A DNA stretch of 33,781 nt from contig CP070798.1 in assembly GCA_020343515.1 (NCBI GenBank), forward strand, positions 270,085-303,865, in the 5' to 3' direction. The position numbers and the translations under genes were made by a program. Source of the stretch: Thermoplasmatales archaeon. Its GTDB lineage: Archaea > Thermoplasmatota > E2 > DHVEG-1. Positions 1 through 33,781 of the stretch are shown here, in pieces; positions within the stretch are counted from its first letter, which is position 1; each line of letters starts with the position of its first letter. The notes under the pieces were generated by a model that worked only from the letters and a program-made list of their open reading frames with translations, was not told the DNA's origin and did not search any database.

Positions 1-145
1 AAAAGATTATTAGGTATACCAACCAAAAGTGTAAAAAGAAAAATGGCAGAAAAATGCAGATATTCACTTTTATTGATCAATTAGTTTTTAATTATTTCTT
101 TCTATGTTTTTGGGCAAAAGTAAAATGAGCATTTTTAGTGAGAAA

Positions 146-2503
146 CTATAGTCTAATTAGATTTCTGAGTATTGGAAATACACGTGGATGATTTTCTAAA
201 AACCTTAAAAAAAATGAGTTGCTTGATGAATAGTACTTCGGCATGGTTATTTCCAATGTCGCCCAGTCGCTTTCAGCTCCATAAACATCTTTTGCCTTAG
301 CCTTTATGAGATAATTTCCACGTTTTGTCCATGTGTGCGTCTCTGAGTAAGGTGTGCCAGAAGTTTGAAAAGTCGTCCAATTTGTTAAATCTCCATCGCC
401 CCATTTAATGTAATATGATACATTATCTCCATCTGGATCTGTAGCATAGAAATAATAGTCATATTTCTCTCCTACTTTTCCATCTGTAGAACCATTGATA
501 TATGACATATAGGGTGGATCGTTTTCCACATTATCTACAATTATTTTTTCTAGAGTGCTAAAATCTCCCCAATCATGTTCAGAGTTATAACCTTTTACTA
601 GATAGTAATATGTACCATCAGATTTACCTGTTATATCGTAGTAATTGTTTGTGATTGTATCTGAAAGTGTAATAATTGAATCCCAATAAACAACAGGTAA
701 AATGTCATCTACATAAAATCCTTCTTCTAGTGTTAAATCATCTGTTGTATATCTAAATCTTAAATAAATTGACTCGCCTGAGTAGTTATCCAATGAGTAT
801 TGTTTTTGCTCCCATCCTCCAGAAGAACCAGTAAATGAGTCTAGCACTTCATAACTTCGGCCATCAACACTTACCTCCACAAAAGCCATATCATAATTAT
901 ATTCTATATCATACCAGCACCAAAAGTCAAATTCCAAACCTGTTGTAACAGGTATGGGATCAACAGTAGTCATTGAATGCACTTGATTGTTACCAGGACC
1001 GGATTTATAACTGTTACTAGATGAATGATATCTCTCAGTTGAAAGTGAGAATCCATCAAGTGACCAATATCCTGAACCAGACTCTGCATCATCGATATCA
1101 ATATTAGGTCCAATTAATTCATCGAGTTGAAATTTAGTAGGATCTGCATCCGGATTTTTTTCCTCCCAAGAGACAGTATAATCACCATCGGGATCTATTG
1201 GGACTTCATCAATAACCGGTGGCATCACACGAGGAATAACAGTATCACTTATGTTTTCAGCTTCTTTTAATAGTTCAAGGGCTCCATCGAAGTTTTCAGC
1301 TACAATTTGGTCTAGATAGCTTGCGGGCGGATGGTAATAATTGCATGCTTCAATTGTATATGCAAAAGTTGGCCTACCTTGTACATAATGTGCGTATCCA
1401 TAGGCCCAATCATCGGTATCTCCTGTTGTTGGATAAAGTTCTGCTCCTTGCTGTGCTATATATGTTCCGGACCCAGATTGTTTTGTTATTTTTGATGCAA
1501 TTTGTTGACCAATTTGAGTTATATAGGGATCATCTGGAGGATCATCATATGAATAACCCCAGGGAATTAAGACGAGCTCCCCATAGGTATGCCAAGAAAT
1601 ACTTGCACAAATATCATTTTCTAGAAAAATATCACGAATTGCTTGGGTTTCAACTTCTGAAAATGGCATAGGGCCACAATATACTTCAGAGCTAGGGTTG
1701 TTGCTAATTGAACCGAATCCAACTGATCCCCAAGCTCCCCAAGGATCACCATCAGAGGATCCAGCATAGTTCCTATTTAAATCTACACCTATTCCACCAG
1801 GTATAGGTCGTCTGTTTTTTCGCCAGTCGTTTCCGAGATCATGACAATAATAATAGCCATCAGGATTTAAGCAGGTTACGAGCCATATTCTTCTATTGTC
1901 TACTAAGTCTTTAATCTTAGTATCAAACCCATATTCTGAAGTTAATTGATCGGCAATATATAGGCATATTTCAACAGTTGGCCACTCTCTTGCATGATGA
2001 AGCCCCATAAGAAATACACCCAGCTCTCCCTCATTTACTCCCGGATTATCAGTAATTTCTAAACACCAAATATCTCGATTTTCATAGGTTGTTCCTATAC
2101 TGTAAAGACTCGTTATATCAGGATAGCTATCTGCTATATTCTCCAAGATATCTTCTATTTCTGCAAGGGTGTGATATTCACCTCTAACTCCTTGTAAATA
2201 TTTTTCTACATCCCAGATAAGAACTGAATAATCAACATCTGAAAGGCTTATCAGTTTATAACGAGGAAGAATAACATCAATCCATTTACCTGGTTTACTG
2301 CCGACAACCTTTGTACCTCTGGGAAGTGCAGTATAACCCTCTTCTGCATTAATTCTTACCAAAACCTTGGTCAATAATAGATTATCAATGTATTTTTTTG
2401 TTGATATAGATGATTGTTCCATTCTCCCGGATCCTGATAAAGAGATAGTAATAAACAACGCAAAAATAAAAATGCAAATTAGTTTACTCTTCATATTTAT
2501 CAT
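146..2503 (-). CDS. Secreted M14 zinc carboxypeptidase with beta-sandwich, PKD domain and C-terminal tail motif
   Basis: Exported metallocarboxypeptidase predicted to remove C-terminal amino acids from extracellular peptides. The 785-residue product starts with a signal peptide (about 1-25) and a propeptide-like region to about 105. The M14 domain spans about 110-415. Zinc ligands are H170 and E173 (HARE) and H305 (SWHTYGE). R228 in NDWRKNRR, N243-R244 in DLNRN and catalytic E385 in YTIEA match the carboxypeptidase A pattern, so it should be active. About 465-605 resembles a MAM/jelly-roll sandwich; about 660-756 is a PKD domain. The last 29 residues end PRVFPILRNLIRL, a tail shared with two other proteins here. 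The start could be codon 1 or codon 4 (both ATG); no strong ribosome site is seen. A TATA-like element lies near 2531-2546 on the minus strand. Family call is firm; the role of the tail is inferred. Confidence 0.93.
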   Translation of the reverse strand: MINMKSKLICIFIFALFITISLSGSGRMEQSSISTKKYIDNLLLTKVLVRINAEEGYTALPRGTKVVGSKPGKWIDVILPRYKLISLSDVDYSVLIWDVEKYLQGVRGEYHTLAEIEDILENIADSYPDITSLYSIGTTYENRDIWCLEITDNPGVNEGELGVFLMGLHHAREWPTVEICLYIADQLTSEYGFDTKIKDLVDNRRIWLVTCLNPDGYYYCHDLGNDWRKNRRPIPGGIGVDLNRNYAGSSDGDPWGAWGSVGFGSISNNPSSEVYCGPMPFSEVETQAIRDIFLENDICASISWHTYGELVLIPWGYSYDDPPDDPYITQIGQQIASKITKQSGSGTYIAQQGAELYPTTGDTDDWAYGYAHYVQGRPTFAYTIEACNYYHPPASYLDQIVAENFDGALELLKEAENISDTVIPRVMPPVIDEVPIDPDGDYTVSWEEKNPDADPTKFQLDELIGPNIDIDDAESGSGYWSLDGFSLSTERYHSSSNSYKSGPGNNQVHSMTTVDPIPVTTGLEFDFWCWYDIEYNYDMAFVEVSVDGRSYEVLDSFTGSSGGWEQKQYSLDNYSGESIYLRFRYTTDDLTLEEGFYVDDILPVVYWDSIITLSDTITNNYYDITGKSDGTYYYLVKGYNSEHDWGDFSTLEKIIVDNVENDPPYMSYINGSTDGKVGEKYDYYFYATDPDGDNVSYYIKWGDGDLTNWTTFQTSGTPYSETHTWTKRGNYLIKAKAKDVYGAESDWATLEITMPKYYSSSNSFFLRFLENHPRVFPILRNLIRL

Positions 2504-2564
2504 CTTATAAGCATATTTGTAATATTATGTTTATATATATTTTGTCTTTATCGAGTTCTCCAAT

Positions 2565-4484
2565 CTAAGAATAGCCTCCAATCTGTAAGCTTGGATCGCC
2601 CAGAAGTGCAAATTCTTGAATGGTTTTACAATCCAATAATGTTGCTGATTGTTCAGGATCTCCCCAGGTTGTATTCCAATCTATTGGGAATTGATTAAGA
2701 TAATCATTTAAGGTTTGTGTATGTGCCTTGCCTAGTTTAGTGAAATTGTTTATACCGTAGTTTTTGAAAAAGTTTGTGTTGGCAAATCCTGAAAAATATT
2801 GTACACAATCTGGGATACTATCATTGTCGTAATCACCTTCTGCAAACCAATCAAGCCCTGTGTATCCCATAATGGCAATAGCTCCACCTCCTATCTTACG
2901 GACAAGGCGCCAAGCCCAGCATTCGGGGACCCACTCTCTTTTCCAGTAATCTCCAATTGGTGGTGTTGTACTGAAATAGCCTAGAAGACCTTGTTTCAAA
3001 ATTCCCTCAATAAGGTTAAACATGGTTACATTAAACTGAGCATTGTGGCAACCACCAACTACAGATACTGGGAGTTTTATACGGTTCATTAACTTAGGCA
3101 TATCTTTTAATGAAAGACCGGTAATCCATGTTTCATTATCCGGTGGATGCGTTGACCATGTAGAGGGATTGCCATGACCATCGAAAAAGAGAAAACCACA
3201 ACCATCGCTAATTGCATCGACTACATCATCAACACCCGTAAGATTCCCAGTTGAAGTCCACAGCTTTATACCTTTAAAGCCTGGCATGTATTCTAACGCT
3301 TTTTTATTTTCTTCCTCTCCTTCGTAGTATGTATATCCTGGTGCAGAGTCGCCACCAACAACCACCATATTTTTAAACCATTCTTTTTCATATGCCGTGT
3401 TCTCATACTTGATAATTTTATCAACCATTATCTTGACTTCAAGGTTGTTTCTGCACGGTAATCGACCAACATAGACATCAGGGCACATATCTATAATATC
3501 TTTTCCTTCACTGTTCCATTCTGCGAATATTTCATTGCCGTTGGTATCCCATGATGAAAAATTACCGTATTTGTCATAAATATCTGCATAGTAGAGATCG
3601 CTAATATAACTTGATTCAAAATTGGAATTGTCGTCTAAATGGGAGTACCTTACAGGTATATGCCATTTAGGCCACTGACCCCTCATACCACCCACAAGTA
3701 AGACATAATCGACGCCATCTGTTTCAATCGCATATTTGATGTAATACTTTATTTTCTCAGGTTGATCAAAGCCTTCGTATTCATTATAAATACCTTCAAC
3801 TGTCTTAAGAAAAGTAGTAACATTATGCTCCATTTTGTGGTTAATAAGTGGCTGTAAATTCTTCGAAAACACTTCTGGAGCTATAATTACCATATCATAG
3901 TTATTACCAAAAGTTGTTGGATTACTAGATAGCTCATAGGATATTTTGATATGTACTTCGTTATGGTATAATATCTTACTCTCTACAGGAATGTATTGAA
4001 CAGGACAACATTGAACAGTAAGTAAGATAACATGTTCATCTCTATATAGACCAGAGCCAATATTATAGAAATATTGTTTTTCAGGATAAACTCCCTCATA
4101 TGAATTAATGTCAACTTGGCTAGCATGTATCTTTTTTCCAGTTACAAGAGTGACTGGGCTCGGTGCAGATACAATATTTTTTTCTAAAGAGTATTCTTCT
4201 GGTTCTGAAAATGTAACATCGACATCTTTAATGCGGGTTCCAAATGGAAAGTTGTATGTTTTAACATAGGCAGGTAATAAGGGAAGACCTGGATTTTTAA
4301 GCCATGAATTTGCATTTTCAATGTTTACAATAGAAAATCGAGTGTGTTCATTAATCATAGGTTTAGAAAAAGTAATTGTTTCCGTTTTTTCTATTAGATT
4401 AAGATTATCTTTGGGTATAGCCACTACTGCAAGTCCATTAAGGCCCAAAATAGCTATAATTATTAAAGTTATTATTTTTTTCAT
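2565..4484 (-). CDS. Secreted C25 (gingipain-like) cysteine peptidase, no PKD or tail motif
   Basis: Exported cysteine endopeptidase of the gingipain family. The 639-residue product has a signal peptide (about 1-22), an N-terminal prodomain-like region containing PGLPLLPAYVK (about 25-185), and a C25 domain from about 195 to the end. The catalytic His is probably H437 in FFDGHGNP and the nucleophile C479 in VVGGCHNAQF, spaced as in gingipains (His, about 33-42 residues, Cys). It stops shortly after the ALLGDPSLQ motif that closes the C25 domain, so unlike its paralogue at 5692 it has neither PKD repeats nor the FPILR-type tail and may be released rather than retained. A GGGGG ribosome site lies at 4494-4498, 9 bases upstream of the ATG. 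It lies 61 bases upstream of the M14 gene on the same strand, and the two may act on the same substrates. Confidence 0.9.
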   Translation of the reverse strand: MKKIITLIIIAILGLNGLAVVAIPKDNLNLIEKTETITFSKPMINEHTRFSIVNIENANSWLKNPGLPLLPAYVKTYNFPFGTRIKDVDVTFSEPEEYSLEKNIVSAPSPVTLVTGKKIHASQVDINSYEGVYPEKQYFYNIGSGLYRDEHVILLTVQCCPVQYIPVESKILYHNEVHIKISYELSSNPTTFGNNYDMVIIAPEVFSKNLQPLINHKMEHNVTTFLKTVEGIYNEYEGFDQPEKIKYYIKYAIETDGVDYVLLVGGMRGQWPKWHIPVRYSHLDDNSNFESSYISDLYYADIYDKYGNFSSWDTNGNEIFAEWNSEGKDIIDMCPDVYVGRLPCRNNLEVKIMVDKIIKYENTAYEKEWFKNMVVVGGDSAPGYTYYEGEEENKKALEYMPGFKGIKLWTSTGNLTGVDDVVDAISDGCGFLFFDGHGNPSTWSTHPPDNETWITGLSLKDMPKLMNRIKLPVSVVGGCHNAQFNVTMFNLIEGILKQGLLGYFSTTPPIGDYWKREWVPECWAWRLVRKIGGGAIAIMGYTGLDWFAEGDYDNDSIPDCVQYFSGFANTNFFKNYGINNFTKLGKAHTQTLNDYLNQFPIDWNTTWGDPEQSATLLDCKTIQEFALLGDPSLQIGGYS

Positions 4485-4611
4485 GTATTTAATCCCCCAA
4501 TTATAATTTTATAAGATGGTTATGGATAGCTATTAGCTATTAATATTTGCTGTTTGGTACCTCCAATAAAGAATATTGCCGAAAGACACGTGTCTCATCC
4601 TTAGGAGCATA

Positions 4612-5469
4612 TTAGTGTGGTATGTTAGTGGATTTCAGCTCTCCATGAACATCACCGTTTGTTAAATCGATATCGAGCTTGATTAGGTTTCCAATAGATG
4701 GGGCATAATAGTATTCAAAGTAATCACTAATTATTGTTGATATCTTCCATGCATCAAAGGTCCCTGCTTCAACAGTAATACTTTGTTTATTCCAGCACCA
4801 AAACGCAAATGGTATCCCTGAATAATGAGTTTGAAATGTTATAGGAATCTTGATAAGGCCAAAGATTCCGCCGAATTGTGCGTTCATCTCTACATTTATA
4901 TCTGGTAATGCCCAAGATTTCAGTGCATGTAAAGGAAAATCAAAGAGAGGAAAAACAGTACTCAAATCCCCATCTACAGTCAATTTAAACGGAATTGGAA
5001 GTGGTATAGGGATTGGTGAAATCGTTGCTACAGTAATACCTATTATATTAGCGGAAACATCTTCGATTTCTAAACCAGATTTGGTAAAATAAATAGTTCC
5101 AGTTAAATGTGTTAACGACGGTTTAAAGTTGCCCATTACATTTAATGTTACAGGTGACGAAGTATAAATTTCATACTCTGCAGAGAGGTTACCGGTAAAA
5201 TCTACCCTATAGGTATCCCCGGTTGTGTCTTTTACCGTCCATTTTAAATCATCAATTCTTCCATCAATAAATATCTTTTTACCAGTTTTACTAATATTTA
5301 TAGTAAAATCATTTATTGTATACGTCCAACTGTCATCGATATTCCAAGTAGGAACATCATCATTAATAGTTATTTTCTCTCTTGGCATCGGTTGAGTGGG
5401 CTCAGCAACAGCTACAACACTCAGCATCATTATAATACAAAAAATTATCCCTGTAGTTTTACTTATCAT
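4612..5469 (-). CDS. Small exported protein of unknown function (possibly DUF3108-like)
   Basis: A 285-residue protein with a clear signal peptide (about 1-22, ending AVAEP), then a beta-rich, soluble mature part with no further membrane segment. The mature protein opens with PTWNIDDSWTYTI and near its end has VEAGTFDAWKIS followed by YYYAPSIGNLIKLD. The latter pattern resembles DUF3108-type proteins, in which a Gly-x-Phe-x-x-x-Lys-Ile strand precedes a Tyr/Trp-Tyr strand; this is a weak resemblance from memory, not a firm assignment. It has no catalytic motif, PKD domain or FPILR-type tail. The ribosome site is GGGGG at 5476-5480, six bases before the ATG. It is transcribed toward the two peptidase genes, with a 127-base gap to the next one. 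A role as a surface or periplasm-like binding protein is only a guess. Confidence 0.8.
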   Translation of the reverse strand: MISKTTGIIFCIIMMLSVVAVAEPTQPMPREKITINDDVPTWNIDDSWTYTINDFTINISKTGKKIFIDGRIDDLKWTVKDTTGDTYRVDFTGNLSAEYEIYTSSPVTLNVMGNFKPSLTHLTGTIYFTKSGLEIEDVSANIIGITVATISPIPIPLPIPFKLTVDGDLSTVFPLFDFPLHALKSWALPDINVEMNAQFGGIFGLIKIPITFQTHYSGIPFAFWCWNKQSITVEAGTFDAWKISTIISDYFEYYYAPSIGNLIKLDIDLTNGDVHGELKSTNIPH

Positions 5470-5636
5470 ATATTTCCCCCATGTTATATTAATTATAAAA
5501 ATGTATATTTAAATCTATCGAAAGTTTAATCTTGAGAGGTGTAATGAAAATAAGTTTCTAGTAATTTTTTAGAAAGATAATAGTATATTTTCGTAACAAA
5601 ACAAATACTCCCATTGATGTAATTATAGAAGAAACG

Positions 5637-5685
5637 TTTAAATAAAAATACTGCATTATAATATATAGCATTTATATTTGGGAGG
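5637..5685 (+). promoter_or_regulatory. Promoter and ribosome site of the large C25 peptidase gene
   Basis: TATA-like TTTAAATAAA at 5637-5646 should place the transcription start near 5668. GGGAGG at 5680-5685 is an excellent Shine-Dalgarno six bases before the ATG at 5692. The 222-base divergent spacer also serves the minus-strand gene starting at 5469. Confidence 0.5.
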
Positions 5686-5691
5686 AAAAAT

Positions 5692-8310
5692 ATGAACAAG
5701 AGAATAATGGGTATTTTTATCTGCACGCTTTTGATTGCTACCGCTGCTTTACCAGCGGCAGGGACCGGGAAAATTATTGAATTAAATAAAATAAATAACA
5801 TCTCTAGGAAATCGTTAATGGAGTCTATCGTTGTAACGCTGAATGTAGGGGAATATGAAATTAATGACTATGGCATGGGTAATTCTGAAATAAATATGGC
5901 TGGTTTTGGTTCCATTCTTTATCCGGGGGAGCCTATGCTTCCATCTAAAACATTTTATGTTGGAATGCCGCCTGGTTGTGAAGTGATTTCAGTCGATTTG
6001 CTAAACGAAAATTGTGAAGAGGTGGCTGGAAGATATCATATCAGATCGGCTCCACCAGTTTTTGGTGGTGAAAACACTAAAGTCAATGGGAAAGAAAATT
6101 TAGTTATATGCCCATCAGAAGGTCCGTTCCCAGCAAAGGTATATGAATACATTGGTATGAGCCAGATGAGAAAATATTATCTTGCAATGATACGTTTTTC
6201 ACCGTTTTCGTATTATCCATCTGAAGGAAAACTGGTGTTGCATAACAGTATTACTTTGCGTATAAGCTTTAGGATTGTTGAAGAAGTTTCTGACGAGTTG
6301 TTAGCAGATGCGGCGATGGATGATGTTGCTTCAGAGTGCATCGTAAACTATGCAGAAATTGCTCATTTATACCAGCCTACATCTGTTCCACCAATGGAAC
6401 AAACATATGACTATGTGATCATTACAACAAGTTCTCTGGTTGGCTCTCTATCTGGTTTTCAAACTTGGAAAACAAGTTTAGGTTATTCTGTGACCATTAA
6501 AACATTATCCTGGATTACGACACAATATCCAGCTAGCGATACACAGGAAAGTATCAGGAATTTTCTTGTTGCAAATTATGCATCCTGGGGGATTAAATAT
6601 GTTTTGATTGTTGGAAGTCATTCAACTGTTCCAATGAGAACGTGTTATCCTGACCCCAATGATCATAATAATGATGGTCAGCATGACATTCCAAATGATT
6701 ATTACTATGCTGATCTCACTGGTAACTGGGATAGTGATGGTGACGGATTTTATGGTGAACGAGGACAGGATAGCGTTGACTTTAATCCCGAGGTATGGGT
6801 AGGGAGAATACCAGTAGATACTGGAACAACGGTTACAAATATATGTACAAAGATTCAGAACTTTGAACAAACCGCTTATATGGGTTGGAAGAAAAACGCG
6901 ATGTTGCTCGGTGCAGTCTATAGTTACCTTAATGAAGACTATTCCGGCAATCCAAGATGGGATGGAGCTGAAGTTCAGGAGCAAGTAAGGACTAATCTCC
7001 TCGCGGGTTTTTCTTGTACAACAATGTATGAAAAAGCTGGACTTGCTCCATGTTCCTATACTTGTACATATTCATTGACCAATGCAAATATTATAACACA
7101 GTGGGGTAGCACCACTGGCTGGGGCATTGTGAACTGGGCAGCACATGGCTGGTATACCTCTGCTAGTAGAAAGATATGGTCCTCGGATGATAGTGACAAC
7201 GTCCCAGAAACAGCTGAAATGACATGGCCGATTATGATTCAAAACACGGATTCCACCTCCTTTAATGACAATAAACCTCCTATTGTCTTTGCAGCTAGTT
7301 GCTACGTTGAGCGTCCCGAGACATCGAATAACCTCGGTGCATCGCTATTGATACAAGGAGCATCTGCATTTGCTGGAGCTACACGAGTCTCATGGGGTAG
7401 CATGGGATGGACACAACCTTCTCATGGGGGACATGGTACTATAAGCTATGATTTCGTTGACAGGATTGCAAATGGCGGTCAAGATTGCGGTACGGCCTTG
7501 TACGATGCCAAGTTGTATGTTTATAATAATTATCCGTGGAACGGCTGGTGGGATTATGCCAACATGTATGATTTCAACCTATATGGAGATCCCTCCATGG
7601 GCATGAATCTCCAACCTAATACACCTTCTCAACCATCTGGACCTACCTCAGGTTTAGCTGGAAAGTCTTATACATATACAACCAGTACTACCGATCCTAC
7701 GAGCGACATGGTAAAATATGGTTGGGACTGGGATGGAGACAACACAGTTGATGAATGGGATGACAACGGTGGTAATTATTATACCTCTGGAACAACAATT
7801 TCCACAAGCCATGCATGGGGATCCACTGGTACGTTTAATGTTAAAGTAAAGGCCGAGGATTTGTATGGTGGACAAAGCGCTTTCTCGCCTCATTTGACAG
7901 TTGTTATCACCACTACTGCGCCAAACAAACCAGCCACACCCTCAGGAGAAACACGAGGTAAAATCGGAACACCGTACCCCTATTCCACAATGACAAATGA
8001 TCCTGATAGTGATAAGGTAAAGTATGGTTGGGATTGGGATGGAGATAACACAGTTGATGAATGGGATGACAACGGTGGAAATTTTTATGCCTCTGGAACA
8101 ACAATTACTACTTACCACTCATGGGATACCAAAGGTACGTATGATGTGAAGGTAAAGGCACAAGATCTTTACGGCGGTGAAAGCGTCTGGTCAGATCCAT
8201 TAGAAGTGACAATGCCGAAAAACAATCTATTCATCAACACGTGGTTCCCATGGTTTTGGCAATGGTTTCCAAGGATCTTTCCAATCATCAGAAATCTATT
8301 TGGACTATAA
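5692..8310 (+). CDS. Secreted C25 (gingipain-like) peptidase with two PKD domains and C-terminal tail motif
   Basis: Exported cysteine endopeptidase, 872 residues. Signal peptide about 1-23 (ending LPAAG); prodomain about 40-200 with the PGEPMLPSKTF segment typical of C25 propeptides; C25 domain about 235-635. Likely catalytic residues are H485 in NWAAHGWY and C537 in FAASCYVE; the domain closes with NLYGDPSMG. Two PKD domains follow (about 645-740 and 745-842), almost identical in their cores (YGWDWDGDNTVDEWDDNGGN) and separated by exactly 102 residues. The last 30 residues begin after EVTMPK and end FPRIFPIIRNLFGL, matching the tails of the M14 and beta-helix proteins. It is a paralogue of the 639-residue C25 protein on the other strand, with extra cell-surface modules. 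Extracellular protein breakdown is the expected role; retention at the surface through the tail is inferred. Confidence 0.93.
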   Translation: MNKRIMGIFICTLLIATAALPAAGTGKIIELNKINNISRKSLMESIVVTLNVGEYEINDYGMGNSEINMAGFGSILYPGEPMLPSKTFYVGMPPGCEVISVDLLNENCEEVAGRYHIRSAPPVFGGENTKVNGKENLVICPSEGPFPAKVYEYIGMSQMRKYYLAMIRFSPFSYYPSEGKLVLHNSITLRISFRIVEEVSDELLADAAMDDVASECIVNYAEIAHLYQPTSVPPMEQTYDYVIITTSSLVGSLSGFQTWKTSLGYSVTIKTLSWITTQYPASDTQESIRNFLVANYASWGIKYVLIVGSHSTVPMRTCYPDPNDHNNDGQHDIPNDYYYADLTGNWDSDGDGFYGERGQDSVDFNPEVWVGRIPVDTGTTVTNICTKIQNFEQTAYMGWKKNAMLLGAVYSYLNEDYSGNPRWDGAEVQEQVRTNLLAGFSCTTMYEKAGLAPCSYTCTYSLTNANIITQWGSTTGWGIVNWAAHGWYTSASRKIWSSDDSDNVPETAEMTWPIMIQNTDSTSFNDNKPPIVFAASCYVERPETSNNLGASLLIQGASAFAGATRVSWGSMGWTQPSHGGHGTISYDFVDRIANGGQDCGTALYDAKLYVYNNYPWNGWWDYANMYDFNLYGDPSMGMNLQPNTPSQPSGPTSGLAGKSYTYTTSTTDPTSDMVKYGWDWDGDNTVDEWDDNGGNYYTSGTTISTSHAWGSTGTFNVKVKAEDLYGGQSAFSPHLTVVITTTAPNKPATPSGETRGKIGTPYPYSTMTNDPDSDKVKYGWDWDGDNTVDEWDDNGGNFYASGTTITTYHSWDTKGTYDVKVKAQDLYGGESVWSDPLEVTMPKNNLFINTWFPWFWQWFPRIFPIIRNLFGL
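7721..8078 (+). repeat. Near-identical intragenic PKD duplication (306-base period)
   Basis: The 52-base segment at 7721-7772 recurs at 8027-8078 with two differences by eye (C/T in each case). The offset is 306 bases, exactly 102 codons, one PKD module. Flanking parts of the two modules are much more diverged, which suggests recent conversion or strong constraint on the calcium-binding-like loop DWDGDNTVDEWDDNGG. Confidence 0.85.
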
Positions 8311-8498
8311 GTGGAACAAAAACCTCTCTCCTTTATTCTTATTTTTCCATAGTATTTTGTGAGATTTTTCAATTCAAATATTTCTAAATTACAATTTGGA
8401 TCATTAAGGGACGAACTCGTTTATATGAAGGGGGTTTTTAGAAGATTTTCTGGATTACTATTTTTTGTAATTAAAAATATCATATATTATCCATAATG

Positions 8499-8530
8499 TT
8501 TATATCCAAGAAGTATGATAATATAATGAA
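8499..8530 (+). promoter_or_regulatory. TATA-like element of a probably leaderless gene
   Basis: TTTATATCC at 8499-8507 is centred about 28 bases before the ATG at 8531, so transcription would begin at or next to the start codon. No Shine-Dalgarno is visible. The preceding 188 bases after the C25 gene contain only pyrimidine-rich sequence and no supported gene. Confidence 0.4.
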
Positions 8531-9019
8531 ATGGTAAGCAGGAAAAAGCAACTGGATAAACAAAGAACAGAATGGAGAAGAAAACATAGGACACTCAATG
8601 GAAAAATTATTATTTACCCTGAGAAGTCTCCTGAGCACATTAATGCCAGAGCTACTAAATTGTATAACTGGTTTTGGAAAAAAATACTTCTAGAAATAGG
8701 GTTGCAGGAAATTCCGGCAATAATTTCTGGCATTAAAAATCAGATTAAAACTGAACAGGATACAAAAAAGATCCAAGTGTATCGAACAATGATTGGGATG
8801 GCGGAAGATGCCTATTCGCTCAAGAGATTAGAAGATATTAAAGATTACGACATGGAATTAGAATTAGGAAAGGATCCAGTATATGATTCTGGAGAGGGAA
8901 TTATCTATAAAGATGGGCAAATATTCACAACTGATTATAATGAAGACGAAGGTAAAATTCTTCTACGCGACATTGAAGGGATAATTGTAAATATGCTATT
9001 TTCGGAAGAGAAAAAATAA
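8531..9019 (+). CDS. Unrecognised 162-residue cytoplasmic protein
   Basis: I do not recognise this protein. It has no signal peptide or membrane segment. The first 20 residues are very basic (MVSRKKQLDKQRTEWRRKHR). A mostly helical stretch (about 35-105) contains LYNWFWKKILLEIGLQEIP, and the C-terminal third is acidic (YDMELELGKDPVYDSGEG, then TDYNEDEGKILLRDIEG). The basic head could bind nucleic acid, but no motif shows this. Transcription is probably leaderless. It stands alone between the C25 peptidase and the convergent CBS gene. It is most likely real because the 162 codons are uninterrupted and the composition is protein-like. Confidence 0.7.
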   Translation: MVSRKKQLDKQRTEWRRKHRTLNGKIIIYPEKSPEHINARATKLYNWFWKKILLEIGLQEIPAIISGIKNQIKTEQDTKKIQVYRTMIGMAEDAYSLKRLEDIKDYDMELELGKDPVYDSGEGIIYKDGQIFTTDYNEDEGKILLRDIEGIIVNMLFSEEKK

Positions 9020-9124
9020 AAAGATGTGTTGATAAATAATATTTATAAAAAAAGGAATTATATGGAAAAGAACGGATTCGCTTTGGATAATATAAGGGGA
9101 TTTTAAAAATAGTATTTTGTTTTA

Positions 9125-9559
9125 CTATTGAGAGTTCTGTTTTTCAACCTGTTTGGAATTTTCAATTTCCTCAGCAAGAAGTCTCGAGAAAGCTGGTAAA
9201 GCATTTGCAATATCCGTAATGGTGATAATTCCAAATATATTATTGTTCAAAATAACAGGAAGTTTCTTGATTTTATGGTCCCTCATAATCTCTACTGCTT
9301 TTTCTACACTTGTTGAAGCGTGTACTGTTTGTACATTCTTGGACATGATCTCTTCCACTTTTGTTTCTTTGGGATCTCGGTGATCAACTATGACTCTTTC
9401 AATTATGTCTCTTTCAGTGAGGATTCCTATCACAAATCCCTCTTTCATAACAACTAGCGAGCCAACGCCACGATCTCTGTATATTTTACACGCATCAAAC
9501 ACAGTTTTGTCATTTTCTACGGTGACTACTTCTTTTGACATAATTTCGCTGACAAGCAT
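9125..9559 (-). CDS. Two-CBS-domain protein
   Basis: A 144-residue protein made of a tandem CBS pair (Bateman module): CBS1 about 1-60 (MLVSEIMSKEVVTVEN ... GILTERDIIERV) and CBS2 about 68-128 (VEEIMSKNVQTVHAS ... GIITITDIANAL), then a polar tail. Such stand-alone pairs bind adenine nucleotides or S-adenosyl compounds and regulate partner proteins; the partner cannot be told from the sequence. I chose the ATG at 9559 because GGTG lies a few bases upstream (9563-9566) and the residue run aligns with the usual CBS N terminus; a TTG start at 9586 would add nine residues. It is a single gene on the minus strand, convergent with the 162-residue gene. Confidence 0.9.
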   Translation of the reverse strand: MLVSEIMSKEVVTVENDKTVFDACKIYRDRGVGSLVVMKEGFVIGILTERDIIERVIVDHRDPKETKVEEIMSKNVQTVHASTSVEKAVEIMRDHKIKKLPVILNNNIFGIITITDIANALPAFSRLLAEEIENSKQVEKQNSQ

Positions 9560-9690
9560 AATTTCACCACACTTTTCTTGAAACAAATTATTGCTTAATA
9601 ATACCTTCTATTATTACATTAAAATGTATGTTTTATTAGGATAGGTTTAATTGATACAAATCCAATGCTATAGGGTGGGATTGTTCTTAA

Positions 9691-9710
9691 TTTTATACAA
9701 TTGTATAAAA
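9691..9710. promoter_or_regulatory. Perfect 20-base palindrome with back-to-back TATA-like halves
   Basis: TTTTATACAATTGTATAAAA is self-complementary over all 20 bases. Each half contains a TATA-like element, so it could be a divergent promoter core or a dimeric repressor site. It lies 132 bases upstream of the CBS gene start and about 100 bases from the nested stem structure. Confidence 0.4.
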
Positions 9711-9813
9711 CTATAAGGGAATAAATGTAATGATAGCTTTTCAAAGTACACGTTAGTAAAAAACTAAACATAACAAATGTTACCAAAAGTTTATTAACTA
9801 TAACTGCATATTA

Positions 9814-9870
9814 TTATAATAATGGGGGCCTAATGTAAAGGAAACTATTTTTAAGCAAACTATTTTGCAT
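9814..9870 (-). CDS. Possible 18-residue small ORF or leader peptide
   Basis: The minus strand carries AGGAGGAAAGG immediately before an ATG at 9870-9868, followed by 18 codons (MQNSLLKNSFLYIRPPLL) and TAA at 9816-9814. The ribosome site is as strong as any in the window, and a TATA-like TTATAAAATAAATAG lies upstream near 9945-9959. The frame lies largely within a nested stem structure. No gene follows on this strand before the CBS gene 254 bases on. It may be a small protein, a leader peptide or chance. Confidence 0.25.
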   Translation of the reverse strand: MQNSLLKNSFLYIRPPLL

Positions 9871-9899
9871 CCTTTCCTCCTCTCCTCACCTGGGCCCCC
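9824..9899. ncRNA. Candidate structured RNA: three nested stems
   Basis: GGGGGCC (9824-9830) pairs with GGCCCCC (9893-9899), AAAGGA (9837-9842) with TCCTTT (9870-9875), and GCAAA (9855-9859) with TTTGC (9864-9868) around a four-base loop. The stems nest without conflict over 76 bases in a region otherwise nearly all A/T. A polypurine/polypyrimidine run (9871-9891) stays unpaired; on the minus strand it reads like tandem Shine-Dalgarno motifs, on the plus strand like the anti-Shine-Dalgarno. Strand is undecided. Confidence 0.35.
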
Positions 9900-10025
9900 T
9901 CACCAATTACATCTCAGAATAATGGTTTGTACATATTTTATTCTATTTATTTTATAATAATTTCCTCAAAATCTAATGGTCTTTTACCTGGGCTAAAACT
10001 ATTGAAAAAATATAATATGGTTCAG

Positions 10026-10087
10026 ATGGGGAATGGAGGGAAGGTGATAATAATGAGTAATTCAAAAAATTAAAATTCATTCCCCAT
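10026..10087 (+). ncRNA. Candidate hairpin RNA with internal Shine-Dalgarno and six-codon frame
   Basis: ATGGGGAATG (10026-10035) pairs perfectly with CATTCCCCAT (10078-10087). The 42-base loop carries GGAGGGAAGGTGAT followed by ATG at 10053 and a six-codon frame ending at 10073 (MSNSKN). A TATA-like run (ATATAATATG) lies at about 10010-10019. The outer stem and the AAGGTGA in the loop resemble the element at 33641-33715. Confidence 0.3.
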
Positions 10088-10194
10088 TCCAATTACCATA
10101 TGTACAAGTAAATGGATAAAAATTTATTATATAAAACTTTCTATATAATTTTTGATTTGTATTATCCTTAAATTACTTTCTTCTCAACCAACAA

Positions 10195-10656
10195 TTAAAA
10201 CTGGAATTCTTTATTAAAAATTTTAAAAAGAATAAATTCTCTAACCGCATCCATGTCTGAATCTAGATAAATGGCTCCAATCAAAGCTTCTAATGAATTA
10301 GCAAGGTTCGTGCGGTTTTTTGCCCCATCTTGTTTGATCTCGCCTTTTCCAAGTAGTAGGAAGTTGCCAATACCCAATTTCCTAGCGATGTTAGCTAAAA
10401 AATTATTATTTACCCCAATTGATCGCCTACGGGTAAGTTCACCTTCTGAAAAATATTTATTACTCTTATAAAGTTGCTCGGCTACAATAAAATTTAGGAT
10501 GCTGTCACCCAAAAATTCTAAACGTTCGTTGTATTCAAGAGGAATGTCGGCTTCAAAAGCATATGTTTTGTGGGTTAGAGCCTCTTCTAGCAACCCCTTA
10601 TCTTTAAATTTGTAACCTACTTTTTCCTCAAGCACATTGAAATTATCTTTTTTCAT
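10195..10656 (-). CDS. rnc: Ribonuclease III, catalytic domain only
   Basis: Double-strand-specific endoribonuclease. From the ATG at 10656 the product is 153 residues, about the length of the catalytic domain alone (bacterial enzymes are about 220-250), with no double-stranded-RNA-binding domain. The signature ERLEFLGDS is at 44-52, giving E44, E47 and D51 of the metal site; E123 in LANSLEALIGA matches the essential Glu of E. coli E117. The position of E. coli D114 is Asn (N120). The ATG start leaves eight residues before the LEEKVGYKF helix, as in the E. coli enzyme; a TTG at 10674 would add six residues. It lies 39 bases downstream of the radical SAM gene, so probably co-transcribed. RNase III is uncommon in archaea. 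Possible roles are rRNA processing or antisense-RNA turnover. Confidence 0.9.
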   Translation of the reverse strand: MKKDNFNVLEEKVGYKFKDKGLLEEALTHKTYAFEADIPLEYNERLEFLGDSILNFIVAEQLYKSNKYFSEGELTRRRSIGVNNNFLANIARKLGIGNFLLLGKGEIKQDGAKNRTNLANSLEALIGAIYLDSDMDAVREFILFKIFNKEFQF

Positions 10657-10695
10657 AAGAAAATAGGAATACAATAACCCTAAATTAATGTATCA

Positions 10696-12408
10696 CTAAA
10701 AATTGATATAGTCCAATAATTTTCTACCGATTTCAGGGTCATCAAGCGATTTAATTATTTGCTCTTTGTTCCGAAAAGGCCTGTTTGATAAGATTCTAGT
10801 GGCCCTTTTTTTACCAATACCCGGAAGTGCTACAAGGGTTTCCCTAGGTGCTGTGTTTATATCTAAAGGAAAGGGTATTGCTGTTACAGATCTATAGCCG
10901 TAATCTATCATTTTTACATCAAAAAATCTATGTAAAGTAAAAACACCAGGAATGCCTACCAGCAAGGGATAGCTACCGATTTGCCTACCAAAAGTTAATT
11001 TACCTTTATGGATTTCTGTAAAAACATTTTTAAGAATAGTTCCTAGTGGCAAAATTTTTTTGAGCATGGGTCGCTCTATATTCTCACGGACCTTTCTTTT
11101 AAAGCGTTGAAACTCGGTTTTATGTCTCTTAACATTTTTAATGCCAAACTTGAACATCATTGTACCAGGAATTGGTATAACCTGACGGAGATTGATTCTT
11201 CTCACAAGAAGGCCGCTATCATATATCTGCATTAAAAAATCGTAATTTAATGCAAAGGTGTTTTTTGTTTCACCTTTGAGTCCACAAACAAAATTCAAAC
11301 CTGGCAATAATTCTGGTAAACCATTGGCTCCTCTCTTTGAACCAACGTTATTCAAAAGCTTTATTGCAGATAGAACTTCATCAGGGGATGCCTTGAGATT
11401 GTTATGATTAATAACTGCAGGGTCGACACTTTCCACTCCAAAAGCTGCAACATCGCCAGGAGTGTGATACTTAATAATACTTTTTGCAATACGCTTGCAT
11501 TCCTTAGGATATCGAGCAATGATTCCAGGATTTGCATTGTCGATATGCAAGGTTTTTAAACCGGGAGCCTTGGAACGGATTCCTTTAAACAACTTCTCAA
11601 TCGCAGCAGGATTTGGCTTCGGAAATTCTTGCTCATCTGCACCTTTTGCCATATACGAAAAAATACATGGTTGATTTCCAACTCGAAAATTTCGAATTCC
11701 TGCAGTGTAAAGCATACCAACTTCATCAAGAATATCTTCAACAGCTCGAAAACTAGGGATGCCTTTACTCGGTTCGCTGCAAAAAGAGCAGCCACCAACT
11801 ATGCTCCTTGGGCAGCCTCGATATGTTTCCATCTCTGCAATTAAATAATCAGGAAAAAAAGGATGTTGCCGGACTATCTGTGAACCCTGTACGGCGAAAT
11901 TTTTAATATCTCCAGGACTGGTTCTACACAGAAACGAGTTCGTTATCTCAGTATCACAGTTATTGCTTAATAGCTCTGATATAACGATTTCTCCATCGCC
12001 TTCTGCTATCATATCAAAAACGTCTTCAACAACTTGGGTATCTCTCGCCTTCTTGCCACCGGACAGACCAAAACCGTATCGTGCACCTGGGCCACTTAAG
12101 ACCTTGATAGGATTGTTTATGATGCCTAGAAGAGATACAAGCTCATTGGGACTTACTGGAAAACCAGAAAAATATTTTCCAGGGACAGACAAACCAGCAA
12201 TTACGATAAGTAAATCAGATTTAGACAGAATCTTCAGGAGAGACCTGTCGCTACGAATTTGATCTATGGTGCAATAAAAAACATGGGCATGTTTATCGTA
12301 AGACCAGACAGCGCCAGCTATATAACGAGGATACGGGCTGATATAAGGTGGAACACCAAGGCAAGTAGGCTCATCAATGTAACCATCGAGTATTGAAACA
12401 TTTAACAT
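10696..12408 (-). CDS. COG1031-type radical SAM protein with C-terminal helix-hairpin-helix
   Basis: A 570-residue iron-sulfur enzyme expected to cleave S-adenosylmethionine; substrate unknown. The N-terminal part (about 1-185) resembles a B12-binding-like or Rossmann region without an obvious cobalamin motif. The cluster cysteines are C199, C207 and C210 in ETYRGCPRSIVGGCSFCSE, a C-x7-C-x2-C spacing rather than the usual C-x3-C-x2-C, as I recall for the archaeal COG1031 family. Residues about 510-560 hold a helix-hairpin-helix (INTAPRETLVALPGIGKKRA), normally a DNA or RNA backbone-binding element. A TATA-like element at 12433-12442 is centred about 30 bases before the ATG, suggesting leaderless transcription. 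The following gene is RNase III, hinting at a nucleic-acid substrate such as tRNA or rRNA; that is inference. Confidence 0.9.
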   Translation of the reverse strand: MLNVSILDGYIDEPTCLGVPPYISPYPRYIAGAVWSYDKHAHVFYCTIDQIRSDRSLLKILSKSDLLIVIAGLSVPGKYFSGFPVSPNELVSLLGIINNPIKVLSGPGARYGFGLSGGKKARDTQVVEDVFDMIAEGDGEIVISELLSNNCDTEITNSFLCRTSPGDIKNFAVQGSQIVRQHPFFPDYLIAEMETYRGCPRSIVGGCSFCSEPSKGIPSFRAVEDILDEVGMLYTAGIRNFRVGNQPCIFSYMAKGADEQEFPKPNPAAIEKLFKGIRSKAPGLKTLHIDNANPGIIARYPKECKRIAKSIIKYHTPGDVAAFGVESVDPAVINHNNLKASPDEVLSAIKLLNNVGSKRGANGLPELLPGLNFVCGLKGETKNTFALNYDFLMQIYDSGLLVRRINLRQVIPIPGTMMFKFGIKNVKRHKTEFQRFKRKVRENIERPMLKKILPLGTILKNVFTEIHKGKLTFGRQIGSYPLLVGIPGVFTLHRFFDVKMIDYGYRSVTAIPFPLDINTAPRETLVALPGIGKKRATRILSNRPFRNKEQIIKSLDDPEIGRKLLDYINF

Positions 12409-12481
12409 TCTTTTGATTACAACATATCCTGTATTATAAAAAGTTATTGTGATATATATTTTGGTATTTCCTGGGCAGTAA

Positions 12482-13765
12482 CTATTCTAGTCCCAGCATC
12501 TGTCTCAAGATCGGAAACATCCAAGGATACCGTTCAAACAACCAACTAAGTAGGTTAAAATTGAAATTGATGGCTTTGTTTTTTGGCATCGTAACTTCTA
12601 GTGTTCCCCAGTCGCTTTCCCCATCTTTGTCCATGGCTTTTGCTTTAATGGTATAGGTTCCTTCCTCATACCACGTATGGTGTACATTGAATGGTATGCC
12701 TGATGCAATTGGCCCAAGCCAGTCAGTAAAATTACCATCACTCCAGTTTATTATTACCCATATAGCATCACCATCAAATTCTGTTACTGTAATTGTATAG
12801 GATAAGTTGACTCCAACTTTACCATGAGTTGGACCATTAATAACTGGTGCATTTGGTGGTTGATTTTCATATTCCCATGGCTCCATCAATGGATACTTGT
12901 CCTCATTATCACCACCAGGAATAGCATATGGCGTATCGCCAATGCCATCACCATCCCCATCTGTCCCATTATAATCACTCCAGTAGTTGCCACCAGAGGG
13001 ATATTCATCGTCCCATTTATTACTTGGACCTCCTCGTTCAAAGACTTGGTTTTCTCCATTATTAACAAAGTTATTATGATGAATTTTATTGAACTCTCCT
13101 CCACCCTCGCACATATCTAACATTATACCTACCTCATCGTTTGATATAACATTGTTTGAAACAATTTGATTATAAGCAGACATGATCATGTAAATTCCTC
13201 TGTTATTACCTGATATATTATTGTGAGTAATGATGTTCTTGTTATGATGATCCCAACCGGTATGTTCAAAATGGATACCATCATTTGTATTAGAGGTTAT
13301 ATTATTGTATCGAATGATGTTGTTTTCGCTATTTTCTTTACCATTGTATTGTGTTCGAAACATCACACCATTACGGTTCCCAGTGATAATAGTATCTTCT
13401 ATAACCCCATTTGATACATTGAGAAACACTACTCCATCATTGTTTATTCCACCATCATGAACGTAACAGTTAATAATTGTAAAGTACACACTTGCGTTCA
13501 AGATAGTTATGCCATCCTGGAAAGAGACATTTATCCTCCAGTTTTCTATAGTATAGGGATCATTGGATATGCCTGAACCTCCAGTTACGCCGTTTTCGCT
13601 GGTGAAATCATCATTTCCATTTATGTAAATCGGGTCATGTGGTGTATATGTGGGAGTGACATATGATTTTTCTACTGTGGTGCCAGTTGATGGAATAACA
13701 CTCATCCCAAGGAACAATACTATTATGACAATCGCAATTCCATTCTTAGGCAATGTTTTTCGCAT
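12482..13765 (-). CDS. Secreted NosD-like beta-helix protein with PKD domain and C-terminal tail motif
   Basis: Exported 427-residue protein. Signal peptide about 1-28; right-handed parallel beta-helix about 75-250 made of Asn-rich rungs (NNIIRYNNITSNTNDGI, NQIVSNNVISNDEVGI); a NosD-type block at 251-293 with YPSGGNYWSDY and a Ca-binding-like DGDGDGIGD; a PKD domain about 303-395; then a tail ending YPWMFPILRQMLGLE. The fold is typical of carbohydrate-binding or carbohydrate-cleaving proteins, but no catalytic site is evident. The tail matches the M14 and large C25 proteins, with one extra Glu at the end. GGGAGG at 13771-13776 precedes the ATG and a TATA-like element is at about 13805-13814 on the minus strand. 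It is transcribed divergently from the RAM/transporter operon. Confidence 0.92.
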   Translation of the reverse strand: MRKTLPKNGIAIVIIVLFLGMSVIPSTGTTVEKSYVTPTYTPHDPIYINGNDDFTSENGVTGGSGISNDPYTIENWRINVSFQDGITILNASVYFTIINCYVHDGGINNDGVVFLNVSNGVIEDTIITGNRNGVMFRTQYNGKENSENNIIRYNNITSNTNDGIHFEHTGWDHHNKNIITHNNISGNNRGIYMIMSAYNQIVSNNVISNDEVGIMLDMCEGGGEFNKIHHNNFVNNGENQVFERGGPSNKWDDEYPSGGNYWSDYNGTDGDGDGIGDTPYAIPGGDNEDKYPLMEPWEYENQPPNAPVINGPTHGKVGVNLSYTITVTEFDGDAIWVIINWSDGNFTDWLGPIASGIPFNVHHTWYEEGTYTIKAKAMDKDGESDWGTLEVTMPKNKAINFNFNLLSWLFERYPWMFPILRQMLGLE

Positions 13766-13804
13766 AATGTCCTCCCGAATATTACATATATCTATACAGG
13801 ATAT

Positions 13805-13814
13805 GATATATAAA
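13805..13814 (-). promoter_or_regulatory. TATA-like element of the beta-helix/PKD gene
   Basis: On the minus strand TTTATATATC lies about 45 bases upstream of the ATG at 13765, with GGGAGG at 13771-13776. Transcription would start near 13785, giving a short leader with a strong ribosome site. Confidence 0.45.
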
Positions 13815-13885
13815 TCTTTACCGGCACCGCGATCAAAGATGAAAAAACGCGTGAAAACCTAGAAAATCTGCATTACTTCAGCACG

Positions 13886-13950
13886 AAACCTCGTTCAAAA
13901 TCCGAGGTTTACTAACCTCCTCAACTCCGTCCAAAATTCGAGGCTTAAAT
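13886..13950. promoter_or_regulatory. Dyad and partial direct repeat between divergent genes
   Basis: AAACCTCG (13886-13893) and CGAGGTTT (13903-13910) form an eight-base dyad with a nine-base spacer. The right half (TTCAAAATCCGAGGTTTA) recurs imperfectly as TCCAAAATTCGAGGCTTA at about 13930-13947. It lies between the divergent beta-helix gene and the RAM/transporter operon, so a regulator binding site is plausible. Confidence 0.35.
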
Positions 13951-13996
13951 TTTTACTCATTGATGAGAATTATTTTATCCGTCTCTCAACCATGAC

Positions 13997-14051
13997 CTTT
14001 AAATAGATAAATTTATAATTGGAACTGGTATACGGCGTAAGAATTGGGTGA
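13997..14051 (+). promoter_or_regulatory. Promoter and ribosome site of the RAM/transporter operon
   Basis: TATA-like CTTTAAATAG at 13997-14006 predicts a start near 14027. GGGTGA at 14046-14051 is the ribosome site for the ATG at 14056 and rules against the in-frame TTG at 14044. Confidence 0.45.
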
Positions 14052-14055
14052 AAAT

Positions 14056-14295
14056 ATGATAAACGCATACATACTATTAACCATGCGGACTGGCGATTCT
14101 GGGAAAGCTATTTTAGAAATGAGAAAAATAGAGAATGTAGAAAAAATCTCTGTGGTTGCAGGAGAGTACGATATTGTCGTGAGAGTACAAGTGAAGACCT
14201 TGGAAAGTCTTTTAAAAGTTACCAATAAAATTCAAATGATAGATGGTGTGAAAAAAACAACTACGTCAGTCATAGAGAAAGAAATCGCATTATGA
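14056..14295 (+). CDS. Stand-alone Lrp/AsnC ligand-binding (RAM) domain protein
   Basis: A 79-residue protein consisting only of the RAM fold (beta-alpha-beta-beta-alpha-beta) of Lrp/AsnC regulators, without the DNA-binding helix-turn-helix. Landmarks are the first strand INAYILLTM, helix GKAILEMRKIENV, the central VVAGEYDIVVRV hairpin (the Gly-x-Tyr-Asp that lines the amino-acid pocket) and the last strand KKTTTSVIEKE. Such proteins assemble into rings and bind amino acids between subunits. The stop codon overlaps the next ATG (ATGA), so it is translationally coupled to a transporter that carries the same domain at its C terminus. It may co-assemble with that domain as a soluble partner or competitor; this is inference. 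Confidence 0.9.
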   Translation: MINAYILLTMRTGDSGKAILEMRKIENVEKISVVAGEYDIVVRVQVKTLESLLKVTNKIQMIDGVKKTTTSVIEKEIAL

Positions 14296-15533
14296 TAATT
14301 AGAAAAAAATATCTTTTTTATGCATTAGCATTTGCATCTTCAATTATTGCTGCATCAGTTTCAGCTATAGATGCTACTATTAGTCAAATTTACATACCTA
14401 ATCCATGGGCATTTAGTTTTTCATGTTTTATTGTGGGCATAATTATTTCGCTGCTTATTGTCCTAGTTTTTTCTATACCAGTAAAAGGGAGAAGTCTTGG
14501 ATCTAGAGTTATTGATCCGTCGTTCAAACGACTACGATTAGTGAGAAAAGAGGAGCTGAAATATCACATACCTGCAGCTGTTGGAAATGCTATTCTAACT
14601 ATTGGCTATCTCTCACTCCTTTCAATTCTAGGAGATCCTTCCACCGTGCTTCCCTTTTCACAAATTGTTATTTTATATTTGATACTTATAGAATCAATTA
14701 CTGAAAAAAATATGCCAACACTATCAGAAATCCAATCTTCTATTATTGTTACATTCGGTGCAATTCTTGGGTCAATTTCATTAACTGGAACTATTAATCT
14801 TGCGTCACTTGCAATCGTATTTTTAGTGGTAAACCCAGCTTGGGTTCTTTTTTCCATTAATCAAAGAAAGTTAAAAATACTCAAAGTTGACAATAGACCA
14901 AACGATGCACTAAATATACGATTTTGGAATGTTGTATTCGCGTGTTTATTTACCGCGATACTAGCAATCATATACGATTTTATTGTGGGCGGTAATAATT
15001 TCATAGAAGGAATCGCAGCATCCATTAACCACTTTAGTTGGGTTGCATTAACTATGGGAGTTACTTTTTTCTCATATGTATTCTATATTCGCGCTTTAGG
15101 AATTGGAAAAGCGAGTGTCACCCAAGCAGTACGAGCATCAACAGTTCTCTTTGCCATTCCATTTTCAATATTGATATCATATTTCAACGTCATACCACCT
15201 TTTACGACAGACCCTGTAATGATTTTAATAAAAATTATTGGAACAATTCTAGTGATTCTTGGCATTGTCTCATTTGCACTTGCTTTAGTCAAAGCATACG
15301 TTTTCATCAACATTAAACCAGGTTATTCCATTGAGGAAACGATGGACAAACTATGGACCATTTGGGGTGTAACTCGAGTAACCGCAATTGCAGGTAAATA
15401 TGATTTCATCGTCAAGATACGGACGCGTACGCTGGTTAAGGGCTATGAACAAATCATTCAAAAACTAGAAGAAATCGACGCAATAAAAGACTACAAATGG
15501 CAATCCGTTCTCAAGGAATGGGAAAAGATCTAA
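14292..15533 (+). CDS. DMT/EamA-like membrane transporter fused to a C-terminal RAM (AsnC ligand-binding) domain
   Basis: A 413-residue fusion. Residues 1-335 hold about ten hydrophobic segments (approximately 8-28, 41-62, 93-113, 118-136, 149-167, 170-190, 209-231, 247-267, 283-300, 308-334), the layout of drug/metabolite-superfamily (EamA-like) carriers. Residues about 334-413 are a RAM domain: KAYVFINIKPG, then TAIAGKYDFIVKIRTRTLV and the closing KDYKWQSVLKEW strand, directly similar to the stand-alone RAM protein encoded just upstream (both contain AGxYDxxV). This predicts a carrier gated or assembled by amino-acid binding on the cytoplasmic side. Substrate is unknown; amino-acid import or export is the obvious candidate. 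Start codon overlaps the preceding stop. The M29 aminopeptidase follows after 54 bases. The EamA label is from topology and general look, so the exact family is less certain than the fusion. Confidence 0.88.
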   Translation: MIIRKKYLFYALAFASSIIAASVSAIDATISQIYIPNPWAFSFSCFIVGIIISLLIVLVFSIPVKGRSLGSRVIDPSFKRLRLVRKEELKYHIPAAVGNAILTIGYLSLLSILGDPSTVLPFSQIVILYLILIESITEKNMPTLSEIQSSIIVTFGAILGSISLTGTINLASLAIVFLVVNPAWVLFSINQRKLKILKVDNRPNDALNIRFWNVVFACLFTAILAIIYDFIVGGNNFIEGIAASINHFSWVALTMGVTFFSYVFYIRALGIGKASVTQAVRASTVLFAIPFSILISYFNVIPPFTTDPVMILIKIIGTILVILGIVSFALALVKAYVFINIKPGYSIEETMDKLWTIWGVTRVTAIAGKYDFIVKIRTRTLVKGYEQIIQKLEEIDAIKDYKWQSVLKEWEKI

Positions 15534-15587
15534 ATCTTATAAGAAAACTATTTTATCGCATTCAATATTCTCTCATTCGAGATTTTC

Positions 15588-16694
15588 ATGATGGACAAAA
15601 GATTGGAAAAACTGGCACATATTTTGGTGCATCATTCTCTTAAAATTGAGAAGAATGATCTGTTTATGATTAGCGGGAGCCCTATTACAGCACCTTTGAT
15701 AACGGAAATATATAAACAGGCGTTAAAAGCTGGTGCTAATCCACATGTGAGGTTAGGCATTGAGGGGCTAGCTGAGATATTCTACAAGAAGGCAACCGAG
15801 AAACAACTCAAATATATGTCCCCCCTTGCAAAATTCGAAATTGAAAACATCGACGCTCGGCTTGGCATTATAAGTCCAGAAAATACTAGGGGTATGACAA
15901 ATGTTGACCCGAAAAAACAAGCAATGAGTAGTGTTGCTAATAGAGAGATACATCAGATATTTCTTGATAGAGCTGCCAAGAAAGAGCTGCGTTGGTGCAT
16001 CACTCAATACCCAACCAATGCCGCTGCTCAAGATGCCGAAATGTCCCTGGAAGAGTATGAAGATTTTATATTCAAAGCAGCTCATGTGGGAAAAAAAGAT
16101 CCAATCGGCCATTGGAAACAAGTTTTCAAAGAACAGGAGAAAATTAGAAGGTTGCTGGAGTCAAAGAAAAAATTGCATGTTATAGCAAAAGACACTGATC
16201 TAACAGTCTCTGTTGCTGATAGAAAATGGATAAACTGCTATGGGAAAGAGAATTTTCCTGATGGCGAAGTATTTACAGGGCCCATAGAAAATTCAGCAGA
16301 AGGCAATATTAGCTATTCCTTCCCTGCATCTCATGGCGGCAGAGAGGTGGATGACATACAGCTCTGGTTTAAGAAGGGCAGGGTTGTTAGGGCAAAGGCA
16401 TCTAAGGGTGTGAAATTCCTAAATTCTATGCTTGATATGGATAAAGGATCACGAAGGATTGGAGAATTTTCCTTTGGCACGAATTATGGCATTAAAAAGT
16501 ATACAAAAAACACTTTATTCGATGAGAAAATCGGAGGCACTATCCATATCGCAGTTGGTAGCGGATATCCTGAAACAGGGAGTAAGAACAAATCAAGCCT
16601 GCATTGGGACATGATGTGTGATTTACGTAAAAATGGCGAAGTCTATGCTAATGACGAGCTCATTTATAAAAACGGTAAGTTTTTGAATATATAA
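15588..16694 (+). CDS. M29 family metallo-aminopeptidase
   Basis: Cytoplasmic, two-metal aminopeptidase of the AmpS/aminopeptidase T family, 368 residues against about 370-410 for the family. Metal-site motifs are all present: E227 in NFPDGEVFTGP, E293 in IGEFSFGTN, H320 in GGTIHIAVG, and H339 and D341 in SSLHWDMMCDLR. No signal peptide. It removes N-terminal residues from peptides. The start is one of two adjacent ATG codons at 15588 and 15591. Its position 54 bases after the RAM-fused transporter, on the same strand, suggests a peptide/amino-acid handling operon in a region otherwise rich in exported peptidases. Confidence 0.94.
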   Translation: MMDKRLEKLAHILVHHSLKIEKNDLFMISGSPITAPLITEIYKQALKAGANPHVRLGIEGLAEIFYKKATEKQLKYMSPLAKFEIENIDARLGIISPENTRGMTNVDPKKQAMSSVANREIHQIFLDRAAKKELRWCITQYPTNAAAQDAEMSLEEYEDFIFKAAHVGKKDPIGHWKQVFKEQEKIRRLLESKKKLHVIAKDTDLTVSVADRKWINCYGKENFPDGEVFTGPIENSAEGNISYSFPASHGGREVDDIQLWFKKGRVVRAKASKGVKFLNSMLDMDKGSRRIGEFSFGTNYGIKKYTKNTLFDEKIGGTIHIAVGSGYPETGSKNKSSLHWDMMCDLRKNGEVYANDELIYKNGKFLNI

Positions 16695-16722
16695 TTTTAA
16701 ACACAGCCCAATTATCTGGAAA

Positions 16723-16794
16723 TATTTAAATATAAAACTTAATATAACAAATTATAAAAATAAAAAATAATTAAAAAAAATTTTAATCGGGAGG
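16723..16794 (+). promoter_or_regulatory. Promoter and ribosome site of the 599-residue beta-helix gene
   Basis: TATTTAAATATAAAA at 16723-16737 is a strong TATA-like element. GGGAGG at 16789-16794 sits eight bases before the ATG at 16803. The A/T-only stretch between them is the probable leader. Confidence 0.5.
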
Positions 16795-16802
16795 AAACGT
16801 CA

Positions 16803-18602
16803 ATGAAGGATAATTACAAAATTAAAAACTTGTTAAAAGCAGTTATAGTTATAACAATCGCATCTGCATTTATGATGCCTGGTTCAGCGACTTTTTTCAA
16901 TGTAGAAAAAGAATATTTGGAAAAAAATATGGCTTCCTCAGGGATGCCCGGCATAATATATGTAGATGATGACAACACAGATGGCCCCTGGGATGGAAGC
17001 ATAGATTACCCTTATCAATTTATACAGGATGGAATTGATAATGCACTTAATGGTAACAGAGTCTATGTTTTTAACGGAACCTATTACGAAAATATCGTTA
17101 TTTTCATATCCATATTCTTGGAAGGCGAAGATAAGGACAGTACCATTATCAATGGTGAAGGGCAAGGAACTGTGGTTAAAATCACAACTGATCTAGTAAC
17201 CCTAACCGGGTTCACCATAAAAAACAGTGGCAGCAGTCCAAATAATGCTGGCATTTCCGTTAACTCTGAATGGAACCTTATTAAAGTAAATAATTTTGTA
17301 GACAACAACTACGGCACTCGATTGGTAAAATCAAATAATACAATATTATACAACAATTTCATGAATAACAACCAACATGCCTATGACGAATGCAGCAATA
17401 CATGGAATGATTCTTCTCCAGGTGGAGGCAACTTTTGGGATGGCCACATTGGTGAAGACGATAATGAAGACGGTATTATTGATGCACCATATGATATAAC
17501 GGGCCATAGCAACAAGGATTGGCGTCCATTACTCCACATTTATGGCTCAGTTATAAATCTAGATACACAGGACGTCTTTCTAACAATTAAAAGCGCGATA
17601 AATGATTATGGTACCTATGATGGACATACAATTTATGTTAAAAACGATGTATACTATGAACATTTAGTTATCGACAAAACAATAAATCTGATTGGTGAAA
17701 ATAAGGAAAAAACTATAATTGATGCGCGAGGATTTGGTAACGTAGTAAAAATCTATTATGACCAGGTAGCTTTTTCTGGTTTCACCGTTCAACATAGTGG
17801 AAGTGAGCTACATAACGCAGGAATGGTAGTGGATTCGGATGAAAATAACATAACCGAAAATATACTGGAATATAACTATCATGGAATCATTCTATGTTCA
17901 TCTGATGATAACGTTATCTTGGGAAACATTATTCAAAATAACGATTGGAATGGAATCTATATAAAACATTACTGTAATAGAAATACCATTTTAGAAAATA
18001 CCATTGAAAACAACAATTATGCAGGTATCGCCATAACTGGTTCTTCCCAAAACGAGGCGTACCATAACAATTTCATAGGGAATAGACATAACGCATATGA
18101 TGATTCTAACAATATATGGGATGATGGCTATCCCTCGGGTGGGAACTACTGGGATGATTATGCAGGGAAGGATTGTGACGGCGATGGAATAGGAGATAAA
18201 CCATATATAATTCCTGATGGAATAAACAAAGATAGATATCCTCTAATGGAACCTTACATCAGTACCGACACAATTCCACCCTACGTAGAAATCATTTCAC
18301 CACAGAACGGATTATATATTATGAACCTTAGGCTGCTACATCGTATAATCAGACAAAGAACAATAATTTTTGGACGCATTACTATAGAAGTTGAGGCATC
18401 AGACTATCAATCCGGAATTGAAGGGGTTGCTTTCTACCTAGATAACAATCATAATCCAGAAGAAACAGATTATATTGAACCATATAGCTGGACTTGGACT
18501 AGAAAGTCCTTCTTAAAACACTGGCATGTCGTTAGAGCTGTTGCGATTGACAGGGCTGGAAACTACAACAGCGATGCAATATTAGTTCGAAAGTATTTTT
18601 AA
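16803..18602 (+). CDS. Secreted NosD-like double beta-helix protein with C-terminal Ig-like domain
   Basis: Exported 599-residue protein. Signal peptide about 1-29; an entry segment IIYVDDDNTDGPWDGS (51-66); first beta-helix about 67-200 closed by a NosD-type block (SSPGGGNFWDG ... DDNEDGIIDAPYDI, 204-232); second helix about 250-440 closed by a better NosD block (YPSGGNYWDDY ... DCDGDGIGDKPYIIP, 443-472). The two halves repeat the same order (TIYVKNDVYYEHLVID matches RVYVFNGTYYENIVIF), so the gene arose by internal duplication. Residues about 490-599 form an Ig-like domain starting PPYVEIISPQNGLY and ending in KYF. It has no PKD domain and no FPILR-type tail, unlike the beta-helix protein at 12482. 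A carbohydrate-related surface role is likely but unproven. Confidence 0.9.
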   Translation: MKDNYKIKNLLKAVIVITIASAFMMPGSATFFNVEKEYLEKNMASSGMPGIIYVDDDNTDGPWDGSIDYPYQFIQDGIDNALNGNRVYVFNGTYYENIVIFISIFLEGEDKDSTIINGEGQGTVVKITTDLVTLTGFTIKNSGSSPNNAGISVNSEWNLIKVNNFVDNNYGTRLVKSNNTILYNNFMNNNQHAYDECSNTWNDSSPGGGNFWDGHIGEDDNEDGIIDAPYDITGHSNKDWRPLLHIYGSVINLDTQDVFLTIKSAINDYGTYDGHTIYVKNDVYYEHLVIDKTINLIGENKEKTIIDARGFGNVVKIYYDQVAFSGFTVQHSGSELHNAGMVVDSDENNITENILEYNYHGIILCSSDDNVILGNIIQNNDWNGIYIKHYCNRNTILENTIENNNYAGIAITGSSQNEAYHNNFIGNRHNAYDDSNNIWDDGYPSGGNYWDDYAGKDCDGDGIGDKPYIIPDGINKDRYPLMEPYISTDTIPPYVEIISPQNGLYIMNLRLLHRIIRQRTIIFGRITIEVEASDYQSGIEGVAFYLDNNHNPEETDYIEPYSWTWTRKSFLKHWHVVRAVAIDRAGNYNSDAILVRKYF

Positions 18603-18695
18603 TCAAACACTTTTTCTCTCATCCTTTAAATATATAAAAGAATAGGCATATTATTAGTAAGTTTTAATAAAAATAGTTGAGAAGTTGTTACTCAA

Positions 18696-18718
18696 AAAAA
18701 CCTATAAATAAGGTTTTT
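18696..18718 (+). promoter_or_regulatory. purF promoter: TATA box framed by an inverted repeat, probably leaderless
   Basis: AAAAACC (18696-18702) and GGTTTTT (18712-18718) flank TATAAATAA, so the TATA element is the loop of a perfect seven-base dyad. Its centre is about 29 bases before the purF ATG at 18735 and no ribosome site is seen, which points to a leaderless transcript whose promoter could be blocked by a dimeric repressor. Confidence 0.45.
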
Positions 18719-18734
18719 CATTATCTTTATTACT

Positions 18735-20168
18735 ATGTGTGGCATTATAGGCATTATAGGGGGAAAACCAGTTTCTCGTCTCGTCTATCATGGTCTGTTT
18801 TCTATACAACATCGTGGTCAATCATCTGCTGGCAAGCTGACATATGATGGAAATATCCATGTGACAAAGGAGGCTGGGCTGGTAAGGGATGTTTTTAATG
18901 ATGAAAAAAAGATTGATACATCCGGGAATGTTGGAATAGGTCATACACGATATTCCACTGCAGGATTGGATGATATCGAGTCTCTAAAGCGCAACGCGCA
19001 ACCTGAATACCTGGTAAATCCCTTCCTTGCAGCTGTTTTTAATGGAAATATTTATAATTGTTCAGAGATGGTCAAGAAAACAAAACGTAAGCCACGGACA
19101 GATAGTGATATCCAGTGGCTACTTTTGCCTATGGCTGATAACCTGTACAAAAAGGAGCTGAAGGTTAATGCAATTTTTAACGCGTGTGAAACAGTAATGC
19201 ATCAGGTTAAAGGTAGCTATTCGGCATTATTCCTTGCCGACTCCGGTGAGAATCCGTTTCTTTTTGCAATGACTGATCCCTATAAGATTAGACCACTAGT
19301 CCTTGGAAAATCAAATGGAATGTACTGTATTGCCTCAGAGACACGAGTATTTAAGAAGATCAATTTTGAATATGTTAAAGAGATACCTGGAGGGACTGTA
19401 ATTGCTATAGACAAGGAGGGAAATGTTTACGAAAAACATATAATAAGTAAACCAGAAAAACCATGTATGTTTGAGTTTGTATATTTCGCCAAGCCTGACT
19501 CTCGCATTAACGGCCAATCCATCCATAATGTCCGTGTCGATATCGGTCGTCAACTCGCAAATGAGCATCCAGTTGAAGCTGATATCGTTGTCCCAGTTCC
19601 TGAGTCGGGAAGACACTATGCCACTGGCTACACAGGAGAATCCGGCATACCTTTAGATGAAGGGTTGATGAAAGATAAAGCTGAACGCTCTTTTATCCAG
19701 CAGACGCAGGAGACTAGAGATAAGGTTGTCGAAGAAGGGTTATCTTTCCTCCGTTCTGTTCTCCAAGGCAAACGCATTGTCTTGGTTGATGACTCTATTG
19801 TACGCGGGACAAATATTCGGAAACTCGTACGCGGAATAAAAAACGCAGGAGCCAAACAAATTCATATACGAATAGGCTGTCCGCCACTCGTTGCCCCCTG
19901 TTATCTAGGCATAGATATGCGTAGTAAAAAGGAGTTTATCGCTCGCGACAGCAACGGCGAGATCAAAACCGGGGACGCTATCGCCAAGGAGATCGGCGCG
20001 GATTCGCTAGCGTATATAAGCATGGAAGGGCTTCAAAAGGCTATAGGATTTGACATATGCCGTGGCTGTATAGATTTCCCAAACGGGTATCCAGTTGAGA
20101 TGCAAAAAGATGTCATGAAACTCTTTAGACATGATAGAAAAGGCATACGAGCTTATGAATGTATGTAG
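18735..20168 (+). CDS. purF: Amidophosphoribosyltransferase (first step of purine synthesis)
   Basis: Converts PRPP and glutamine to 5-phosphoribosylamine. The 477-residue protein begins MCGIIGIIGG, so removal of Met exposes the catalytic Cys2 of the N-terminal glutamine amidotransferase domain (about 2-240) with no propeptide. The phosphoribosyltransferase domain follows, with the PRPP loop IVLVDDSIVRGTN at 348-360. C244, C389, C442 and C445 match the positions that ligate the 4Fe-4S cluster in the Bacillus enzyme, so an iron-sulfur, possibly oxygen-sensitive enzyme is expected. Length and motifs are complete. Transcription appears leaderless from a promoter set within an inverted repeat. 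A winged-helix gene follows after 34 bases. Confidence 0.97.
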   Translation: MCGIIGIIGGKPVSRLVYHGLFSIQHRGQSSAGKLTYDGNIHVTKEAGLVRDVFNDEKKIDTSGNVGIGHTRYSTAGLDDIESLKRNAQPEYLVNPFLAAVFNGNIYNCSEMVKKTKRKPRTDSDIQWLLLPMADNLYKKELKVNAIFNACETVMHQVKGSYSALFLADSGENPFLFAMTDPYKIRPLVLGKSNGMYCIASETRVFKKINFEYVKEIPGGTVIAIDKEGNVYEKHIISKPEKPCMFEFVYFAKPDSRINGQSIHNVRVDIGRQLANEHPVEADIVVPVPESGRHYATGYTGESGIPLDEGLMKDKAERSFIQQTQETRDKVVEEGLSFLRSVLQGKRIVLVDDSIVRGTNIRKLVRGIKNAGAKQIHIRIGCPPLVAPCYLGIDMRSKKEFIARDSNGEIKTGDAIAKEIGADSLAYISMEGLQKAIGFDICRGCIDFPNGYPVEMQKDVMKLFRHDRKGIRAYECM

Positions 20169-20202
20169 AAATCATTATCCTTCCATATTGAAAGATGAGA
20201 TC

Positions 20203-20511
20203 ATGATTGAAATTACCACTGGAACAATTGAAGAGCAAATTATAAAAATTTTGCAAAAAACCTATCCAATAACTGTATCTGATGTCGAGAAAAAACTTCA
20301 TATTTCAAGGAAGATGATTTTGAGAGTTTTACAAAAATTTCAAGTAAAAGGCATAGTACAACTAGAACCTCTACCGGACAAAATATATATCAGATTGTCA
20401 AGGAACGATTTCAGATTCGTAGGTAAAAAAAGACAGAAAAAATTCATAAAACATCATACCGGAAAGAAGAGAGAAGAACCAGGTGAATATGAAGGTATAA
20501 TGTTTTCCTAG
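20203..20511 (+). CDS. Small winged helix-turn-helix DNA-binding protein
   Basis: A 102-residue protein from the ATG at 20203; in-frame upstream starts at 20131 or 20155 would overlap the end of purF and lack a ribosome site. Residues about 8-72 form a winged helix: helix EEQIIKILQKTY, turn helix TVSDVEKKLHI, recognition helix SRKMILRVLQKFQVKGIV, and a wing LEPLPDKIYIRLS. The tail is strongly basic (GKKRQKKFIKHHTGKKREE), as expected for DNA contact. No ligand domain is present. It lies 34 bases downstream of purF on the same strand and may be co-transcribed; regulation of purF is possible but not shown. Confidence 0.78.
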   Translation: MIEITTGTIEEQIIKILQKTYPITVSDVEKKLHISRKMILRVLQKFQVKGIVQLEPLPDKIYIRLSRNDFRFVGKKRQKKFIKHHTGKKREEPGEYEGIMFS

Positions 20512-20641
20512 AAAAAACCAATTTTTTCCTTGTTGAAAAAATTTACAGCAATAGAAAAAAAAGATAAACTAATAAATTGTTCCGGAATAAAACAAGATTT
20601 AAAATGAAATAGATATTACTTTGTACTGTGGAAGGAGAGCT

Positions 20642-22351
20642 ATGGAGGTATCCACTTTAGATACTGCTGAGAAGGCAAGTAAAGCACCCGCGCTCAATGG
20701 AAAGCCGAAAATTGCCTATTTCTCCATGGAAATTGGGTTAGACAAACAGATACCTACTTATAGCGGCGGGCTTGGTATTTTAGCTGGTGACACCTTAAAA
20801 TCATGTGCAGATCTAAATGTCCCAATTGTAGGAATTACACTGCTTTCCGAAAATGGATATTTTTATCAAAAAATTGACGAGGAGGGAAATCAGATTGAAC
20901 TCCCAATTAATTTTAATATCAATGATTTTCTTACGTTGCTTCCAAGCAAAACAAATGTGATGATTGAAGATAGAGCAGTAAGCATTCGTATCTGGCATTA
21001 CCTAGTTAAAGGAATAAGCGGATATATAGTTCCAGTTTTTTTTCTGGACACGAATCTTGAAGAAAACAATGAATCGGACAGAGAGATTACGAAATATCTA
21101 TATGGCGGTGATGAAAAATATCGTCTTGCTCAAGAAATTGTTCTTGGCATTGGCGGGGTTAGGGCAATTCGCTCGCTTGGCTATAAAACAATTGATAAGT
21201 ACCATATGAACGAAGGTCACGCTGCTCTCGGCACCCTTGAACTTTTTCGAGAATTAAAAAATATTGAAAAAGTCAGAGAACAATGTGTATTTACAACGCA
21301 CACTCCAGTTGCTGCAGGTCATGATCAATTTGATTTATCTTTTGCGCAACCTATGTTGGGAGATATGTTACCTGATCCTGTTCTTGATAACGTTACGTTT
21401 GAAAACAAATTAAATATGACTAGACTAGCCCTTTTTTTTAGTCACTACGTTAATGGTGTTGCAAAAAAGCACGGCGAAGTCTCACGATCAATGTTTCCCG
21501 GTTACTCTATAGATTCCATTACAAACGGTGTTCATACACCTACTTGGGTTTCGGAACCATTTCAAAGATTATTTGATAAACATATGACAGGTTGGCGTTC
21601 TGATCCCTACATACTTAGAGCCACGTTTAGCATCGAGAAGCGTGAGGTATGGGCTGCCCACATGGAGGCAAAAAAGACTCTCATAGATTTTGTCAACAAC
21701 AGATACAAAGTCGGTATGAACTATGATCATTTCACTATAGGATTTGCTAGGCGACAAACCGCATACAAAAGACCTGATCTGTTGATTTCTGATCCAGAAA
21801 GACTTAAGCATATTGCTGAAAAAACAGGACCTATCCAGATCATATATGCTGGAAAAGCGCATCCCAAAGATGGATCAGGTAAAGAAACTATCAAAAAAAT
21901 TTTTGATTCTATGAAGGCAATAAATGGGAAAATAAAAATTGCCTATATCCACAATTACGATATGACGATTGGAAAAATGATGACTTCGGGTGTGGATCTC
22001 TGGCTGAATACACCTCGAAGACCGAGAGAGGCTTCAGGAACCTCCGGGATGAAAGCTGCCCATAACGGAGTCCCACAGTTCAGTACGTTAGATGGTTGGT
22101 GGCTGGAAGGATGTGTCGAAAACATAACAGGATGGGCAATAGGACCAGAAAAGACAGAAGAGGAAGAATCTGATGATGAAATCGATAGAAATGATCTTTA
22201 TAACAAACTTGAAAATTGGATAATGCCAAAATTTTACAATGACAGAGATAATTGGATAAGAACTATGAGAAGTTGCATAGCAATAAACGCGTCATTCTTT
22301 AATACAAACAGAATGATTCAACAATACGTTCTAAACGCCTATTTTATGTAG
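20642..22351 (+). CDS. Alpha-glucan (maltodextrin/glycogen) phosphorylase, short form
   Basis: GT35 enzyme releasing glucose 1-phosphate from alpha-1,4-glucan with phosphate; PLP-dependent. From the ATG at 20642 (AGGAG at 20633-20637) the product is 569 residues, much shorter than the about 800-residue classical enzymes and closer to the archaeal/thermophile type. Landmarks are IAYFSMEIGL near the N terminus, PTYSGGLGILAGD, HMNEGHAALG, FTTHTPVAAGHDQF, and the PLP site REASGTSGMKAAHNG with K471. An upstream TTG at 20621 is unlikely. The 3' end overlaps the convergent debranching-enzyme gene by 21 bases. Together with the GT4/GH57/debranching operon it forms a glucan storage and mobilisation locus. 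Confidence 0.94.
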   Translation: MEVSTLDTAEKASKAPALNGKPKIAYFSMEIGLDKQIPTYSGGLGILAGDTLKSCADLNVPIVGITLLSENGYFYQKIDEEGNQIELPINFNINDFLTLLPSKTNVMIEDRAVSIRIWHYLVKGISGYIVPVFFLDTNLEENNESDREITKYLYGGDEKYRLAQEIVLGIGGVRAIRSLGYKTIDKYHMNEGHAALGTLELFRELKNIEKVREQCVFTTHTPVAAGHDQFDLSFAQPMLGDMLPDPVLDNVTFENKLNMTRLALFFSHYVNGVAKKHGEVSRSMFPGYSIDSITNGVHTPTWVSEPFQRLFDKHMTGWRSDPYILRATFSIEKREVWAAHMEAKKTLIDFVNNRYKVGMNYDHFTIGFARRQTAYKRPDLLISDPERLKHIAEKTGPIQIIYAGKAHPKDGSGKETIKKIFDSMKAINGKIKIAYIHNYDMTIGKMMTSGVDLWLNTPRRPREASGTSGMKAAHNGVPQFSTLDGWWLEGCVENITGWAIGPEKTEEEESDDEIDRNDLYNKLENWIMPKFYNDRDNWIRTMRSCIAINASFFNTNRMIQQYVLNAYFM

Positions 22352-24193
22352 TAAAATATTCTCATATTTTGGAGATATGTTCTCAATATCCTCTATCCAC
22401 GAGCGAAGTATTTCTGCTACACTCCATGCCTGTGTTATACATCCCCGTGGAAGGTGAGGGGGATCTCCATCAAATATTTCACATATAGAACCGTCCCAAT
22501 TATCGCCAAAAGCGTCAAACATTGGTTTTAAAAAATTCTGAAATGCAAATTCTCTCCATGCCAACTCATGATTCTTTGTTTTAACGAACGCTTTGATAAA
22601 TGGCCCCATAAGCCAAGGCCATACCGTACCATTATGATAAGCGATATCTCTGTTATAATCACCAAGATATGTTCCTTTGTATCTTGGATCATCTGAAGAT
22701 AAAGTTCGTAACCCAAAGATAGTAAGCAAATTTTTTTGAACATCATTAACTATCTTTTCTTGCAACCCTTTATCTACCACAGAAAAATCAAGAGAAACAA
22801 GAAAGATTTGATTAGGTCTAAATGACAAATCTTTGGCATCAATAACATCGTATTGCTTTTCAAACTGTTTATTAAAACTTTTTTTTACTTTTTCTGCTAG
22901 GTCAGAATATGTGTCTTCCTTATTCAATATGTTTGCTAGATTGCCCATTATTCTAAGTGCATTGTACCATAAAGCTTGAATTTCAACTGCCTCTTTTGAA
23001 CGAGGCGTAGGATAGTAATCTCCAATTTTTACATCCATCCAAGTAAGCCCCTCCGCATGACTTATTAGAAAATCATCGTCCATGTGAATATCGTTCTCAG
23101 TTCCATTTTTGTAGCTATCAATAATAGAATGTAATATTCTCCATACCTCTTCGAGAAAGTTTAGATCATTTGTATATTTCAGATATTGGTATACTCTATC
23201 TACAAACCACAATGAAGCATCTACTGTATTATATACTGCTTTGGCATCTCGATCCATAAATGCATTTGGAAGTAGGCCGTTTTTACAGTACTCGCCAAAA
23301 CTTAAAAGCGTTTGTTTTGCATCATCAAACCTCTTTGTAACAAGTGCAATTCCGGGTAGTGATATCAGCGCGTCCCTGCTCCAATCGCCAAACCAATGAT
23401 AACCGGCTACAATCGATTTTTTAATACCTTTTTTTACAACAAAATTATCAGTTGACAAAACAAGTTTTTCAAACTTACTTGGAAGATCTGCTCGTTCAAG
23501 TAATCTCTTTTTCCTTTGAATCTCATGCAAATAAATTTCTGAAGGGTTACTATCTACATTATTTTCGAGTGTAAAAATCAGGTAATATTCACTAAAACTC
23601 TTGATAGTTTTATGAAGTTCACCAATATGAACACTATTATCTATCCAAGAATCGTTTCTTTCGCGATCCTTTTTATAATGAAATTCCGCCCAGTAATTTG
23701 CTGGTTTATAGATAGAATCTCTAAGTATAATTTTAAGTGTTTTATCTATGTTGCTTGGTTTTATACGAACACCATGTTCAAAAAAGTCCTGTTTGAATGA
23801 TATAGATCCTTGTTCAGTTGTATCATAAAAATGTCTGGAATTTATGACAGGACTATGAATAACTGATATTGGTTTGTCTGTTTTAATTTCATATTTAACA
23901 GATGTAGTATTTTTTTGATACTCCATAAAAATCGTTTTTTTGAGTTTTACTCCTTCCATATCATAAAGAAGTGAGGGAAATACATCAAAAACAAATCTAC
24001 CTTTGTAGTCTCTTAAATCATGAACTTTATTTTCAAAAGTGATTCTATCGTATACATTTGATACAAACATCCATCTTCTCGTCGGCGGGGTCAAACTTGC
24101 AACCAATAAACCGTGGAACTTTCTGATATTATCGTTAGAATGAGTTAAAGAAGCGTAGCTTCCAAGACCGTTCGTAACTATCCATTCTCTCAT
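22331..24193 (-). CDS. Glycogen debranching enzyme (amylo-alpha-1,6-glucosidase type)
   Basis: A 620-residue archaeal/bacterial-type debranching enzyme. The N-terminal domain opens with EWIVTNGLGSYASLTHS and RKFHGLLVAS, typical of the family; the C-terminal (alpha/alpha)6 barrel (about 250-610) has GYHWFGDWSRDALISLPG at 264-281 with acidic residues of the active site, TWMDVK near 384-389, YHNGTVWPWLMGPF at 519-532 and ITQAWSVAEILR near the end. It trims alpha-1,6 branches of glycogen-like polymers. It is the third gene of the GT4-GH57-debranching operon, 24 bases after the GH57 gene, and overlaps the convergent phosphorylase gene tail to tail. No truncation seen. Confidence 0.94.
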   Translation of the reverse strand: MREWIVTNGLGSYASLTHSNDNIRKFHGLLVASLTPPTRRWMFVSNVYDRITFENKVHDLRDYKGRFVFDVFPSLLYDMEGVKLKKTIFMEYQKNTTSVKYEIKTDKPISVIHSPVINSRHFYDTTEQGSISFKQDFFEHGVRIKPSNIDKTLKIILRDSIYKPANYWAEFHYKKDRERNDSWIDNSVHIGELHKTIKSFSEYYLIFTLENNVDSNPSEIYLHEIQRKKRLLERADLPSKFEKLVLSTDNFVVKKGIKKSIVAGYHWFGDWSRDALISLPGIALVTKRFDDAKQTLLSFGEYCKNGLLPNAFMDRDAKAVYNTVDASLWFVDRVYQYLKYTNDLNFLEEVWRILHSIIDSYKNGTENDIHMDDDFLISHAEGLTWMDVKIGDYYPTPRSKEAVEIQALWYNALRIMGNLANILNKEDTYSDLAEKVKKSFNKQFEKQYDVIDAKDLSFRPNQIFLVSLDFSVVDKGLQEKIVNDVQKNLLTIFGLRTLSSDDPRYKGTYLGDYNRDIAYHNGTVWPWLMGPFIKAFVKTKNHELAWREFAFQNFLKPMFDAFGDNWDGSICEIFDGDPPHLPRGCITQAWSVAEILRSWIEDIENISPKYENILLHKIGV

Positions 24194-24217
24194 AATCCAC
24201 TATGTGTCCTCACTATA

Positions 24218-25402
24218 TCAATGTACTTTCTGCTTCAAATCTTGGAGGATATTCATATAATTAATAAAACCCTCGTAAGGAGCATCATACGGACTAAAAT
24301 ATGCATGAACGTTACCATCTTCAAATCCTTTTGTAGAAACATAATAGAAATGGTCGGAGGTTTGAAGTAACCGCCAAACATACAATAAATCTTTGTCACC
24401 ACGTTCTTTTATCCTTTGTCCTATATCTTTTAATTCATTAAAACATGCAATCTGCATATCGTTACCGAGCCAAGTAGACACGTCACGATCTTCATCAGCC
24501 CATGATATCGCCCAAGGGACATCAATCTCGCCAACTGGTTCATATCGCTCAACTGCTTCACTGACAGTAACAAAATCAAGGTTTTTATAACGCAATACCT
24601 CTCCAGGCAAATGTCTTATAAAATCAAAAATACCTGTTTCTGTCCACTGATGTTCTCCAAATGTTTCGTAATCTATAAACAAATTAATAATGTCTCCTTC
24701 ACAACAGGATAGCCAATGCGCATATTTATGTGCTGTTAAAGGAAAGCCGGGCCAACCATGCGCTGAAAATCTAAAACCAACATCATCACTCAGTTTATAA
24801 TGTCGTAAAAACACTTTGAGGTTAGTATTGACTGGTTTGTACATAAAATTCGGTGAACGCCACCCTAAAATCTTTTCCGTTCCCTCAGTAATAATGCCTT
24901 TGTATCCTAACTCCTCGATTTTTTTGGCGATACGATTATCATAGATTGCTTCAGTATTTCTAAAAACCTTTGGTTGATAACCAAATACCCTATTGATCAT
25001 CTGGCGATGCATCTTTACCTGTTCTTCAAATTCATCTAGATTATCGAATAATGCAGATAATGAATGGAAGTAGGTCTCCTCAATTAAATCAACGGCACCT
25101 GTTTTAAACAATTCTTTAAAACTATCAAGAACTGTAGGCACAAATCGCTCACAATATTCAACAAATGTTCCAGTTAGACTAAACGATATTCTAAATTTAC
25201 CATCAAAATCATGAATTAAATCAAGCAGCAAATTGTTTGTTGGAAGATAGCTTTTTTTCGCTACTTTCTCAAATATCTGTTGGTTCAGTTTATGGTTAAA
25301 ATAAGTGGAAAATGAATCATTTTTCTCCCCAATATTAAATACAGAAAAACGGTTTAACCTCATTGGTTGATGGACTTCGAAATAGAAACATATTGATGTC
25401 AT
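24218..25402 (-). CDS. GH57 alpha-amylase-like glycoside hydrolase
   Basis: A 394-residue GH57 enzyme acting on alpha-glucans. The five-region signature is recognisable: HQP at 11-13 (FYFEVHQPMRLN), EETYFHS at 108-114, the nucleophile E151 in VFRNTEAIY, the acid/base D244 in DYETFGEHQ, and a C-terminal helical region after about 270. No signal peptide, so cytoplasmic. Length fits the shorter alpha-amylase-like subgroup found next to glucan synthases rather than GH57 branching enzymes (about 520 or more residues), so hydrolysis or transglycosylation of linear maltodextrins is more likely than branching. Its ATG shares one base with the stop of the upstream GT4 gene (TAATG), so translation is coupled. 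Confidence 0.92.
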   Translation of the reverse strand: MTSICFYFEVHQPMRLNRFSVFNIGEKNDSFSTYFNHKLNQQIFEKVAKKSYLPTNNLLLDLIHDFDGKFRISFSLTGTFVEYCERFVPTVLDSFKELFKTGAVDLIEETYFHSLSALFDNLDEFEEQVKMHRQMINRVFGYQPKVFRNTEAIYDNRIAKKIEELGYKGIITEGTEKILGWRSPNFMYKPVNTNLKVFLRHYKLSDDVGFRFSAHGWPGFPLTAHKYAHWLSCCEGDIINLFIDYETFGEHQWTETGIFDFIRHLPGEVLRYKNLDFVTVSEAVERYEPVGEIDVPWAISWADEDRDVSTWLGNDMQIACFNELKDIGQRIKERGDKDLLYVWRLLQTSDHFYYVSTKGFEDGNVHAYFSPYDAPYEGFINYMNILQDLKQKVH

Positions 25403-26511
25403 TACGCTATTCCTCTGTAGACATCAACTGTCTTTTCAGCAACCCGATCCCACGTAAATAATTCAATTTCTTGTTTTGACTGTTCACTCATTGTTTTCCT
25501 TAGAGCGTCATATCTTAACAATGCGATTATTTTGTTGGCCATCTCGTCTGTATCCCAAAAATCAACTTTTAGACAATTACGAAATACTTCAGACACGCCT
25601 GCTGTTTTTGAAACAATTGTCGGAGTTCCTGCGGAAATAGCTTCAAGTGCAGTTATACCAAATGGCTCACTTACGGAAGGCATAACATAAATACTAGAAA
25701 TTTTGTAGATATGCTTGACCTCTTCTTCAGTAAGCTTACCAGTGAATATAACTCGATTAGAAATTCCAAGGTTTATAGCTTGACTTATCAGGTCAGGGAG
25801 CATGTCTCCAACACCAGCAACAACAAACCTTGTATCTTCATGCTTCAGAACCTTTTTTGCTGCTTTGAGGAAAAATTCTGGACCCTTTTGGATAGTTAAT
25901 CTGCCTAAAAATAATACAATTTTCTTTTTTTCACTCTCCCCAATTGGGTATACGGCATTATGTACTACAGTTATCTTATCAGGATTTATACCGTATTTTT
26001 CAACAATAACTCTCTTCGTGAAATGACTAACTGCAATTATCTTATCTGCTTTTTCCATTCCTTCTTTTTCAATGCTGATAAACCAATCGTTGGGATAAAG
26101 CCAACCTGATCTATCATACTCAGTTGAATGAACAGTAAGAACGAGAGGGGCATCCAATTTTTCTTTCAATACAACTCCCGCTTTCATTGTTAACCAATCA
26201 TGACAATGAACAAGATCATACTTTCCGTTTACTTTCCGAACTAAAAGATCATTATATCTATAAACAGCTTCAAAAAATTGACCCGCAAGTTCTTTATTAC
26301 CGAGGCGATCATAAGGAAATATTTCAGTTTCTCCAACCTCTTTTATAACTAAATTATCCTTATCACTTTTTAAGCTATGTTTGGTTTTCGGCATATAGAA
26401 ATCTATAGATACATTTTTATCGGCAAGACTACGAGTGAGCCCATAACAATGGGTACCTAAGCCACCCACCTTAAAAGGTGGGTATTCCCATCCGATCATC
26501 GCCACTTTCAT
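25402..26511 (-). CDS. GT4-family glucan (glycogen) synthase-like glycosyltransferase
   Basis: A 369-residue GT-B fold retaining glycosyltransferase. The N-terminal Rossmann half has the glycogen-synthase-like WEYPPFKVGGLGTHCYGL at 8-25 and VHCHDW at 101-106; the C-terminal half has FLGRLTIQKGPE (R204, K209) and SEPFGITALEA with E282 and E290, the E-x7-E motif of GT4. First gene of the operon with GH57 and debranching enzyme, which strongly suggests synthesis of a storage glucan from a nucleotide sugar rather than surface glycosylation. Purine-rich GGTGAGGAAGAAGG precedes the ATG. The probable promoter lies near 26690 with a palindrome (26700-26719), giving a leader of about 150 bases. Confidence 0.9.
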   Translation of the reverse strand: MKVAMIGWEYPPFKVGGLGTHCYGLTRSLADKNVSIDFYMPKTKHSLKSDKDNLVIKEVGETEIFPYDRLGNKELAGQFFEAVYRYNDLLVRKVNGKYDLVHCHDWLTMKAGVVLKEKLDAPLVLTVHSTEYDRSGWLYPNDWFISIEKEGMEKADKIIAVSHFTKRVIVEKYGINPDKITVVHNAVYPIGESEKKKIVLFLGRLTIQKGPEFFLKAAKKVLKHEDTRFVVAGVGDMLPDLISQAINLGISNRVIFTGKLTEEEVKHIYKISSIYVMPSVSEPFGITALEAISAGTPTIVSKTAGVSEVFRNCLKVDFWDTDEMANKIIALLRYDALRKTMSEQSKQEIELFTWDRVAEKTVDVYRGIA

Positions 26512-26699
26512 TATCCTTCTTCCTCACCTAAAGGTACTGTCTTCATAGCGGACAGATTGAGCAATTATGCTAACTACATCTCTCCTTTCTACTCTTGGAC
26601 AGACTAGTATCAATCTTTCTGCTCCAGCAAGGCAACCCGTTAGCTGTAAAACCTACTTTTATCTATAAACTTTTCGTTTTTTTATACCGTCTTTTTAAA

Positions 26700-26719
26700 A
26701 GGTTACTATACAGTAACCT
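26700..26719 (-). promoter_or_regulatory. Palindromic operator candidate at the glucan operon promoter
   Basis: AGGTTACTATACAGTAACCT contains perfect eight-base arms around ATAC. On the minus strand it is directly followed by a TATA-like TTTTAAAAAG (about 26691-26700) that would drive the GT4-GH57-debranching operon, so a bound dimer would abut the TATA factor. The motif differs from the TATCAC-N5-GTGATA sugar-regulator site of Thermococcales. Confidence 0.45.
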
Positions 26720-26777
26720 CTCGCTCATTTACAATACGACTTAATAGTATTTATATTTTACATTTCTGAAATAATGG

Positions 26778-26800
26778 TTTTAACTACTAACTAGTTAAAA
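26778..26800. promoter_or_regulatory. Nine-base inverted repeat with five-base loop
   Basis: TTTTAACTA (26778-26786) and TAGTTAAAA (26792-26800) are perfectly complementary around CTAAC. It resembles the TTTAAC/GTTAAA dyad at 28013-28031. It lies about 270 bases upstream of the glucan operon start; it may be a regulator site or an RNA hairpin. Confidence 0.35.
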
Positions 26801-26839
26801 TATGCTTTTTTAGAATATAATTATCTAAAATCCATAAAA

Positions 26840-27109
26840 TCGCTGCTGTGAAACATCAGTTTTTTGTCGCTGTCACCCAACGGTACAAAGTAGTTGGGTG
26901 TGATTACAGAACCATCCAAACAACGCAGCAGTGGAATGGAAATGTAACTCATATCGCGACAGATGTTTGATACCGTGGTTGTCCTCTTATTCATATCTTG
27001 ACATTTCGTCTATTCGATCAGAGAGGGACCCTAACCGATATCAAATGTTACCTTGACCTTGCGTCTCCAATCACAAATCATGAAGCTCTTCGAATCAAGG
27101 CATAAAAAA
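26840..27109. other. GC-richer island with many inverted repeats; decayed gene or structured RNA
   Basis: CACCCAAC (26874-26881) pairs with GTTGGGTG (26893-26900); AAACATC plus GTCGC (26851-26870) pair with GCGAC plus GATGTTT (26956-26968); TTTGATA (about 26966-26972) pairs with TATCAAA (about 27039-27045); GCTGCTG (26842-26848) could pair with CAGCAG (26927-26932). One plus-strand frame (about 26824-27105) has only one internal stop (TGA, near 26970), with segments such as HQFFVAVTQRYKVVGCDYR and TDIKCYLDLASPITNHEAL. I cannot assign a family to either reading. Confidence 0.3.
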
Positions 27110-27146
27110 TTATGATAAAAGTTCTTAATTAAAGTTTCGCCTTTTT

Positions 27147-27959
27147 TTATCTATATTTGTTAATTTCATTTCTAAGAGATAAAGCTTTATTCCTAGAGAT
27201 CTCTGAAAAATCTTCATCATTTCCAGCAAAAATTATGCCCCGAGAGGAGTTAATAATTGCCATTTCACCCTTGTTGTTTGTCCCTTTCTTCACAGTATTT
27301 TCAACGTCTCCCCCTTGTTTACCAACTCCAGGGATAAGTAGGGGGATATGGTCACCAAGAATGGTGCGGATTATTTTTAGCTCACCAGGGTAGGTTGCAC
27401 CAACGACTGCACCGCAATTATCATTTTCATTCCACTCTTTAATTTTCTTAGCGACGATTTGATAGAGTGGTAGAGATGATACATTAAGGTCCTGAAAATC
27501 AACCGCTGACGCATTGGACGTTCTACAAAGAATAAAACTACATTTATCTTTATACGCCAGAAACGGAGTCACACTATCTTTACCCAAATACGGATTAATC
27601 GTTACTGCATCGGCACTAAATGTTTCAAATAACGTTTTAGCATATTTACATGCAGTATTGCCAATGTCATTGCGTTTTCCGTCCAAAATGACAACAATGT
27701 CCTTGGGTATGTATTCTATTGTTTTTTCTAATAAATCAATACCATTTTTTCCAAAAACTTCGTAAAAAGCCATATTCAACTTATATGCACAAACAATATC
27801 TTTTGTGGCATCGATAATAGATTTGTTGAAATCTAAAAATGGATGTTTACTTGATTCAAACAGAGATTTAGGTATTTTATCCTCATCTATGTCTAAACCT
27901 ACACACAGTAGGCTATTGTTTTTGTGAGAGGTGCCCATAAACTTTTGTTTAAAGTTCAT
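27147..27959 (-). CDS. pyrF: Orotidine 5'-phosphate decarboxylase, type 2-like
   Basis: Last step of UMP synthesis: decarboxylates OMP. The 270-residue TIM-barrel protein has the active-site array K60 (VCAYKLNMAFYE), D93, K95 and D98 in ILDGKRNDIGNTA, and the phosphate-binding LIPGVGKQGGD and NSSRGIIFA segments. The DGKRNDIGNT motif, the CVGLDID start and length of about 270 are those of subfamily 2 (bacterial/mycobacterial type), whereas most archaea carry the shorter subfamily 1 enzyme, so acquisition by transfer is possible. A TATA-like element at about 27985-27997 on the minus strand gives a very short leader. It is divergent from the glycan cluster at 28043. Confidence 0.93.
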   Translation of the reverse strand: MNFKQKFMGTSHKNNSLLCVGLDIDEDKIPKSLFESSKHPFLDFNKSIIDATKDIVCAYKLNMAFYEVFGKNGIDLLEKTIEYIPKDIVVILDGKRNDIGNTACKYAKTLFETFSADAVTINPYLGKDSVTPFLAYKDKCSFILCRTSNASAVDFQDLNVSSLPLYQIVAKKIKEWNENDNCGAVVGATYPGELKIIRTILGDHIPLLIPGVGKQGGDVENTVKKGTNNKGEMAIINSSRGIIFAGNDEDFSEISRNKALSLRNEINKYR

Positions 27960-28012
27960 ACAACTCTATGCAAATAGAATTTCGTATATAAAAAGATATT
28001 ATCCAGTTAGTT

Positions 28013-28031
28013 ATTTAACGTCTAGTTAAAT
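28013..28031 (+). promoter_or_regulatory. Inverted repeat overlapping the probable TATA element of the glycan cluster
   Basis: ATTTAAC (28013-28019) and GTTAAAT (28025-28031) form a seven-base dyad with a five-base spacer between the divergent pyrF and MJ1255-like genes. The left arm (TTATTTAA) is also the best TATA-like element, centred about 27 bases before the ATG at 28043, so the transcript would be leaderless and occlusion by a regulator is possible. Confidence 0.4.
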
Positions 28032-28042
28032 ACAAAATCTAG

Positions 28043-29116
28043 ATGGAAATAATATACGGAGTTTGTTCTTGGGGACTTGGGCATTCAACACGTTCATTAC
28101 CAATAATAAGGAAATTGATTAAGGAAAACAACAATTTAACCATAATATCAAACGGTAGATCCTTAGAACTATTAAAAAAGGAAATTGGGGAAAAAGCCCT
28201 TTACATAGATATACCTGACTACCCAATGTTACTATCGGAAAATACACGACAGTTTATGGCAAAAAGTGTAATTTACTGGCCTTTATTTATTAAGCGAATA
28301 GAGTCTGGTTTGCTTAAACTTTCAAAATTACTAAAAGAAAAAAAATATGATCTAATAATTTCTGATGCCCGATATGATATGTATAGCAAAGAGATCCCCT
28401 CTTTTTTTATCTCTCATCAGATACGGATTATGAATCCGCTTCGAATAAAGATGTTCGAATCTGGCAGTGAATTATTCAACCTCTTTTTTTTCAAAAGATT
28501 CTCTGGAGTATTAGTACCAGATTATAAAGAGGACAGTCTATCTGGAGATTTGTCTCATAATCTAAAAAAAATTGATGAGAATAAGATTCACTATATCGGC
28601 GCTCTTTCTGATTTTAAAAAAAGGAAGATGAAAAAAGATATCAATTATTTGATATCAATTTCTGGTCCTGAGCCGCAAAGGAGTATTTTAGAGGAAAAAT
28701 TATCAACACAGGTTCGAGATTTAGATGGAAATATTGTAATGACTTTAGGAAAAGCAGAGAAAAACTCTAGAGTAGATAGGAAAAACATTACCACTTACTC
28801 ATTTCTAACAAGAGAGAAAAGAGAGGAGCTTTTGAATAGAGCAAAAATTATTGTTTCACGCTCTGGATACTCTACAATAATGGACCTTGCGATAATTAAT
28901 TCAAAGGCTTTGCTGATTCCTACACCCGGTCAAGTAGAGCAAGAATATCTGTCAGAGTATCATAACAAAAAAGGTACTTTTTATTCAGTAAATCAAAACA
29001 AAATTAACTTAAAAAAAGATAACGAAAATGTAAAAAAAACCACGGGTGTTACTAGAAATTGTGATGTAAATAGGACGGTAGAGAATGTCATGAACGTAAT
29101 AAATTCAAATACATAA
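28043..29116 (+). CDS. MJ1255-like GT-B glycosyltransferase
   Basis: A 357-residue protein of the MurG/GT28-like archaeal family typified by MJ1255. The N terminus has the Gly-rich IYGVCSWGLGHSTRSLPI (4-21), the glycosyltransferase loop that follows the first strand; the C-terminal half has LISISGPEPQRSILEEKL and RSGYSTIMDLAIINSKALL followed by PTPGQVEQEYLSEY (about 276-316), the nucleotide-sugar-binding region of this fold. No signal peptide; likely peripheral at the inner membrane face. Substrate unknown. It heads a cluster with a GT-C-type membrane protein and a GT4 enzyme, suggesting assembly of a lipid-linked or surface glycan. Transcription is probably leaderless. Confidence 0.85.
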   Translation: MEIIYGVCSWGLGHSTRSLPIIRKLIKENNNLTIISNGRSLELLKKEIGEKALYIDIPDYPMLLSENTRQFMAKSVIYWPLFIKRIESGLLKLSKLLKEKKYDLIISDARYDMYSKEIPSFFISHQIRIMNPLRIKMFESGSELFNLFFFKRFSGVLVPDYKEDSLSGDLSHNLKKIDENKIHYIGALSDFKKRKMKKDINYLISISGPEPQRSILEEKLSTQVRDLDGNIVMTLGKAEKNSRVDRKNITTYSFLTREKREELLNRAKIIVSRSGYSTIMDLAIINSKALLIPTPGQVEQEYLSEYHNKKGTFYSVNQNKINLKKDNENVKKTTGVTRNCDVNRTVENVMNVINSNT

Positions 29117-29174
29117 TGTGTATTATGACGTATTTAAATATTATAAACGGTATACGAGTGAGGGCGAGTGAGAG

Positions 29175-31040
29175 ATGGCTATGAAGATTATACCAAAACC
29201 CTGTGAACTAATAAAAAATTGGTGTTTCTGGTTAATTGTAATCACATTTATAGCTATAATTTTAAGATCACTCCCCGCTTGGACGAATGCTGCATGGGGT
29301 TGTGATTTTGGGATATATTATGGCCTCACAAACTCTCTTGTAGACAATAAGGATTTGTTTAACCCATATTATGGCTGGGGTGGTTCCTATCAATATTTCC
29401 CAGTTTTATATGCTGTAACTGGAGTTGCGCATTGGATTACAGGTATCGATGTTTTAACGATCATGCCTAAAATTGCACCTATTTTTGGTGGTCTTTCCGT
29501 ACTTATTTTTTACTTTGTTGTATACAAATTATTAGGCGATAGAAAAATGGCTCTCCTTTCAAGTCTTTTTCTTGCAGTTCTGCCATTTCATGTTTATCAG
29601 ACGAGCCATGCTTCACCTTTGACCATCGGTCACTTTTTCATGATGCTTTCTATTTATCTTTTCATTAAATTCAGAGAGGATGTGAGATTTATAATCCCTC
29701 TCTTTATTTCAACAATTCTACTCATTATGTCTCATCATCTTACAACATATTTTTACCTGATTTCCCTTATTTCAATTGTATTTGTTGAAAACGCAAGTAA
29801 AAAGGAGTGGACACCTTCACTAAATAAAGATGTTTTGTACATATCGGCAACAAGTGGTCTGATTTTTTCATATTGGATTTTTATTGCCACACCAGTTTAT
29901 GAGAGCTTTATGAGAGTTGGACTAAGAGTGGGTCCTATAAGCATAAATTCCAGTTACACAATTATTTTATTTTACATATTGTTCTTTTCAATGTTTGGAA
30001 TTATCTGGTTAAAAAGAAGATATAATTTATTCGTTATCAAGGATAAACCTACCGCTAAATCTGCCATTGTAAAGTTTTCTTTAACACTAGTTATAATTTT
30101 AACAACCATGGGTGTCTTTTCTGTAGTTAAACTACCGTGGACAAACTTTAGTTTCACTCCTTTATCGATCATCTATTCACTGCCATTGACTCTTATCTTT
30201 GCATTTGGAGTGGCAGGCGTTAGATATACCAGATTCATACCAAATGGGAGTTTTATTAGAGGGTGGCTCCTAGCAATTCTTCTGTCATTAGTATATGGTG
30301 TACTAACAAACAGCTCAACCATACTGCCACATAGACATTTTGAATACATTATGGCACCTCTCAGTATTATCTCATTATATGGCATAAGAGGAATTTTTTT
30401 GAACCTAAACTACGAAAGAATTTCCAAATTTACTGATAGGTTTCGTCATATCAAAAAACCTTCTCTTTATTTCTTTAAAAAATCGAGTCTCTTACAAAAA
30501 CGCCAACCTCTATATATCGCTGTAATCCTCTTGCTCGTAACTGCAAATGCAGTGTCTGTTTATCCTTCTCATGTAGCATTAAATGCATCATATGAAGCTA
30601 TAACAGATGAAGACTTTGCAGTCATAGAATGGATGGGTGAAAACTACAATAAAAACGATTGCGTTATAGCTTCAGATCATCGACTGGCAAGGGTTACAGA
30701 GGCAGTTGGATTTAACACTACTTTAGATGAATCAAGCATTGTCTGGATCTCTGAGAATTTTACTGATTGTTTATATGAATTAGAAGGAATAGGTAAAAAC
30801 CACAGTAGAATCACTCATGTTATAATAGATGACATAATGAAAGATAAAGTAGTACATGTAGGCTTTGGACAAATATTCTATATGACAAATGAATCTTATG
30901 AAAAATTTTCATACCAACCTTTTGAACTTGCTTATAGAAACAAAACAATTAATGAAAATATGGAGGAGGTTCACTGGGCAGAAATATATGAAATTAACTG
31001 GACGTATATTGAAAAATACCTCAAACATCCTCTTGAATAA
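29175..31040 (+). CDS. Multi-pass membrane protein, GT-C-type glycosyltransferase-like
   Basis: A 621-residue integral membrane protein with about a dozen hydrophobic segments between 15 and 470, then an extracytoplasmic C-terminal domain (about 470-621) containing several N-x-S/T sites (for example NAS at 470, NTT at 514, NFT at 528). The first external loop carries WGCDFGIYYGL with D44 where GT-C enzymes place a catalytic or metal-binding acid, and SPLTIGHFFMML and HRHFEYIMAPLS occur later. This layout fits a dolichyl-phosphate-sugar-dependent transferase or oligosaccharyltransferase-like protein, but the classical STT3 WWDYG motif is missing. GTGAGAG precedes the ATG; the GT4 gene follows after 11 bases. 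The family is assigned by architecture only. Confidence 0.8.
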   Translation: MAMKIIPKPCELIKNWCFWLIVITFIAIILRSLPAWTNAAWGCDFGIYYGLTNSLVDNKDLFNPYYGWGGSYQYFPVLYAVTGVAHWITGIDVLTIMPKIAPIFGGLSVLIFYFVVYKLLGDRKMALLSSLFLAVLPFHVYQTSHASPLTIGHFFMMLSIYLFIKFREDVRFIIPLFISTILLIMSHHLTTYFYLISLISIVFVENASKKEWTPSLNKDVLYISATSGLIFSYWIFIATPVYESFMRVGLRVGPISINSSYTIILFYILFFSMFGIIWLKRRYNLFVIKDKPTAKSAIVKFSLTLVIILTTMGVFSVVKLPWTNFSFTPLSIIYSLPLTLIFAFGVAGVRYTRFIPNGSFIRGWLLAILLSLVYGVLTNSSTILPHRHFEYIMAPLSIISLYGIRGIFLNLNYERISKFTDRFRHIKKPSLYFFKKSSLLQKRQPLYIAVILLLVTANAVSVYPSHVALNASYEAITDEDFAVIEWMGENYNKNDCVIASDHRLARVTEAVGFNTTLDESSIVWISENFTDCLYELEGIGKNHSRITHVIIDDIMKDKVVHVGFGQIFYMTNESYEKFSYQPFELAYRNKTINENMEEVHWAEIYEINWTYIEKYLKHPLE

Positions 31041-31051
31041 TCTTTGATACA

Positions 31052-32176
31052 ATGAATATAGCAGAAATAACAACATATAGAGAGGGGGGAGCATACACAC
31101 ACGTAGCAGAACTTGTAAAAGGAATCAAGGCAAATATACTGATTATCTCGGGCAATACAAAAAAATTAGGTTACCATGAAGAAGACGGTCTAACATTTTT
31201 TCATATACCAGCAAAATTATCGATTTGGGATTGGTATTTCATAAATTCAATAGGATCATATAAAAAAGTAGAAAAGATTCTAAAAAAACATAAAATAGAT
31301 TTAGTACATATTCATGGACCGCTTTTTACGTTTTGTGATGGACTAATAAGAAAAATAAAAACACCTCGAATTATGACTATACACTATATCCTAAAATTTA
31401 AAGGAAATAGAATATTGACATTTTTATATAATAGATTTATAAGATGGATAACTCGATATGTTGCAAAAAAAGTTGACAAAGTTATCTGTGTCAATGAAGA
31501 ACACATACCAATATTTACTAGTTGGGGGATTGAAAGAAAAAAAATAGTATTTATACCAAATGGAATTAACACAGAAAAGTTTTCACCTGGAAAATCAGAT
31601 ATAAAAAGAAAACTAAAATGCAAAAATATGGTGATTTTCTGGGGAAGATTAAATTATCAAAAAAATGTTCAAACTCTATTAAAAGCATTCAATAAAATAA
31701 AGATACCAAATACAAATCTGGTAATAATTGGTAGAGGCTCCGAGGAAAAAAAACTGAAGGCGCTAGCTAACAAAAATGAAAATATAGTTTTTACTGGTTA
31801 TCTTCCAGATGATATCTTGCTAAAGTATGCAAGAGGTGCAGACATAGCGGTTCTACCATCAAGAGGAGAAAGCTGGGGTTTGGTGATAGGGGAAGCAATG
31901 GCATGTGGGCTACCAGTAATAACATCAGATGTGGGAATAGCAAAAAAACTTATTGGAGAAGATCGAGGCATAATTCTTAAAAAAAATAATGAAGATGAAA
32001 TGACAGAAAAGATTGAGTATTTATTAATTAATAAAAAATTAGCAGAGGAGATGGGGAAAAGAGCAAGAAAGTTTGTAAAGGATAAATACAGTTGGGATAT
32101 TATATCGAAAAAAACAGGGGATTTATATAAAACCGTGATTAAACAGAAGAAAAACACAATGCAAATTCAGGAATGA
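31052..32176 (+). CDS. GT4-family glycosyltransferase
   Basis: A 374-residue GT-B glycosyltransferase. The N-terminal half starts IAEITTYREGGAYTHVAEL and has LVHIHGPL; the C-terminal half has VIFWGRLNYQKNVQTLLKA and the E-x7-E motif in SRGESWGLVIGEAMACGLPV. No signal peptide, with a basic, aromatic patch around 118-140 that may associate with the membrane. Lys- and Asn-rich, with very A-rich codon use compared with the glucan-operon GT4. It lies 11 bases after the GT-C-like gene, so co-transcribed, and should add a sugar during surface or lipid-linked glycan assembly. Its 3' end overlaps the convergent radical SAM gene by 10 bases. No Shine-Dalgarno is visible. Confidence 0.92.
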   Translation: MNIAEITTYREGGAYTHVAELVKGIKANILIISGNTKKLGYHEEDGLTFFHIPAKLSIWDWYFINSIGSYKKVEKILKKHKIDLVHIHGPLFTFCDGLIRKIKTPRIMTIHYILKFKGNRILTFLYNRFIRWITRYVAKKVDKVICVNEEHIPIFTSWGIERKKIVFIPNGINTEKFSPGKSDIKRKLKCKNMVIFWGRLNYQKNVQTLLKAFNKIKIPNTNLVIIGRGSEEKKLKALANKNENIVFTGYLPDDILLKYARGADIAVLPSRGESWGLVIGEAMACGLPVITSDVGIAKKLIGEDRGIILKKNNEDEMTEKIEYLLINKKLAEEMGKRARKFVKDKYSWDIISKKTGDLYKTVIKQKKNTMQIQE

Positions 32177-33168
32177 TTCCACTTAAAAATATAGGGGCTT
32201 AAAGAGGAAAAGAGTGAAAACGGTGATGCAAAAGCATCGGTTGCGAAATACTGGTACCAGCCGCAACTTCTATCACATTTTTTCATATTCTGCCTTGCTT
32301 GTTTTGCTTCATGTGATTTTAAAAAATCCATAAATGATTCCTCAGTAAAATTATAGATTCTTTTACCCACAGTTCTGCACGGATAAAAAAGACCACCATC
32401 AGAGTCGATAATTATTGAAGATGTGGAACACCCATGTGGCTTGTTAATATTATTCAAAAATCCCTTTGGTGTAGTAATAGTGTTTTTATATATATTTTTT
32501 AGACGAGTAATTTCATTACTAAATTTCCTAGAGTCTGGATAATAATCATCTGTTCCATCAAGGTGACATGCCGGCATAACAACTGTTCTTGCTCCCACTT
32601 CATGCACTCTTTTAACTTTTTCTTCGATAGCGGATAAAGTGTCTTTTGTAACCACGATCTGTATACATATCTCCGGACCATAACTTTGAAATTCTTCTAA
32701 TCTGTTAAAAAAATTTAGATTCTCATGTCCTTCGTCAATACTTATATGAAGATAGTCAATATGTTTACCGTATTCTTCCATGGGTCTCTTATCTAGCAAA
32801 TTTCCGTTAGTAGTAAAAAAGAGATAAAAGGGTTTTTTATAGGCATAGTCGAGAATCTCACCTAGATCTTTTCTAACAAGGGGGTCCCCGCCCTCAATGC
32901 TTAAGACAACAATACTGGAGTCGGCTATATTATCTAAAACTTTAAAAACGTCTTCTTTAGAGAGATCTGGTGTTTTCTCCATCCATACATTACAAAAATT
33001 GCATTTGAGGGAACATTTGTGGGTTACTTTAAATGATGCATAAAATGGATAGATGTTTTCTCCTGCAAAATAATTTGAAAAGGCATATTCTGCCGTTTTT
33101 AAATATTTTTTAAGAGGTAGTTTCTTCATTGATTCACAGTGGCGGTGAAGTAATAGCTTATTGCACAT
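32167..33168 (-). CDS. Radical SAM protein with C-terminal cysteine cluster (SPASM-like)
   Basis: A 333-residue radical SAM enzyme. The cluster motif is C52, C56, C59 (KCSLKCNFC), followed by SIEGGDPLVRKD (the GGEP-like SAM-binding motif, with Asp) and FFTTNGNLL. The C-terminal part has C247, C264, C298 and C302 (HGCSTS, FYPCRT, KKCDRSCGW), which could bind an auxiliary iron-sulfur cluster as in SPASM/twitch proteins. The substrate is unknown; a maturase, lipid- or sugar-modifying role is possible. It converges on the glycan cluster with a 10-base overlap. Translation may start at the first ATG or at codon 14 (Met), which would give 320 residues and bring the N terminus closer to the usual start. 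No strong ribosome site at either. Confidence 0.88.
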   Translation of the reverse strand: MCNKLLLHRHCESMKKLPLKKYLKTAEYAFSNYFAGENIYPFYASFKVTHKCSLKCNFCNVWMEKTPDLSKEDVFKVLDNIADSSIVVLSIEGGDPLVRKDLGEILDYAYKKPFYLFFTTNGNLLDKRPMEEYGKHIDYLHISIDEGHENLNFFNRLEEFQSYGPEICIQIVVTKDTLSAIEEKVKRVHEVGARTVVMPACHLDGTDDYYPDSRKFSNEITRLKNIYKNTITTPKGFLNNINKPHGCSTSSIIIDSDGGLFYPCRTVGKRIYNFTEESFMDFLKSHEAKQARQNMKKCDRSCGWYQYFATDAFASPFSLFSSLSPYIFKWNHS

Positions 33169-33229
33169 AAGTTTTTTTATTTAACAGTATGAGTGTTTGT
33201 ATATGAATTTGAAATTACCTTATTTCTAG

Positions 33230-33281
33230 TTTTTTGAGGTGGGATCCATATCTCGGTTTCTTTTTATTCCAACTCAAAAAA
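33230..33281. repeat. Inverted repeat upstream of the radical SAM gene
   Basis: TTTTTTGAG (33230-33238) and CTCAAAAAA (33273-33281) are complementary, with three more pairs after one mismatch. Loop about 34 bases. It may be an RNA hairpin or regulator site about 60 bases upstream of the minus-strand gene starting at 33168. Confidence 0.3.
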
Positions 33282-33504
33282 TCAAGGCTTGTTAGTTCTA
33301 GCAGATATTAATTATTTTTCTTCATCCGGAACCTATGCTATTAGTGAAAGGACAATTAATAAGTCAAGAGAGAGATATTTAAGTAAGTCTGTTCGGTGTC
33401 ATCTTCTAGTTCTCCACAAAACTCCAACTTTATTGAAAATTTAAGGAGTTATAAAAAGATTAGGAATATTCTTTTAAAAAGTACCATTTTAGGCTTTTAA
33501 TATA

Positions 33505-33565
33505 GGAAGGAGGAAGCAGTGAGGTGGTGAGGAGATTTCAAAAAATCTCGCGCTATCGCCCTTCC
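33505..33565 (+). ncRNA. Candidate structured RNA with GAGATTT/AAATCTC hairpin
   Basis: GGAAGG (33505-33510) pairs with CCTTCC (33560-33565), GGTGGTG (about 33523-33529) can pair with TATCGCC with wobble, and GAGATTT (33532-33538) pairs with AAATCTC (33543-33549) around CAAA. The elements nest. TTATAAAAAG at about 33449-33458 is a possible promoter. The purine-rich 5' side (GGAGGAAG, GGTGAGGAG) echoes the minus strand of the 9824-9899 element. Confidence 0.3.
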
Positions 33566-33640
33566 CAGGTATATATTAGGGTTGTAAATATATATATTTT
33601 GTTATACAATTGAAATTATAATGGGATTACATTCTAAATA

Positions 33641-33715
33641 TGGGGATAAGGTGAAAACATCCTTATAACATTTATAGAGAGGAGCATATGCGCTTTTAAG
33701 TAAAAGTTATTCCCA
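33641..33715 (+). ncRNA. Candidate hairpin RNA related to the 10026-10087 element
   Basis: TGGGGATAA (33641-33649) pairs with TTATTCCCA (33707-33715) with one G-U pair. Alternatively ATAAGG (33646-33651) pairs with CCTTAT (33661-33666). The segment contains AAGGTGA and a GAGAGGAG site before ATG CGC TTT TAA. Outer-stem sequence and AAGGTGA resemble the element at 10026-10087. Confidence 0.25.
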
Positions 33716-33781
33716 TTTTCAATCTCTTTTTTATTCTTCTTAAAACCAAGGATTGGTTTTATAAATAAATAGATGATATTA

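Follow-up and report, generated by a model that had tools for sequence, protein, structure and literature searches.

A short C-terminal tail shared by exported proteins of unrelated folds in MBG-D archaea: a candidate sorting or docking tag

Introduction

Why should three exported proteins with different main domains, encoded within one 33,781-nucleotide stretch of a Thermoplasmatales genome (contig CP070798.1; hereafter the window, meaning the whole stretch analysed), end in the same few residues? A first-pass annotation, made from the letters alone, proposed that the common ending is an undescribed sorting or anchoring signal, and predicted a dedicated receptor, protease or transferase for it. 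The window belongs to the MBG-D (Thermoprofundales)-type Thermoplasmatota, which PMC6461988 describes as secretors of extracellular peptidases that rank with the archaea most often encountered in sediments. A labelling study questioned the purpose of such peptidases, and reports that carbon uptake by MBG-D from added protein was not seen (PMC9123169). For that purpose it matters whether the enzymes are lost to the surroundings or remain attached to the cell.

Results

All three tails were found where the annotation had placed them, each following a PKD domain that ends (I/V)TMPK, so that the shared tail is confirmed as a real observation. The absence of the tail from three further exported proteins in the window was likewise borne out. 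The features concerned are as follows.

146-2503, minus strand: tagged cargo 1, exported M14 peptidase with MAM-like and PKD domains, 785 aa; hydrophobic, signal-peptide-like N terminus; C-terminal end PRVFPILRNLIRL
149-238, minus strand: C-terminal tail of the M14 carboxypeptidase-like protein, KYYSSSNSFFLRFLENHPRVFPILRNLIRL; profile match G000:C1:270233-270322
251-451, minus strand: PKD domain directly upstream of this tail, aa 685-751 (PF00801)
2565-4484, minus strand: untagged exported small C25 peptidase; PorU-model match of 67 bits, far below the cut-off of 420
4612-5469, minus strand: untagged exported DUF3108-like protein; weak Pfam match, E 0.02
5692-8310, plus strand: tagged cargo 2, an exported peptidase of C25 (gingipain-like) type, 872 aa, carrying a propeptide and two PKD stretches; end PRIFPIIRNLFGL
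7642-7878, plus strand: PKD domain of the large C25 protein, aa 651-729 (domain search); a second PKD stretch lies between it and the tail
8218-8307, plus strand: C-terminal tail of the large C25 peptidase, KNNLFINTWFPWFWQWFPRIFPIIRNLFGL (profile match)
12482-13765, minus strand: tagged cargo 3, exported NosD-like beta-helix and PKD protein, 427 aa; end PWMFPILRQMLGLE
12485-12583, minus strand: C-terminal tail of the beta-helix protein, KNKAINFNFNLLSWLFERYPWMFPILRQMLGLE (profile match)
12611-12808, minus strand: PKD domain of the beta-helix protein, aa 320-385; 21.3 bits, slightly below the Pfam cut-off of 23.5
16803-18602, plus strand: untagged exported beta-helix protein, 599 aa; tail absent

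When the 1.92-Mb genome of origin was searched with a profile of these three tails, 34 matches came up at E<=10, 29 of them (the window tails included) at E<1e-5, and because of this the recurrence is, judged from sequence, not chance. With 33 tail-profile matches at E<=1e-3 in this genome, the phenomenon is far larger than the three proteins first noticed, which are members of a gapless C-terminal module of about 26 residues with the consensus FNFNLLxWLFERFPNAFPILRYLLGL. At 29 of the 30 own-genome loci examined the stop codon lies 0-2 residues past the tail, the remaining locus holding a variant that ends 14 residues before its stop. Over 150 distinct matches, which come from three partly overlapping sets of loci such that the same gene may stand in two sets, the distance to the stop is 0-2 residues in 130, 3-10 in 15 and 11-30 in five; 145 therefore lie within 10 residues, and none lies more than 30 away. 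One further match, outside the 150, runs off the end of its locus with no readable stop. Scanning GTDB r220 for ERFPNAFPI gave 66 stretches (64 under archaeal titles), and exactly 7 codons separate the motif from the stop in 55 of 70 in-frame matches. The annotation had expected the tail to recur in Thermoplasmatota at the very ends of proteins that carry signal peptides, and had named scattered internal matches as evidence to the contrary; the profile search largely agrees with the former, and the latter did not appear. In keeping with its description of the tail as a candidate undescribed signal, no NCBIfam model matched among five tail peptides and the six window proteins, and our literature searches found no published description.

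The tail is confined at the level of the family: at E<=1e-4 it is present in 35 of the family's 45 genomes and in none of 344 other genomes of the phylum, and at the laxer E<=1e-3 in 36 of 45 versus one of 74 others. Ten family genomes lack the FPILR-type tail, and all ten encode C25 peptidases. In an alignment of one tail per genome (30 rows, two of them mis-picked segments), the conserved positions, counted from the C terminus, are P-9 (29/30), P-13 and F-10 (28/30 each), L-7 (27/30), R-6 (25/30) and E-16 (23/30). Computed without the nine residues used to find the GTDB loci, identity within and between genomes is 0.556 and 0.458, respectively, for the core, compared with 0.372 and 0.193 for the linker. 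As helix 1 is also more alike within (0.514) than between (0.370) genomes, part of the likeness reflects descent. Copies in the genome of origin share 64% of residues, versus 53% of fourfold third bases.

The tie to PKD domains that the annotation drew from the window needs correction, the tail not being bound to them: PF00801 matches 39 and PF18911 matches 36 of 75 tagged proteins (counts that may overlap), and in at least 11 the tail follows a different all-beta domain ending xTP(R/K). For a PKD domain with its tail, AlphaFold2 placed two helices (105-114 and 116-126) after the last PKD strand (89-95) and a linker, and two helices were also predicted behind the other all-beta domain; confidence over the tail was modest, with block means of 66-80 in one model and 53-59 in the other. 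The solved PKD domain of a relative (PDB 4XED) stops at TLEVTMPK, before any tail. The end of 4XED, the position of the helices and the occurrence of the tail behind another domain type together place the tail outside the PKD fold; that it is merely the last strand or helix of that fold is what the annotation had named as an outcome that would undo its proposal. The tail is predicted to form a helix-Pro-helix outside the upstream domain.

Tagged cargo is diverse and, it appears, exported. Over the 75 proteins, 53 Pfam families were matched, and the 25 of these listed comprise peptidases, beta-helix, beta-propeller, Ig-type, beta-lactamase and similar families; the carriers include the window M14 peptidase, five C25 proteins and many propeller and beta-helix proteins. 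By a crude rule applied to a loosely chosen set, the N terminus is hydrophobic in 17 of 19 own-genome ORFs and 63 of 71 GTDB ORFs. Three tagged ORFs that fail this rule look truncated, and no intact cytoplasmic carrier, of the sort the annotation considered incompatible with a sorting role, was recognised among the 90 ORFs.

Hydrophobicity gave a divided answer on the membrane. On the Kyte-Doolittle scale, the maximum 19-residue mean is 0.15-1.11 in 73 tails versus 2.41-2.61 in four PGF-CTERM tails, in keeping with the annotation's statement that there is no transmembrane helix; the Wimley-White octanol scale does not bear the statement out, since on it the tails reach best 19-residue sums that average -5.7 (range -16.3 to -1.0), as favourable as the -2.6 to -8.2 of the PGF-CTERM tails. 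The claim thus rests on one of two scales, together with the charged and Pro residues in mid-tail. The interfacial energy of the 26-mer averages -3.4 kcal/mol (range -12.0 to +2.2), and the two helices have mean helical moments of 0.56 and 0.44. For these energies we used the values that we take the octanol scale, and the other scales used with it, to have. Net charge over the last 26 residues is 0 to +2 in 64 of 73 tails, which end LLGL, LLGY and similar, and which, as the annotation noted, carry no basic stop-transfer cluster.

Among five candidate partner families profiled (archaeosortase A, C25, DUF3108-like, CPBP and rhomboid), none is tag-specific, all being present in tag-less relatives too, and the co-occurring dedicated membrane enzyme that the annotation anticipated is so far not supported. 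The untagged window C25 protein is not supported as a processing enzyme, and C25 proteins do not track the tag; the DUF3108-like protein as a partner, and the CPBP and rhomboid proteases as tag enzymes, share this want of specificity. Archaeosortase A has one copy in the genome of origin (G000:C1:996683-997618; TIGR04125, 134.6 bits versus a cut-off of 75). Archaetidylserine synthase-like and decarboxylase-like genes adjoin it. Homologues occur in 100 of 119 relatives, including nine of the ten tag-less family genomes, and were not found in six of the 35 tag-bearing genomes, some of which are incomplete assemblies. PGF-CTERM-type protein ends occur beside archaeosortase A, separately from the tail.

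Discussion

With a probability of roughly 0.46, we read the tail as a C-terminal sorting or docking tag that holds cargo at the envelope, by a mode of working that we infer. C-terminal sorting signals in general sit at a constant place at the C terminus of exported proteins whose folds are unrelated, and the tail does so too; the annotation's proposal of a sorting or anchoring signal is strengthened by this position, by reuse across domains and by the signal-peptide-like N termini, and so far unsupported with respect to the dedicated membrane enzyme. Cargo would be exported via its N-terminal signal peptide and, once folded, would present a linker and then a pair of short amphipathic helices with an almost invariant Pro as their hinge (LLxWLFERF-P-NAFPILRYLLGL). 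A putative conserved partner outside the cell would recognise this hairpin through E-16, P-13, F-10, P-9, R-6 and the hydrophobic face and would bind it non-covalently, and many unrelated extracellular enzymes and surface proteins may thereby be kept at the envelope. The tag would work alongside the archaeosortase A/PGF-CTERM route, itself encoded in most of these genomes. We suggest, a shade more tentatively, that MBG-D may possess a second, sortase-independent surface-display system, in which up to dozens of hydrolases and surface proteins in each cell carry a helix-Pro-helix address tag that a dedicated envelope receptor reads.

The main rival of a docking tag is direct membrane anchoring, because the octanol scale, one of two, rates the tails as favourably as PGF-CTERM; taken with the interfacial energy, this makes receptor-free membrane binding possible. 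The two amphipathic helices would then serve as a monotopic anchor, lying within the membrane or dipping into it and conserved for folding and insertion and not for recognition, and the strongly aromatic, hydrophobic composition, the helical moments and the predicted helix-Pro-helix form, which suits an in-plane hairpin, all fit. We nonetheless hold this to be unlikely, at perhaps one chance in four, since polar and Pro residues are fixed across some 28 genomes, seemingly beyond the needs of a generic amphipathic anchor, Kyte-Doolittle values fall far below those of PGF-CTERM tails, and interfacial energies spread into the unfavourable range. More improbable still is a covalent sorting signal cleaved by a sortase-like enzyme, which might be archaeosortase A, taking the tail as an atypical substrate, or some other transpeptidase. 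The extreme C terminus is the site of known sorting signals, and archaeosortase A stands once in the genome of origin beside the two archaetidylserine genes; the tails, however, have no PGF motif, basic end or Kyte-Doolittle transmembrane segment, the enzyme is spread across tag-bearing and tag-less genomes as described and has ordinary PGF-CTERM proteins beside it, and tag-less relatives have C25, CPBP and rhomboid proteases as well.

Slightly less plausible again is a homotypic assembly tag, by which tails of different proteins might bind each other into multi-enzyme complexes needing no separate receptor: one predicted hairpin with a hydrophobic face is common to many different enzymes in one cell, and such binding would account for none of the five partner families tracking the tag. 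We give least credence to the tail as part of the PKD/Ig domain, or as a lineage-specific extension that serves stability, folding or turnover and not localisation. A Pfam PKD domain accompanies the tail in at least 39 of the 75 proteins, and helix 1 and the linker are more alike within than between genomes, as expected of a copied domain-plus-tail cassette; against this, a PKD domain of this kind is seen in 4XED to fold and to stop ahead of the tail, which also stands behind another domain type and whose helices are predicted as separate. The tail may still act in turnover or folding.

Among known systems, PGF-CTERM/archaeosortase A (ArtA) likewise marks the C termini of numerous exported archaeal proteins that do not share a fold, and is encoded in the same family as the tag. 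The tails differ in lacking the PGF motif and basic C-terminal cluster of TIGR04126; a transmembrane helix is absent by Kyte-Doolittle and as favourable as in PGF-CTERM by octanol, and ArtA homologues are class-wide whereas the tag is found in one family only. The C-terminal domains (CTDs) of type IX secretion (T9SS), whose sortase is PorU, are Ig-like beta domains, carried as C-terminal modules by exported proteins that include C25 peptidases. The tail resembles them in place and cargo; it differs in its predicted helix-Pro-helix, and C25 proteins do not track it. No T9SS C-terminal domain model matched the six window proteins at E<=1, only PorU-type C25-region matches appearing, far below cut-off. 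One MBG-D C25 protein is annotated with a Por C-terminal sorting domain in a table of PMC6461988. GlyGly-CTERM/rhombosortase and MYXO-CTERM/myxosortase signals, as they are described, are tripartite (signature, hydrophobic region, basic end), the latter being lineage-restricted with dozens per genome; both resemble the tail as C-terminal tags on sets of exported proteins, and differ in the signature and basic end that the tail lacks, and in that the rhomboid and CPBP proteases here also occur in tag-less relatives. Neither these nor LPXTG or PEP-CTERM signatures with a basic end occur in the tail sequences, in keeping with the annotation's setting the tail apart from LPXTG, PEP-CTERM and PGF-CTERM. 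Docking tags such as dockerins and encapsulin cargo peptides are short terminal modules that recruit unrelated enzymes to one place, and the tail, likewise a short terminal module on unrelated enzymes, would do the same; no such family, however, matched the window proteins or tail peptides, or stood among the 25 of 53 cargo families listed.

To our knowledge no non-tripartite C-terminal tag of this kind has been described in archaea, and our literature searches found none; if the docking reading is true, archaeal C-terminal tagging extends beyond archaeosortase-type tripartite signals. Because it marks the M14 peptidase, five C25 proteins and numerous propeller and beta-helix proteins, the tag opens a way to the surface proteins of a lineage that is uncultured, and provides both a simple annotation rule and a search target in the putative receptor. 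A point against the docking reading is that some tails combine helix 1 with a different second half (FPMLERLLGIL type), so that whatever the tails have in common does not strictly depend on that half.

The tail and its carriers

The C-terminal tag is real and is present across most genomes of one family of Thermoplasmatota. The first-pass annotation had described related tails on three exported proteins of the window (an M14 peptidase, a large C25 peptidase and a NosD-like beta-helix protein) and none on three exported neighbours; that description is exact, and the shared tail is here confirmed and much extended. Within the window's own genome (G000; 1.92 Mb, a single contig, 86.7% complete), where the window spans C1:270085-303865, a profile of the three window tails gave 34 matches at E<=10, with 29 below 1e-5, and the tail ends no more than two residues from the stop in 29 of 30 loci retrieved, the thirtieth being a variant. 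An early pattern search was too loose, returning 38 matches versus 16 with the reversed pattern. Twenty-three of the 30 loci yielded a gapless 26-column motif, FNFNLLxWLFERFPNAFPILRYLLGL, which leaves out the broken, masked or variant loci L019, L022, L023, L025, L027, L029 and L030; counted back from the C terminus, P-13 and F-10 are invariant, and E-16, P-9 and L-1 almost so. No NCBIfam model matched the tag in this analysis. Five own-genome loci (L019, L023, L025, L027, L029) retain a recognisable tag in a reading frame of only 28-40 codons with a broken upstream frame, and these short frames stem from pseudogenes or assembly frameshifts.

The tail is overwhelmingly terminal: among 150 distinct hits, pooled from three partly overlapping locus sets, the distance to the stop was 0-2 residues in 130, 3-10 in 15 and 11-30 in five, a Mailhella match among these last. 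A hydrophobic N terminus was scored in 17 of 19 own-genome ORFs and 63 of 71 GTDB ORFs, by a crude rule that considered hydrophobicity and its position without positive charge, on start codons chosen so as to favour hydrophobic N termini, and in a set chosen by a loose expression that admitted untagged ORFs (L154, 353 aa; L115, 114 aa; L151, 646 aa; L153, 219 aa; the 360-aa protein of L017; among others). Three clearly tagged ORFs without such an N terminus (L107, 286 aa; L133, 226 aa; L127, a 38-aa fragment) look 5'-truncated. Cargo is diverse, as Pfam counts from 25 of 53 families over 75 tagged proteins include PKD (PF00801, 39), PKD_4 (PF18911, 36), PQQ_2 (9), NosD (8) and C25 (5), and more rarely FG-GAP_2 and arylsulfotransferase (2 each) and M14, beta-lactamase and papain-type domains (1 each), besides others. 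In 11 or more GTDB proteins the tail instead follows another type of upstream domain, one that ends xTP(R/K). A different C-terminal motif, DWHPAxEPYDI, was hit five times among the retrieved loci (L017, L096, L108, L125, L138), on exported proteins that are beta-helical where readable and adjoin tagged genes; its carriers are probably one protein family.

At E<=1e-3 the 26-column motif was found in 37 of 119 relatives, namely 36 of the window family's 45 genomes and one of 74 others, with 33 matches in the window's genome and a maximum of 66 in G003, copy numbers being at-least values in 71 cases of this search and in 21 of a search of 389 genomes of the phylum. In the latter, at E<=1e-4, all 35 positive genomes belong to the family (35/45, against 0/344 elsewhere), and we use this threshold to separate tag-bearing from tag-less members. 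The exact pattern ERFPNAFPI occurs in 66 stretches of GTDB r220 contigs, of which 64 are archaeal by title (Thermoplasmatales SG8-52-3 and SM1-50, bin45, bin50, UBA33, CSMAG, others), and in none of the viral contigs. We name the family MBG-D-type because SG8-52-3, SM1-50 and SCGC AB-540-F20 are counted as Thermoprofundales/MBG-D genomes in PMC6461988. One further stretch is a Mailhella sequence, where the motif lies outside any such tail, and another, on the small contig L131 (JAGLJD010000061.1) from a Parcubacteria bin, shows the same tail at the contig edge; this contig is probably misbinned MBG-D-type DNA.

Structure, conservation and interpretation

AlphaFold2 modelled the C-terminal 129 residues of the tagged beta-helix protein with a mean pLDDT of 88.8 (27-sequence alignment: 25 of 28 GTDB segments and two window segments), placing the last PKD strand at 89-95, then a linker and helices at 105-114 and 116-126, with the tail blocks at pLDDT 66-80. 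Two helices were again predicted for the tail that follows the xTP(R/K)-type domain (pLDDT 53-59). PDB entry 4XED, the top match, holds the PKD domain from an M14-like peptidase of SCGC AB-540-F20; its chain ends at TLEVTMPK, so that such a domain has been solved without a tail. The tail itself drew three weak PDB matches, the best at E 0.062. In a sister form helix 1 and ERFP are kept but the second helix differs (FERFPMLERLLGILGWNIE in L030, for instance), and similar variant ends were seen in two genomes from a different family of the same class (L082, L089). The FPILR form may be an elaboration, particular to the MBG-D-type family, of an older and less strict tail. Variant tails of the ERFPLLERLL type, with RFP or QFP usually kept, were seen in L030, L062, L065, L068-L073, L079-L082 and L089.

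Among 67 tails from ten genomes, core identity was 0.636 within and 0.594 between genomes, a difference reached by 5 of 500 shuffles, and both values are inflated because the GTDB loci were selected by exact ERFPNAFPI, which 42 of the 67 tails contain. With the nine pattern positions left out, core identity fell to 0.556 within and 0.458 between genomes; helix 1 alone gave 0.514 and 0.370, and the linker 0.372 and 0.193, so the core is better kept than the linker. Part of the likeness is shared descent. Copies within the window's genome have the same base at 53% of fourfold third positions (expected identity 0.34, a crude average) and the same amino acid at 64% of positions; since their third-base identity of 0.53 compares with 0.48 and 0.55 to two other genomes, third bases give no sign of recent copying.

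We regard a C-terminal sorting or docking tag as the best-supported reading of the tail, ahead of a direct membrane anchor, at a probability somewhat short of one half (about 0.46). Polar as well as hydrophobic residues are fixed when one tail per genome is compared (2 of 30 rows, L039 and L040, being mis-picked), a pattern that favours recognition over a generic greasy end. The tails also differ from PGF-CTERM, the known archaeal C-terminal signal, in having neither the PGF motif nor a basic end. A Kyte-Doolittle scan shows no transmembrane stretch in them, whereas their values on the Wimley-White octanol scale are as favourable as those of four PGF-CTERM tails, and they could therefore still insert into a membrane; direct anchoring by the tail is the main rival, if a less likely one. 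Our confidence in sorting or docking was lowered because of this octanol result and the corrected identities, and that in a direct membrane anchor was raised.

Search for a partner and the archaeosortase route

The first-pass annotation had also predicted a receptor or enzyme for the tail, and this did not emerge from the five families searched: we name no partner because archaeosortase, C25, DUF3108-like, CPBP and rhomboid proteins all occur in tag-less genomes too. Pfam PF09721 at E<=1e-3 missed the archaeosortase of the window's genome, and a profile of ten MBG-D homologues was used instead, which found that single copy and homologues in 100 of the 119 relatives; within the family these include 29 of the 35 tag-bearing genomes and 9 of the 10 tag-less ones. 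C25 proteases, considered as a PorU-like enzyme, are present in 74 of 79 relatives and all 45 family genomes. CPBP proteins were found in 44 of 50 genomes (7 of 8 tag-less family members among them) and rhomboids in 47 of 50 (8 of 8), in sets that cover 30 of the 45 family genomes.

The window's DUF3108-like protein was attractive as a partner because genes that by eye resemble its family recur beside tagged genes in 4 of 65 GTDB loci, and because DUF3108 is LolA-like. Within the MBG-D-type family, 27 of the 35 tag-bearing genomes and 5 of the 10 tag-less ones encode it; genomes beyond the family do so too, bringing the total to 51 of 119, and its association with the tag is at most weak. The only widely recurring untagged cluster in the 65 neighbourhoods seems to be beta-helix proteins (28/65). 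Both in the window and in the genome G026, the DUF3108-like exported protein (window 4612-5469, minus strand) adjoins C25 peptidases. Some DUF3108-like matches share an open frame of roughly 950-1000 codons with a C25 match, suggesting domain fusions.

The window's genome encodes archaeosortase A in a cluster:

L207:3684-5941 (G000:C1 996683-998940), artA-pssD-pssA-like cluster: archaeosortase A, then immediately archaetidylserine decarboxylase-like and archaetidylserine synthase-like genes

This arrangement recalls the ArtA/PssA/PssD system of Haloferax (PMC7157517). One protein of the same genome, ending in NSTPGFEIILALIAVLIVLLMKKKKTF, scores 25.0 bits against the PGF-CTERM (TIGR04126) cut-off of 24.5, and together with the archaeosortase A gene it indicates that this route exists beside the tag. 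Since TIGR04126 is unspecific at E<=1, matching 11 of 14 control genomes (over the cut-off, 16 of 79 relatives and two controls), PGF-CTERM ends were judged on sequence; 29 of 30 loci retrieved (L208-L237; L221 is G000:C1:898506-898568) have such an end, mostly TPGFE, a hydrophobic stretch and a basic end, in the tag's family and in other families of the class. A short, second exosortase/archaeosortase-like protein was seen in four family genomes (G006, G030, G032, G043; loci L178, L182, L184, L188; 177 aa in L182), and one such copy, compared with NCBIfam, matched the general signature only and fell under every specific subfamily cut-off.

What the first reader, a model, noticed from the sequence alone, without database searches (positions are those of the whole stretch)
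14056..15533. Membrane carrier with a built-in amino-acid-sensing RAM domain, translationally coupled to a free RAM domain
The 413-residue protein joins a ten-segment DMT-like carrier to a complete Lrp/AsnC ligand-binding domain, and its ATG overlaps the stop of a gene encoding the same domain alone. RAM domains form dimers and octamer rings with amino acids bound at subunit interfaces. A carrier ending in one could oligomerise or be gated by its own substrate, and the soluble copy could mix into the ring. I know RAM domains in transcription factors and as stand-alone proteins; use as a transporter regulatory domain is unusual. The aminopeptidase next door fits amino-acid handling.
Basis: partly seen in the sequence, partly recalled or inferred. 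Interest (0 to 1): 0.72.

Follow-up and report, generated by a model that had tools for sequence, protein, structure and literature searches.

The report
Transporter paired with amino-acid sensor domains
In a group of mostly uncultured Thermoplasmatota archaea, a membrane transporter carries on its inner face a relative of the amino-acid sensor domain of Lrp-type gene regulators, and is almost always encoded right after a small soluble copy of that domain, which suggests (not yet shown) that cell amino-acid levels control the transporter directly rather than through gene expression.

Summary
A 79-aa stand-alone RAM protein (14056-14295) overlaps by ATGA a 413-aa protein (14292-15533): ten membrane helices plus a RAM domain. 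AlphaFold2/Foldseek place the membrane part in the DMT superfamily (LicB, SLC35B1, TPT, YddG) and the tail with RAM proteins. It is no frameshift or assembly error: fusion orthologues occur in 70 of 390 sampled Thermoplasmatota genomes, down to 43% identity, RAM always attached where the gene is intact; dN/dS about 0.05-0.27. The free RAM gene directly precedes the fusion in 62 of 63 distinct loci, with the same 4-base overlap in 51, while other neighbours change. New here: the two RAMs are complementary, not copies. The free RAM keeps every canonical amino-acid-pocket residue (V34, G36, D39, T68, T70); the fused RAM keeps G/D but replaces the crucial Thr pair by Tyr/Phe and Trp (W403 in 55/56). 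The one copy without a partner gene has also lost Gly and Trp. Best reading: the free RAM docks on the cytoplasmic RAM of the carrier and gates it by cytosolic amino acid, as GlnK gates AmtB. Anatomy near certain; docking and gating inferred; substrate unknown (elsewhere neighbours are MTAP-like phosphorylase or PurF).

The parts
13998..14005 (+). TATA-box-like TTTAAATA upstream of the gene pair (putative promoter)
   Evidence: Read directly from sequence; consensus resemblance only, not tested
14046..14051 (+). Shine-Dalgarno-like GGGTGA before the free RAM ATG at 14056
   Evidence: Read directly from sequence; supports ATG 14056 over the upstream TTG 14044 listed mechanically
14056..14295 (+). 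Free (stand-alone) RAM protein, 79 aa; complete canonical amino-acid pocket V34, G36, D39, T68, T70
   Evidence: PF01037 E 3.1e-12; orthologue upstream of 62/63 fusions; G36, D39, T68, T70 invariant in 54/54
14292..14295 (+). ATGA start/stop overlap (probable translational coupling)
   Evidence: same -4 overlap in 50 of 61 plus L062
14292..15533 (+). DMT-superfamily carrier with C-terminal RAM, 413 aa
14292..15284 (+). Membrane domain, residues 1-331, ten helices, N-in/C-in
   Evidence: AF2 helices, DMT folds by Foldseek, positive-inside count
15285..15530 (+). Fused cytoplasmic RAM, residues 332-413, starting directly after TM10; G368/D371 kept, Thr pair replaced by Y401/W403; lineage-specific R379, G384, Y385, W410
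   Evidence: single group apart from free RAMs
15588..16694 (+). M29 aminopeptidase, downstream neighbour (context only; not conserved beyond f1/f2)
   Evidence: PF02073 E 2.8e-94; distribution

Best explanation
A two-gene unit encodes a DMT-superfamily carrier whose activity is controlled from the cytoplasm by RAM domains. The 79-aa soluble RAM is the amino-acid sensor; the RAM welded to the end of TM10 is a specialised docking/effector domain that has lost half of the canonical ligand site. Soluble and fused RAMs assemble (dimer or ring), possibly sharing ligand sites built from the G/D half of one chain and the Thr pair of the free RAM, and the amino-acid-dependent assembly acts on TM10 and so opens or closes the carrier. 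Translational coupling keeps the soluble and membrane partners co-produced. Shown: both genes, domains, fold, topology, conservation, linkage and residue asymmetry. Inferred: physical docking, ligand binding, gating, direction of control, substrate.
For: PF01037 in both proteins and in 55/56 fusion orthologues. DMT fold. RAM cytoplasmic and fused without a linker to TM10 (helix ends 331, first strand 333). Linkage 62/63 loci with -4 overlap in 51, over several families in more than one class while outer neighbours change. Purifying selection on all three segments (dN/dS mostly 0.05-0.15). Complementary residues: pocket V/G/D/T/T defined in Grp and Ah-BarR, the Thr pair being predicted crucial in the whole family (PMC10201364); free RAM has all, fused RAM lacks the Thr pair (W at the second position in 55/56); six stand-alone paralogues of the same genome keep T-x-T. 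The one fusion without an adjacent RAM gene (L082) is also the one that lost W403 and G368. Mixing precedent: FL11 with stand-alone RAM DM1 as hetero-octamer (PMC2995911). Precedent for fused regulatory domains on transporters: MetNI, ModABC (PMC10710835).
Against: No direct evidence of interaction: the read-through concatenation model had lower pTM (0.67 vs 0.77) and no contact data were available. The conserved overlap could reflect stoichiometry or expression only. The residue comparison for the fused RAM rests on 20-30% identity alignments, though the W position is flanked by conserved columns and agrees with the PDB alignment. L082 is a single divergent paralogue. The substrate is unknown and neighbours disagree.
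Confidence: 0.5

Rival explanations
1. Transceptor / sequestration: the carrier's RAM is mainly a membrane anchor for the soluble RAM. The free RAM shuttles, releasing from the membrane according to transport or amino-acid state and mixing with other RAM or Lrp-type proteins in the cytosol, so the carrier signals nutrient state (as AmtB sequesters GlnK).
For: Same linkage and complementarity data; the genome has ten PF01037 matches, several stand-alone, that the free RAM could mix with; hetero-octamers known (PMC2995911).
Against: No classical HTH-Lrp partner was identified among the PF01037 loci inspected; nothing shows shuttling. Not separable from the gating model by sequence.
Confidence: 0.17
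2. The fused RAM is only an oligomerisation module for the carrier and the free RAM is an independent cytosolic protein; the overlap merely sets expression.
For: RAM domains are oligomerisation domains (PMC2995911); fused RAM lost the canonical Thr pair; some DMT proteins work as oligomers (own knowledge).
Against: Persistent 62/63 linkage while all other neighbours change; fused RAM is as conserved as the carrier (mean column identity 0.70 vs 0.65) with the G/D half of the pocket kept in 55/56.
Confidence: 0.2
3. The fused RAM binds a different, probably aromatic or purine-like ligand (Y/F-x-W in the pocket) and acts alone by trans-inhibition; the free RAM senses a second signal.
For: Thr pair replaced by strongly conserved aromatics; MTAP-like phosphorylase or PurF next door in many genomes.
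Against: Neighbours are not conserved; the Trp may simply fill the pocket or form an interface.
Confidence: 0.11
4. Frameshift, chimeric assembly or annotation artefact.
For: None found.
Against: 63 distinct loci, single-contig genomes, purifying selection.
Confidence: 0.01

Closest known systems
DMT superfamily (EamA PF00892, LicB, SLC35B1, TPT, YddG)
   Same: Ten-helix fold, N-in/C-in; EamA hits in 10/56 orthologues; top 30 Foldseek PDB hits
   Different: C-terminal cytoplasmic RAM with no linker; own conserved cytoplasmic loops (e.g. NDxxNIRxWN, residues 204-213); window protein below EamA detection
Stand-alone RAM proteins (P. horikoshii DM1 2e1a/2z4p, STS042, TvDM)
   Same: Free RAM has the length, profile match (2cvi_A E 2.2e-6, 2zbc_A) and all canonical pocket residues
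   Different: Genetically tied to a carrier; the physiological role of stand-alone RAM proteins was described as unclear (PMC2995911)
Lrp/AsnC transcription factors, including PA2577 that represses the EamA gene PA2576
   Same: RAM domain linked to a DMT carrier
   Different: The known link is transcriptional through an HTH; here there is no HTH and the RAM sits on the carrier itself (PMC8707732)
GlnK-AmtB (from own knowledge)
   Same: Small soluble ferredoxin-fold sensor encoded immediately upstream of its transporter, conserved gene pair, soluble partner acts on the cytoplasmic face
   Different: Unrelated families; AmtB has no fused copy of the sensor fold; regulation here unproven
MetNI C2 and ModC C-terminal domains (trans-inhibition)
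   Same: Cytoplasmic ligand-binding domain fused to a transporter, ligand at a domain interface (PMC10710835)
   Different: ABC importers, no separate soluble copy; the review's text contains no mention of RAM domain, AsnC or DMT

Membership tests
DMT superfamily carrier | Ten-TM fold with DMT topology | tested here: met
   AF2 ten helices; 30 best Foldseek PDB hits all DMT, E 1e-5 to 8e-4; N-in/C-in
DMT superfamily carrier | Sequence match to EamA PF00892 | tested here: inconclusive
   10/56 orthologues, best 1.9e-7; window protein itself not matched at E<=0.1
DMT superfamily carrier | 5+5 internal sequence repeat | tested here: inconclusive
   hhalign of the two halves gave probability 0.3%; the repeat is not visible in sequence, only implied by fold matches
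DMT superfamily carrier | Transport activity | not testable with these tools
   Needs an assay
RAM (AsnC_trans_reg) domain, free protein | PF01037 match above cut-off | tested here: met
   46.6 bits vs 25
RAM domain, free protein | Amino-acid pocket V/G/D + T-x-T | tested here: met
   V34, G36, D39, T68, T70; G/D/T/T invariant 54/54
RAM domain, fused | PF01037 match and RAM fold | tested here: met
   27.5 bits vs 25; 55/56 orthologues; Foldseek DM1 TMt 0.86, rmsd 1.5
RAM domain, fused | Canonical Thr pair of the ligand pocket | tested here: not met
   Y/F at 401 (51/56), W at 403 (55/56)
RAM domain | Dimer/octamer assembly, amino-acid binding | not testable with these tools
   No multimer prediction available; concatenation model inconclusive
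Lrp/AsnC transcription factor | N-terminal HTH | tested here: not met
   No HTH in either protein

The most novel reading that the evidence does not exclude
A GlnK-AmtB-like control unit built from RAM domains: a soluble amino-acid-sensing RAM completes a split ligand site with a degenerate RAM on a DMT carrier, giving direct amino-acid gating (and possibly membrane-sequestration signalling) and a physiological role for a stand-alone RAM protein.
Probability: 0.35. Interest if true: 0.85.

Novelty: new variant of a known kind. Interest (0 to 1): 0.62.

Why it matters
It would move the RAM domain from transcription factors to direct control of a carrier, give stand-alone RAM proteins (role described as unclear in PMC2995911) a testable function, and add a DMT example to the 'plug-on' regulatory domains on transporters. 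Because the pair is small, linked and conserved, co-purification and ligand screens are directly feasible. It lies in archaea whose window encodes secreted-type C25 and M14 peptidases, as described for protein-degrading sediment archaea (MBG-D/Thermoprofundales, PMC6461988), where control of amino-acid or related flux matters.

Tried and rejected
Artefact/frameshift: rejected. M29 linkage as evidence of an amino-acid substrate: not conserved. Hetero-assembly by AF2: the first mixed alignment (A3) was misaligned and not used; then stop codons between the genes were read through, as a modelling device only, in loci where both genes are in frame (A4); pTM 0.67, no contacts returned, inconclusive. 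Internal repeat of the carrier by hhalign: none visible. Origin of the fused RAM from the adjacent free RAM: the tree separates all fused RAMs in one 100/100 group with a long branch, too few columns to say more. Rfam on the window: nothing. Literature for EamA + AsnC + RAM domain: no paper in the library holds all three terms. Search outside the phylum: only one degenerate-peptide scan of 84,980 species, which found Thermoplasmatota only and is sensitive to close relatives only.

Full report
Observation. The window lies on a single-contig 1.92 Mb Thermoplasmatota genome (G000:C1:270085-303865; phylum from relatives). ORF 14056-14295 (+) encodes 79 aa and ORF 14292-15533 (+) encodes 413 aa, overlapping as ATGA. 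Pfam gives AsnC_trans_reg in both (E 3.1e-12 and 3e-6). The 79-aa gene has a GGGTGA motif 4 bases before its ATG and a TATA-like TTTAAATA about 50 bases further up; these are consensus resemblances only.

What the large protein is. Among 56 aligned orthologues, 55 match PF01037 and 10 match EamA (best 1.9e-7), although the window protein itself does not match EamA. AlphaFold2 on that alignment gives ten membrane helices followed directly by a beta-alpha-beta-beta-alpha-beta domain (pLDDT 84.8, pTM 0.77). Foldseek against the PDB lists only DMT-superfamily entries in the first 30 (SLC35B1, triose-phosphate translocator, LicB, Vrg4, CMP-sialic acid transporter, YddG), then RAM proteins (DM1 2e1a: TM-score 0.86 over the target, rmsd 1.5). 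Loops on the N-terminal side hold 34 Lys/Arg, those on the other side none, so N-terminus and RAM are cytoplasmic.

Not an artefact. By my count of strong matches (E < 1e-20), the fusion occurs in 49 of 60 relatives and in 70 of 390 genomes drawn from the phylum: families f1, f2, f5, f7, f10, f11 of the same class and f17 and f27 outside it, down to 43-44% identity. Every intact match covers residues from 1-3 to 412-413, that is, including the RAM; no carrier of this group without RAM was seen. The rest of the sampled phylum shows only weak matches to other RAM proteins. A peptide-pattern scan of 84,980 species returned Thermoplasmatota only, but that method finds close relatives only. Pairwise dN/dS for membrane part, fused RAM and free RAM is mostly 0.05-0.15 (up to 0.27).

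The gene pair. After removing duplicates, 63 distinct loci remain. The free RAM gene lies directly upstream in 61 by the first filter, 50 of them with the -4 overlap and the others at +4 to +24; L062 was missed by the filter and also has it with -4 (stop at 2928, fusion ATG 2925), giving 62 of 63 and 51. Outer neighbours change: M29 aminopeptidase and/or PurF downstream in f1 and partly f2, an MTAP-like phosphorylase overlapping or abutting the fusion in f7 and f10 (best NCBIfam model TIGR01694, E about 1e-73 but below its cut-off), JAB in f17, CBS in f27. The pair is the unit; the aminopeptidase is not part of it.

Two different RAMs. Free and fused RAM of one locus are on average 29% identical; all fused RAMs form one group with 100/100 support. 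In Ah-BarR and Grp the ligand pocket is V99, G101, D104, T134, T136 (Ah-BarR numbering), the Thr pair being predicted crucial throughout the family and shown by mutation to lower the response (PMC10201364). The phmmer alignment to ST1022, with Thr132/Thr134 placed by the mutant entries (2pmh Thr132Ala, 2efq Thr134Ala), puts these at T68/T70 of the free RAM and Y401/W403 of the fused RAM. Free RAM: G36, D39, T68, T70 invariant in 54/54. Fused RAM: G368 55/56, D371 55/56, position 401 Tyr or Phe in 51/56, position 403 Trp in 55/56; R379, G384, Y385, W410 invariant. Six other stand-alone RAMs of the same genome keep T-K-T. The only fusion lacking an adjacent RAM gene, the second copy in G026 (L082), reads V-K-F in place of Y-K-W and has lost G368. 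This is one case, but it is what a dependence of the fused site on the partner would predict.

Mechanism. Shown: architecture, topology, linkage, conservation, residue asymmetry. Inferred: the free RAM is the amino-acid sensor and docks on the fused RAM; RAM pockets are formed by elements from separate dimers (PMC2995911), so a mixed assembly could place the Thr pair of the free RAM against the G/D half of the fused one; ligand-dependent assembly acts on TM10, to which the RAM is joined without linker. Mixed RAM octamers are documented for FL11 and DM1 (PMC2995911). Whether ligand activates or inhibits, and whether the carrier imports or exports, is open. The carrier could move amino acids, but the MTAP-like and PurF neighbours would equally suit methionine-salvage or purine-related compounds.

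Comparison. It works like GlnK-AmtB (own knowledge) and like trans-inhibited MetNI/ModABC (PMC10710835), but belongs to neither. It is a member of the DMT superfamily by fold and of the RAM family by profile; the fused domain fails the canonical ligand-residue test. Regulation of an EamA gene by an Lrp protein is known at transcription level (PA2577/PA2576; PMC8707732); no paper in the library contains EamA, AsnC and RAM domain together.

Limits. No multimer modelling or coordinates; the read-through concatenation model was inconclusive. No domain-architecture database outside the phylum. Loci are related by descent, so 62/63 is not 63 independent events. Assignment to MBG-D/Thermoprofundales is a guess from C25/M14/PKD proteins in the window and the description in PMC6461988, not from a marker gene.

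Noticed in passing
L069:5437-6201, L063:2133-2894, L058:4195-4989 and others: In families f7/f10 an MTAP-like phosphorylase ORF overlaps or abuts the fusion gene; it scores below the NCBIfam MTAP cut-off, so its exact substrate is open.
   Followed up: partly
L082:322-1587 (G026:C35): Second, partnerless copy of the fusion: no RAM gene upstream, G368 and W403 lost, long branch; a natural contrast to the coupled copies.
   Followed up: partly
L086 (G237:C12:36594-38346): Fusion gene broken into pieces with in-frame TAG codons and extra sequence between residues 173 and 197: decaying copy or assembly problem.
   Followed up: no
L104:1474-2001 (G000:C1 about 69 kb): 175-aa tryptophan-rich protein with an N-terminal RAM domain and an unassigned second half.
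   Followed up: no
10195-10674 (-): RNase III-like protein (PF14622 E 1.2e-32) in an archaeon, conserved next to the radical SAM gene in relatives.
   Followed up: no
10696-12408 (-): Radical SAM protein with C-terminal helix-hairpin-helix motif, conserved neighbour in several f1 genomes.
   Followed up: no
146-8310: Secreted-type peptidases: M14 carboxypeptidase with PKD (-), two C25 gingipain-type peptidases (- and +).
   Followed up: no
12482-13765 (-) and 16803-18602 (+): NosD/beta-helix proteins with Ig/PKD-like domains flank the pair; the downstream one is variably present between relatives.
   Followed up: no
20621-26511: Glycogen/alpha-glucan cluster: phosphorylase, debranching enzyme, GH57, glycosyltransferase.
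   Followed up: no
29175-31040 (+): 621-aa protein without any Pfam match at E<=1e-4 between two glycosyltransferase genes.
   Followed up: no
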